Positions 1 through 64,000 of a stretch of 64,000 bases of DNA are shown here, piece by piece. Below the pieces are notes generated by a model. The model saw only the letters and a list, made by a program, of their open reading frames with translations, was not told the DNA's origin and made no database searches. The first letter of the stretch is position 1. The number at the start of each line of letters is the position of its first letter. The translations under genes were made by a program, and so were the position numbers. Origin of the DNA: Mesostigma viride (Eukaryota > Streptophyta > Mesostigmatophyceae > Mesostigmatales > Mesostigmataceae); assembly GCA_009746045.1 (NCBI GenBank), contig RPFO01000076.1:2029096-2093095 (forward strand). The letters are read 5' to 3'.

Positions 1-51
1 CAGCCTGTGGCCGGGGGAATACAGGACTGGCACAAGCCTGCAAGGCCTCTG
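1..51 (+). repeat. Fragment of an A-family LTR flanking element A
   Basis: These bases closely match an internal part of the A LTR (about 522-570 and 8355-8405), sharing the run from cagcctgtgg through the words 'aatacaggactggcac'. The full LTR begins at 52. The window therefore opens in a piece of another LTR of the same family, or in a rearranged edge of this one. It is cut by the window edge. Confidence 0.6.
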
Positions 52-919
52 AGCTGACCAAGGGGTCAGGGGATAACCTGGGGTGACCTCTGATTCACTG
101 GCCAGTACACCTAGCCTGGTCCAAGGGCAGATATGTTGTTACCCAAAGGAGGCAGGATCCTGGGCCCTCAAAGGTCTGATCAACCTCAAGGGACCAAGCG
201 GTCTGTGGCTGAGTGGGCACAAGCAAGGTTAGGCTTGTTTCAAGCTGGTCCAGCTCCAAAAGAAGAAAGGGTTGGAGTTAGCATTTTGGGCAACCAATAT
301 GCTAAGTGGATGCAGTTTGGAAAGACCTTTCCAACGCCGTGCTGACTGCCTGAAACAGACAAGGGACGAGAAAGATATGAGGTCCCGAAGTCCTAGCCGT
401 CCGTGGCCGACTAGGGTACAGTCCTCTGGTATAGTGGACAGGACACGTGGCAGGCCGTGCCTGCACAGGCTTAGCCTGACTATCACGTGACTGTGGTCCA
501 CGTAGACCAGAGGAGCAGCAGCCTGTGGCTGGGGAATACAGGACTGGCACAGGTCTGCAAGGATACTAGGCCTTGCAGGCTTGTGACAGGTCCTGTACTT
601 CCTAGGTTGCAGAGTCTAGGCAAATCCAGTTCGTCCTGGCTCTGCACTGATGCCAGTGGACGTTGAGGATTTGCTTGCCTGCCTGCACGTGCCTCGTCAC
701 GCCGATGGGAACGAGGAACAACGCAAAGGATATAGCTTGGTCATGGGGGATGACCAGCTATCTTGGCAAGCACGAACCGAGGCTCCCACATTGGACGTGG
801 AAACGCTCACCGTGGTCGTGGCTTGGTGCACGGGTTAAAAGGTTGCTGCCTTGCAACTTTGGCTTATCCCGTTGTGGCGTGAGAGACCAGGAACTCACAG
901 TTCTGGCTGCTCGCTAACT
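52..919 (+). repeat. 5' LTR of element A
   Basis: Matches 7887-8755 almost base for base. Starts AGCTGACC and ends GCTAACT, not TG...CA. The interior after the LTR begins cgtactattgc, which is not a TGG-type primer-binding site. Short open frames inside it are not conserved features and were not called. Confidence 0.9.
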
Positions 920-951
920 CGTACTATTGCATTTCTGTTTGCAAGGTTTTC

Positions 952-2101
952 ATGTCGGCCGAGGCTCGGGTCGAGACACCTGAGTCATCCCCCAGGCGCG
1001 AAGCAGCTCCCGAGTTGCCAGCGCGCGAAAACGCATTCTACCCCTATACCCACCAGTCCAACGCTTCTACATTTGTGCAAGCAGCCTACGTTGCGAGGGG
1101 CCTTGCGGAAGGAGGTTGGGTCGCTGTGTTCGGTAACGCAGCAGGGCCGTCGGCAAACGACCCTGTGGTGATGAGGATAAGGGCGACGACGTCGCCAGGG
1201 GAAACAGGGCGGGTCTGCACGGAGCGCCTCGTCGCAATACGCGACGAAATTGCTTCGTTGATCTACAGTTTAGAAGTTGCGTACCAGGGCGGGCACGTAA
1301 CCATCCAGGCGCTGGACTTAGCGCGTGAGACGCTGGGCCAACTGGTGGCCATCTGTTTAGGTGGAACCAGATTGTATAATCACTGGGTGGCGACAAGCTC
1401 GCTGGGGGGAGGGGACCGACGCGTCACATATCATACGGGACGCGCAGACGCGCGAGGCCGATAGCCCGTGGGATTCGGCTGAAGTGGTGGCTCAAACGTG
1501 TGAGCACCTGGTCAACATTCTGATCCAAGAGGCGCGTGGTCACGCTGATCACTGGGTGATCACTACACGTCCGCCGGGCATTTGGTCGACCTTGGACACT
1601 CCGAGGTTGCAGAGCAGGCCGGGGGCGAGTGGGCCAACGGTGACGGTCATCACCGGTCGGGAGGTCACCGACGAGGATTTTCACGACCAGTTCGTGGACC
1701 GACCAACGGGCATCATAGCTCGGTCGTCACAGCAGATTGACGAAGGTGACGGCACAAACGAAGGCTACTCAGCTCGGCGTAGGGCAGAGTTGCATATCCC
1801 GTTTGAGCCGGAACACGATTTCGCTGAGATTGGTCGGGGGTCGCGGAACGACAGGCGGGGTGGTGGCAGCCGGTGGGTCAGAAATCTTCAGTGGTATCGC
1901 CGTGGCAGTGCGCCTAGACTGCCGGTAGAGCAGACAGCAGCCGGGAGGCCGGTGAGCCGTGTGCTAGGTCCTTACAACGCGGAGGAGGTCCGCTCAGTTC
2001 CACGCGTGGGGACACCGGTGGCACGCACAGCGCAGGAGCGTGAGGAGGAGGCAGCAGCTGGAGAGCAGCCAGCGGCTTCTTCAGGCAGCACCAGCGCTTG
2101 A
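952..2101 (+). pseudogene. Extra 5' ORF (ORF1) of element A, frameshifted
   Basis: Two overlapping open frames (952-1464 and 1361-2101) read as one ~380-codon protein with a single frameshift near 1395-1440. It lies between the 5' LTR and the gag ATG at 2155. The first half is rich in Ala/Arg/Glu with helix-like stretches; the second half is Arg/Gly-rich and acidic at the end (EREEEAAAGEQ). I recognise no domain. B (26537-27456) and D (51943-52692) have an unrecognised ORF in the same place, and in C the equivalent region is fused to gag. Shared position suggests a real element-encoded protein, perhaps a gag extension, but no function can be stated. Confidence 0.55.
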
Positions 2102-2154
2102 GCCTGGTCTTCCTTGTCTATCGCCTGTTTTGTTTTGCCATCCCACTGTATATA

Positions 2155-3509
2155 ATGCCTCGTGGCAAACCGGGAGACGGCGACAAGGGCGAGATGGAGG
2201 CACCGGCTGGAGCAAGCCAGGAGCCTCGGCAAGACAAGGAGCAGCTGGTGGGAGAGGCGATCCCAGCCAGCGACGGCGATGGTGGAAAGAGACCAGGCGG
2301 CAAGAGACGGCATGAAGACGCGGTGGATGAGGCGCGCAAGGTGCGGGCGACGGCACCAACTGATGCAATAACGGTGGCGAACGGGCAACCAGCCGTGGAG
2401 AAGCGTAAGAGGGACCCCTCCGCTGACGGCAATGGTAAGAGGCCTCATGTGGATGAGCTCTCCCCTGTGCCTGCTGGACCAAGTGGTGTTGTTGTTGTGA
2501 CACCCGCTGTGGTGGAGCCAGTGAAGGCGCTGCCAGGGTCGAGACCTCACATGAGTGCTGTCACTGTTATGAATGGTCAAAAGCCTCTTAACCCGCCACT
2601 AGCACAGGAAGCTTTGGACAAGTGGCTTGAGGACATGGAGCTTGTTGTATTCTCCGTGGACCCCACTGTCAACCTAGTGCAAGTGTTTCACTCGTCCACG
2701 TGCAACAGGGACTCGTCAGAGCGTGTCAGGGAAAAGGCTAGGACTGCTGTCAAGGATAAGCTAACCTGGGCACAGTTCCTGGAAGGGTTGAGGGAGGAGT
2801 TCTCTGACAAGGTTCTCAACCTCACCAACTATTATAAACATCAGTATGACACCTTTGAGATAGTGGGTCCTGTGGCAGAGGAATGGGCTAGGCTCAACCG
2901 TATTAGGGACAAGGGGGCCAAGTATGGCTTCCTGGTCACAGATAGGGCCTTGGCAGACTATTTCCTGGACCGTATGGGTTTGAGTGTGGATGGGAGGAAC
3001 GGTGCCCGCATGTTTCTTAACCAGACTGATGGCTCCTTGCGTGCTCTGGAGCTTGTAATCCTCAGCATAAGGAAGCCAGATCCTGCCTGCAAAGCTATCC
3101 AGTCCCATGGCAGCAATGCCACCTCCGCTGTGCAGGGCCAAGGTGATGTCCCCGGGTACCCAGCCCGTGATGGGGCAAGGCCCAACAAGCGTAAGCGCTT
3201 CAGGCGCCAGAGGCAGGGGGCTCAGGGTGGCAAGGGTGCAGGTTCCCAAGGAGGGGTTGGGAGCCAGCAAGCTGGTGGTCAGCAGGGTAAGGGTGGCCAA
3301 GGGCAAGGCAAGGGCCAAGCTCAAGGCAACCAGGGCAAGCAGGGTGGACAGTCTCAGGGAGGCCAGGGGAAGCCTGGCAAGGGTGGGGCTGGGTCTGGGA
3401 AGAAGGGTGGGCATGCTTTGTGTGTGGCAAGGAAGGTCACTGGCGTCGTGAGTGTCCTGACAGGAAGGCCAAGCCTGCTGGGGCAGGGGGCCAGTCTGGG
3501 CAGCAGTGA
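2155..3509 (+). pseudogene. gag: Gag of element A, with CCHC zinc knuckle (one frameshift)
   Basis: The ATG at 2155 (MPRGKPGDGDKG) is the first ATG of the open frame and follows a short leader. The N-terminal ~150 residues are charged and low-complexity. A folded capsid-like part follows (around WLEDMELVVF, WAQFLEGLREEF, ADYFLDRMGL), then a Gly/Gln/Lys-rich tail. The CCHC nucleic-acid-binding knuckle CFVCGKEGHWRREC is encoded at about 3412-3453, but in a different frame from the main ORF. One small indel near 3400-3410 therefore separates them. In the knuckle frame the ORF ends at a TGA (3507-3509), after which pol continues in the same frame. Confidence 0.8.
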
Positions 3510-3512
3510 CTA
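3507..3512 (+). promoter_or_regulatory. Candidate UGA readthrough site between gag and pol (A)
   Basis: Gag ends with TGA followed directly by CTA, and the same frame stays open into pol. UGA-CUA is a known leaky readthrough context in RNA viruses. B (UGA-CUU) and D (UGA-CUG) have the same arrangement, so suppression of this stop probably yields Gag-Pol. Confidence 0.55.
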
Positions 3513-6500
3513 GCATCATCCCCTGTAAATAGTCAATCACCCCTTGGGGAAGGTGTGCTGGATGTACATAAGGATGGGGGTGTGCCCCTTGTGCAGCACC
3601 AAGGGTGTAAAGATGTTGTTCTTCCACTGGATTGCAATAACAATGCTGCAGCTGAATTCCCTATGCCTCATGCAGGTGGTGGGTCTCCAGCAGGTGCTGG
3701 CCTGGAGGGCCAAGGGACCTTGCTGGAAGGGCCTGGAGCGGTCCAGGGTGCAGGACCTGACTTGGGGCGTCAGGATGGCCTGCAGGGAAGCCCTGGAACC
3801 TCAGGAGTGGATCATGTGTCCCCACACACGGTTCAGACGTCTCGCCAGGTCAGTACTGACAGAGTGCTGAGCTATGCTGAGGCTGGCCATAGTTGCATCA
3901 CATGTTTGGGCATTCTGGGCAGGCAGCAATGTTTGCTTGGAAGCTAGGTAGGGAGCCTTTGTGGGAGGCTGCCAGGCTGCTGCTGAGAACTGTGGTTGCC
4001 AGGAGAATGCTGTTCACCCACCTCAGTCCCATGCTAGGGAGCCTGCTAGGGAGCGTGGCGACATCCAGATGGATATCCAGCATATCAGGGGCTTGTATAT
4101 ATTGGTGGGGTGGACAGGTTCAGTAGATACAGGCTGATAGACGTTCTGCCTGGTATGCAGGAGCACCACTTGTTGTTGGGTATGAAGGCCCTGATCCCAG
4201 GCTTTGGGGTGTGCAAGAGTGTGCAGGCAGACTTGCAGTTTGACTGTTTGCTCAAGCATCAGGACCAGCTGCCTTGTAAGCTGGTAGTAGTCCCCAGGGA
4301 GAGTCATGGGCAGCAAGGGGCTGTAGAGAGATCCATACGTGAAGTGAAGACAGTGGTGCTAGCAGCAGAGTCAGTGCCACTTGTGGCATCTGCCTTAGAG
4401 AGGGCAGCCTGGTGTAAGGGGATAGAAGAGCAGCTGAACCACAGGGTTAACTATTACTTTGATGGTGTGGCTGTCTCTCCCCTGGCCCTGCAGTATAGCT
4501 TGTTGCCTGAGAACGTGGTGCAGGCCAGTCTTAGGAAGGCAGATAGGTTATTTGCCCAGCTGAGACGTAAGGACAAGAACTGGAATGTGCTGAGGCCTCA
4601 GGTGGGGCTGAAGGTCAGGATGTGGAAGGAACCATCTATTCCAGGCAAGCGGGGGAAGTGGCAGGATGGGGTTGTCACTCGTGTGGAGAAGCTAACAGAT
4701 CTTGCCTGGTGGCTTTGGAAAAGGATCCAAGGCACGTGTACAGGTTGTCCTGGGCTCATGTCAAGGAAAGAAGGCCACATGCAATCTGGCCTGCAGACGG
4801 GCCAGGCCCTCCCAGCTGGGTTGAGGAGCCAGGCCAGAGCCAGGCAGCAGCAGCTAACAATCCTCTGGTGGTGGATGATGGTCTGTCCCTGCTGGAAGAT
4901 GACGAGCAGGAGGCTGCTGAAGCAACTGTCACAAGGCCAGAGGGGACGGGGCAGCCACCTAAGGCCCGGGGGCCTCTCATGGCGGACGTCATCCGAGCAC
5001 TCATGCGCAGCAAACATGATCCCAAGGTATCCAAGCTCACGGGGTGGGGGTCGTGCTGGGCAGCTACAATGGAGGTAGATACCAACTCACAGGTGTCTGT
5101 CATCAGGGAAGAGGATGCTGTAGGCTTACAGATGTCCCATCCCAGTTGCCTTGCTGTGTCTGATTTCTCAGGAAAGGTGTCCATGAAGATCCTTGGGGAA
5201 GTGAGTGTGCCTATCTTAGGGGTGCCCACCACGTTCTGTGTGGTAGAGGGCTATCAGGGGCCTGCCATTCTGGGTCAGAACTTCTTGTGCATGCCAGGGG
5301 TTACTTTGACCTCTGATGAGTTGGCACTAGAAGGCAGGGGCAGCCTCCCCCTTGAAAGATATCACTATTCCCAGGGTCTTGCAGTGGCGGTGAAGGCTGT
5401 TAGGAGTCAGCCAGCTGAGGGTCCTCAAGGTCAGGAGCCCATAGCTGAGGACTTGTTGATAATCCCAACCACCTTTGATCCAAGGCAGTTAGGGGTAAAC
5501 AGGTACCAGATAGCTGCTCACAGTCCTATTCCCTGGCGCCAGCTAGTCGAGATGATGCAAAGCCCCAAGATGGCTAAGGCATGGACTCTTGGCTTTGTTG
5601 CTTCTGGGCATGAGTGGATAGTTTCCAACTGTGCAGAACCTGTGGATGAGCTGCCAGAAGTTCACCAGCTGCTCAGATTGATGTTTGTCCTCAAGCTCAA
5701 GGAGGTTGATGGTGTCCAGGTGCCACATGTCAGACCAGTTGTAACCGAGTATCATGGCACTGGCCAGTTGTTAGATGAGGAGCTCTATACTCCAGGGATG
5801 CTGCATGACACGTGGAGGATTCTGCAGTGTATATTTCTGTCTTTTCTGGTTAAGGGTGTGCCCTATAGCTCTGTGCTGATTGATTTCAAGAGGGCTTTTC
5901 TCAAGGGTGACCAAGATCAGGCTAGGCAGACTTGGAGAGATATCCCTCCTTTCTTTGTGACTGTACCTGCTGTATGGAGAGCAGAGATAAAGGCCAGGTA
6001 CCTGAGAATTCTGAAAGGGTTGGAAGGTCTCAGGTCCAGTCCCATTATCTGGAGAAAGAGCCTAGTCCCATTATCTGGAGAAAGAGCCTAGAGAAGTTCT
6101 TGAAGAGTACTTGTGGGTTTTCTGTGTCTCCAGTGGATCCCTGTTTGTTCCAAGGGTCCCACAATGGCCTTCCTGTCTTTGCCTCACTGCATGGTGATGA
6201 CCTGCATCTCATAGGTCCACCAGACTGGGTTGAGGCTGTCTTGGCTAAGATCCAGAAGCGGTTTGAGCTGGGTAAGATACAGCACATGGTGGAGAATGAG
6301 CCTATGGTCTTCTGTGGCATGCAGGCTACGTTGTTCCAAGCCAAGGGCTCGTGGTTCATCAGGATGGAGGGTGGTAAGGACTACCCACAGCAGATTGTAG
6401 ATGCATTGCAGGAGCCCATCACGCAGGCTAGGTGTGCTACCATCAGGGGCATGCTGGCATGGCTTGCAAGTATATGTGCCCCTGACTTGCTGGTTCTGAG

Positions 6501-7098
6501 TCGACTTACTGATTCCCAGCTGGTTGAGGTGGGTGCTGAGAGTGTGGTGCAGGCTGTCATGATGTCTCCCCCTCTCATACTGGGTCCTGTGGATTTGTAC
6601 AAGCCCCTTGACATGGTTCTCTATGTGGACAGTTCTATGGATAATAGGAAGGTCACAGAGGTCAGGGGCAGGGCAGCAGCATTAGTTACCCTGGAGCAAG
6701 ATCACACCTCACTTGTTACCTGGTACAGTCGGTTGCAGAACAGGGTTACACCCAGCAGTGATATTGCTGAGTGCAGGGCAATCTGTGAAGGGCTGCATAC
6801 TGCTCTTTACTTGAGGGAGCTCTTCTACCAGCTATGTCAAGTGGCTTCCTGTAGGTTGCAGCTGCACACACTGGTGAGGACTGATAGCATGGGCATGGTG
6901 CAATTTGTGCACAGGCAGCTGGCCAGGAGCAGGGACCTTGACTACTTGTTGCTCAAGGAGATGTCCTACCTAGCTCACATTGAACATGTGCCTGGTGTGG
7001 ACAACCCTGCAGATGCCCTCACCAAGCTGGAGGAGAAGGCGGAGAGGCAGTACCCCCTGCTCCGTGGGCTCATGGACCCCTTACACGGGCGGCCATAG
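3510..7098 (+). pseudogene. pol: Pol of element A: integrase - protease-like - RT - RNase H (frameshifted)
   Basis: Domains in order: pre-integrase zinc region (HHMFGH, ~3893); integrase core with catalytic Asp in QMDIQ (~4070), Asp in QADLQF (~4230) and Glu in GAVERS (~4323); integrase C-terminal region (~4620-4780); retropepsin-like domain with EVDTNSQVSVI (~5073) and AILGQNFL (~5268); RT with DFKRAFLKG (~5882), LKGLEGLRSSP and SLHGDDLHL (~6182); RNase H with YVDSSMD, AECRAI, RTDSMGM and ADALTK (~6625-7030). Frameshifts lie near 3885, 4105 and 4700, and a 26-bp tandem duplication breaks RT at 6038-6089. The homologous frame in B is intact. Protease after integrase is the reverse of standard Ty1/copia order. 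Confidence 0.88.
6038..6089 (+). repeat. 26-bp tandem duplication inside the A RT
   Basis: A 26-base unit (6038-6063) is repeated immediately (6064-6089). Because 26 is not a multiple of three, it shifts the RT frame just after LEGLRSSPIIW. The intact B sequence has one copy here, so this is a slippage-type inactivating mutation. Confidence 0.9.
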
Positions 7099-7886
7099 AG
7101 ACCAGGCCTTGCTTCAGCTTGGGTGCCCCCAGTGGGCTGCTTGACCAAAGTACCAAGTGGTGACTGGTGCTTACTGGTTGACAGCCGGTCCTTCAGGGTT
7201 AGGTACACCCTCCTGGACAGGAGTTGGTGTGGAATGTCACTCCTACCAGCTGAGAATCATGCCTGGCCCTCCCCATGGGGTTCAGAAGAGTCGCCAGGAC
7301 TTAAGTCGACGCCTTTGGCCTCAAACAGTTAGGCCATGCAAGGGCAACCCGAATGTTGGTTCTTACAGGTTGCTGTACATATGTTTTCTAGTGCTTGTTT
7401 CCAACCTGTTGCTAATAAAGAACCTGGTTGTGTGACCATGTGGAACATGGTTGCCAGGGGGCCACATTCTGGGTTATATAATGCTTGAATAAAACATAAT
7501 CATGTCATGTCATTCTCATGTTGTTTCTCATGGTTGTAATGTTTCTCTTGTGTAAAGTTCCAGGTCACCTATAAACCTGGAGGTTGGGGTGGGGTTCAAT
7601 TCCCCAGCAGAGCCACAGCCTGGCATGAGTGATTCCTGGGCTTAACACCCAGTGAAGACATGGGCTCCCCAATAAGGCAGTATTTGTATAGGTGCTACCT
7701 GAGTCTCTTTGAGCATAAAAGGGAAAGGCTGGCCAAGGCGGGCGCCATAAGAACGGGCGCCTGTGATAACTGTGAAAGATCAGGAACTCACAATAGTACG
7801 TTCTTGGCATCCTGTAATCCCAGCCATTGGACTAGGTAATGTGCCTTGACTTTAATCTAGCACCAAGTTCCCAAGGAAAGGTTGGG
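7099..7886 (+). other. 3' untranslated region of element A, with T-arm-like hairpin and polypurine tract
   Basis: Non-coding stretch from the pol stop to the 3' LTR. AATAAA-type poly(A) signals occur near 7414 and 7488. At 7591-7605 a GGGG/CCCC stem encloses the 7-base loop TTCAATT, resembling a tRNA T-arm (pol III B box); B and D have a matching motif. The purine-rich aaggaaaggttggg (about 7873-7886) abuts the LTR and is the likely plus-strand primer. Confidence 0.6.
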
Positions 7887-8755
7887 AGCTGACCAAGGGG
7901 TCAGGGGATAACCTGGGGTGACCTCTGATTCACTGGCCAGTACACCTAGCCTGGTCCAAGGGCAGATATGTTGTTACCCAAAGGAGGCAGGATCCTGGGC
8001 CCTCAAAGGTCTGATCAACCTCAAGGGACCAAGCGGTCTGTGGCTGAGTGGGCACAAGCAAGGTTAGGCTTGTTTCAAGCTGGTCCAGCTCCAAAAGAAG
8101 AAAGGGTTGGAGTTAGCATTTTGGGCAACCAATATGCTAAGTGGATGCAGTTTGGAAAGACCTTTCCAACGCCGTGCTGACTGCCTGAAACAGACAAGGG
8201 ACGAGAAAGATATGAGGTCCCGAAGTCCTAGCCGTCCGTGGCCGACTAGGGTACAGTCCTCTGGTATAGTGGACAGGACACGTGGCAGGCCGTGCCTGCA
8301 CAGGCCTAGCCTGACTATCACGTGACTGTGGTCCACGTAGACCAGAGGAGCAGCAGCCTGTGGCCGGGGGAATACAGGACTGGCACAGGTCTGCAAGGAT
8401 ACTAGGCCTTGCAGGCTTGTGACAGGTCCTGTACTTCCTAGGCTGCAGAGTCTAGGCAAATCCAGTTCGTCCTGGCTCTGCACTGATGCCAGTGGACGTT
8501 GTGGATTTGCTTGTCTGCCTGCACGTGCCTCGTCACGCCGATGGGAACGAGGAACAACGCAAAGGATATAGCTTGGTCATGGGGGATGACCAGCTATCTT
8601 GGCAAGCACGAACCGAGGCTCCCACATTGGACGTGGAAACGCTCACCGTGGTCGTGGCTTGGTGCACGGGTTAAAAGGTTGCTGCCTTGCAACTTTGGCT
8701 TATCCCGTTGTGGCGTGAGAGACCAGGAACTCACAGTTCTGGCTGCTCGCTAACT
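7887..8755 (+). repeat. 3' LTR of element A
   Basis: Second copy of the 52-919 repeat, starting AGCTGACC after the polypurine tract and ending CTAACT. It differs from the 5' copy by a few substitutions and a one-base length change. The following bases (accctccacgg) are the first unit of the minisatellite. Confidence 0.9.
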
Positions 8756-9000
8756 ACCCTCCACGGCCGTGCCAGCCCCTCTGGCCCCACTGCCACCCTC
8801 CACGGCCGTGCCAGCCCCTCTGGCCCCACTGCCACCCTCCACGGCCGTGCCAGCCCCTCTGGCCCCACTGCCACCCTCCACGGCCGTGCCAGCCCCTCTG
8901 GCCCCACTGCCACCCTCCACGGCCGTGCCAGCCCCTCTGGCCCCACTGCCACCCTCCACGGCCGTGCCAGCCCCTCTGGCCCCACTGCCACCCTCCACGG
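8756..9000 (+). repeat. 39-bp minisatellite, about 6.3 copies
   Basis: Six tandem copies of a 39-bp unit plus a partial seventh begin right at the edge of element A. The copies appear identical. On the + strand each unit encodes 13 residues ([13 protein letters not shown]), so copy-number change keeps the frame. It is read through by the open frame described for 8756-9155. Confidence 0.9.
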
Positions 9001-9713
9001 GAGGACCAGAGTCATCGGTGGAATCCGTGCTTGCCAACATGATGTTGCAGTTGAAAAAAATGCAAGAGGAGCTCGCTGAGAAGAACGCCATCATCAACAA
9101 ACAAGCGGAGAGATCTGCACCGACAGAATCCTGCTCAAGCCTACCAATCCCATGTGTAAGTTCCGCAGCTCCTCAGATATGGACGGAAATGTTACCATCT
9201 TTATAATTGTGGATGCCTCTGAGTTAATCTATGTTGTTTACTGTCTACATTTGTTATGTATAAACAAGACCTACCATAAATTAGTTTGCATTGCGGTTTT
9301 GTTGTGTATTCTTTTTCTGACTACTTGCGCAACCCAATGGTCCAAATTTCTGCTGTTTGCGTGCAGGAAAATACCCCGGACAGCGCGGCACAAGCAAAAC
9401 ACTGCGAGCTGCTGAATGGCCAGAAGGCAGAAGGCATGGCATCAAACCGAGCCCAGCCAGTTTTGGAATAGCTGTAAGTTTTCACGATCAGGGTGCACAG
9501 GATTCCATTTTTTTGCACTACAAAGCATTTGTCTCGTGTACGAGCGCGATTTTTTACTGTCTCGTCATTTTGGACTTCCTGTGTACATTTGCACATCCTG
9601 CAGCCTTTCTGATTCTGGCCCTGCCTTGCTGCTTTGTCCTTCTTAATTGTGCTCCTACGTGCAGGAAGACGTAGAACGAAACATGCGGACTCTGAACAGT
9701 ATGGGAGAGGCAT
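8756..9713 (+). CDS. Possible 3' part of a spliced gene: Pro/Ala repeats then a coiled coil
   Basis: The open frame across the minisatellite gives six [13 protein letters not shown] repeats and then a heptad-like segment ([19 protein letters not shown], about 9028-9085) predicted by eye to be a coiled coil. A GTAAGT donor sits at 9156, an acceptor (gcgtgcag) ends at 9366, a second GTAAGT lies at 9475 and a second acceptor (cgtgcag) ends at 9664. One reading of exons 2 and 3 joins in frame and ends at TGA 9711-9713, but its phase does not fit exon 1. Joining from exon 1 in phase gives a stop at 9469. The model is unresolved and may be a pseudogene. Element A removed or displaced the 5' part. 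I recognise no family. Confidence 0.3.
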
Positions 9714-9959
9714 GAGAACTCTTCTCGTGAAGAATTGTGTGAAGATGTACACAAACTTCCCTGATTCCAAGAATGAATCAGTTTTGCCCTTTCAGCAAGA
9801 CATGACTACGACTGTCAGTTGACAGCATGTTTGCTGTGGATGATGTATGCATGCTGTAACATGATATTTATCAATGTAATAAATGCACTGATTGTGAGTC
9901 ATGCCCCTGTTGTAATCATCTTGCATTGTTGTATTTCTGACGGACCCTGATAACACAAT

Positions 9960-10369
9960 TTTTTTGTCCCAGAATGGCTGGAGAATTCGCCTGTGCATGT
10001 TCTTGATTTTCTTGAGATTCTACTCGTTTTTTTGTCCTGAGATTTTCCTGAGATTGTCCTGAGATTTTGTCCTGAGATTTTCACTACAAAGTCAAAATCT
10101 CAGTACCTGAGTTTTTCAGTTGAAAATCTTGAGATTTTTCTCACCAGAAATCTCAGGACCCGAGACTTGCGCACTTACCAGATTTTCTCAAGACGACATA
10201 TCAGGGAAATATCAGGGCAATCTCAGGAAAACTCAAGATCCATCTCAAGACATTCTCAAGACATTCTCAAGAAATCTCAGGATTTCTCAAGATTTTTGTA
10301 GGTAAATCTAAAAAAAACTCAGAAAAATCTCAAGAAATCTCAGTGCGAATTTCCGCCGACTTCCTAGTG
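9960..10369. repeat. Array of short inverted motifs ending in TTCCTAGTG (CACTA-like terminus)
   Basis: From about 10000 to 10135 the motif cctgagatttt recurs many times on the + strand. From about 10135 to 10345 its complement (aaatctcagg / aaatctcaag) recurs, so the region can fold on itself. It ends ...ttcctagtg at 10361-10369, the reverse complement of CACTAGGAA. The array at 60311-60640 has a different motif but the same layout and the same 9 terminal bases. Subterminal motif arrays next to CACTA ends are typical of CACTA transposons. No matching left end was found. Confidence 0.5.
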
Positions 10370-11366
10370 TGGGTGAGGCATGATCGCCTAGGAGTGTTTC
10401 ACCAAATGTTACTGTGGTTGTGGTTGAGAAGTAAGAGGTCGTTATGTTACGTGACAAACTTGACATGGACTAATGACTACATAGACACACTGACTGACCA
10501 CTAGATCCTTATAGTAATAATTCTAAGCTATAAGGGTGGGCAATTAATAGACATGGGCATGCACCTATAGCTTGGAAGTAGTTAGTATGCTGACCAGCAC
10601 AGGCATGCACCTAGCTTGGCAATCAGTCTGGCATCTAGATCTAGAGTGACCGACACTAGGCAGTCATAAATGGCAATTGCTTTCTGTGACACAGCAGACA
10701 GGTTAGCCTAGACATTAGGGTAGCATGTATAACCTCTGAGGCTATAATATACTAACCCTTAAATGGTACTGACTGATATTTATAGCGGGCAGTACCAAAT
10801 GTCCGCTACAAATAGTGGACAGTTGGTTGGGAGCATAACGCGAATGCCAGTAGGTATTTCCGTGATATTTTTAGCCAGGCTTCTTCAGCTAGATGTGTAC
10901 TACGCGTCTACGTCCCATACCTAAACATCACTACATTCTGACAAGTACACAGGGACTAATTATTGACCAAAGTACAGGGGGTACCCTTTTCAATGGGACG
11001 AAAACGTGAATGTAAAGTATTGACATCCGTGCAGATTTGCCGCCATGGCGGTGCAGAAAACTGACTGGCGCAGTAGCGTCGATGCATGGATTCGTTCCAA
11101 AATTTGTAGGCACACTTTATACGTCATAAAGATGCTATAGACCTAGTTGCGCAACCTCTAACGAGGCGCGCAATCATCTCGGGCTGGTTTTTATTGCGTC
11201 AACACGCGTTCACCACCACGGGGATGCTGATGAAGCTAGCACTTGGTATTTGCCGTTTTATCATTGAATATTTCGCAACGATTAACTTTCTTATGATGTA
11301 TATCGCATAGTTCATCAGCGCTGTGGGCCAGGGAAGCCTCGGGGCATCGTTTCTGTCATGAGCTTG
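10370..11366. other. No gene seen
   Basis: About 1 kb without a convincing ORF. It holds a few near-duplicate words (for example 'gcatgcacctatagcttgg' and 'gcatgcacctagcttgg' near 10560-10615). No repeat boundaries could be set. Confidence 0.4.
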
Positions 11367-11581
11367 CTACCTGTCAGACAGCCTTGTTTGCGGTTGTTGG
11401 ACCTGGCGCAGTTTGCAGTCCCTACCGCTGCCGTGAAGGAGGCAAAGTGGTTTTATCGTTCGGTAAGTAATCCCGGACTTAATCCCGGACTTTTCGTGGT
11501 GTTTAATGGAGTTAGACAACCATTTCCAAACACAGAAAGTGCCAAACCTCATGGACACGGGCCTTCCAGGCACGTGCAACC

Positions 11582-11636
11582 ATACACGGTTAGGCAGACT
11601 TAAAAAAAATTTTTTAAGCCTGCCTAACACCGTATA
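11582..11636. repeat. ~55-bp near-perfect palindrome
   Basis: Arms reading outward from an A/T centre (cttaaaaaa / ttttttaag) continue through aggcag/ctgcct and cacggtta/taacaccg to atac/gtat, with one or two mismatches. It could form a cruciform or a strong RNA hairpin. No transposon ends are visible. Confidence 0.7.
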
Positions 11637-11712
11637 GGGGTTTCCACGCGAATTCCCCACAACCAAGCTGCACCATGGAAGCACCCAAAAGATGTTCAAG
11701 TTGTAGTTAATT

Positions 11713-12258
11713 ACCTGCGGCATGTTCAGGGTGCGGCAGGTCACGTCGCCGAGAGGCGCTTTCTCAGGCTCACTCTTGTCCGCGCCCGCACCTGCGTCCT
11801 CGGCGACTTCCTCACCGCCGCTCAGGCGCTTCTTGCTGCCCGTGTTTGTCACCCACCTGCTGAGCTGCTTCTTAACGAACTGACGCGTCCACCCCTATCT
11901 GTTTAGCCTTTGGGCCCTTTCCTAATTCGTTCTTTTTCTGTTCTGCCTCAAACTCAATGTTTGCACAAGCTTCTGCAAAAGGGCAGATAGCCTTGGCTCG
12001 CTGCACAATTGAATCTACCATGTTGGCATCCTGCTCTTTGAGCACATACCCAGGCACGAGGTGTGCCCGGGCAAGGTCCGACAGCACAGCTCGCAATACT
12101 GGCAAATATTGGGAGGTGCTGACATTTTGCTTCGGCCTGCTTTCCTGGTCCCGCTCGTCATTAAATCTTATCCACTCTGCAGCAGTGCAGGTGTGCGGGG
12201 TGCGCAGCTGCTGTGCCGGGCTTTTTGGGCATGAGATCGCCTCAGACACCACGCCCAT
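11713..12258 (-). CDS. Hypothetical minus-strand protein in two frames
   Basis: Two adjoining minus-strand frames look coding. 12258-11872 is a 128-residue stretch with helical segments (YLPVLRAVLSDLARAHLV, MVDSIVQRAKAICPF). The frame then continues in another phase as FVKKQLSRWVTNTGSKKR and an acidic/Lys-rich segment, ending near a possible GTAATT donor at about 11713. A frameshift or short intron near 11880 must join them. I recognise no domain. It lies just upstream of the tandem repeats and could belong to an old element. Confidence 0.3.
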
Positions 12259-12375
12259 ATACCTTAAGTCCCGAGCGGCCCGCGGCCGACCGAGCGGAAT
12301 CCCCTACCGCAATGCCTTGGTGCGTGTGTGTGCCTACGTATACCCACCCCCCCGTTTGATGCAACTGCTCTGTTG

Positions 12376-12650
12376 TCCGCCGTCGGTTCAGAAGATCGAC
12401 GATCCTGGTAGAGTCCTGCGCAAGAAATTTAAATACCTAGAACACGCTGAACTTGCGCGCAACGGTAGCATCTCAGAAACGGCTGGCCTGGGCGGCCGCG
12501 TGAGCAAGTCCGTTACGACGGATGGTCAATTTATGCACTATGGGTTGTTGCTGCATGTGAACATCCAAGTTTCTACGAATCTATATACTCGATCTTTCGT
12601 AGCAGTGTTTACGGTGCACGTCGTTTCGACTGCCGTTAAGGCGCAAACCC
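12376..12650 (+). repeat. ~300-bp tandem repeat, copy 1
   Basis: The unit from ccgccgtcggttcag to ctgccgttaaggcgc is repeated as 12677-12900 plus 16543-16604. Copy 2 is interrupted by the 12901-16538 transposon. Both copies keep an open + frame (core KIDDPGRV.RKKFKYL, LLLHVN), which hints at a duplicated exon, but no family is recognised. Confidence 0.7.
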
Positions 12651-12676
12651 GGCAAGCTAATAGAGTCCCGCGCAAG

Positions 12677-12900
12677 TGAAGTGTCCGCCGTCGGTTCAGA
12701 AGATCGACGATCCTGGTAGAGTCCCGCGCAAGAAATTTAAATACCTAAAACATGCTGAACTTGCGAGCAACGGTAGCATCTCAGAAACGGCTGGCCTGCG
12801 CGGCCGCGTGAGCGAGTCCGTTACGTCGGATGGTCAATTGATCATAATGCACTATGGTTTGTTGCTACATGTGAACACTCGAGTTTCTACAAATCCTTAA
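12677..12900 (+). repeat. ~300-bp tandem repeat, copy 2 (first part; resumes at 16543)
   Basis: Matches copy 1 at most positions up to the target site ttaa (12897-12900). After the transposon it resumes at 16543 with tcgatgtttcgtagcag, matching copy 1 (tcgatctttcgtagcag). Copy 1 therefore acts as an empty-site reference. Confidence 0.75.
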
Positions 12901-14269
12901 CTCGTCGTCTGTCTCTGGTCCTCTACGGAGGACTGAGTTGAACTCAGTCCTCTCTAGAGGACCGAGTTTTTGGGTTTCGTAGAAAATTCGCCCCGGTCAG
13001 AATGTTTGACAAAAAAATTCTCTCAAAATTTATTCAAATACTACGTGAAAAGATCTTTCTTGGACATATTTTTGGGATTTTTTTGGATTTGGTATGAGCG
13101 GCTAAATGTACGGTCAAAGTACAGGTGGTAAGGGTACTTCTCCACGTGAAACGCGACTAGTTCCGGAAATGCACGACCTAGCCATGGCGGCTCGCGCCCA
13201 TGCATGCAGTTTACGTTTGCGGACGAGTTGGCTGTCCAAACTCAGAAAATACATTTAAGATGCTCTAAAGATGATAAAAATCAATTTTTAGCTCGCGGGG
13301 ATGCGGTTTACCCGGTGTCGGCACTGTTCTTGCTGGATAAAACTGCGATAAGGCAGGTCGACGGAATTGATGACTGCGCTTGCTTTCCGGCGCAATTTCA
13401 ATGGCTGATAGGTTTCTTTCTACATTTTAACATGCATTGTATTAGAATAAATTGAGTGACAGTATAGATTTGATGATTTCGACCATTCTGTCACGTCATG
13501 GTCTATGTGCCGCAAAGTGCCACTTTTGCGGGCACCGCCTGGGCCAAGGTAACGCCAGCCGTGCCAGGTAAAGCCGGATAATCGTTGCCTCTTCGTTTCT
13601 TGATGTTCTTACATGAGTTTAAGCTTGCGAGGCGTTGTCAGGTTCAAGTCTTGATGCTCTTTCTTGACCGTTGCCTGCCCCTCTCTAAAACCCCCTTTTC
13701 AGATGATGTTAGCAGGCATTTGCCTTAACCCAGTGTAGTTGTGCAGGGTTTTAGGAGCTGTGCAGGTTTAAACACCTTCGTAGATGTTAGTTATTCTTTT
13801 GCTACGTTCATACTGCATGATTGTGTGGCCACGGGCTGCGTCAAGGGTGCATTCAAGCTTTTACGGGTGAGTGAAAAGTCTTGGTGACAAACCACTGCCA
13901 TCATGTGCCAGCAACTATGTTGGCCACATCATGGCAAGGCAAAACAGTTATAGCCATATCTATTGTTGTTAGAAACAATGGAAATATGCTTAACCTACCC
14001 ATTATATTGGTGGTTGACACTTCTAACATAACCATTTGTTGGTAGTTATCCAAGCCCATTCCCTACATGCATGCATAGGCTCTCACTGCATGATAAGGTA
14101 TGATATACCTGAAGTATGATGATGCAAGTGTGTTGTCCTGTAATGCTTGAAGGGAAATGAGTTGATTGGGATGGTTGGTGGCCACGGTGATGTGTAGTAT
14201 GACCGCACTTACATGCTAGCAAAGTTAGCAAAAGCCCCATTCCTCTCCTGAGGACTGAGAGTTTTTTAA

Positions 14270-16180
14270 GGGGACTCGGCGCGGCGAATATTTTCTGCGC
14301 CAAAAAAATTCCGCGGTACCCTCCGTACCGTGAAAAGTGGGTGCACGGTGCGCGCACCCCTTGCGGAAGTGGCCATGGTGACTGCTTTTAGACGAAACGT
14401 GACAAATCTGGCTCGCGGAAAGCAGAAAAAATGCTCGATTCTTGGAGAAAATTAGTTACTGATTCTAATTTATGGTGGGATAGTTGCGATCTATAATGTC
14501 GCGGGCTCTTTTTCTTTACCATCGGCAGGGGGGGTCCGGCCTGAATTTCTGTCGGGATGAATAAAGTATAATGGATGCCTGCAGGTGTGATTGTCGATTG
14601 TTGCCAGTTTTGATGGTCCTAATGGAAGCTAGTTTAATGATGTTTCGAAAGCCGTAAAAATTCCCGCTGCTATCTTTACCTTTCCCGTCATTTTGCGGTA
14701 AGATAACATTAGGCCTGCGCGATGCGCGCCCGACCTCTCCATGAAAGGGTGGCCTTTCTTGTCCGCCTGGGCACGGATAAATGCCCGTTATGGTACGTTC
14801 TTGTATTAAACGTCCTAAGATAGCGCTTTCCTGCTTTCTTAGCTCGTTGAGCGTAAGCTTTTTGCCTTCTTTCCGGCCAGATGCAGCCATGAACTTGCGG
14901 GTCCTGGCGCTGCATCGCTAGATTCCTGGATGTTTTTTAGCAAGTTCGTCTGTGACGTGGCTGGCTTGCTGCAGCGCGTGGCCCACAACCTGTCGGGAAG
15001 GTGTAATGCTTTTATTTCTATGCTTCTCTGAAATTTCTTTTGCTTTCTAGACAGTTGTGTTCGAGGAAATTCACGCGGTCTTCCTAAGCAGCGGCATCAT
15101 TTTCCCCAGACACTGACGAGCTGGCACCTGTATCCTAAAGAAAGTGGCTCGTGCTTGTTAGAAAGGAGGCAGTGTGCATTTTGCGGGACACAATGCTTTG
15201 GTGGCACATGCGTCAGGTAGGTTGTTCCAATGGTCTCTTCACCTTTCCCACTGAGTAAATGATAGCCTTTGTCATGCTAACCAGAGCAGCTAGCCACTGG
15301 TTGGCTGGATAAAAAGTCAGCTTATTTTCTCTTTATATACTGCGTGTGTGGTCCTCCACATGTCCGGCTTGTTGGGCATTTTGGAACAGGGTTTTAAATG
15401 TGTTGTTGGGTGGAACAACTTGGTTGTTGGCACAAAATCACACATTATTAGCCTGAGATAGGCATGACATATGCTGCTCAGGCGTGTCGTCCTACCAGCC
15501 TTGTTGTTAAGGGTAGACTCACAAGGCTGGCTGTGCCGATGGAGGGGTGGGGCGTATGACGCTCCGGACATCCTCCTCACACTCCGTGATCAAAGTGGGC
15601 ATGTTTTTGGGTGTCTAGGGTAGCAAAACAGATGTCATTTTGGCTCAGCACTAGCTCAATTCTCTTTTAGCGTCTACCCAGGTGGCATCACAGGAAAATC
15701 AATAACTTGAGCTACGCTTGTCAGAATGAGCTCAAACTTTGTGGTTGTGTTTCCCCTTACTCAGTGGAATATCGCATGTATGGATGACCCAATCTGATGT
15801 GTTAATGATTTGATTTATTTTTTTTGGCTCAAAAAAGTACCCATTTTGCGGGAAAATTAATAACTCAAACAAATGTGACCATTTTGGCCATGTAAACAGC
15901 CCAGCTTTTAAAAAAGTGGGGGAACTTTGCAGGTATGTATGGGCAGGTCATTTAGTCTGACAAGTGGTTTGTCTTGGGCAAAATATCTCATAAATAGCGT
16001 CTTTTTCTATTTTTAGCTCGCCACCGGTGCGTGGTTGGGGGTAGTACCCCCAACAAGTGGTGGTATGAATGTCCAAACATCATATTTATGGTACCCAATC
16101 ATCACTAGATGGTTCCCATGTGCATTGGAACTGATACTCACTAAAGTCTGTTTTTCAGGCTTTGGGACGTGCGAGTCCCC
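14270..16180. mobile_element. Non-autonomous element with TTAA target duplication
   Basis: Ends are GGGGACTCG (14270) and CGAGTCCCC (16180), flanked by TTAA at 14266-14269 and 16181-16184. The related element at 38582-40299 has a single TTAA (38936-38939, opposite strand) at the corresponding point, giving a direct empty-site proof. TTAA duplication is characteristic of piggyBac-like and Kolobok-like elements. No transposase is visible; the interior is AT-rich with one unrecognised minus-strand frame of 124 codons (14516-14890). Length is 1,911 bp. Confidence 0.85.
14516..14890 (-). CDS. Unrecognised short ORF inside the TTAA element
   Basis: A 124-codon frame starting MAASGRKEGKKLTLNELRKQ, basic at the N terminus and lacking any motif I recognise. 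It is the longest frame in the TTAA element. A remnant of an element protein or chance are both possible. Confidence 0.2.
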   Translation of the reverse strand: MAASGRKEGKKLTLNELRKQESAILGRLIQERTITGIYPCPGGQERPPFHGEVGRASRRPNVILPQNDGKGKDSSGNFYGFRNIIKLASIRTIKTGNNRQSHLQASIILYSSRQKFRPDPPCRW

Positions 16181-16670
16181 TTAATTGTTTCAGGCAGTTG
16201 CAGTGGCCAAATCGAGCCCAGTTTTTTGCCACGTTTCAAGAACTATATTGTTTACATGCCTATATTTTTTCTTCATGCTCCAGGATTTGATTGAATTTTT
16301 CCCACTCGTTCTTATCCCGAAAAATGCAAATTCGCGAGGGGTGCCCAACGTCTGTGTAATTTTCAGGTGTTCGGGTCAAGTTTTCACATATGCAGTATTT
16401 TTGCCAACAAAATGACATCTAGTACACCCCCGATCCACATCAAAACATTTGGGATGGACCCCCCACCTAGTCGCTACACGCGGTTGAAAATTGTCAACTC
16501 AGTCCTCCTGTGAGGACTGAGTTGGGACAGACGACGAGTTAATCGATGTTTCGTAGCAGTGTTTACGGTGCACGTCGTTTCGACTGCCGTTAAGGCGCCG
16601 ATGACGTTTGTGACGCAGCCGTGGGCTAGGTTGTCGGCTGTGGAGACGTCGCACAGGCACCTAAGTCCAA

Positions 16671-16952
16671 ATGTCAAGGAGACAACCAGCCATTGAACCC
16701 CTGTCGGCCATTGACGGAACCCCAGCTATGGCAACGGCTATGTATATGGTTATATTCAATGAGGGCGTTCAGCCAAGGCGATTTATGAACAGTTACAGCT
16801 ATGAAATCTGGCCGAAATTTTTGGTATCTGATCCCCAGGCCGACTTTGTCCATAGGGATTCCTCCACGAATCTTCAGGCCTACCTGAGTATGGTAGCCGA
16901 TGAGTTCCTGAAAGCATTATCCGATGAGGACGTCCTTGAGACGGTGGACTAG
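16671..16952 (+). CDS. Hypothetical exon upstream of the transposase
   Basis: A 93-codon frame (ends SDEDVLETVD) just after the tandem-repeat remnant and 155 bases before the Transposase_21-like exon. Composition looks coding, with aromatic and acidic residues well distributed (MNSYSYEIWPKFLVSDP). I recognise no domain. It may be an upstream exon of the transposase gene or a second element gene. Confidence 0.35.
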   Translation: MSRRQPAIEPLSAIDGTPAMATAMYMVIFNEGVQPRRFMNSYSYEIWPKFLVSDPQADFVHRDSSTNLQAYLSMVADEFLKALSDEDVLETVD

Positions 16953-17107
16953 TTGACCAGCCGAGCTGTTTAATTGGCCGCGCAAGCGACCTTCAGTTGC
17001 CTGCATGGCTCGATCTGTGGGCCCGACTATGTTTATTGCTTAGTGCTGGGGGCCGGCATTGACCTTATCGTGGTCGTTGCCGGCCCTCCGTGTAGCGCAT
17101 TGGCAAA

Positions 17108-18107
17108 ATGCCTCCATTTGCCTCCGTCGATGACTTCATGTGCGAGGGGGATGCCAGAGACCGCAGCGGAGAGGATGCGGCACGGGACTTTGCCCGGAAT
17201 TATGATGAATCGGTGGGGAAAGTAATGCAGGACACTCCGCTGTACCCAGGCTCCAAGTGTAAGGCCTTGTTGACGACGTTGAAGCTGCTCACACTGATGG
17301 GGGAACACTCGTGCTCTCAAGTGTTTGCCGATGAGTTGTTTAAGCTGTTGACGTCGGTCCTCCCAGAGGGTAACAAGCTCCCCGTTTCCATTGGTGAGGC
17401 CAAGAAGGTGATGAAAGGCCTGGGCCTCGGGTACAGAGTGTACGATGCCTGCCCTTGCGAGAATTATCTGTACAAGGACAAAGCCACCAAGTCATGTCCG
17501 CTGTGCAATCGGTTCCGGTACGAGACGTATACGGACAGGAACGGCGACACTGTCCTCTCGCGCAAGGCGCATCGCCAGGTCAGGCACTTTCCTCTCATGG
17601 ATCGGATCAGGGCCTGGTTCCGAATTTCGGCAATGTCGGAAGCCCTTCGGTACGCTGGCGAGCACGAGAACAGAGAGGCAGACTCGCCTCAGCGCACTGT
17701 GGACGGCTTGAAAGGCAGGTAATATTATTTTCCTTTGACGGTTACGACATTTACGTGTGCCAAACTAAACAATTCAGCATTTTTTCGTCCGGCTCGTTTG
17801 TTCCTTTTTACTGCCCTGATTGACAGCTTCCTTTCCCGTGTGGTGTGACATCTTGTGCGTGGATATGTTGTTGCAGATTGCCGCGCAATTCAACACATCA
17901 AGCATCGCTGGCCCGAGTTTCGCACTGAGCCGCGGAACACTATGTTCATGTTGAGTTTTGACGGAGTATGCCCCCGCAGTTTCATGGACACGCACAGCAG
18001 TTGGCCTGCCTTCGTGACCTGCGTGAATTTGCCCGAGTGGGTGATGGTGAGTGGGCGTTTTGCCCCCCTGGTGCTTCTTGTCGGTGGTATGAAGGGAAAG
18101 GCCCCAA
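17108..18107 (+). pseudogene. CACTA-type transposase (Transposase_21/Tnp2-like), 5' part
   Basis: The exon from ATG 17108 matches the pattern of plant Tnp2 proteins: TPLYPGSKCKAL, LLTSVLPEGNKLP, EAKKVMKGLGLGYRVYDACP, then a zinc-type CPCENYLY...CPLCNRFRY. After an intron (about 17714-17877) it continues with EPRNTMFMLSFDGVCP and WPAFVTCVNLPEW, ending KGKAPK where element C interrupts. The gene resumes in frame at 54918. Exon phase fits a GC-AG intron (AAAG|gcaggt) better than the nearby GT. Role: the transposase that cuts and joins CACTA/En-Spm element ends. The gene cannot work with 36.8 kb inserted. Confidence 0.85.
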
Positions 18108-18565
18108 AGTTAGATGAGATGCTTAGGCTGACACACGGATTTCCGGCCTGCGCGCCGCGTATTGCCTACCGCGGCTGAGCGGGACACCTCAGTACTGTAC
18201 GGCAGGGTGTACGGTACTGAGGCGTCATGTGGACTGACGTGCAGTTAGTGCCAGACTGTTCCTAGGTGCTAGATCGACCCGCCAGGTCCGGTGTAGCCGG
18301 GCCTGACGGGCCGAGTCTTAGCTGGTCGCTAGTGACGTGGTCGCATGGCATTGCAGTGTCCAGTTGTCCACTGGTAGGTGCTGCAGGTAGCACTGCCATA
18401 GGCATATAGGCGTAGCACTGGGGAGTGCCGCAGCACCCGAGTTTGCCCAGACGTTCCATTCTGAGCCCTCAAGCTTACACTACTCTCATTGTATTATTGC
18501 TAATACAACCATCCTTCCATTTCAGCTTTCGGCAGTTGTCCATCGTCGTTAGACTCGTTCCAACT
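18108..18565 (+). repeat. 5' LTR of element C
   Basis: Nearly identical to 54455-54912. Ends are AGTTAGA...CCAACT. The next bases are tggactgaaaagc, a TGG start that could be a primer-binding site. The short poly-A-rich leader runs to the gag ATG at 18617. Confidence 0.92.
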
Positions 18566-18616
18566 TGGACTGAAAAGCTTTTTTATTTTTTTCCGAAAAA
18601 CAAACAAAAAAAAAAT

Positions 18617-20147
18617 ATGGCTTCCAACAACGTCAACGACAACAACAACAAGGAGAAGGCGCCTGCCAGGCGCACATCCCCCCGCCTTTCGCCGGAGGGC
18701 ACGCCCTCCGCCAACGATGCAGCGAGGGTGACGCCTAGCGTCACCTTCCGCACGGTGGTCGCCGACCACCCCAGGCGTCGGACCCCGCAGGTGGGGACCG
18801 GCGCCCGGGGGATGGCGAGCGGACGTCCGTTTGCCACTGGCGGCTCGTCCGCCATGGCACCCGGGGGGCAGGTCCCCCGGGCACGTAATTCCCCCATCGC
18901 AGGTGATGGGGGTCGTGAACGGAGTGACTCCTCGGAAGAGGACGGGGAGGTGCCGCCTGTGAGGCCACGGCCTTCGCTAGAGATTTCTTCCCAGACGCCA
19001 GCGACGTCTGGTAATCTCTCGGTGGGCCGACAGATGGCCATCCTGGACATCGACCGGTATGGTGCGCATGTTCCGCCGCCTGTAGAGTTCGGGCGCTTAC
19101 CGTATCTTCTCCCCATCGGGGAAGACGACATCCCAGCGTTCATCTCGGTGAACGGCTGGATCATTCGCCAGCGTTTTCAGTTGACCGCCGATGAGCCGAC
19201 GCATGCGATGGATGTTCATCGGACGCACACGCTGCTCGAGCATCGTTTGCGGATGCAGTTCAACATGATCCAGGTGGCCGTTTGGATGTGGTGTTTCGCC
19301 AATAGGCCGAGGCGCAATCCAGGCACTGTGGATCAGTGGGCGTCCAGGCAGCGTCAGAGAGAGGCGCTGCGCGTGGTCGCCAAGCAGGAGATCACGCTGA
19401 CTCCGTTGCCGCCGTGGCCCCAAGTCACGCCAGTTGGCTGGGGCCCGGAGAGGCGCGAGGCGGCTGCGATGCCGCCTGCGACGGAGCGCGGGGCGGCAGT
19501 CGCCCCTACCACGCCCATGGGTGGTGAAACCACCCAGGACCCTCTGGCAGGTCAGAGGGTCCAGCCTCAGCAGCGGGCTCCCCCGCCCAGTGTGGGGGGC
19601 CAGGTGGCTGAGGAGGCCACCGGGGTTGCAGGGACCCCGGAGGCGACGCCAGCTCCCGGGGTCGCAGGGACCCCGGCAGCGACGCCCGCGCCTCCGGCGC
19701 AGGCGGGGGAGGTAACTCCCATGGAGGGTGTCACTGGCACCTCCAGCGGCTCTGGGGGGCAGGCCCCCTCTAGTCGCAACAGGGACAAGGCCCTGGCTGG
19801 GCCGGAGGGGCCTCAGGGTCCCACCCTGGCAGGGCAGCAGCCGGCACGGCTGGACGGCGATCTGGAAGGTCAGGACTTCATCACCCTGAATGATGAGCCT
19901 GTGTGGCGGGCCATTCAGGCTGCCACCGCCTCCTTCCGTGGGCTGGCCGACAGGAGCCAGCAGCTGCATGTCGCGGAGGCGGGCAGCCTAGTGTGTGCGA
20001 TTATCACGCATATACTGGGCTTGCCCAAAGTCCACGCGGACACACGCAGGGTGTGCGACGACTTGCTGCCTGCCCTGCAGGCCCTCCTCTCAGGGAGGAG
20101 GGTGCAGGGTAACAGGGTTCGCCTGGTGCGACTCATGGAGCTCCTGC
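18617..20147 (+). CDS. gag: Gag of element C, N-terminal part (interrupted by B)
   Basis: Starts MASNNVNDNNNKEK at the first ATG after the LTR. The N-terminal ~200 residues are Pro/Arg/Ser-rich. A folded segment follows (FGRLPYLLPIGEDDIPAFIS to MQFNMIQVAVWMW), then a Pro/Gly/Ala-rich linker with repeats (VAGTPEATPAPG) and a helical segment (ADRSQQLHVAEAGSLVCAII, LLPALQALLSG). The frame is cut at codon 511 by element B and resumes at 28247 in the same phase once B and one cctgc are removed. The extended part occupies the place of the separate ORF1 in A, B and D. An apparent continuation to 20308 is B LTR sequence. Confidence 0.8.
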
Positions 20148-20850
20148 AGTTAAACGTTCTTAGCACACGCAATGTGAAGGATATGGTTGCAATGCAGCAA
20201 TGTGTGAATATGGTTGGAAACGGAGCTTTGTTAAAATCGGATAATGTTACAGCGCTCACACACTTGAGGCTTGTACACGCGTTTGCCAAGTCAAGGCACA
20301 ACACGTGAGGCGGGCTCGCAAGAGATCTGCCCAAATGGCATTGGCCTATTGTTTATATACTTGTGCACTGTGCTTGCTAGTCCTGAGCAACCTAAGAGGT
20401 AGGCTCAGTATTAACACCCCCGGTACAGTATTCACTACCTGTACAGAGCCCAGCTCCTATACAGTAGGTCTGCCATACAGGCACAGTGACCACAGAGCAC
20501 AGTCCACAGTGACTATTGCATCTGCACCTAGAAGTCCAGGACTAAGCCTGCATGCGGTATCAACAGACCACAGGTTAAGGTTCCTATTTCCTGCGTACGA
20601 CGTATTAATCCAATACCGTCGTAGGTACAGCACCTAATTCCTGTCAGCCCAGGAATTACTGTCGACCCCATATGTCGTCGGCAAATATTCACGTCCGACT
20701 TAGGAGAACAGCCGGCTCGCGCTCGCGCGCGACCGGGAAGTCGGAACGCCATAACTTTCTTGATACTTGTCGGAATGAACTCGTTCCGGTGCCGCTGGAA
20801 TCGCAGAGATATGCCGAATCAGGATCACGCCAATGCGCTTGGCGTTAACT
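20148..20850 (-). repeat. 3' LTR of element B
   Basis: Matches 27550-28241 with small indels. Ends AGTTAAAC and GCGTTAACT on the + strand. It contains the word AGCCGGCTCGCGCTCGCGCG. In element orientation it follows the polypurine tract at 20851-20870. Confidence 0.92.
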
Positions 20851-21657
20851 CCAATCCTTTCTTTTCTTGAGCTGTAGCAGCTCACACAAGTCTACATACA
20901 AACACACCCAATGGGTACTGGACATCCTCCCCGACTACAAGTCACAACCCACTGGGCATGACAGTCAGCTTGGATTCCTGGACATCCTCCCCGACTACAA
21001 GTCACAACCCACTGGGCATGACAGTCAGCTTGGATTCCTTATTATATGTACATAGCACCCATACTGGTTCAGGAGCACAAACAAATTACAATGAGTCCCT
21101 ATCCCTTCACGGGAGGCTCGTTGTGTTACCCATGTACAAGAGGTTGGCCAACTGTGGCAGCCCATAGGTGTTCAGCTAAGAACTTGAGAAGTATGTACAA
21201 CCTTCAGGACCTTAGGCGAAACCCCACAGATCACCCACAACAGCTCATCAGAAAACATTGCTGACCCCCAGACGGGAGTCGGCGCCGGTCTGCTGCCCCT
21301 TATCGAACCAGACACAACATCTACGCGAAGCACATGCAAAACACAAGCTCCCATACTCGTTCCAACCGTGGAAAATCAGGGGACCTGTCGCCACCTCACC
21401 AGCATGGTGGATGGGTCAGCCAGTCCGTGAAACTCCGCCTTAAGACGGCACCAGGGAATCGAACCCCGCCCACAAACCACAGATCTGGGGAAACCTCAGA
21501 CTGAGATGAAAACCCCAGATAGACATCTCTCCATCAGAGACAATGTCAGACATTCCCACACCAGAGACATGTCTCACCCCTCAAGGTGTGCTCAGGATTA
21601 TGTACAATCAAGCTCCCAGCCTGATATCCAGAGACTTAAGCACCCAGCTCTCAGCTT
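20851..21657 (-). other. 3' UTR of element B: polypurine tract, 60-bp tandem repeat, T-arm-like hairpin
   Basis: On the minus strand a purine run (aagaaaagaaaggattgg) directly precedes the LTR, at about 20851-20868. A 60-bp unit is tandemly duplicated at about 20920-21039. At 21452-21468 the minus strand reads CGGGG, loop TTCGATT, CCCTG: a 5-bp stem with 7-base loop that matches a tRNA T-arm/B box. D has the same sequence in the same place. Confidence 0.65.
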
Positions 21658-24600
21658 TTAGACAGATAGACCGACTTGACAGTCAGCATTCATGAGCTTC
21701 CTCAGTACATTGTACTGGGCTGGGGCCTTGTGTGGCAGCTTTGTCAATGCATCAGCAGGGTTCTCCTCGCCAGGGATATGCTTCAAGTCAACCAAACTGG
21801 CCAACTCCTTCAGCAACAAATAATCCAGGTCCCGGCTTCTGGCCAGCTGCTTGTGAACAAACTGGACCATACCCATGCTGTCTGTTAGCAACAACGTCTC
21901 CATCTGCAAGGTCCAAGGGGTAACTGAAGCCAGCTCCAGCATTAACTCCTTTATGTACAGGCTGGACTGGATCCCCTCGCATATGGCCCTGCATTCTGCC
22001 ACATCTGAACTGATACAGACCCTCTTCTGCAGTCTGCTGTACCAGCTGAACAAACTTGCCCTGCTCTGATAAAAAGCAAACAGAGCAGCAGATCTCCCCC
22101 TGACCTTGGTAACCTGGCGAGCATCCATGGAACTGTCAACAAAGATCTCCAAGGTGATAGGCTGGGCAAAGTCAATCCCAGACAAAATCAGATCAGGGGT
22201 ACTCTCCACCAACCGGGCTATGACTCGAGGCTTCTCATCCTCAAGCACCTCATCAGGCATTCTGCTATGGACCATCAAAGACGGACCACAGATGCTGGCA
22301 AACCAGGCCCACATGCCTCTCAACTCAGGTCCTGCAGCCTGGGTGATCTTCTCTGGCAAGGCCTTCACAATGGTCTGTTTATAATCTCCTCCAGCCTGAA
22401 GCCTGATACTCCACTCCCCGTCCCTCCTGAACAGGGTAGCCTGCATTCCACAGAACACTACAGGCTTGTTGGGCTCCTGCCACAGCTCCTTGCCCAGTGA
22501 AAACTTGCCACTGATGACAGGAATAAACTTCTTCAGCCAGGTCGTGGGGGCTAGCAAATGCAGATCATCTCCATGCAAACTAGCATACACTGGCAGACCC
22601 TCCCATTGGGCCAGCAGCAAACAGGGATCAACTGAAGACACTCTCAAGCCACACTCACTGATCAGAGCTTCCTGCAGCGTGAGTCTCCAGATGATTGGGC
22701 TCGACCTGAGTCCTTCCAGGCCCTTCAGAATAACCAGGAATTGTTGATGCAGCTCCAGCTTCCAGATGGCAGGCACCTCAACACAGTAAGGCTCATCCTG
22801 CTTCCACACCCTCCTGGCCACTTCTGGATCAGATTTTAAAAATGCCCTCTTGAAGTCCAGCAGCACTGATGACATAGCTGCTCCCCTGTTCAGCAACCCC
22901 ACGTAGAGACATAGCAAAATTCTCCATGTGTCGTGTAGCATCCCTGGCGTGTATAGCTCCTCTCCTGGCAGACTCCCCGTGCCGTGATACTCATTCAGGA
23001 CAGGCCTGACATGGGGCACTGATACCTCATCCACAACCTTCCTCTTCAGCACAAATCTCAAAGCAAGCTTCCTTGATGCTGGGGGACGTCTGTCTGTTGG
23101 TGCAGCACACTCAAACTGCAACCACTCCTCCAATGCCTTGGAGAAGGCGAGCTTCCAAGCCTCAAACAAAGTAGGCGAGCTCATCTCTTGGACCAGCTGG
23201 TCATATGTCAAAGGAGAGTGTGCAGCAAGGCTCCTGTGAGTTATGCCAATACTGCTGGGGTGCAACACAGCTGGAATCACCAAACTGGCCGCTGGGGGCA
23301 CCTCCCCTTCATCCCATTTTACACCCTTGACCGGCTTGGCCCTGCACCTGACTGGAAATGTTGTCCTGAAATTTTCTAGGGGAATCATCCCCCAGCCATC
23401 TCTTCTCAGAGCTGTAGCTCTGATAGAAATCCCAGGATTGCCCAGAAAATTCTGACCCAAAATCACAGGGCCATCATAGTCCTCTAGGACAAGGAAGGTC
23501 ACATCCACACCCATGACAGGGGCAGTAACCTCTCCCAACACCCTTAGATGCGTCCTACCACTGAAATCAGACACCCAGGGGCAACTTGGTTCTCCGACCA
23601 GCAGTTCTCCTGTATGCTGAGGTCCCATGACAGAAACCTGTGCATTGGTATCTATCTCCATGGCAGCTACCTCAGGTTCATCCAACTGGACAAGCTTGGA
23701 CACCTTAGGCTCCTTCTTGGCTCTTTGCAAAGCCTGTACAATATCTGATAGACGCACACCCCTAGGCCTGGTGTCGGGCCGTTCCGGAGGTGCAGCCTGT
23801 CCGCCTGCTTGCCCAACCACCGTATGTGAAGGTACCCCAGGGGCCGGGCCAGGGTCACCCTGAGGGCTCGATACAGCTGTAGCACCCTGATCAGGAAGCT
23901 CCACGTCACCCCCGCCTTGTACACCAGCGGGCACCTGGAAGAGGTCTCCTTGATTACCTCCCCGGGGACGGATCTTTGACCAGGACAGACGGTGCACTGC
24001 TTGGGAGCCATCAATGGCCACCCAGCACTTATGGCCAGCGGCTTCTACTCGGGTCACCACCCCATCATGCCAGCTGCCACGTTTCCCTGGAAAGCTTGGT
24101 TCCTTCCACACAACAACCTGTTGTCCAACGTTAGGTTCTAGGACACTCCAGCCCTTGTCTTTCTGCCTCAGCTTGAGGAACTTGGCCTCTAGCTTCTCCT
24201 TCCATGCCTGCTCAGCATCAGCTGGCAGCATCCTGGTATGCAGCATAAGAGGATTGATGGCAATGTCACCAAAGAACATGGGAGTCCTCAGGTTCAGCCT
24301 GTCCTCCACAGAACGTAGCCATGCAGATGTCACAATGGCAGATGACGTCCTTGGAATCCTCTCCACCAGCAGCACAGTCTTGATCTCTTGGATGGCTCTC
24401 TCCACCACCCCTTGCTGGCCGTGGCTCTCCCTGGGTGTAATCAGCAACTCTGGAAACTCTGGCAGGTTCTCACAGCACTCAAACTGAATGTCACACTGCA
24501 ACAACTCCAACCCAGGGTACCTGCTCCTTGTCAACTTCAGAGCAGCAATCAATGTAGGCTTCTCCATGTCAGGCAGGATCTCTAGGGTCTTGTACTTGGT

Positions 24601-25248
24601 ATATCTGTCCACTGCCACCAGCAGCTTCAAACCCCTGATTCTCTGAATATCTACCTGCACATGGCCTGGCTGCAAAATAGGAGTCCTGGCATGAGACTGC
24701 TTGGGCTTTCTAGCAACTAGCCTGCACTTGCAAGCTTGAGCAACCTGTTGGCAGATGGAGTACAACTCACTTCCTCCCAGCCGTCTAGCAACTTGCAAAG
24801 ACTGAGCTGCATGGCCAAACATGGTATGCAACCTTGAGGCAATGTCATACAAGAGAGAAAACCTTTTATTGTCATTATTAGCACTCAAGGTATGTACAGA
24901 TCCCTTATGTACAGGAGGCACCAGGGTCGTGCCTGTCAGACTGTCTCCAGCCCTATCCTCATCCTGACCATCCTGTGCCAGTCCTGCACGGTCAGAATGC
25001 TTCTGAGATCCACCTGGGTCCACATCACCAGGTCCTACCTCAGGCTCAGCACCGCCATGGCGGGCACGTTGGCGAGTAACCACTGCAGCTACAGCTGGCA
25101 TACTCTCTGTGGTAACCAAGCTTGCCCCATCGTGTCCAATAGGCTCTTTCACTAGAGCATGGGGCTGCCCCTCACTGCTGTCACTAGCAGCTTCATTACA
25201 CACCCCTGGGGGCACCCTCCAGGGTTCAGGGATGTGTGCAGGCTCAAG
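21658..25248 (-). CDS. pol: Pol of element B: integrase - retropepsin-like - RT - RNase H, intact
   Basis: Open from the gag UGA to 21658. Numbering from the GTG at 25215 (1,185 residues): pre-integrase zinc region H130-X4-H135 with C155 and C162-X-C164; integrase catalytic D189, D242, E272 (29 residues between the last two, shorter than the usual 35) followed by a basic C-terminal domain to ~420; retropepsin-like domain with DTN at 522-524 and ILGQNF at 585-590; RT with DFKRAFLK at 787, LKGLEGLRSSP and HGDD at 881-884; RNase H with D1027, E1074, D1112, D1155. RT and RNase H are clearly copia-like. Protease follows integrase, the reverse of normal copia order. No other DTG/DSG candidate lies upstream. 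Confidence 0.93.
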   Translation of the reverse strand, partial: LEPAHIPEPWRVPPGVCNEAASDSSEGQPHALVKEPIGHDGASLVTTESMPAVAAVVTRQRARHGGAEPEVGPGDVDPGGSQKHSDRAGLAQDGQDEDRAGDSLTGTTLVPPVHKGSVHTLSANNDNKRFSLLYDIASRLHTMFGHAAQSLQVARRLGGSELYSICQQVAQACKCRLVARKPKQSHARTPILQPGHVQVDIQRIRGLKLLVAVDRYTKYKTLEILPDMEKPTLIAALKLTRSRYPGLELLQCDIQFECCENLPEFPELLITPRESHGQQGVVERAIQEIKTVLLVERIPRTSSAIVTSAWLRSVEDRLNLRTPMFFGDIAINPLMLHTRMLPADAEQAWKEKLEAKFLKLRQKDKGWSVLEPNVGQQVVVWKEPSFPGKRGSWHDGVVTRVEAAGHKCWVAIDGSQAVHRLSWSKIRPRGGNQGDLFQVPAGVQGGGDVELPDQGATAVSSPQGDPGPAPGVPSHTVVGQAGGQAAPPERPDTRPRGVRLSDIVQALQRAKKEPKVSKLVQLDEPEVAAMEIDTNAQVSVMGPQHTGELLVGEPSCPWVSDFSGRTHLRVLGEVTAPVMGVDVTFLVLEDYDGPVILGQNFLGNPGISIRATALRRDGWGMIPLENFRTTFPVRCRAKPVKGVKWDEGEVPPAASLVIPAVLHPSSIGITHRSLAAHSPLTYDQLVQEMSSPTLFEAWKLAFSKALEEWLQFECAAPTDRRPPASRKLALRFVLKRKVVDEVSVPHVRPVLNEYHGTGSLPGEELYTPGMLHDTWRILLCLYVGLLNRGAAMSSVLLDFKRAFLKSDPEVARRVWKQDEPYCVEVPAIWKLELHQQFLVILKGLEGLRSSPIIWRLTLQEALISECGLRVSSVDPCLLLAQWEGLPVYASLHGDDLHLLAPTTWLKKFIPVISGKFSLGKELWQEPNKPVVFCGMQATLFRRDGEWSIRLQAGGDYKQTIVKALPEKITQAAGPELRGMWAWFASICGPSLMVHSRMPDEVLEDEKPRVIARLVESTPDLILSGIDFAQPITLEIFVDSSMDARQVTKVRGRSAALFAFYQSRASLFSWYSRLQKRVCISSDVAECRAICEGIQSSLYIKELMLELASVTPWTLQMETLLLTDSMGMVQFVHKQLARSRDLDYLLLKELASLVDLKHIPGEENPADALTKLPHKAPAQYNVLRKLMNADCQVGLSV

Positions 25249-25251
25249 TCA
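25246..25251 (-). promoter_or_regulatory. Candidate UGA readthrough site between gag and pol (B)
   Basis: The gag frame ends KAADH-TGA and continues CTT GAG in the same frame into pol with no other stop. The UGA-CU context is shared with A (UGA-CUA) and D (UGA-CUG). Confidence 0.55.
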
Positions 25252-26434
25252 ATGATCAGCAGCCTTGCCCTTGCCCTTGTCCTGGGATGGACCAGCCTTG
25301 TCCTTGCTGCCACCCTGAGCTGGCTTGCTCTGACCTTCCTGCCTCAGGTACGAGGGACACTCATTCCTGAAGTGACCCTTCCCCTGGCAGAAATAACATT
25401 CCACCTGACTGATGTCCCGTGAGGTCCCACTGCTGGGCCCAGCCTTGGGAGGACCACCCACCCTCTTGAAGTCAAACTGGGACTGTGGATGTCCCGACTT
25501 CGGCGGGGTCCCCCGTCCAGCCCTTCTGTCACGCCCCCTCCTGGACCTTCCTCGACCCCTTGAAGAGGTCTCAGGCCCTCTCGAGGGCGCTGGGCCCCCG
25601 TGGCCCGATCCCCTCATGGACTTAACCGTGGGTTCAGTGGCCTCCTCATCACCCTGACGAGGGCGCTTACCACCCACGTACTTGCCGCTGAAACACTCAT
25701 ACAACTGGTCCGTCATGGCTGCCCAGCCATGGACCTGTCGCATGTGGATGGTCACATTATCCATGGTGACCGGATCCAGCTGCAGCGACTTGAGAAAGTC
25801 GCCCATGGCCATCCGATCTGCGACGAAGAAGCCCTTGGCCATGGCGTCCTCCCTCAGCTTGACGAAGTCTTCAAAGGCGTGGACCACTAGCTGCCCCTTG
25901 ATGGGCTTGTAGTCCAGGTATTCTTGCTTCAGGTGGGACCCATCTATGGTCCTCTTGTCACTCAGGAACACCTGAGTCGCGTCATAAACGCCGCCCAGGT
26001 GTCCCCCGCCGCGTGTCGCTCCCGAACAAACTTGAACAGCCGCCTCGCCGACTGCCGTATGTAGGCACTAGACGCCAGGATGCGAAGCTTGTCACCGTTG
26101 TATATCTCCGTGTACAAGTTCATGTCCTCTAACATCCTCTCAGCATCCCGGGGCTGCCAATTGTCCTTGATGGACTGAAACTGGCCTAGCACCGCGTACC
26201 CCTCAGCAACGGTGGTCGCTTAGGCGCCGCTTGATCTGCGGCTGGCGCGTGCTGCCCGCCCTGCGATCCTTGGCTCTGATTATCTGGCACCTCAGCCTGG
26301 TCTCCCAGCGCCTGGCCGTCCCCGCGTCCATCGCGTCCACCGCGTCCATCGCGTCCATCTCGTCCATCCATCCCAGCGCCGCGCCGCGCGAAGCCCATAA
26401 AGCCCGCTTGTTGGTTGATAGCTCCATCCTCCAT
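25249..26434 (-). pseudogene. gag: Gag of element B, with CCHC knuckle (frameshifts)
   Basis: Three overlapping minus-strand frames form one protein: 26434-26186 (start MEDGAINQQAGF, then Gly/Asp/Arg repeats), 26192-25962 (capsid-like, FQSIKDNWQPRDAERMLEDM) and 25971-25249 (GFFVADRMAMGDFLKSLQLD, then an Arg/Gly-rich tail). The zinc knuckle CYFCQGKGHFRNEC binds nucleic acid. Frameshifts lie near 26190 and 25965. The capsid-like words match A (DRALADYFLDRMGL) and D (NVADNIALTNWLKVSGLD), showing common descent. Confidence 0.82.
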
Positions 26435-26536
26435 GATGGCCTCTGTTCAGATCTGCTACAGCCAGCCAAGTGGCCAAGCAGCAATTAAAGCAATATAAGC
26501 TACTGAACAAGAAAGGAAAGTGCCAAGTGTTACCAC

Positions 26537-27456
26537 TCAGGCAAGACCACCACGGCTGGCCCCAGGCGCGTCCTGGTTCTCCTTGTCGCTGTCGTCGTCG
26601 CTGTCGCTCACCACAATCAGCTCTGGTACCCTGCTACCTGCTGCGCCGTCGTCGACCCGCTGTCGGCCCGCGATGACTGAATCGTCACCGTTGGTATAGT
26701 AGACAGGTGACAACCCGTCGTTGGCACCCCGCGGATTGTATCTTGGCACCTCGTGGTCGCCAAGTGTCTCGTCGCCTAGCCCAGCGACACCCCCTGCTCC
26801 TACCTCAAGGTCACTATCGTACCCAAGAGGTGCAAACTCTTCCCAACGCGTCACACGAACGCGAAGGGGCAGGGGCAGTTCCTGAAAGGGAACTCTTACT
26901 CGCTCCGGAAACCTGCCGACTCTTGTCGCGCGCTGTCCTCCGGTGATGGCTTCCGCTGTCGCCCCGACCTCTGCAAGCCGCCTGTAGTGCTCCGCTCCGC
27001 GTCGTTCACGCCTAACTGGCCCCGCTGCAACACCCTCGTCGCCGATGCCGCCTGCGAAAGCACGTGGTACTCCGCGCCCGCTACTGTCGGTACAAACTCG
27101 TGTCGCCCTGCGCCAGCTGCCTCCGCAACCTCGCCTCGCCTTGCTGCCAACTCCGTCCGCACTCGCTCTGCTACTGCAGTAATCACCGTCTGGATGCCGA
27201 CCAACCCGTGAAGCTCCTGCTCAAGGTCGTCGATGCTCCGGTGCTCCGGAATGACGATGGTTTGTACGTGTCGCAGAATTCGCTCCCAATCTTCGACCTG
27301 GTCGTCGACGAATTGCACGAAGCTGCGATTTACAGGCGGACGATCTGCAAGCAATAAAGATAGATCCCGAACGACACGGCGTAATTCAGGAGAAATCGAA
27401 CCCCCAGCAGACTGCCGAAACCGGAAATCCTGCTGCCGTTGTTCCTCCTGCACCAT
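26537..27456 (-). pseudogene. Extra 5' ORF (ORF1) of element B
   Basis: Minus-strand frames 27456-26896 and 26854-26537 make a ~300-residue protein with one break near 26870. The first ~130 residues are helical (LRRVVRDLSLLLADRPPVNR, IDDLEQELHGLVGIQTVITA). The C-terminal part is acidic (SDSDDDSDKENQ). No known domain is recognised. Position between LTR and gag matches ORF1 of A and D. Confidence 0.6.
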
Positions 27457-27549
27457 TCACCACCGGACGAGCTCCTCTCGTCGTCAACGCTGCACACCGC
27501 AACCGGCAACGACCCTCCTGGCCGTTCCGCTGAGACTGGTTGTAATTTG

Positions 27550-28241
27550 AGTTAACGTTCTTAGCACACGCAATGTGAAGGATATGGTTGCAATGCAGCA
27601 ATGTGTGAATATGGTTGGAAACGGAGCTTTGTTAAAATCGGATAATGTTACAGCGCTCACACACTTGAGGCTTGTACACGCGTTGCCAAGTCAAGGCACA
27701 ACACGTGAGGCGGGCTCGCAAGAGATGCCCATTTGGCACTGGCCTATTGTTTATATACTTGTGCACTGTGCTTGCTAGTCCTGAGCAGCCTAGAGGTGCT
27801 CAGTAATAACACCCCCGGTACAGTATTCACTACCTGTACAGCGCCCAGCTCCTATACAGTAGGTCTGCCATACAGGCACAGTGACCACAGAGCACAGTCC
27901 ACAGTGACTATTGCATCTGCACCTAGAAGTCCAGGACTAAGCCTGCGGTATCAACAGACCACAGGTTAAGGTTCCTATTTCCTGCGTACGACGTATTAAT
28001 CCAATACCGTCGTAGGTACAGCACCTAATTCCTGTCAGCCCAGGAATTACTGTCGACCCCATATGTCGTCGGCAAATATTCACGTCCGACTTAGGAGAAC
28101 AGCCGGCTCGCGCTCGCGCGCGACCGGGAAGTCGGAACGCCATAACTTTCTTGATACTTGTCGGAATGAACTCGTTCCGGTGCCGCTGGAATCGCAGAGA
28201 TATGCCGAATCAGGATCACGCCAATGCGCTTGGCGTTAACT
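27550..28241 (-). repeat. 5' LTR of element B
   Basis: Second copy of 20148-20850. In element orientation it ends ...GTTAACT and the interior starts CAAATTACAACC, not a TGG-type primer-binding site. The target copy cctgc follows at 28242-28246. Confidence 0.92.
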
Positions 28242-28246
28242 CCTGC

Positions 28247-29593
28247 TGCACAATGCCATCATGAAAGGGGCGGGTAGGTGGTTGCCTACCTGGCTGCATC
28301 ATGATTTTACTAACCCTACTGACGATGACGTGTCTCTCTCTCCCACCTTCCATGACTGGGAGGAGGCCCGCAGCAGGAGGCGGGAAGTCACACATACTCA
28401 CACCCCCACCCAGCCCACCCCTATGTTGCCTACCCATCCTACACAGCCCATGCTTGCCTCTCCTGCTCAGCTCACTCAGGTAGCACCTCCCTCTCAGCAT
28501 GTCTCTCCTGTGAATGCTGCAGCAGCAACACCATCTTCTCCCTCACCCCCTGCATCCCCCTCCAGGTGGCCCACATACAATGAAAACCGTCCTGTGGATA
28601 GGATTAATGTCAGGGGGCTGCCTGAGGGGCATACTAGGGAGCAGGGGAATCATGCACTTCTCTCTCTCCACCTGGCTAGGGAGGAACTGAATGTCAAGAA
28701 TTGGTTTGGATCTCTCATGCAGGGGGATTTTTACCATCAGTCCTACTCTCAGATTCAGAATCTCATCCTTGTCTTCCAGCGTAGGTATCCCAAGTGGCAG
28801 GACACGCAGGCTAGGGCAGTTTGGGAGGCCTTCATGAAGGAGCTAACTGACCTCCTCTCCACCCCCTCATCTGTGGACATGTATGGGGCATTCAGGTGGG
28901 TAGAGGAATACAGGGTCACCTCCGTAGACTATGTGGCTGAGACCAAGAAATATGAGCTAGCCATCAAAGCACGTCCTGATGTCCAGCAGCTAGATCACAA
29001 GTACTTGCTGCGTTCCTTCCTTGAGAAACTCAAACTTGACAAAAACACCTACGCTATGCTTGCAACGGGAATGGCAAAGTACTGGGAGGACATGAAGGAG
29101 GCATTGGATTATATCAAGCTGGCCCTGGCCCCACTAAGCCAGGGGGCCATGGGCACCTCTGTAAAAAGGGTCAGGGGGGAGGATAGGGAGGAGGAGGACA
29201 GGGAGAGGGAAGACAGGAGCAAGAGACCTGTAACCATGGCAGAGGTGAAGTCCCTGCTGGGACAGCTGTTTAAGGGCAAGGGCAAGGGCAAGGGCAAGGG
29301 CAAGGGCAAGGGCAGGGGCTGGGGCAAGGGCAAGGGTAAGGGGCAGTCTCCCTCCAAGGGGGGCAGCTCCAGCAACAACAACAGCAACAACAATAACAAC
29401 AACAGCAACAACAACAATAACAACAACAAAAACAACAACAACAACAGCAACAACAACAACAACAACAAGCAGGACAAGGAGGACAAGTCTTCTCAGCGGT
29501 GCACCCGCTGTGGCATGAAGTACCACCTGCGGCCCACCTGCCGCAAGAACGTGGACGAGCTGGGGCACTTGGACGTCCTGTGCCACAAGTGCT
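28247..29593 (+). CDS. gag: Gag of element C, C-terminal part
   Basis: Continues the 18617-20147 frame after B is removed (codon split across the junction). Capsid-like segments (NWFGSLMQGDFYHQSYSQIQ, YLLRSFLEKLKLDKNTYAML) resemble the other gags. A Lys-Gly repeat (GKGKGKG, about 29270-29345) and an Asn-rich run (AAC repeats, about 29375-29470) follow. Cysteine pairs (CTRC, CHKC) and later HGPPHGDPKDC look like zinc-binding motifs. The TAA at 29593-29595 comes from the Q insert; beyond Q the same frame reopens at 30073 into pol. Confidence 0.8.
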
Positions 29594-30071
29594 AAAAGGT
29601 TTGATGTAAGATTCTGCGCAGGATGTAAGAATATGCGTTAACCTTAGCTAAAAGGTTTGCGCATAAAAAGTATAAGCATTCGCTTGTACAACTTAGAACC
29701 GGCGCGGCGCGGAAGTCATGGGTTCGAAACCTCGTGGGGCCAGTGCCGAGTAGGGATTATTTGGGAGGATCCGCCGGGGCACCGGTCGGACCTAATTAAT
29801 CGCCTAGCGAGGTACATATCGGACCTTCCCGGGATTAATATCGAATTAGTAATTCGATGCGGAAGTAAACCCTAGTTAGGGAGCCGCTTAATATTCCGCC
29901 CCAACGCGCAAAGGTTTTAAGTTGTACAAGCGAATGCTTATACTTTTTATGCGCAAACCTTTTAGCTAAGGTTAACGCATATTCTTACATCCTGCGCAGG
30001 ATGTAAGAATATGCGTTAACCTTAGCTAAAAGGTTTGCGCATAAAAAGTATAAGCATTCGCTTGTACAACT
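29594..30071. mobile_element. Element Q: small element with palindromic terminal repeats
   Basis: The right terminal repeat (29920-30071) is a 152-bp palindrome with ends AGTTGTACAAG...CTTGTACAACT. A second copy ends at 29693, but its outer arm is rearranged (29594-29617). Between them is a 226-bp interior with GGGTTCGAAACC (about 29720-29731), like a tRNA T-arm/B box, followed by GGGGCCA. Ends match the copia-like LTR termini in this window. It separates gag from pol in C. The left target copy is lost. No coding capacity. Confidence 0.7.
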
Positions 30072-30072
30072 C

Positions 30073-32458
30073 CACGGGCCGCCCCACGGTGACCCCAAGG
30101 ACTGCAAGCGGCCTCCTTACGGCAAGAAGTGTGAGTTACCCTCTCATGCTGGCTTGAGTGTGCCTGCTTCACCTCTTTCATCTGCATGCCCCACTGTCAG
30201 AGCAGTGAGCAGTTCTGGAAAGGTGCTACAGCTGGTTTCAGAAGATTACGTCTCTAAACCAACCTTCACATCTATGGTTCCCAAGGTGTGCAGAGTGTCC
30301 CCATCAGAGGATGCTCATATCAGTATTCAGGAGCTTGCTTTGCAGTTGCACTTCCTTTATGGGCATGAGGTGAGTGCAGAGGTGGTGGCAGCAGCAATAG
30401 GGGGGGCAGCACTCAGACGTGCTTGCCAGGTGGTCAGATCACACTGCCAGCATTGTCAGTTCAATGCACCCAAACCCCCTAAGTGGCATGTAGCTACCCC
30501 ACCTAAGTGCAAGGGCAGGGTGGTAGGAGATGTCTTTCATATAAAAGGACAATCTTACTTGGCACTTAAAGATGCATGGTCACGGTACACAACCATTGAA
30601 CCATTACTTGGAATGGACAAAACACAGTTGCTCAGGGCTCTCTTGATTGCTCAGGCCAGGTACTACCCTGTGGAGGCATTATTACTGGATCAACAGTTCA
30701 CGTGTCTTGCCAATGAACCAGGGTGTGAGTCTATTGATCTGGCTGGGCTAGAAGATCATGAGAGGCAAGGCATCATTGAAAGGGCCATCAGGTCCATTAA
30801 AACCCTTGTAGCCAAGGAAGATGGTAATCTGCTGGCTGACAGTGGGTCATATGCTGACCGAGCTCTGTGGTCCACCAGGCTGTGCCAAGCCCTCAACAGG
30901 AGGCCACTCATGAAAACCCCACAAGGGGTGATCATTACACCAGATGGATTGCATGCAGGCATTTATCCACCTGAGGTACTAGCCCTATACAATGCACAGC
31001 GAGCACATACAGCTAGCAGGTTAGCTGTCAAGGATGCAAAGCATCCACGTCCCACCTTCAGAGAAGGGGATCAGGTCCTATTATACAAGGAGTCGGGACT
31101 AGGCAAGGTGGGTACCTGGCATGGGCCAGCCACCATCCTAAAGTTTAATACCACTGGCAGGACAGTGCTGGTTAAACAAAATGACACGGGAAAGATTCAC
31201 AGGTGTTCACCTCACAGGATGAAATTGTATTTTCCAACTGTGTCAGACGTGGCAGAGGAGGAAGAGCTGTTGGCCGACAGCCCTGTACAGTTGCCTGGCA
31301 TCCCAGCGTTGCCCAGTGAGTGGTTGTTTGGAACACCCACTGGTGAGTGTGCGAGCCACACCCACTGTGACACCCAGGTCACCCTTGATGATTGTAGGCA
31401 GTCACTGCAGGCTTGGTTGGCCCCCTGCAGCAGAGGGTTACAATGGCAAAACAGGTGAGCAGCAACCTCTCACCTCTTCAATTGTGAACACAGCTCAGCC
31501 ACTAGCTGCATCTTCCAAACGCAGCCTAGCAGAAGCTGTTCGCATTTTACAGTCAGCTCATCGAGCTAAAGCTCAAACTGCTGCAGGATCAGCTAAGGTG
31601 GGGAAGGTTGGGCAGAATGACAATAGCCCATTTACGGTTGCAGTGGACACACAAGCCCAGGTCAGCATTATCAGTGCACTGGCTGTGCCCCATATGCCTT
31701 TGGAACCTTCACCCTGGCACCATGTGGCTGATTTCTCAGGGCAGTCATCCCTCAAGGTACAAGGTCAGGTCATGTTGACTATACTTGGTATCCCCACACC
31801 TTTTCAGGTATTGGAAGGTTATAAAGGTAATGCTTTGTTGGGGGATCCTTTTCTATCTTACCCGGGTGTCATTATTTCCAGTAGTAGACTATCCATCCAG
31901 GACCTGGGTGGTGTTGATCTGAATCATTTCAAAATTTCCCTTCAAAAACTTCTTAACACCAACATTGCTTCTGTAAAATTTGCTACCCCCAAGTATGCCC
32001 CAGGGCAAGAACCTTGTGTGGCAGACTTGGTTCATAACCAAAAACTTCATCCCACCTCCTTTGGATTGGGCAAGCATGATGTGGCTAAAATGTCTCCTCT
32101 TTCTTATGAACAGATAGAGCAAGATTGTCGCACACACATAGGTTTCCTAAAATGGGTGGAGGCCTTCAACAAGGCCAGGGAAGAATGGGTAGTGCCAGAT
32201 CCTCTTAGCCCCTCTCACACTCCACCTGTCACACCTATTGACAAAAAGCCTGCAGGGTGCAAGCACTTGCGCCTGAAGTTTGTGTGTAAACATAAGCCAG
32301 CAGCAGATGGGTCAGTCATTTTCCATGCTAGACCTTGTGTGACAGAGTTCAAGGGCACCACTGATCTGACAGAGGCAGAGTTGTACACGCCAGGCATTCA
32401 GCAAACCTCCTTAAAAATCTTGCTGTCTGTCTTTGTGGGTCATCTCAATGACGGGGAT
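30073..32458 (+). pseudogene. pol: Pol of element C, part 1: integrase, retropepsin-like domain, start of RT
   Basis: The pre-integrase zinc region (LHFLYGH...CQHC) leads into the integrase core: catalytic Asp in VVGDVF, Asp in LLLDQQF, Glu in GIIERAI (29 residues between the last two), then a C-terminal domain (KVGTWHGPATILKF). The frame breaks between 31316 and 31458 (overlapping frames) and continues with the retropepsin-like domain (VDTQAQVSII, ALLGDPFL) and the RT N terminus (ELYTPGIQQTSLKILLSVFV). It is cut at 32458 by element P. DTQ replaces the usual DTG/DSG. Confidence 0.85.
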
Positions 32459-33174
32459 AGTTAAGTAATGCAATACGCATTACTTTTGCATACTTGCAAG
32501 TATGCAAAAGTAATGCGTATTGCATTACTTAACTAAAATTGGGCCGCGTGGGGAAATCCGGCGTTCCGCACACACCGCTCGTTACCGAGGTGACTCGATT
32601 AATTACGACTCGGCTATTCCCAGCCTCGCGCCGTAATTCCTATTTCGACTTGGCCTACCCGGCCTCCGCCAAACATAGAAATCCACAAATATTTCGACTC
32701 GGCCTCCCAGGCCTACCCGCCGCAAATATTTCCGTGCCTCCGAGAGGATTCGAACCCGGTACCCCAGGAGCGAACGCCAATCTTAGTTAAGTAACTAAGA
32801 TGCATACTTGCAAGTATGCAAAAGTAATGCGTATTGCATTACTTAACTAAGATTGGCGTTCGCTCCTGGGGTACCGGGTTCGAATCCTCTCGGAGGCACG
32901 GAAATATTTGCGGCGGGTAGGCCTGGGAGGCCGAGTCGAAATATTTGTGGATTTCTATGTTTGGCGGAGGCCGGGTAGGCCAAGTCGAAATAGGAATTAC
33001 GGCGTGAGGCTGGGAATAGCCGAGTCGTAATTAATCGAGTCACCTCGGTAACGAGCGGTGTGTGCGGAACGCCGGATTTCCCCACGCGGCCCAATTTTAG
33101 TTAAGTAATGCAATACGCATTACTTTTGCATACTTGCAAGTATGCAAAAGTAATGCGTATTGCATTACTTAACT
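32459..33174. mobile_element. Element P: palindromic TRIM-like element
   Basis: Identical 76-bp terminal repeats (32459-32534, 33099-33174), each a perfect palindrome with ends AGTTAAG...CTTAACT. Between them two ~250-bp units lie in inverted orientation around a partial third copy of the palindrome (32785-32848), so the whole 716 bp is nearly one palindrome. Target duplication is gggat (32454-32458, 33175-33179). Removing the insert restores the C RT frame. Each arm holds GGGTTCGAATCC (a T-arm/B-box word) at about 32745-32756 and 32877-32888. No ORF. Ends and 5-bp duplication match the copia-like family here. Confidence 0.88.
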
Positions 33175-33179
33175 GGGAT

Positions 33180-34362
33180 GACTATGTATGTAAGGCTACA
33201 GACATTAAAAGGGCCTTCCTGAAAGGCTCACCTGAGATAGCACAACAAGTGTGGCATGGTCAGGTGTATGTGGTCTCCACACCAAGAGTTTGGGCAAAAC
33301 ACATCCCTCAGCAGTACCTGAAAGCTAACATAGGTGTTGAAGGGCTGCAATCAGCTCCTCGCATTTTCAGGATGTCAGCTCAGGCTGTGTTTGAAAAGCT
33401 AGGGGCTAGATATGATGACATAGACCCTTGCTTCTTTGTGGTCCCACACCCTCATGGCATACTCACCTTTGTGTGGCATGGGGATGATCAGCTGATTGCT
33501 GGGCCAAGGCGTGCTGTAGATGAGTTTATACAACAAGTGTCTCAGCATTTTGAAATTGGCAAGCAAGTAGAGCTGGGCACCACTGCCATAAAATTTTGTG
33601 GCACAATGTTACAACTCCAGCAGCAGCAAAACCAGTGGGTGTGTGCACTTTACTCTCCCAATGATTACATGCACAGCTGCTTGGAGGTTTTGCAAACCAA
33701 AATCAAACCTGGAGCCTGTCCCACCATTAGAGGCAAGCTGGGGTGGTTGTGCTCAACTTGTGCACCTCACCTGGCTGTGGTTAGCAGAGTTGATGATGAT
33801 GTCTTGATGCAAGTAGGTCACAAAGCCATCACCAAAACTCTCCAGGAAGGCCCTCCCCTTATCTTGCACTCCTTGGATCTCCACAAAACCATTCACATCC
33901 AAGCTATGATGGATAGTTCCATAGAGTCCAGGCAGATTACCAAGTTGCAGGCAAGGGAGTCAGGCTTGTATTTTGTGCAGAATGATGATGCACCATTGTC
34001 TCTCATTTCATGGTACAGCCGGTTGCATAGACGCAAGGCTGTCAGCAGCAATGCTGCTGAGTGCAGGGCAGTGGTGTCAGCAGTGCTTCATGCCAGGTAC
34101 TTGAATCATGTGCTGGTTTGGTTGCAGATGCAAGCAGGCAGCAATGCTGGGGTGGTGGCACATTTGCTCACTGACAGTCAGTCAGTCCTCAGTTTCCTTG
34201 CTAACCCCTATGCTGTGCACACTGATCTTGACTGGGTGGTCCTTAAACAGGAGTCCACCTACTGGGAGTCCACCCGTCACGTGGAGGACAAACACAACGC
34301 TGCTGATGCACTCACTAAAGTGCCTCAGCAGGCAGCTGAACAATATCAGCTGTTGTACCACT
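33180..34362 (+). CDS. pol: Pol of element C, part 2: RT and RNase H
   Basis: Resumes in frame after P (ATDIKRAFLKG). RT motifs: GVEGLQSAPRIFR, DPCFFV, WHGDDQLIAG (HGDD catalytic box), IKFCGTML. RNase H motifs: AMMDSSIE, AAECRAVV, LLTDSQSV and ADALTK. The apparent stop at 34362-34364 is made by the D LTR. Removing D continues the frame at 53336 for a short tail and natural stop. Confidence 0.88.
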
Positions 34363-34783
34363 AGTTGAGAGAGAGTTGCCCTGAATTCCGCCATGGTTCT
34401 TGCAGGAATGTTGCCTTTATTAAAAATAAGGAACACAGACGTAAGTCACGTCACTTCCAAGACTGCACGCAGCACAGACGACAGGGTCGCAGTGCCAAGA
34501 GAACGTGCACGCAAGAACTAGCGTCCCGGTGCTACCAAGTCACACATATAGGATGCTAGGGACGCGTCCAAGTATTCAGCTGCACTGTCACAGCTGAACT
34601 ATCAATCAATTGATTACACAGACTCTGGCACGCCTTTGGCGCGCAGATCTATCAATTGTCCATACGGCTAGTCCTGTGGACCTATCCGTACACTGCTCAG
34701 CATCAATTGTCTCATAGGTCCTGGCGCGCTACAGCACGCCTACCTATCAATTGACCATCAAGTCCTGTACAAGTCCTGTCAAC
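34363..34783 (-). repeat. 3' LTR of D, first part (continues at 45906)
   Basis: Matches 52717-53137. The sequence continues at 45906-46098 after element E; the target bases tcaac occur on both sides of E. Reunited length equals the intact LTR (614 bp). Confidence 0.92.
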
Positions 34784-35357
34784 TGTTACGTCCTGGCTCG
34801 ACTCTATCCCAAACACCTCGCCTAACCTGACCTAAACTAGTGATGAGGCACCTACCTAGGAGTGAGGAGCTATATTGGCTTTAAGACCTAGGACGCGACG
34901 ACGCTGCTTCTCAATGCATTCCCTTATAATACGCCATATACCGAATAAAACCAGGGTACTACGAAGGAAACACAACTACACTGCCGTGACCCAAGCCTAT
35001 ATGTGTTAATTCATTTAACACACGCCGAGTGCCATTCACGAAGGACAACTGCTGCATAAATGATCGCCGACAGGCGTGTATGCTCGGGCCGACATCGACC
35101 CTCGCCCACAGGACCAACGCACGTCCACAAGGTTCACACGCAGGATAAAAGGACCACTACTAAAGTACGCAGCGCGGCGCGACTGCACCGAACCACCATA
35201 CTGTACAATTGCCACGTCACAAGGCCCGGTACCGACCGGCCAAAAGGTCCTTACTACACGTAAGCCTAGGAAAGTCAGCGAACTGCTCCGGAATGGCTGA
35301 GGCAACAAGGGACCTAATTTACGTCCGTAACAACAACAAAAGTTACGCGACGTAACA
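34784..35357 (-). repeat. 3' LTR of element E
   Basis: Same length and almost the same sequence as 45327-45900. In element orientation it is preceded by a G-rich polypurine tract (GGGGGGGAGG, about 35358-35367). Confidence 0.93.
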
Positions 35358-35726
35358 CCTCCCCCCCACAAAGGTAGGGAGCCCTCTCCCTACGCACAGG
35401 GAGGAAACCAAGGGATAGGAAACCTAATGCACCCAGCACACACCAACACAATCGGCATGCCATCCAAGATACAAAGCACCAACGTATTAACTCGGTCTCC
35501 ACCACCACGCCGGGAGGTGTAGGGTTAACCAGCACCAAGCCTGGTGGTAGGTTCCCCTAACTGCCTGGAACAGAGTCCTTGCCGGGGGGAACGGCACTGG
35601 GCAGGACACACAGAGTAAACAAATCAGTACCAAGGACCAAGAACGACCAATCAACTGGCCAGAATATGAGGGCGACTCTATATACCGGAGGGACAACACC
35701 CTCAGGTCGGGCCTAAGGCCCTCTAT

Positions 35727-37688
35727 CTAGTTGCCATCAGTCTGGTAAGTGCCACGCGAGGCCAGCAGAACATCCAGATACGCCTGGTAGTGGGCCACAT
35801 CATCGGCATTGTCATGCCTATCTACAGTGAGGAAAACATCGGCCCACACGCCATCAGGAAAAAGACCCAGAAAGGCCCAGTAATACCTATGCTGCGTAAG
35901 AACGACCTGGCCACGGGCCCAGTCCAGGAAACCACAGGCAAAGAGGCGTAGGAAAGGCTCTACCGCGATCAAGCAGAGAGCCCGCAGGAGTAGGCGATGG
36001 TACCGGATCCGAGAGCGCAAACCCGTCGGGAAGAACAGATCTATACCATGGGCTCCACGTCAGACGGCCACATCCGGATGTGCCGAACCTCACGGAAGCG
36101 CCACCGACGGGCACACTGTCGCGACCCGAACGTCTCGAGGTAGTCGCTAGCCCGAGGAGGGGGATGGCCACGGGAGTCCAGACCCTGGCCCGGGATGGGC
36201 GCTAGACGACGGGCATCCCACTCTAGGATGGGCTGGAGAACCGTGCTGTACGTAGCACCCGGCACCGCAGGAAACTCTACCGTAAGGGCAGCTGAGGCCA
36301 TAATGCCCAGAGGCGGAGGGTAAGCCCACTGGAACCCACCGTAGGTGTCCAAGTCATTGTGACGCCTAGCCCAGCGATACAGAACACGCCGAACCAGGAT
36401 CTCGCCCTGGAACACAGGATCAGCTAAAATAACCATATCGAAAGGAGGCCGATCAGTCTCAATGGGTAGGCCACGGTCCCGCGGCGCCCGACACTCCTGG
36501 GAGAACCCGAGGGACATGGGCAAAATGGCAAGCTCGGCGGAGGCGCGCGGCAGGTCACACTGTCGGCAGGCGTGCGCAGACATACCGTACCCAAGGACAG
36601 GCGTGTCGCGCGACTCCGGCGTCGCATGCACCACAGAAGCGACCCGATCCCGATCGCCATCGGACAACTCCCGGAGGGAATCAGCAGCGCGGATGGCGCA
36701 AAAATCAGGGCCGCTGGCCCGAACAACCGCAGCCAAAGACCGCGGGGCCGAAGGGACGGGGGCCGAAGAAGGGGTAGGAACCGGCACAGACGCAGACGGC
36801 GCCGGTACAACAGGGGGTCGCGTCGGACCCGCTGCCGGAGGGGGTCGCGACGGACCCGCCACCGCAGCTGGCGCTCCGGTCTCCGGTGGCGGCGCACCCC
36901 CAGGCCACATGTTGAAAACAGGGCCCGTAGGGACAGGCAATCCGGCATACGACTGGTTACCATCCAAGCTCCAGTCGGGCACCTGAATCCTCTGCGGAGG
37001 ACCACCCTCCCAAAGCCTGGGAAGACCGCCCGGGTCGCTAAAGAAACCCCGCGATGGCGGCGCTGACGCTGTGGGCGGCCCGGAAGCGACGACGGCGGGC
37101 GCGGCCGCTGGGGCGGAAGACTCGCGCAGAGGCGCAGGTACGTCGGTAGCAGGCGCAGAGACAGCCGGAGGCGTAGGAGCCGCAGCAACAGAAGAAACCG
37201 CAGCTACCGAGGGCTCGCACAGCGCGGCGAAACCGTAGGCGCCGAGGCAACCGAAGGGGAAGGGGGCACAGATACAACAGACACCCCACCTGGCGTGGCT
37301 GGAGCATGCGCCTGGGCCGCCATGAAGGCCCCGAAAGCCGCGGTCAGGGACTGGATCTGTGCCTGCATCGCAGAAACAGTCGACGAGAGAGGATCAGGCT
37401 CACGATCCGAGCCCAAAGGGGTAGGCTCCACCGACGCGCGCCGGGTCGACCGTGGTGAAGACGGGACAGGGGAAGGAGCCGACACTGAGGAAGAGGACGC
37501 TGCAGGGGAGGCCGAATACTCTGGCGTGTACTGTGCCTCGACTGGTGCGTCCGTAGGGGAAGGGTCGCCAAATGCTACTCCCGCTGTCTGGTCCGCGATC
37601 TCCATGAACTCGACCGCCCGTAGGAGGTCACAGGGGTTGTCATCTATATCTGCCTCGCCCTCGCCCGGAAGCCTGAGGGGAACACCTC
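35727..37688 (-). pseudogene. Unrecognised ~650-codon reading frame at the 3' end of E
   Basis: Starts in the position where the integrase core should follow the zinc domain (junction near 37688, right after ARSYYW). Frames 37605-37204, about 37230-36041 and 36045-35727 join with two single-base shifts (near 37220 and 36045). The N-terminal half is Pro/Ala/Ser-rich with a short heptad-like segment (TVSAMQAQIQSLTAAFGAFM). The C-terminal half looks folded (MVILADPVFQGEILVRRVLY, LDTYGGFQWAYPPPLGIM, LLLRALCLIAVEPFLRLFAC). No catalytic motif, signal peptide or clear membrane span is seen. It could be a gag from another element joined by recombination, or a captured gene. Confidence 0.55.
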
Positions 37689-38577
37689 CAGTAGTAAGAG
37701 CGGGCTACTAGGTCCCGTACCCGTTTACCACCCTGATGAGCAGCTAAGTCATGCAACTCAAAGAGCAAGGAGGAGCGACAGATAGGAGGGACATACAGGC
37801 GCCATTGAGGGGGAGAATCTGCTATTTGCACATATAAAAACCCACCTACAAATTTACAAGGGTGCTTGCCTAATTGTTGGGGAAGGGCTGCAATGGCAGC
37901 TAAAGCTTCCGGCTCAGTGGCCGTAAATCTACTAATAAGGCGTTCAAGATCAGAGGTAGGCATCGCTACAGAGGTATCCAGAACAGGTTTAAAGAGGTCT
38001 CCTACCGCCTTGCGAAAGAGAAGGGGAGGTCCTAGAGGGACTATGTTATCATAAGACTTTCCTGACCTAGTCGCTATATGGCTAAGCGGTATGGAAATTT
38101 TATTTTTCCCCTCCCCCCCCACCGAGACCACAGGAAGGGCCTCACACGGGAGAGAGAGTACTACGTGAGAAAGGAGATCAGGCATGCGAACAGCAGTATG
38201 AAAGAGATAGGCATAGGATTCATCATCAGGTAGTTCACCATAAGGGGTTACACCCATAGTAGTAGGAACTAGAGTAGTATTGAGAACATCCAGGTCCTCG
38301 AAAAAGGAGTAATCTGCGCGACGGGAGAGTGCATCTGGTACTATGTTATCTACACCCTGAACATACTGAAGTTTAAAAGGGGAAAACTGTGCTAAAAACT
38401 CCATCCAGCGCGCTTGACGAGGGGTAAGGTTGGGTTGGGAGAGAAGATGGGTAAGGGGACGGTGATCCGTTTGGATAACTAATCTATAAGGATCTATCTC
38501 ACAGGGTTCATTCAGGCAGACATCAAATTGAGCACCTTTAAGAAAGTGCTGCCACGCGTGGCAACAATACACCACCG
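37689..38577 (-). pseudogene. pol: Pol of element E, part 2: RNase H end and integrase zinc domain (truncated)
   Basis: Resumes the RNase H frame after the 38582-40299 transposon: QTDHRPLTHLLSQ, TPRQARWMEFLAQF, YVQGVDNIVPDALSRR, all typical Ty3 RNase H end motifs. The integrase zinc-binding start follows (LHDLAAHQGGKRVRDLVARS) and ends at YYW. The CC half of the zinc site and the whole DDE core are missing. Confidence 0.85.
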
Positions 38578-38581
38578 CTAA

Positions 38582-40299
38582 CTCGTCGTCTGTCCCAACT
38601 CAGTCCTCACAGGAGGACTGAGTTGACAATTTTCAACCGCGTGTAGCGACTAGGTGGGGGGTCCATCCCAAATGTTTTGATGTGGATCTGGGGTGTACTA
38701 GATATCATTTTGTTGGCAAAAATACTGCATATGTGAAAACTTGACCCGAACACCTGAAAATTACACGGACGTTGGGCGCCCCTCGCGAATTTGCATTTTT
38801 CGGGATAAGAACGAGTGGGAAAAATTTAATCAAATCCTGGTGCATGAAGAAAAAATATAGGCATGTAAACAACATAGTTCTTGAAGCGTGGCAAAAAACT
38901 GGGCTCCATTTGGCCACTGCAACTGCCTGAAACAATTAAAAAACTCTCAGTCCTCAGGAGAGGAATGGGGCTTTTGCTAACTTTGCTAGCATGTAAGTGC
39001 GGTCATACTACATCACCGTGGCCACCAACCATCCCAATCAACTCATTTCCCTTCAAGCATTACAGGACAACACACTTGCATCATCATACTTCAGGTATAT
39101 CATACCTTATCATGTAGTGAGAGCCTATGCATGCATGTAGGGAATGGGCTTGGATACCTACCAACAAAGGGTTATGTTATAAGTGTCAACCACCAATATA
39201 ATGGGTAGGTTAAGCATATTTCCATTGTTTCAAACAACAATAGATATGGCTATAACTGTTTTGCCTTGCCATGATGTGGCCAACATAGTTGCTGGCACAT
39301 GATGGCAGTGGTTTGTCACCAAGACTTTTCACTCACCCGTAAAAGCTTGAATGCACCCTTGACGCAGCCCGTGGCCACACAATCATGCAGTATGAACGTA
39401 GCAAAAGAATAACTAACATCTATGAAGGTGTTTAAACCTGCACAGCTCCTAAAACCCTGCACAACTACACTGGGTTAAGGCAAATGCCTGCTAACATCAT
39501 CTGAAAAGGGGGTTTTAGAGAGGGGCAGGCAACGGTCAAGAAAGAGCATCAAGACTTGAACCTGACAACGCCTCGCAAGCTTAAACTCATGTACGAACAT
39601 CAAGGAACGAAGAGGCAACGATTATCCGGCTTTACCTGGCACGGCTGGCGTTACCTTGGCCCAGGCGGTGCCCGCAAAAGTGGCACTTTGCGGCACATAG
39701 ACCATGACGTGACAGAATGGTCGAGATCATCAAATCTATACTGTCACTCAATATATTCTAATGCAACTCATGTTAACATGTAGAAAGAAACCTATCAGCC
39801 ATTGAAATTGCGCCGGAAAGCAAGCGCAGTAATCAATTCCGTCGACCTGCCTTATCGCAGTTTTTTCCAGCAAGAACAGTGCCGACACTGGGTAAATCGC
39901 ATCCCCGCGAGCTAAAAATTGATTTATATCATCTTTAGGGCATTTTAAATCTATTTACTGAGTTTGGACGGCTAACTCGTCCGCAAACGTAAACTGCATG
40001 CATGGGCGCGAGCCGCCATGGCTAGGTCGTGCATTTCCGGAACTCGCGTTTCACGTGGAAAAGTACCCTTACCACCTGTACTTTGACCGTACAGTTAGCC
40101 GCGCATACCAAATCCAAAAAAATCCCAAAAATATGTCCAAGAAAGATCTTTTCACGTAGTATTTGAATAAATTTTGAGAGAATTTTTTTGTCAAACATTC
40201 TGACCGGGGCGAATTTTCTACGAAACCCAAAAACTCGGTCCTCTAGAGAGGACTGAGTTCAACTCAGTCCTCCGTAGAGGACCAGGGACAGACGACGAG
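38582..40299. mobile_element. Non-autonomous DNA transposon, CTCGTC family (short copy)
   Basis: Ends CTCGTCGTCTGTC / GACAGACGACGAG with CTAA on both sides (38578-38581, 40300-40303). It is in reverse orientation to 12901-16538 and lacks the TTAA insertion. Removing it with one CTAA rejoins the E RNase H frame exactly, proving a 4-bp duplication. No transposase. Confidence 0.9.
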
Positions 40300-40303
40300 C
40301 TAA

Positions 40304-42175
40304 GAGTTCCTGCTGGTGTACGGGATAGTTACGCTCCGCAGGGAGCATTGTCCTAGAGATATACTCAATTGGCTGTAAGCCCTGACCCTGATCCTGGAGA
40401 AGGACGCCCCCTATAGCTACCTTACTAGCGTCTGTAGCTACCACAAAGGGTTTAGTAGTATCCGGTAGGATGAGTACGGGAGGAGAGAGGAGTAGGGATT
40501 TTAGACACTGAAAAGCCGACTGACATTCACTACTCCAGGCAAAGGGGATATCCTTCTTTAATAAATGATTAACAGGGGCTGCTATAGTTGCGAAACGCGG
40601 GATAAAACGCCTATAGTAAGAGGCAATCCCTAGAAAACTACGTACACCTTTAACGTCGGTAGGGGTAGGCCATTCCTGAATTGACTTAGTTTTATCCGGG
40701 TCGGTAGCGACCCCGGCATCTGACAAAACGTGTCCTAAAAATGGTACACTCCTACCAGAACGAACTTTAGCACGGCGAGCCCACAAGGAATTTTCAGACA
40801 TTATTTCTAAGACTTTCTTTAAATCACGTAGGTGCGTTTCAAAATCAGGGGAGTAAATAAGGATATCATCTAAGTAAGCCTGAGCACAAGAACGATCGTG
40901 CTCAGATAAAGAAACAGAGGAGAAGGAAGGATCCTTTAAATCAGATGACACTTGGGGAAGGTGAGAATTACCCATAACAGGTCTAAGCACTTCATTCATT
41001 AACATTTGAAAAGAGGCAGGAGAGTTACAGAGTCTCATGGCCGCTACTCTAAACTGATAATGACCAAAAGGGGTAGCAAAGGCGGTTTTACGGCAATCCT
41101 CAGGCGCTATACGCAGTTGCCAAAAACCATCCGCACAATCCAATACTGTGAAACAAGTGGAACCTTTAACCTTATTAATTAAATATATCATCAATACGAG
41201 GTAGAGGGTATTTAGACTTCACAGTAATATCATTCAACTTCCTATAATCAGTAACTAGGCGAAACTTGCCATTTGGCTTAGGAACTAACAGGACACCAGC
41301 TGAGTAGGGGGAGTTACTAGGCTCTATCAATCCTGCTTCTAATAGTGACACTAAAATCTGTTTTAGTTCCTTTAACTCGGTAGGGCCCATTCTATACATC
41401 GGAGAGTGCGTAGGAACTGCACCGTCCTTAATAACTACACGGTGTAAAACAGAACGAGGAGGAGGATAAGAAGGACTCTTTTCTTCAAAAACTTTGGAGG
41501 AATCTATCACAGCCATGTATCTTACTATTTCGTTTTCAGTAAATCCCACTCCTATTGTATCCACTGGGTTTACATCTATATCCACACTATTATTAGTGAT
41601 AGGTATCTCCTGTACTTCTAACTGAAGGAACATACATAATAAATATCCATATTCCTTTAATTCAGATCGCAACTCATCATTGGACATTAATACTTCAGGT
41701 ATAGGTCTTACAGGAGGATCAACAGGTGTAGGAGGAGTAATATCTACCAAGGATAAATTTTCTACTCTATAATGACGTTCCGGTACCCAGTAGTAAGAGC
41801 TATCTGGAAACCAAATGACCATGGTAACATAATTAATAGTAATCTTATTATCCTGGTGCCAATCTAATCCTAGTAATACATCAGCGGTAGTGATAGGGCC
41901 TATATAGTGGCCGTCAGGTTGACAGTACGTCCTTGTATGACCAGGGGAAGGGACACCGTACCCGGGGAATGACTGGTGCGACCGTCAGCATAATGGACAG
42001 TGACAGGCTTGGTGTGAGGGATAGGGACTAGTCCTAAACGCCTAACTAGGGCCTCGCTCACAAAGGAGCTAGCCGCACCGCTATCCACTAACACACAGAC
42101 ATTCAAAAGTTCATCAGCATGCAAGAAGGGGTCTACAACAGTGTGGGGAACGGTTAAGCCACCATTCAAAAACAT
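40304..42175 (-). pseudogene. pol: Pol of element E, part 1: protease, RT, start of RNase H
   Basis: Retropepsin with VDSGAASSFV (DSG active site) at ~42090 and VLLGLDW (~41850), with one frameshift near 41905. RT begins after a linker ([32 protein letters not shown]) and has a second frameshift near 41185. It continues through LDCADGFWQL, TPFGHYQFRV, the catalytic YLDDILIYS and SFLGIASYYRRF, to RNase H (VVATDASKVAIGGVL, PVHQQELL). Domain order and motifs are those of Ty3-like elements. Confidence 0.88.
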
Positions 42176-42300
42176 AAGAGGACGAACACGTAAGGGTAGG
42201 GATGATTCAGCTCCTACAGAAGTTATGAAAACAGGCAGGCAAAAATTATTATCTGGGGTACTATCTAAGGACCTGTCCAGGTTACCCCCGGCTGACAGGC

Positions 42301-43809
42301 CTACTGTTCCCCCTCCCCCCCCACATCCATTGGGACTAACCCCGAAGAAGTCCCTGGCGAAAAAGCCACTGCTGGAGGGTCGCGAGGGAGCGAAGAGGGT
42401 GCAGGAGCCTGATTATCATAGGGGAACCCTGAGGGTCCTATCTGCACAACAGTCAGCCTACTAGGGGTAGCTGAGGGAATGCGTCCTGGAGTGGGACGAA
42501 TAGGAGCACGCTGAGGGGTACGAGGAGGGCGAGCATCGGGATGAGGGGGAGCACCAGAAAGGAACTTGGGGCACTCCGCCTTAAGATGGCCCACCTCATG
42601 ACAATGATAACACGAGATGTGAGACACATCCAATGCAGATATATCTGTAACGCAAATATCGAATTCTTCTACATATGCCTATTCTTATTCAGGAGTGCGG
42701 ACAAGGTTATGAACCCTAGTACACAAAGGAGCATGAGCAAACATGCAATCAGCAACACGGAGGAGATGGGTAGGAAGAGGAGTGGTAAAGAAATCTGCTA
42801 CTCTTAATAGACGCTGTCGCACATGCTTGAGGGGCAGATCAGTGAAACGGTAGGCAGAGAACTGGCGTTTTACCTCACGTAATAAGGGTCTACTGAGGCC
42901 TTGAAGGAAACGAGCACGTACTTCTGCGCCCGACAAATCCCTAATTCGTACCATCTGTGTATCAAATTCTTTCATATATTCCTTAAACGGTTTAGTACCT
43001 TGCTGCAAAGTACCAAAGGCTAATCTATCCTGCCAATCTGCATCAGGAGGAACTAAATGGCTCTCTAACCGCTAAAACAATCCTGCTACTGAGTTAGGGT
43101 AGGCATGAGAGGCCAAGGATTCGCACTGGATGAGGTTGGCAAGCTCAGGGGTAATACAGGTAGTAAGATAGTGAGGGACTAAAACAGCATCAGGGAGACG
43201 CCATCTATTATGATTTTGCCACGACTCTGTGTTCTGGGTAAGCAACATAATAAAAGTGAAAAACTGTTGAGGGGTAGACTTGACATCCAACTTGGGAAGG
43301 TTAGCAAAGAGGGGAAGAGCAGGGGGCTTAGGAGGATGGGAAGGATCAGATTTACCCATAGGACCACTGTCTTCCACTGCCACATAAGAGGGATAGAAAG
43401 AAGGAAGAGGAAAGGCTTTGGATAGGGGTCTAGAAGGGGCCACCGTTTCAGGATGGTGCCCATAGGAGAAGGGAACAGTATATTGTTCACGAAGGGAGGA
43501 GTAGGCAAAATGATCATAATTTCTGTCGTCTAGAGGCATGGTGCTGAAATCACTATTAACTTCTAACTCTGCTACGCGGGAAGGAACCTGGGCAGCCTCG
43601 TAGGCCCTGTCAGGGTAGGACCAAGAAGCAGGAGGAGGAAAGGGAACTGCGCTAGGGCGACCAGACGGGCCTACAGGGGCAGGGTTACGACCCATGTTAT
43701 GAGCAGGGATAGAAGGAACAGGATGAAAGATCATGGTGAAAGAAGGGTCTTCACTAAATCTAACATGCATACGTTGTTCAAAGGTAGGAGGGGTGACAGA
43801 GGGACGACG

Positions 43810-43851
<42 letters not shown>

Positions 43852-43935
43852 GTTGGCATTATTAGAATTATTAGTGGTAGGTATAGGTGACATCTCTCCA
43901 CCCACTAGATCCATGTTCAGTTTGAGGAAAAACAA
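42301..43935 (-). pseudogene. gag: Gag of element E, with Asn repeat and CCHC knuckle
   Basis: One frame (43935 to 42301) with in-frame stops near 43072 and 42685. After MDLVGGEMSPI comes a run of Asn codons (an ATT microsatellite on the + strand, about 43811-43865). The capsid-like part contains FKEYMKEFDTQMVRIRDL and EVRARFLQGLSRPLLREV. The zinc knuckle is CYHCHEVGHLKAEC. Gag frame and pol frame differ. Defective. Confidence 0.82.
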
Positions 43936-45326
43936 TTAAGGTTGCAATAAGGAAAAGGACAAAGCCCTAATTTAAAGCAAGGAAAGAAAAAAGGAAAAAC
44001 TTTTAATGTCCTAAGAAAGGAAAACAAGTAAAATCAATCCTTTTTAACAACAGGAATGGATAGGGAGCCAAACTCTAAGGTGAGAGGAGTATCTACACTA
44101 GAGGAGGATGACACCGTAGGACGAGGGGGAGATGGAGGTGGTGTAACCAAAACAAGGCTATCTACCGAAGGGCGAGCAAGAGGAGCAGGACGAGAATGGA
44201 GGCCTACATCTGATTCACTATGAGTTAAAAGGTAGGTCTGAGTTTCTTCAAAGGACATAAACTTCTTATATTTGGGGACAGTATATGTACGCGACTAAAC
44301 GAACTTCCTAGCATCGGCCCACGATAAGAAAATAGATGCCCATTGAGGGGTAATAACTACGTAGTACTTATTTTGCTAAGCTATTATTACTAGTCGAATG
44401 AGAAGGAAAAGAACGTCTTGGGGGTACAGCACCTGAGGTAGGGGCTGCAGGAAGGGTAGAAGTATAGTGACAGGGGGAGGACGTATTGGCTCACTGGCCC
44501 GTTGCTGGGCAGCCCTAACCTTAGGGGTATCAGTAGGGTTACCTTGTACATTGAAGGCAGGGGTAGGGGAAGACCGATCAGGTTTCATAGGCAATAGTAG
44601 GCACTGATATGGGAGTCGTTGAAAGATGGCGCCCAAATGGTCGTCGATGACCAACGCCGTAGCCGAGGAACTCCTGCTGTGGGGTACAACACCAACCACA
44701 AGGGTCTAAACAAAGGCATATACATCCAAGCGTAAAAGAGAGTGGAAGGCGATGAACAACGTTCTAGCATCGGCGACTAGCCGAATCTATTCCTAGGCAC
44801 TTTCCTATTCTAGCCGAATCTATTCCTAGGCACTTTCCTATTCTAGCCGATTCCTAATGAACGGATAGGAGGCACTTGAGGTGGAGGAGGTCCTACCTCT
44901 CCTCCCCCCCCCACAAAGCATCTATGATGCTCGCCTAGAGCTAACGAGCATATAAGAAAACGCAGCAGCGTGCACGGAAAAGAGGTGTAGTCTAAAGGGA
45001 CGCTAATCGTCCCACTATCCATCCCTATTATTGAACCGTCAAACCCACTATCTAACGTCAAACAGCACCCAGCAAGGAAATGCACACACAGATGGAAAAG
45101 GAAAAGGAAAAGGAACTAGCTACGTGAGGAGTTCATCCGCTTTGAGCAGGTCTAACTTCTAGGCAGGGCGTGTCCCGAATCGGGCAGCACTACCCCCCTA
45201 GCTTGACGGCGACCCGCCCATTACCTGTCAAGAGGTTGTCTTCTTCTGTGCCCTGGCCGCGGAAGGCCTCTGGCGTATAGGGTTGCAAGGGAACTTCGTC
45301 GCGTCTACCTAAACCTCCGCTACCAT
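43936..45326 (-). other. 5' leader of element E: primer-binding site, small upstream ORFs, 33-bp repeat
   Basis: Directly after the 5' LTR the minus strand reads TGGTAGCGGAGG (about 45314-45325), a TGG-type tRNA primer-binding site; the tRNA is not identified. A 33-bp unit (tagccgaatctattcc...) is tandemly duplicated at about 44779-44844. Small minus-strand frames (44258-44034, 75 codons; 44699-44376) are Ser/Pro-rich and unrecognised. Confidence 0.55.
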
Positions 45327-45900
45327 TGTTACGTCCTGGCTCGACTCTATCCCAAACACCTCGCCTAACCTGACCTAAACTAGTGATGAGGCACCTACCT
45401 AGGAGTGAGGAGCTATATTGGCTTTAAGACCTAGGACGCGACGACGCTGCTTCTCAATGCATTCCCTTATAATACGCCATATACCGAATAAAACCAGGGT
45501 ACTACGAAGGAAACACAACTACACTGCCGTGACCCAAGCCTATATGTGTTAATTCATTTAACACACGCCGAGTGCCATTCACGAAGGACAACTGCTGCAT
45601 AAATGATCGCCGACAGGCGTGTATGCTCGGGCCGACATCGACCCTCGCCCACAGGACCAACGCACGTCCACAAGGTTCACACGCAGGATAAAAGGACCAC
45701 TACTAAAGTACGCAGCGCGGCGCGACTGCACCGAACCACCATACTGTACAATTGCCACGTCACAAGGCCCGGTACCGACCGGCCAAAAGGTCCTTACTAC
45801 TCGTAAGCCTAGGAAAGTCAGCGAACTGCTCCGGAATGGCTGAGGCAACAAGGGACCTAATTTACGTCCGTAACAACAACAAAAGTTACGCGACGTAACA
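45327..45900 (-). repeat. 5' LTR of element E
   Basis: 574 bp, TGTTACGTCC...GACGTAACA on the + strand, followed by the target copy tcaac. Confidence 0.93.
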
Positions 45901-45905
45901 TCAAC

Positions 45906-46098
45906 GTCCTGCGGACTATCAAAGTGACACTTGTACATCCTGTGTCCGTACGCGCCCACAGTGGCGCGCCGGGTACTGTCGGCACAGCCTAGGAAACGTC
46001 ATAACTTTTACGTTCCTTAACCAAATGAGGTGTTCAAGGTGCCGTTGGAAAGAGCGTAACAATCTCTATCCATCTAACGTCAATCCTTTACGTTGACT
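45906..46098 (-). repeat. 3' LTR of D, second part
   Basis: Completes the LTR begun at 34363; matches 53138-53330 (cgtcctgcggactatc to cgttgact). Confidence 0.9.
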
Positions 46099-47047
46099 CC
46101 AATCCCTTCTTTTCTTTAGGGACCACATCCCCTGCCAGGGACCCTTGAAGTAGCTTGAAATGTCCTTCGCTCCAGCTTGAAGCTTGAACAGATGTCTTTA
46201 ATGGCCATTGCCATTCCCCCAGCCCTTTCTTTTAAGGAACTGGAAAAGAAACAGATCTGCCACAGGGAAAACCATTCCATGAGCAATGGATAAAAACCTA
46301 TGGAAGTGGCATTACAGAGTACCACCAGATATTAGAACACACAAAATTAAATACATACAGGTTAATTCTATGAGGTCTTCTCCAGGAATTAATCCCATCA
46401 CCTCGGTAGAGCCTCCAGTACAATGACCTTCTGGCGGTGAGTTACATTAATCCCAGATACTAATCCCATAAAACCCAGTACATATTCAATATAAGTACAA
46501 TAAATCCATGACAATTAAAATACCACTTGACAAAGTAAGGCGTATTACAATAGTTTGCCTGTCATTCTCTCAACAGGGGTCTATTGGCGCCCGTCTTACG
46601 GCGCCCGTCTACTTGCCAGATGGTAAACTGCCACAGCAAACAAATGACAAAATGAAACACATAGGCAACAATTAAATCCTGCCCTGGGGAACTAGGGAAG
46701 TCTGAACAGGCAAACACCTGAACAGGCCAGCTTGTAGAAACATAATACCAGGGAATCGAACCCCGCCCTATAAACCCCAGAATGAAGGTTCCCAGACCAT
46801 TGTGAGAAGTATGTACAAATATACATTTCTTTTAAAATAGAATACATGGTCTGTAATGGACCTGTCAACCTTGTGTAGTCAACAGCATGAACCCCAGCCA
46901 AAACCTGGCTGTATCCTGATTAAAATCAGAGTGAGTGTACCATGGTCCATGAGCCTTAGTACAGACTAAAATACAGGTATTATGCCAGTCACAATGCTGA
47001 CACTACCACACAATCTGCTCTCCAATGCCCTATAACCAGGCACCAGC
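46099..47047 (-). other. 3' UTR of element D, with polypurine tract and T-arm-like hairpin
   Basis: The minus strand carries a purine tract (aaagaaaagaagggattgg, about 46099-46117) abutting the LTR, nearly the same as in B. At 46749-46765 the minus strand reads CGGGG-TTCGATT-CCCTG, identical to the B hairpin. No ORF is convincing. Confidence 0.6.
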
Positions 47048-50000
47048 TTAGACAGCTTGCTGAGATGGGTCCATCAGAGACTGAAGAACCTTGTATTGCA
47101 CTGCTGCCTTCTGCACTAGCTTGGTCAAAGCATCAGCAGGATTGTCAACCCCAGGGATATGCTCAATATTGGCCAAGGAGGACAATTCCTTAAGAAGGAG
47201 ATAATCCAAGTCCCTACTTCTGGCCATCTGCCTGTGCACAAACTGCACCATCCCCATGGAGTCTGTTTTAGAAGAGTGGTAACCTGAAGTGGCCAAGGAG
47301 TGTTAGAAGTCATCTGATGAAGCAACTCCTTCAGATAAAGGCTTGTGTGAATGCCTTCACAAATAGCCCTGCATTCTGCCACATCACTGCTGACAGCCAC
47401 CCGTTTGTGCAGGCGACTAAACCAGCTCACCAAACTCCCCAGGCCTTCCTGTCTGAGCACAAAGAGCCCTGCAGCCCTGCCCCTGACCTTGGAGACCTGC
47501 CTGCTGTCCATTGAGCTATCCACATACAGCTCCATGCAAATGGGTTGTGATAAATCCACTGCAGACAACAGAATGCCAGATGAAGCCCTGACCTGATCAG
47601 CCACCTTGGCAGACCCTAGCTCCATCAGCATGTCATCAGGCAACCTGGCTATGACCATAAGGTCTGGCCTGGAAATGCCTGCCACCCAAGCAACCATGCC
47701 CCTCACCATGGGACACAGTGCCTGTGTGATGACTGGAGGAAGCTTGCTAATGAGGGTCTCTTGATAATCATTGCCCCCCACCAGCAGCATACGCCACTCC
47801 CCCCCTTCTTCACCAGTGTGGCCTCCATGCCCACAAACAGCAGAGGCTCATTCTCCACCTGCCATTGCTCCCTACCCAGAGGAAACTTGGACTTAATGAT
47901 GGAGATCAGCTCCTTAAGCCACGACGTGGGAGCCAGCAGTGTAGGTCATCCCCGTGCAGCGAAGCATACACTGGTAGGCCTTCCCATTGCCCCAGAAACA
48001 GACAGGGGTCTACAGGAGAGACCTTCAAGTTGCAATGCTCCTTCAGGAAACGGTTGAGAGTCTCCCTCCAGATTATTGGACTTGACCTCAGGCCCTCCAG
48101 GCCCTTGAGGATTTTAAGGAACTCAGTGTGAATGTCCCTTTTCCATACAGCAGGCACCCTGACATAGAAAGGCGTCTTGCCCTCCCACTTTTCCTGTGCC
48201 ACATCTGCATCCCCTCCAGAAATGCCCTCTTGAAGTCTACCACCACTGAGCCATAGTCCAAGCCCTTGTTGAGAAGGCCTAGAAATACACACAGCAGCAG
48301 CCTCCAAGTGTCATGCAGCATGCCAGGGGTATACAACTCCTCAGCAGTGCACTCACCAGTACCCTTGAACTCATTCAGCACTGGCCTGACATGTGGTACC
48401 TTGACCCCGTCCACCTCCTTCATCTTGATGACAAACTTGAGCTTGAGTAGACGTCGTGCAGGAGGCAGGTCATTGACAGGTTCCACGCATTTCTTGGAGA
48501 TCCAGTCCTCCCCAGATTTAATCAGACCCAGTGTGACCTGGGGACACATAATGGGAGAGGACATGAGCTTCACCAGGCCTTGGTAGTTGATAGGGCTGTG
48601 TCCAGCAAGTGAGTGAGGACCAATGCCCAAACTGCTTGGATGACTAGCAGCTGGCAATATGAGGTCATCAACCAAGGGCTCCTGCCCCTGGCACACTTGC
48701 ACACGCTTAACCGACCTGGTTACTGCACGTGATAGGTGAGTGGTCCTGAAATTAATCAGTGGGACCTGACCAGCCCCTTCCTTAGTCAGGAGAGAGGACG
48801 TGATCACTACCCCATCCTGGCATAGGAAATTCTGCCCCAGAAGAGCAGGTCCCTGATAGCCCTCCAAGACACAAAAAGCAGTGTCCTGTCCAAGGATAGG
48901 AATAGATACCTCACCCAGTACCTTCACGTGTACCCCGCCACTGAAGTCAGACACAAACTGATAGCTGGGTTCAGTCATGCTGTACCCTGCTGCAGCTCTG
49001 GTCCCAATGATGGAAACCTGAGAATTAGTGTCTACCTCTAAGGCAGTGTCCAGCCCCAGATTGCCATGCCACCTGAGCTTGGCTACCTTGGGCTGCTTCT
49101 TGGCCCTTTGCAGAGCCCCAATCAATCCAGCCAAACTTGTCCCCCTGGGCTTGGTTAGAGCCTTGGGCTTGACAGTTGACTCCCCAGCTGTTGACCTTGC
49201 AGCCTGTTCAACAAGTACCTCTGCAACCTGGCCAGGGCTGACAGATTCCCCTGCAACAGATGTGGTCGTTGCGTCAGTGATGTCACTTGGGACCTGAAAA
49301 TCCTGCAGATCCTGTGAGCCTTGTGCCTGACTGCCCTCATTCATCAGGTTAGGCTTGACATATGACCAACTCAGCCGGTGCACATGCTTTGGTTCGTCCT
49401 CCATGCTGACCAAGCATGCGTGGCTAGCTTCATCAACCTGGGTAACCACCCCAGGACTCCAGCTACCACGTTTGCCATAAAGGCTAGGTTCCTTCCAAGC
49501 TAGGACCTTCTGACCCACTTGTGGCTCCAGCATCTTCCAACCCCGGTCCTTCTCCCTCAGCTTGGCAAAGGTGACATGTGCAGCATGTTTCCAGCCCTCC
49601 AGCACATGTGGTGGGCACAGGCCATGATATAGACCCATTGGGCTGACAGCAACTCCATCATAGTAGAAATTGACCCTGCTGTTCAGCTGCTGCTCCACGT
49701 TCCTCAGCCATGCACTCCTGACAAGTGCAGGTGCAGACAAGGGTACCCAGTCTTCAGAGATGATCAATTTCTTGACCTCCTGGATTGCCCTCTCTATAGC
49801 ACCCTGCTGCCCATGAGCCTCCCTAGGTGTAACCAGCAACTCAGGAAGGGTGGGATCACCCTTGAGATGCTGAAACTGCATGTCCACCTGGATCCTTGTG
49901 GTAGGAAACTTGGCTCTTACATTCTGCAGGGCAGCCAGCAAGTACCTGTTCTTCATAGAAGGTAAATGCTCTAGCACCTTGTACTTTGTGTACCTGTCCA

Positions 50001-50670
50001 CGCACACCAACAGTTGCATGCCCCTGATGTGTTGGATATCACACTGCAGATCACCAATGCTCTGAGGTAGAGCTTTGGCATGTGATTTCCTGGGCTTGTT
50101 GGAGGACAACTGGCACTTACACCGTGAGGCAGCTTGCTGACACGCCTTGAGAAGGGGTGCCCTGCCCATACGGAAGGCAAAGTTGTTTGACAGAGAAGTG
50201 GCATGCCCAAACATGTTGTGGATTCGGGCACCCAACTCCTGGTACACGGAGGAAGCAGTCCCTGGCACAGTCAGGACTGTGCTGTCAGGTTGTCCAGCAT
50301 CACCATGCTGACTTCCATCCTGTTCTGACTCAGAGCCTGAGTCACCCTGCTCATGCCCAACACCTGGACCGCCAGCAGGGACCACATGCATACCACCAGA
50401 GGCCTTCACACCCCTCTGTGGTTGTACATTGGTTTCTCTCAAAATGAGAGGTCCACCCTCGTGCCCAGCACGAGGATGCATGGGGTCAGACATTCTTACA
50501 GCTGCACCAGCTGTCAAGGACGTCTTCATAGGAACCTGTACCTCTCCAGGTGACCTGGGGCCACCCTGAACCTGGAGATCACCCTCTTGTTGCCCAGATA
50601 TAAAATCTGCATTGGAGCACCTGGCCTCCCCCTTGGGTGAATTAAGGTGTGTAGGGTTGGCCTCAGACAG
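47048..50670 (-). pseudogene. pol: Pol of element D: integrase - retropepsin-like - RT - RNase H
   Basis: Open from the gag UGA through 48088, then frameshifts (near 48210, 47940, 47815 and 47260). Pre-integrase zinc region (IHNMFGH...CKCQ); integrase Asp in QCDIQHI, Asp in QVDMQF, Glu in GAIERAI (29 residues between the last two); C-terminal domain (KRGSWSPGVVTQVDEA). Retropepsin-like domain: VDTNSQVSII and ALLGQNFL. RT: VVDFKRAFLEG, LKGLEGLRSSP, SLHGDDLH. RNase H: YVDSSMD, AECRAI, TDSMGM, ADALTK. Same order and motifs as B. Confidence 0.88.
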
Positions 50671-50673
50671 TCA
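50668..50673 (-). promoter_or_regulatory. Candidate UGA readthrough site between gag and pol (D)
   Basis: Gag ends ENKEQ-TGA and the same frame continues CTG TCT into pol without a further stop for over 2.4 kb. Third example of UGA-CU in this family. Confidence 0.55.
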
Positions 50674-51776
50674 CTGCTCCTTGTTTTCTTCTTGCTGACT
50701 GCCCTTTGAAGGCTGGCCTGCCTGGGTCTTCTTGTTGTTTTTGTTGTTGTTATTCTTGTTGCTGCCCTGGCCCTGGGTCGTCTTGAAGCTGGGACACTCC
50801 TTCTTGATGTGCCCCCACCCCTTGCACAGGTAGCATTGGATCTTTGACTTGCCCTGGCCACCGCCCCCGTTGTCAGATGCGTTGCCCTGCTTGGGCTGAC
50901 CACCCACCCGCCTGAACACCGACTTGGAGTGTGACCTCCCGTCAGGGTCGGGTGAATGATTGGCCTTCCGCTTGTTGTGGTTGCCCCTACGCCCTCCTTG
51001 GCTTCTGTCAGCCTCAGACGATTTGGAGCCCCCCTGGGTACGCCCACCTGCATGGGTTGCCTTCACTGCTGGCACTCCACCCTCAAACAGCTCCTCTGCC
51101 TCGAGTGCTTGTTTGATTATGACCTTGTAGGCCTTGAGGGTTGAGTGTGGGGCACACATGACCTTTAAGATCCACGTGTGGCCTTATCCAGCCCAGAGAC
51201 CTTCAACCAGTTGGTCAGGGCTATGTTGTCTGCCACGTTGAAACCGTGGGCCCTGCCTTCCTCAACCATTTTGCAATAGCTAAGGAAATTCTGGATGAGA
51301 TCCCCCTTGACCTCCCACCCTTGATACTTGTCTTGCCAATGGATGCCGACCTTCTTGCGCTGGTCTTCAAGCAGCTCCTTCAGCTCAGCTACATATACTG
51401 CCCAGGCCTTGTTGGCCTTCTTGCATTCCCTGGTTAGGTCCTTGATCTGATCAGTGCACTTGCCAAACGTGCTGCTGCCTATCCAGATCTGATAGTAGTT
51501 GGTACCCCCGTACAAACTAGGAAACCCTTCCAGCCCTTCTACAAACTCTTCAGCCTGCTTAGGCTTGGAGTCTGATGTTACAGGTTGCAGCTGATTAACA
51601 ATTAATAAGCCCTGAGTGGTAAGGTCAAAACCATGAACAGCTTGTGTATTATTATTAACAGGTACATTGGTAATCTCGCCGGTAACCCCCACGTCATCTA
51701 CGTGAGCGGTCCCACTACCTGCACCTCCATTATTACCACTAGCTGGAGCACCCTTGCTACGGCGCCCGTCCGCCAT
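50671..51776 (-). pseudogene. gag: Gag of element D, with CCHC knuckle (one frameshift)
   Basis: Starts MADGRRSKGAPASG at 51776. The capsid-like part (FVEGLEGFPSLYGGTNYYQI, NVADNIALTNWLKVSGLD) breaks near 51165 and continues in another frame (LKAYKVIIKQALEAEELFEG), then Arg/Lys/Asn-rich sequence. The zinc knuckle is CYLCKGWGHIKKEC, followed by an Asn/Lys run (NKNNNNKNNKK). Confidence 0.82.
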
Positions 51777-51942
51777 GATGAACAACAAGCTGTCTTGGCA
51801 AACACCAGATTAAAGCAGCAAAAGAAAGTATGTACAACTGTCGACGAATGCCTCCTGCACCGGTGTCGCCGCCGCCCCCGCAAAACGCCGCTGAAAAGTC
51901 GACTAAACGCCGACGAGCACTGGAAAAAATTGGCCGACTTAT

Positions 51943-52692
51943 TCAGTAGTCGAGGCCCCGGAAATCGCAGTACTCATATGTAAACTCAGGATCCTCCATT
52001 TCCGGCGTGTGAGCCGGACCTGCACCGGTATGAATCAAAACCGGTGTGTTCGCCGGGTTTTGCGTCGGATCGAAAATTGCGATGCGCCGACGCGCGACGA
52101 GACGAAGAGGATGAGTAAAAATGGAAGGCAACTTCCAGCCTGCGGGAATCCACTCTCGCAAGGCCGAGAGAAATGCGACCAGGTTTATAAGGACCTGTCG
52201 CTCGCGAGTGCGAACGCCGCGTGTAAGCAGCGAAAGCAATGCGATGTCCTGAAACAAGTTTGTGGTGACCACCGGCGCGCCCCCCGTGCGCGTCGAGGCC
52301 CAGTTTTGCAAATTGCGCTGGTATCCGGTGAGCGAGGAAATTGCGTTGTCCAGCTCCTCGATGGCGGTGGTGACTTCGTTCACCGAACGCAGTCCGCCTC
52401 GGACCTGAACCGTAAAAGCCAAAAGAATATTTCGGATTTGGTCCAATTGCCCGCGAATCGCCGGCACCAGCTGCGGCAGACGGGGGTCCTCAGGAAAATC
52501 TCCCAGCAGCGGGAGAGCTGCGCGCTGTCGACGATGTAATTCGTCGAGGGAAACCGTGACTTCGTCAAGAAGTGCTTGCCACGATGGCGCAGCCGGCCTT
52601 GGCTCGCGCGGACGCGGAGCCGGTAATGGATCAGCCGGCGGAGCAGCTACCTCCTCGTCGGTGGGAATGCGGAATTCTTCAGAATTTGGCAT
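51943..52692 (-). CDS. Extra 5' ORF (ORF1) of element D, intact
   Basis: A 249-codon uninterrupted frame starting MPNSEEFRIPTDEE, between the 5' LTR and gag. The first 40 residues are Pro-rich; the core is helical with heptad-like spacing (WQALLDEVTVSLDELHRRQR, IRGQLDQIRNILLAF, VTTAIEELDNAISSLTGY). The C terminus is acidic/aromatic (FTYEYCDFRGLDY). No known domain is recognised. Best-preserved example of the extra ORF. Confidence 0.7.
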   Translation of the reverse strand: MPNSEEFRIPTDEEVAAPPADPLPAPRPREPRPAAPSWQALLDEVTVSLDELHRRQRAALPLLGDFPEDPRLPQLVPAIRGQLDQIRNILLAFTVQVRGGLRSVNEVTTAIEELDNAISSLTGYQRNLQNWASTRTGGAPVVTTNLFQDIALLSLLTRGVRTRERQVLINLVAFLSALREWIPAGWKLPSIFTHPLRLVARRRIAIFDPTQNPANTPVLIHTGAGPAHTPEMEDPEFTYEYCDFRGLDY

Positions 52693-52716
52693 GATCGTGA
52701 AAAGGCGAGTAATACG

Positions 52717-53330
52717 AGTTGAGAGAGAGTTGCCCTGAATTCCGCCATGGTTCTTGCAGGAATGTTGCCTTTATTAAAAATAAGGAACACAGACGTAAGT
52801 CACGTCACTTCCAAGACTGCACGCAGCACAGACGACAGGGTCGCAGTGCCAAGAGAACGTGCACGCAAGAACTAGCGTCCCGGTGCTACCAAGTCACACA
52901 TATAGGATGCTAGGGACGCGTCCAAGTATTCAGCTGCACTGTCACAGCTGAACTATCAATCAATTGATTACACAGACTCTGGCACGCCTTTGGCGCGCAG
53001 ATCTATCAATTGTCCATACGGCTAGTCCTGTGGACCTATCCGTACACTGCTCAGCATCAATTGTCTCATAGGTCCTGGCGCGCTACAGCACGCCTACCTA
53101 TCAATTGACCATCAAGTCCTGTACAAGTCCTGTCAACGTCCTGCGGACTATCAAAGTGACACTTGTACATCCTGTGTCCGTACGCGCCCACAGTGGCGTG
53201 CCGGGTACTGTCGGCACAGCCTAGGAAACGTCATAACTTTTACGTTCCTTAACCAAATGAGGCGTTCAAGGTGCCGTTGGAAAGAGCGTAACAATCTCTA
53301 TCCATCTAACGTAAATCCTTTACGTTAACT
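52717..53330 (-). repeat. 5' LTR of element D
   Basis: 614 bp, AGTTGAGAGAG...TACGTTAACT on the + strand. In element orientation the interior begins CGTATTACTCGCC, similar to A (CGTACTATTGC) but not a TGG-type primer-binding site. Confidence 0.92.
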
Positions 53331-53335
53331 CCCCT

Positions 53336-53389
53336 TGATGAACCCGTATGGCAAGCAGGCAACCCTGCCCCATCGGGGGGACGCCTAGC
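53336..53389 (+). CDS. pol: Pol of element C, last codons
   Basis: Once D and one target copy are removed, the C RNase H frame continues here as LMNPYGKQATLPHRGDA and stops at TAG. The LM(D/N)P ending matches A (GLMDPLHGR) and D (SLMDPSQQ), supporting the join. Confidence 0.75.
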
Positions 53390-54454
53390 AGGGTCCTGTT
53401 CACCAGGGCCGCCTAGGTAACCCAGTACCCCTTGGGCAGGTCAAGGGGTAGGTTGTGGCTTCCAGCAAGGGGGTTGGTTGGAGTCTGTTTTCATGCATCT
53501 GCGTGCCCTATGCCAATAAAATCTGTTTCGATTTTTTCAACACCAGGGAATTTCGTTATGCACACCTTCATAGGTGGGCAGGGGATGTATCTCACACTTT
53601 TTCTCCACTAGGGTTGTATGCCTTGGTGGATTGGCCTTGAGCTCAGTGGCTCAGGTGCCTCCCATTCAAGTGGAGGGTCAAAGCTCCCTTGACAGGTGGT
53701 TACCCAGGACCCCAGTTCACTGTGGATCTCCTGGGCCATCTGGCCTCACTGTTCAGTGGCAGTAAAGGCATGGGTGCTGTCATGTTGTCTAGTACAACGT
53801 GCTCAGCACAGGTGCAGGATGAAATATTCCTGTCACCTGTCACCAGGAATTCAGCCACCACTGTGCAGGGCAGGGGTGGCTGGTCCTCACACGTTGTGCA
53901 GGTGCAACGTGGACAGGTCCAGGATGTCATAGTCCTGTCACCTGTCACTAGGACTTCAGTCACCTCTGTGCAGGGCAGGGGTGGCTGGTGTTCACATGTT
54001 GTGCAGGTGCAACATGGACAGTGCAGGGTGCAATAAACCTGTCTCCTGTCACTCCTCAGGTTGCAGGTAACCTGAGCTCAGTTGACCCAGCCTGGCTGGG
54101 TATTTTTTCTCTGAGTGGGCGATGATGATGGAACAACATGGAACCTCTTAAACGGTTACCTTGGCATTTTCGACAATGGCTCTCTTGGCTGGTGATGCAC
54201 TCCCTGGATAGGCAGACAGGCATAGCTATCTCCCTTGTGAGCTCGCGAGGAGGAGGAACTCCCCGGGCATGTTGAGCTAAACGTGATGCCATCACAAGTA
54301 TTGCACGAGTTCTGGGGCCCATCTTTTTCAGTCCAGATGTTGCAGTATGGGTGTCAGTTGCTCAGCACCTCAGTCAGCTTGGAGTCAGTCTCCTAGCTGG
54401 GCAGGATCAGGCTTGAAGTCGCTAGCCTTCAACCTGAAAGGAAAACATAATGGG
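53390..54454 (+). other. 3' UTR of element C, with ~105-bp tandem repeat and polypurine tract
   Basis: Non-coding. Two copies of a ~105-bp unit (53815-54020; word 'cctgtcacctgtcac') lie in tandem. A loose stem-loop (cctcccattcaagtggagg, near 53660) recalls the T-arm motif of A, B and D, but weakly. Purine-rich gaaaggaaaacataatggg ends directly before the LTR. Confidence 0.55.
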
Positions 54455-54912
54455 AGTTAGATGAGATGCTTAGGCTGACACACGGATTTCCGGCCTGCGC
54501 GCCGCGTATTGCCTACCGCGGCTGAGCGGGACACCTCAGTACTGTACGGCAGGGTGTACGGTACTGAGGCGTCATGTGGACTGACGTGCAGTTAGTGCCA
54601 GACTGTTCCTAGGTGCTAGATCGACCCGCCAGGTCCGGTGTAGCCGGGCCTGACGGGCCGAGTCTTAGCTGGTCGCTAGTGACGTGGTCGCATGGCATTG
54701 CAGTGTCCAGTTGTCCACTGGTAGGTGCTGCAGGTAGCACTGCCATAGGCATATAGGCGTAGCACTGGGGAGTGCCGCAGCACCCGAGTTTGCCCAGACG
54801 TTCCATTCTGAGCCCTCAAGCTTACACTACTCTCATTGTATTATTGCTAATACAACCATCCTTCCATTTCAGCTTTCGGCAGTTGTCCATCGTCGTTAGA
54901 CTCGTTCCAACT
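54455..54912 (+). repeat. 3' LTR of element C
   Basis: 458 bp matching 18108-18565, AGTTAGATG...CCAACT, followed by target copy cccga. Confidence 0.92.
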
Positions 54913-54917
54913 CCCGA

Positions 54918-57900
54918 AGAACATGGGGATTTTCCTAGAGTTGGTTGCGGAGGACTTCAAGGTTTTGTGGGAGGGGTATTACATTTGCGATGTACTGGAT
55001 GACGTCAAGGGGGTGTACTATCCCAAGTGGGTGAGGTCAATTCTGGCTGGCATAGTTCATGACTACCCAGCATTCGCCAAGGCGTTGAACATTCCTGATG
55101 CAGGGTACTACCAATGTGTCCTCTACGGTGACCAGTGGCGTGGGGTGTACGTTTCCCAAGGTCGTATAGTTCTCCTGGGCAACGACCGCATGTTTTCCGA
55201 GGATGACCCTCGCCGTCCCACCCATGCTCCTGTTGTTGAGGAGATGGACTACGCTGCCTACGTGAAGTATTGCGAGGACCTAGGAAACCAGCCTGAGCCA
55301 TTTCGCATGCTGGAGTACTGGCAGGAGCTACTCATTCGTCATTTCATCGACGAGTTCCACCTGTGCCCCAACAACTTCAAGCGCGTCATCCATTGCACCA
55401 GCGGTAAGTTCTACCTCATGATGCTAGATGTTTCTTGTGATGCATGATTAATGTTGGCTGCCCTCTTGTGTTTCCTATATTGAAAGCTAATTAGGTAATG
55501 CGTACTTGCTTTTTTTTTTAAATTGAATCGAATGCAGGGAAGGCTATCACTACGTCAATCCGGGACAAGCTGAAGGCCCTGGACCTCAACCTCGAGCTCT
55601 GGAGGCCAGAGGGAGGCCCCTCGAACGGCCGCAAAAGGAAGACACCAGCACCACGCCCCACCTTCCAGCTGTCGGCTGACGAAAAGGAGGATGTTCATCG
55701 TAAGTCTCACATTTCATTTTTTTTCTTCTTTCCTTTAATTGTAATTCTGTAGATAGGTTTTCCATCTAGTTTAGGTAGTCATGCACGCATTGTTTAGTAC
55801 TGATTTTTAAGAAAGATCCATCTGATTTTTTTTGCACGCATTATCTTCAGGTCATGCACGCAAGGTATGATCTAATGTATAGTAATGTTGGGGACCTTGA
55901 ATTTTTGCAAGTATCGGATTTCTCTGAAAATAGTTTCTTATAATGGGCGAGAACGAACGCCGCAATCGAAGTGTTCCTGACGGCGGCAAAGATTACGTGG
56001 CACGCTCTTGGGGTTCCAGTTTTGCTGGCATGGCCGGCGACTAGGGCCGTTTTTAGCGGATGATAATCAGTTTGGATTTTGTAACTGGGTGATTAGTTAC
56101 GGGCAGTTTTCGTTGTTGTTCAGGCGGTTAAAAAGGTCGTATTTATAAGGCCTTTTAATTTTGTATGCTGGCCTGAAACTGCCCTTGATTGGCGACTAGT
56201 GTAGTTAAAAGTTCTGACTCGAACCATTTTGCTGACATTTCGTAGTTGCCGGTCTGACATTAGTTGTGTCAGTAAGGCTGGGATTTTTTTAGGGGCGTTG
56301 CCATGTAGCGTGTTGTGTCGTCTTTTTAGGGGCCTTGCGAGGAAGGGGAAGGTCTTTTTTCTTGCATGACGCTGGGCACGCGTTGGCCGAGGCTATGGTG
56401 ATGCAAGGAATGCCGACGCCTCCCCGGCCTTGTGCCCGCTCGGGCGCAGGGCTTAATTAAATTAACAGACGGGCGGCAGCCCCTGAGCTTCCGGTTTCAC
56501 GAAAGTCACAGAGGCTGCCAAGTGTCCGGACTGATTCTCACTTTGGAACTGGGTCCGGATGGTTGGGAATCTGCGCAGGAGGTTGGGCTGCGCTAGTGCA
56601 ATATTCAGATCGAATATGAAGGGGAAGATCTGCTTGTCGAAACGGAAGGGCTGGCCTGCGTGGCAGCCTTGTACCTGAGGATGCTTGCGCTTCGGGTTAA
56701 GGTTCTGTGACGTTGGCTGGCCTGCCTTGGGCTGGTTCGTACCTGGGGATGCTTGCGCTCCGGGTTGGACTAGTTGAGGTCGTGGCGATAATTTTAATAA
56801 ATTTGAAAATATTTTCACTCACACCGTTGTTTGGCGCGCGGTCTCGGCGCTGGGGGTGAGGGCTGATATGCGGCCTTGATTATATGCCTAACGGTAAATC
56901 TGTTAGCATGGTAGGTGCGGGGGTGTGCCCCCTGTCAAGGACGATGCTCTCCTAAAGGGGTCGTGGCGAAATATAGTGAGAAACGAAACTTGGGGTTTCG
57001 GTAATTGCTTGATCGCTGTGTCTTCTGCTTTGTCTTCGCAACAACAACAACTCCTGTTGCCGATCAGAGGGGAGGCCTTCTTTGGGGTCGGTGGCGGGCC
57101 CTGCAAAGGGTCAATTCGCGGGAATGTGGTTACCTACAACAGTGCATCAATGCATCCACAGCTGCTGGTGTTAAAACGGGGTCCATTGCGGCAGGGCATT
57201 CTCGATGGACACGCGGTCCTGGGAGAGAGGGGAGCGGCTTTGAGTCAGCCAGGCGTGGGGGAGTTGGGGATTCGCAAACTTTGCTCGGAGAACTGCAAAT
57301 GGCAGGGGACGCCATTTTGCTGTCCATTTTAAGCGACCACTTAATGTTTTCAATAAGAAGTTAGTGGAGTGGGAGCAATGGATACACGAATCGGATTTCT
57401 CTGAAAATAGTTTCTTATAATGGGCGAGAACGAATGCCGCAATCGAAGTGTTCCTGACGGCGGCAAAGATTACGTGGCACGCTCTTAGGGTTCCAGTTTC
57501 GCTGGCATGGCCGGCGACTAGGGCCGTTTTTAGCGGATGATAATCAGTTTGGATTTTGTAACTGGGTGATTAGTTACGGGCAGTTTTCGTTGTTGTTCAG
57601 GCGGTTAAAAAGGTCGTATTTATAAGGCCTTTTAATTTTGTATGCTGGCCTGAAACTGCCCTTGATTGGCGACTAGTGTAGTTAAAAGTTCTGACTCGAA
57701 TCATTTTGCTGACATTTCGTAGTTGCCGGTCTGACATTAGTTGTGTCAGTAAGGCTGGGATTTTTTTAGGGGCGTTGCCATGTAGCGTGTTGTGTCGTCT
57801 TTTTAGGGGCCTTGCGAGGAAGGGGAAGGTCTTTTTTCTTGCCCACCCACCCTCCCTGTGTTTTGTTGTCTTGGAGATTCGCAAACTTTGCTCGGAGAAC

Positions 57901-60094
57901 TGCAAATGGCAGGGGACGCCATTTTGCTGTCCATTTTAAGCGACCACTTAATGTTTTCGATAAGAAGTTGGTGGAGTGGGAGCAATGGATACACGAATTG
58001 ATTTTTAAGAAAGATTCTTTTGATTTTTTTTTACAAGTATTAATAATGTTTCACGAGTCAGGATATTTTCTTAATTGCTGCTTGCCTCAACAATATGTGT
58101 AGAGCTGGCTGTGGTCGTGTCTTTGTTTTATGTTTATTCGGTAGGGCTAATTTCCTTGGAGGCGGTATCGTGTTCGATGCCGCGTGCTTTTGCAAATGTG
58201 TGCAGGCGTGGATAACGTCATGAAGCACAACTTGCCCGACTATTTCAGTGGGCGGATCTCTGGGCTGCTCTGCGATGCCAAGACAAAGGAAAAATCGAAG
58301 ACGCGTGACAAGATCCTCTACTTTTGCAAGCAGCTCCCGACGTCTCTGCGCGGGCGGCTGGCCCCCCATGCACGACAAGCATTTCTCCTGCAATCAGCGG
58401 CCTGGGATTTTGTGTTTTCTAGTGGGCCGGTGACTCAGCAGCAACTAGATGACGCCGGCAAGATGTTTTTGCTCGCGGCAGTGGCGATGGAGCGTGTTGC
58501 GCCAGCGACTGAGATGGCGAAATCTGTTCACTTGATGGCCCACCTGGCCCACCAAATTCCCTTGTTGGGGCAGACGGATTGCCGCACAATGGCGGCGGGC
58601 GAGCGGCTGATGGGGCGAATAACTTCCGGCCCGCTGTCCAATGTGAACGTGGAGAGCTCGATGGAGGCGCATTAACTCAAGTCGGAGGCGCTGACCCATC
58701 TGTCCTACTTCATGCACAAAGCTGGGGTGGTAAGTGCACGTGAGTTTCTGTTTTTTTTTGTTTTTTCCTTGAAAGAGAAATGTGCAATTGATTTGTTTTG
58801 TATCATGTAAAACACTGCCGATCAGAATTTTGTCGTGTGGTGAAGTCGGCTAACATCTGTTTTCAGCTTGTGTTTGCATGGCCACCTCTCTCTCTTTTTT
58901 TTTTTGCAGCCAAAAGATCGCTTTTACATTTGGGACCTAATCGAGGAAGACCCATCTAAGGCGATCGAGTTGGGGAAGCGGAGCCGGGCTGGGGCCTACA
59001 CACTCGGCAAACTGGAATCCGAACAAGTCTGCACGCTTTTGATGGAGTATGCGCTGCCCAATGCAGTGTACGGAGAGCCCGAAGTCAATGGAGATGAAGA
59101 ATACTGGTACGAGTTCGTTTTCCTGTTTTTGTACAAAGTCATTGCTTGTTTGAGCTGATTGCCCTTTGCTATGTTACAGTATTTTGTTTCCCAAGGACTT
59201 GATCATGCCATGTATTTTAACTCTTGTCTTGCTCTGGTATCTTGCTTTATATACGGTGACTATGCAGGCGGCGGCTGTGTGGCGAGCGGGGGATCACATG
59301 GCTGAGAGATTGGATCAGATGGTGCGACCAGCCGCTGGTGCCGGAGGCCATCCAGGTTGCGGCATTTGGTGTGCACTCCAAGGCTGACGAGTTTGATAGG
59401 GTGCATTTGTTCGGTTTCAATTGCCGGACGAAAGCCGCTGATCAGAAGCAAGCATGGCGGACTGCAAACTGTGGTGTCTGCTATCATGAGGAGGGGTGCA
59501 AGCCTCAGTACGGCTACCTGACCCACATTCTTGTGACGAGGCTGGTGCAGCCCATGAGGGAGTGGGAATACCAGCTTTTCCTGAAGGTAGAGCTTTACAA
59601 GGAAACCCAGGTGGTTGTGGTGTCCGATCAGCGCTTCAATGGTGATCATCCGCGATATTGCCACTGCGGAATGCGAGTCAAAGATCGTGTGGCCAACATC
59701 AGTCAGCTCCGTGGGGTTTGTGAAAGACCCGAGGTACGGTGACCAGCTCTCGGTGATTCACTGCAAGCTGCCCCGTCACCTGTCAATGGGGTGGGCTATG
59801 GAGAACGTGTTTTTCTCTTCCACCGCAACACGGTGGGAGGAAGACGTCAGGTACAACCCCCCCGAGCCTACCGCTCAACCACACCCTGCACCGGCAACCC
59901 CGGCGGGAGGAACTGCACGCACAGCCGCGCCTAGCAGGCGCAAGGGTGGGGGCAGGCGCAGGCGCAGGCGCAAGAAGCCACCCTCCGAGCTGCAACCTGA
60001 GCAAACAGCCACAGCGGTGGCACCCAAGGGGAAGGAGCCCATGGAGCCGTTGCGCACGAGCGCAGTATTTATTGACGGGTGCGCAAGGCTGTAG
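54918..60094 (+). pseudogene. CACTA-type transposase (Transposase_21/Tnp2-like), 3' part
   Basis: Rejoins the 17108-18107 gene. Exons: to 55404 (FLELVAEDFKVLWEG, IVHDYPAFAKAL, as in the Tnp2 core), 55538-55699, 58207-~58730 (DUF4218-like: VHLMAHLAHQIPLLGQTDC, ERLMGRITSGPLSNVNVESS), ~58910-59107 and 59269-60094. Introns have gtaagt-type donors and cag acceptors. An in-frame TAA at 58672-58674 and a frameshift near 59630 indicate decay. The last exon has an FGVHSKADEFDRVHLFGFNC segment, then an Arg/Lys/Pro-rich tail. Exon edges are by eye. Together with the TTCCTAGTG terminus at 60640 this marks a CACTA element. Confidence 0.75.
55913..57999. repeat. Tandem-duplicated insertion in a transposase intron
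   Basis: A ~450-bp block (55913-56366) recurs at 57391-57841, and a ~122-bp block (57269-57390) recurs at 57878-57999. The order is X - 902 bp - Y - X - 36 bp - Y, so the second unit is a shortened copy of the first. The short word gatttttaagaaagat also flanks both sides (55803, 58000). No terminal inverted repeats were recognised; the type is unknown. A minus-strand frame in the long spacer (56818-56462) is unrecognised. Confidence 0.75.
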
Positions 60095-60310
60095 ACTATG
60101 GAGAATCAACCTATAGCGATGGTGGGAATGACAGCTCCTCAAGCGATGATGAGAATGATAGTGATGCCATGGCTGAGTTCGATTGATGAGCAAGGACTGC
60201 TTGTTCTACTATGTAGCAGGTTCACCTTACAACCATGCCAATATTTTAATGATTGAATGAATACAGATGCTTTTCTTGTCGTTTTTAGCCTGACATTTTT
60301 GTCGGTTTAG

Positions 60311-60640
60311 CCCTTGTGTTTTTACCACTTGTGTGCATGCTCATGTGGTATTTTTTTACCACTTTTTATCACTTCTAAGGTTTTACCACTTTTTATCACT
60401 TTTTACCACTGAAACAAGCCTTTTACCACCACTTTACCACTTTTTAACACAAAGTGGTAAAAAGTGGTATAATTTGCCACTTTTTAACAACTTTTTATCA
60501 CTTTATATCACTTTTTATCACTTTTTACCACTTTTTACCACTTTTTACCACCCTAAGACCTCTTTTACCACCCCGAGGTGGTAAAAAGGTGGTAAAAAGT
60601 GATAAAAAGTGGTAAATTTACCACCCCCGAGTTCCTAGTG
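60311..60640. repeat. Subterminal motif array and probable CACTA 3' terminus
   Basis: The words ttttaccacttttta and tttttatcac are repeated many times on the + strand (60345-60560), and their complements (gtggtaaaaagtggtaaa) lie at 60452-60470 and 60578-60616. The array ends accacccccgag ttcctagtg at 60640. TTCCTAGTG is the reverse complement of CACTAGGAA, so this is the likely right end of the transposon whose transposase ends at 60094. Such arrays bind the accessory protein in known CACTA elements. Confidence 0.65.
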
Positions 60641-62305
60641 TCGTGGGAACGGAGGTGCTGGGTTTTCATTCCATAACGCGTGCAATACTGAAAGAAAGAG
60701 GCACGTGTGATGCAAGGCTTGGATAGGTTGAGTGATCCATGAGCTTACATGCAGGCAAAGATGACGCTGGAATGCATGCTAGCAAATGGTGGCAAGATGC
60801 TAACAACACATGATTATACACCATGATTATGGGCACCTAGCTGATCTTCTTGCACAATCAACGCAGTATAAACCATCAACATCCAATCCTCACGATATAT
60901 GCACGGCTTGACGACGTATACAGCACCTAAATACTGCACAACTGCAACCTGCTATGGCTGACATGCAAGCAACGTCGAGTAGGATGGCGGTCTTAGACAG
61001 GCTGGGCAGAGGTCGGTAGAAATAAGTGGAAAACTGGCAGAAACTAGGTAGAAACACGATATACTTACGCCTGCAAGCACTATTGAGCCGGTGGCAGAGG
61101 CCATTTCCAGGAAAATACAGCATACCGTAGCAATAGCCATGTGCGGTCACGCCTTACGCTATTTGCAGGCACCATCATGCCCGGGGCTACCCAATAAAAG
61201 TCTGCACAAATCTCGGTTTAGCCGAGAGTCCGGGCGTTCGGAATGAATAAACATGTGTTAAGAAGTCGAAACACCATGGAAATACCAAGCATGGTGCCGC
61301 AGCAGACCCGAGTCTTGACGTAATAATATGTATGCCGGTTTCCAGGGTTTCCGCATGAAAGTTGGGTGAGAAACTGGAAAGAACTACGTTTCCTTTGCCC
61401 CAGTACCTCAACAAACTCGTAGAAACCTAATTATCAACCTTTGAACGCATCATCATGGTCGTGCTACCCAACAGCCACTGAAATTCGTGCGAAAACTGGC
61501 GAGATCTACCTGCCGCCATCGCCGTCGTCTTCACCTTCGTCCCGCGAAAATGCCTGATTTAAGTGGTACATATTTGTTTGCAGCTGTCACACAAAAATAC
61601 CAAAAATACCAGGATTTTTTCTTGAATTCTATGAGATGTTTCTGACCTATTTTGAAAGTTTCAGACCAAAAATCGCATCTTTAATAGGTTTAAGATCACT
61701 GAGCTCCCAAGAAGACCAGCATTTGATTGAATACAATAAGTGGAGCCCTGCCACAAATGCAGCACTTATAACAGTGGCCTTAAGGTTTCTCAATCCGCAC
61801 GCGGAAGCATGCGTCACACGCCGGCCTGAACAGCGCTGAAAACGCCACTACAAACAACGTGGCCACGCACCCCCAGGCTAGTGCGTTAACCGTACAGGTA
61901 GTTGTACAAGGTTCCCAAGACTGACAAACATAAAACTCGCCCATCGACCCCTTGGGCCGGTCCGAATCCACTATACAATAATTAATCACGACTCACTAAA
62001 GAACCCAAACCAGCCAAAGATTCGTTAAGCAACCAGCCGACCCTACAGGTCCCCACCTAACCTCAGCTGGTGCAACCAAACACGAATCTTGGCAAGCAAG
62101 TCGTATAAAACCTACAATTAATTTTCTCGGACCGCTAATTAATAGCCACCGACCCTTATAAACAACCGGGTCATCCAAGGAAAATTCGGGCGAGCAGGAA
62201 ACCCTTTGTACAGATCGAATTAGTCAGCCCATGTCGCAGACAGCCTTCCACATCCAGGCCAAGGCATGGCGGCCTTATCTTTCCCGCATGCGTTAATTAA
62301 ACTAT
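60641..62305. other. No gene seen
   Basis: Only short frames and AT-rich sequence. No repeat edges, splice-linked exons or RNA genes were recognised. Confidence 0.4.
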
Positions 62306-62844
62306 ATTCTATTCCCACTATTACCAATCCACCAACATTTGATTAAAACAATAAGTGGGCAATTACAGAACCCATGAGTGAGCCTGCCACGCTGCACCCA
62401 TTTCATGATTGATTGTAGTTCTCGTTACCCTAGAAACAAACACAAGAAGAGGGAGGGAGGGCGGGACAAGAAAAAGAGACCTAGAACATCGTGCAAATGG
62501 CACTTTAGGGCGGAGTAGCCCGGGCTCGCCTCATGAGCCGTCAGCAACAGTAACTTAATTGCTACTTAACTTAACGAACTAGAAATGGCCATACAAAACT
62601 GGCCAACTAATTCTAACTCATGGAACCGGTCCAGCCCAAGGCCCACTGTCCCGTAGTACCACTCACATAGCGGCGTTCATTCTCATCTGTTATAAAGAAA
62701 CTACGTTCAGAGAACACCGATTCTATTCCCACTATTACCAATCCACCAACATTTGATTAAAACAATAAGTGGGCAATTACAGAACCCATGAGTGAGCCTG
62801 CCACGCTGCACCCATTTCATGATTGATTGTAGTTCTCGTTACCC
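62306..62844. repeat. 125-bp direct repeat pair
   Basis: 62306-62430 and 62720-62844 are essentially identical (attctattcccactattacc ... ttctcgttaccc). Part of the intervening sequence, 62466-62619, recurs at the window end. No coding content. Confidence 0.85.
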
Positions 62845-64000
62845 AACCCCCCTTTCCTGGTGCTTTATCTCCAAAGCTCCGCCAACCACTTTCGCTCAGT
62901 GGCTCTCGAGGCTGCCCTGCCGCAACGGTCACGACCATTACAATCGCCGGCGGCTGTAGCGAGCCTCATGCACGATAACCCTTTGCAGGGCCCCCCCAGC
63001 CTTCCACCCTCGGCCAGTAAAAGAGGGTGTTGAATGTGCACGCAAAGACAAGGAAGAAGACGCCTCGTTTAACGATCACGGACCTCCCTCAAAGGCCAGT
63101 GCCGCCCTAACGTGACGACAACTTGTAGGACGTCACCCGATGCCACCATATCTCGATTACTGTCAACGTTGTCACCTGGGGGAGTAACTTTCCATATTTC
63201 AGGTTTTAGTTGATGAGCAGGCTCTCATCACACACTCCAGCGGCCGATAAAGCGCAAGCGCAACTGGGCCGGCCAAAATATTTGGTCCTGCCCGGCCCAG
63301 GTCCGTCTGTTAAACTGGCCCCTTAAGTCTCGGTCTGAATCGAAATATTGCATAATTCCGGAATTCGTCCCCACCACATTCCCGAGACCTCACGCACCCA
63401 TAAGAGCGGATGCTGGTAAATATTTTTCTACTTACGCGAGGGCCGACAGACTTGTCGTCCATCACAATGCCCACTAAAAGTAACCCGACCACCCTTCCTT
63501 CGGCAGTCAGCAGTCAGGAACTGCAACCCTGCTGCGACATTCCGCAGCAAAGCGGTAGGCACTGCAGCGTGGCACGGAAATCTTACTCATGGTTTCAGAG
63601 TTCCGTACAGGTGCCACGCGCAGGCAAACGCGAAGTATTTTATAGTCTCTCGTCGGCCAAGAACCCAGCTGCGGGGAGAAAACCGACGAGGGTAATTCTA
63701 ATTTCTTTTTCACAGTCACGTGACTGTTCAAGCTATGTCAGTCACGCGCCATCTCTAATCGGCCACCGCCAGCCAAAAGGCTGACGCGATTAGGGCAGCA
63801 TTAAATTTCTTGTAATCCGCCATACCCATACCCCATACATCCGATTACAAGAAAAAGAGACCTAGAACATCCTGCAAATGGCACTTTAGGGCGGCGTAGC
63901 CCGGGCTCGCCTCATGAGCCGTCAGCAACAGTAACTTAATTGCTACTTAACTTAACGAACTAGAAATGGCCATACAAAACTGGCCAACTAATTCTAACTC
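62466..64000. repeat. Direct repeat of at least 154 bp, cut by the window end
   Basis: 62466-62619 recurs at 63847-64000 with about two mismatches and may run on beyond the window. A short inverted repeat (tcttgtaatc / gattacaaga) lies at 63809-63852, just at the edge of the second copy. It may be the ends of a small terminal-repeat element. Between the copies, 62845-63846 holds no convincing gene. Confidence 0.75.

Follow-up and report, generated by a model that had tools for sequence, protein, structure and literature searches.

An LTR retrotransposon lineage of Mesostigma viride with a copia-type reverse transcriptase, a retropepsin-type domain between integrase and reverse transcriptase, and an unusual protease active site

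The order of the domains in pol is one of the characters that separate the families of LTR retroelements. To our knowledge, the protease precedes both the integrase and the reverse transcriptase (RT) in every described family, and no described element carries it in the middle of pol. The long terminal repeats (LTRs) of Ty1/copia elements (Pseudoviridae) usually end in TG..CA. The order protease, integrase, RT/RNase H is given as characteristic of copia in a passage of PMC3587641, which also places the integrase of Gmr1-like gypsy elements upstream of the RT; an excerpt of PMC2774666 calls the integrase order of Gmr1 copia-like, and the pol domains are listed in a section of PMC8556966. The elements described here resemble the Gmr1-like Ty3/gypsy elements in departing from the usual pol order of their family, but while in the latter, as far as these excerpts describe them, it is the integrase that lies upstream of the RT, in the new elements a protease lies between integrase and RT. 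A literature search, whose wording may have been narrow and whose reach left Repbase and most subscription journals outside, showed among the titles and abstract openings listed no report of a protease in this position. Nor were relatives found in IMG/VR (queried with pol, protease, RT-RNase H and integrase) or in prokaryote genomes and plasmids (tblastn), a result that carries little weight for a eukaryotic element. The lineage may, as originally suggested, be an undescribed one.

The window, that is, the whole stretch of DNA that was analysed, comprises 64,000 nt of Mesostigma viride (contig RPFO01000076.1, 2,029,096 to 2,093,095 of the forward strand). Self-comparison and reading of the flanks show that it is filled by a nest of transposable elements, named here A, B, C, D and F. 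In 4/4 of the elements A to D the order is gag, DDE integrase, retropepsin-type domain, copia-type RT and RNase H, as tblastn and a motif scan both indicate, and the original prediction of this order for all four elements is thus confirmed. Element F (34784..45900, minus strand; LTRs 34784-35357 and 45327-45900, 99.8% identical; target duplication TCAAC) is a gypsy element with the usual order of gag, protease (DSG ... LLGLDW), RT, RNase H and integrase. The same window therefore offers a contrast between F, whose protease occupies its usual place before the RT, and A to D, where it does not.

In element B (20148..28241, minus strand; LTRs 20148-20852 and 27550-28241, 97.6% identity by self-blastn) pol is a single open frame of the minus strand (25248-21658), of 1185 aa from the first GTG and 1196 aa counted from the preceding stop (P0001), with an offset of +11 between the two numberings. 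Reading along this strand, the C-terminal part of gag with its CCHC zinc knuckle (25249..26067; zf-CCHC E=7.1e-5) is followed by the putative zinc-binding region of the integrase, H-x4-H ... C..CxC (24706..24852, recognised by eye in the translation and alignment), by the integrase catalytic core (24334..24675), with D200, D253 and E283 of P0001 in DD29E spacing, and by a candidate C-terminal SH3/Agenet-like module (23965..24153; Agenet E=0.0062, below the cut-off), which aligns with C and D. Then come the retropepsin-type domain (23392..23676; DTN at 23652-23644, ILGQNFL near 23463-23443), the RT with its LLDFKRAF and HGDD motifs (22414..23220, by homology to the RT of C) and a copia-like RNase H (21739..22176), a motif-based assignment from the alignment that has no Pfam match. 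The integrase residues D189, D242 and E272 named beforehand are the three given above in the other numbering, and the DTN at 522 and ILGQNF at 585 are residues 533 and 596 of P0001. When compared with the zinc region of conventional copia elements, that of B gave no significant match (hhalign 0.86).

With the B pol as query, tblastn finds A, C and D collinear across integrase, protease and RT, C being about 26-38% identical to B, depending on the domain. In A (51..8755, plus strand; LTRs 51-919 and 7886-8755, 99.3% identical; pol frame-shifted; self-blastn and tblastn), the retropepsin-type domain (5054..5338, DTN at 5078) lies after the integrase (3970-4709) and before RT and RNase H (5540-7077). 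In C (18108..54912, plus strand; LTRs 18108-18565 and 54455-54912, 100% identical over 458 bp), it is found at 31622..31906 (DTQ at 31646; LLGDPFL), preceded by the integrase (30325-31212) and followed by the RT (32075-32455 and 33201-33900), while in D (34360..53332, minus strand; right LTR 52714-53332, left LTR 34360-34783 plus 45901-46100) it occupies 48772..49056 (DTN at 49032), after the integrase (49351-50301) and before the RT (48214-48663). These three motif positions fit those expected for A, C and D. When the internal regions were scanned in their three sense frames, each element gave exactly one ILGxxFL-type motif, which in every case lies between integrase and RT and is preceded by D-T-N/Q-A/S-Q-V-S. 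The scan detected no retropepsin candidate upstream of the integrase in A, B, C or D; in B, as had been claimed, the stretch from the gag zinc knuckle to the integrase gave no DTG/DSG protease candidate. The six other D[TS]G triplets (two per element in B, C and D, while A has none) probably belong, as read, to low-complexity or other non-retropepsin contexts.

The order is found well beyond the window. In the 440-Mb assembly that was searched as the host genome, there are at least 39 B-type pols, a lower bound given 10181 first-look candidates, and 39/39 of those scored, with the B pol of the window among them, share 100% identity and are free of stops. Of 4595 C-type candidates, 150 places were scored; they are 94-100% identical, and three carry one stop. 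Of 34 C-type loci, a set that includes the C of the window, 33 have integrase, protease and RT in this order, and the remaining one (L023) is partial. Among four C-type loci chosen for their long frames (L039-L042), gag, integrase, protease, RT and RNase H share one frame in L040 (1609 aa), L041 and L042, and the frame of L039 stops before RNase H. Given so many near-identical B-type and C-type copies, elements built in this way seem to have amplified recently.

A chance rearrangement is excluded, in agreement with the original prediction, because the pol of B is intact and in a single frame, C-type copies across the genome carry gag and pol in one frame and in the same order, and the elements, such as C and B, are diverged. 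A related proposal, that the order arose by local rearrangement or is an artefact of the assembly and not the trait of a lineage, could draw on the nature of the window, an insertion nest with several frame-shifted elements. However, the order is common to four diverged elements on both strands, the 1196-aa frame is intact and identical in every scored copy, and the C-type loci repeat it with the single exception mentioned. The genome-wide copies already refute this proposal, whose probability is negligible unless the assembly is wrong throughout.

Conventional copia-type copies are also numerous in this genome (150 were scored with RVT_2, all above the cut-off), and 3/3 families that were read have the order CCHC gag, protease, integrase and RT, in line with the order that had been ascribed to known copia elements; a long stretch rich in Pro, Ser and Ala separates their integrase from the RT. 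Their protease motif is WVLDSAASS in two families and WVVDTGATY in one; the former two (L063 and L064) thus have DSA at the protease active site, not DSG or DTG. The new elements are like Ty1/copia in their copia-type RT, in having the integrase upstream of the RT, in their CCHC gag and, for B, in a 5-bp target duplication. They are unlike it in three respects: the protease lies after the integrase and not before it, the protease motif is not of the WVLDSA/WVVDTG kind, and the LTRs end in AG..CT instead of the usual TG..CA (AGTT..AACT in B, C and D, AGCT..AACT in A, with ends at 20148, 18108 and 34363 among them). The new lineage works like a member of Ty1/copia, but it is not filed as one, because its protease does not precede its integrase. 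The elements thus form a lineage of LTR retrotransposons that combines a copia-type RT with an unusual pol order and an unusual protease active site.

The identification of the RT as copia-type holds on two grounds. RVT_2 matches C (E=1.7e-4, below the curated cut-off), with no match to the pieces of A, B and D alone, and a profile of the B and C-type RTs aligns with the RTs of three conventional copia elements from this genome (hhalign probability 95.9, E=5.3e-9, 194 columns). As for the integrase core, the D, D and E residues are invariant, with 29 residues from the second D to the E in B and C, and rve, with the E limit set at 10, matches 3/3 members (0.0015 for the best, 0.012 for B), none of which reaches the cut-off. 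Comparison of the core with the PDB gave integrase entries as 1/9 and 2/8 of the weak matches, the best match in both cases being a kinase, and the new integrase profile had no significant hhalign match to the conventional copia integrase of the same genome.

Whether the domain between integrase and RT is a retropepsin at all deserves closer attention. It shares with the clan AA retropepsins (gypsy, retrovirus, ASPRV1, DDI1) the layout DTxAQVS ... [IL]LGxxFL as well as profile and fold matches, and differs from them in having DTN or DTQ where they have DTG or DSG, and in its position between integrase and RT. The opposing idea would be that of an unrelated β-rich linker in which the DTN and ILGQNF motifs are coincidental. 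It could point to the lack of a sequence match at the curated cut-off and to the new protease having no hhalign match to the conventional copia or gypsy F proteases: against the three copia proteases the probability was 0.09, not significant, with shallow profiles, and against that of F, which is partial, it was likewise not significant. In Pfam, gag-asp_proteas was matched by the longer pieces of C (E=0.013, below the cut-off) and A (E=0.11), in a search that gave no match for the pieces of B and D; in another search this same family was matched by the protease of 3/4 members below its curated cut-off, and a majority-letter protease query had no Pfam match. NCBIfam gave no match for five protease pieces. 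On the other side, 15 of the 16 matches of the four-sequence protease profile to PDB sequences are retropepsins, as opposed to 0 of 2 in the reversed-profile control. An AF2 model of the C domain (31583-31960) compared with Foldseek/VIA has nothing but retropepsins among the best 50 structure matches listed. A longer region of B gave a poor model (pLDDT 39.8), with the DDI1 domain as top match. These profile and fold matches, together with the shared Pfam family, make the coincidental linker highly improbable; by homology and predicted fold the domain is a retropepsin, the matches being weak but concordant. The original proposal that residues 480-620 of the B pol are retropepsin-like finds support in profile and fold, the modelled domain being that of C and the B model poor.

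The active site is where these domains depart from the canon. The DTN of B is as originally reported, although its departure from DTG/DSG had not been remarked; none of the four window elements (0/4) has a canonical DTG or DSG, A, B and D having DTN and C having DTQ. Among the 34 C-type loci, 31 have DTQAQVS, two have DTQQAQVS, with an extra Q, and one (L015) has DAQAQVS. The protease domain of the multiplied elements retains DTN or DTQ. With regard to constraint, the protease of C is 38-43% identical to the others, compared with 32-34% for the integrase core and 36% for RNase H, so that the protease is at least equally kept, and six pairwise comparisons of the protease core gave pN of 0.31-0.47 and pS of 0.54-0.82, with several dS values saturated. 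These substitution patterns indicate that the domain is under purifying constraint.

In a rival reading, the retropepsin fold has been kept and the protease function lost. DTN/DTQ would then be the sign of an inactive domain with a structural role, such as a module for dimerisation or a spacer that separates integrase from RT, with processing carried out by a host protease or needless. The replacement of the glycine after Asp-Thr in 4/4 window elements, 8/8 B-type loci and 34/34 C-type loci speaks for this reading. Nevertheless, Asp and Thr are invariant over the four window elements despite the low identity of C in this domain, the C-type loci keep Asp in 34/34 and Thr in 33/34, and the glycine is also missing from two of the genome's conventional copia families (WVLDSAASS), which suggests that the position may tolerate change here. 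A dead domain is therefore considered unlikely, and the probable explanation is a lineage with copia-type RT whose pol is built as integrase, retropepsin, RT and RNase H, and whose mid-pol protease processes Gag-Pol.

The junction of gag and pol is informative about how such a polyprotein could be produced. The gag of B ends with TGA followed by an in-frame CTT (25251-25249, minus strand, as read in the sequence), and TGA CTTGAG is found in 8/8 B-type loci (L001-L008). In A the stop is TGA followed by CTA (3507..3509, plus strand, downstream of the CCHC knuckle), in D it is TGA followed by an in-frame CTG (50671..50673, minus strand), and in the C-type elements gag and pol are in one frame. 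This TGA-CTN separation, common to three diverged elements, was not part of the original prediction. TGA-CTN is a leaky stop context, and between gag and pol it is likely a read-through signal. RNA structure 3′ of the gag stop was not above that of shuffled sequences (z of -1.15 for B, 0.51 for D and -0.20 for A).

In this explanation gag would be made first, and in the A/B/D branch the UGA-CUN stop would most likely be read through at a low rate to give Gag-Pol, whereas elements of the C branch have both in one frame. The retropepsin would most likely dimerise as Gag-Pol packs into particles and, through its DT(N/Q) active site, would most likely sever the integrase, which lies N-terminal to it, and RT-RNase H, which lies C-terminal to it. 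As to its origin, it is conceivable, though doubtful, that the lineage lost the copia protease before the integrase and gained a different retropepsin, of the gypsy/retrovirus/DDI1 type, between integrase and RT, active with DTN/DTQ; if so, this would be a protease both replaced and relocated, with a new form of active site.

A lineage that multiplies with its protease placed between integrase and RT would demonstrate that function does not depend on the usual order. Two questions become testable: by what means a protease in the middle of a polyprotein releases integrase and RT, and whether a retropepsin can work with Asp-Thr-Asn/Gln. The case also bears on how elements are found and classed by domain models, since a Pfam search of the whole B pol with an E limit of 1 had no match to an integrase, a protease or an RT.

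The nest itself is four deep: F lies in D, D and B lie in C, and C lies apparently in a CACTA-like transposon. B, which ends in AGTTAA..TTAACT, is inserted in C and flanked on either side by its 5-bp target duplication CCTGC, an exact one; the duplications of C and D have one mismatch, and for A none was recognised in the flanks. D sits at the end of the pol of C and is itself split by F within its left LTR, so that C is broken up by B, by the composite of D and F and by foldback inserts. Two such inverted-repeat inserts, at 32459-33174 and 29611-30071, lie within the RT and the gag-integrase linker of C, the former with 336-bp arms, 100% complementary, and 44 bp between them. Since B is inserted inside C, B is the younger of the two; the nesting order and LTR identity disagree, the LTRs of C being identical and those of the inner B diverged (97.6%). 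C seems to lie inside a CACTA-like transposon on account of matches to Transposase_21 (E=1.3e-4, 54914-55444) and DUF4218 (E=0.0043, 58151-58672), both below the cut-off. Within the CACTA region, 55913-57842 holds two 453-bp direct repeats, 99.1% identical and 1477 bp apart, perhaps a small non-autonomous LTR element. Finally, inverted fragments at 12896-14269 and 16181-16541 share 97-98% identity with internal parts of gypsy F.
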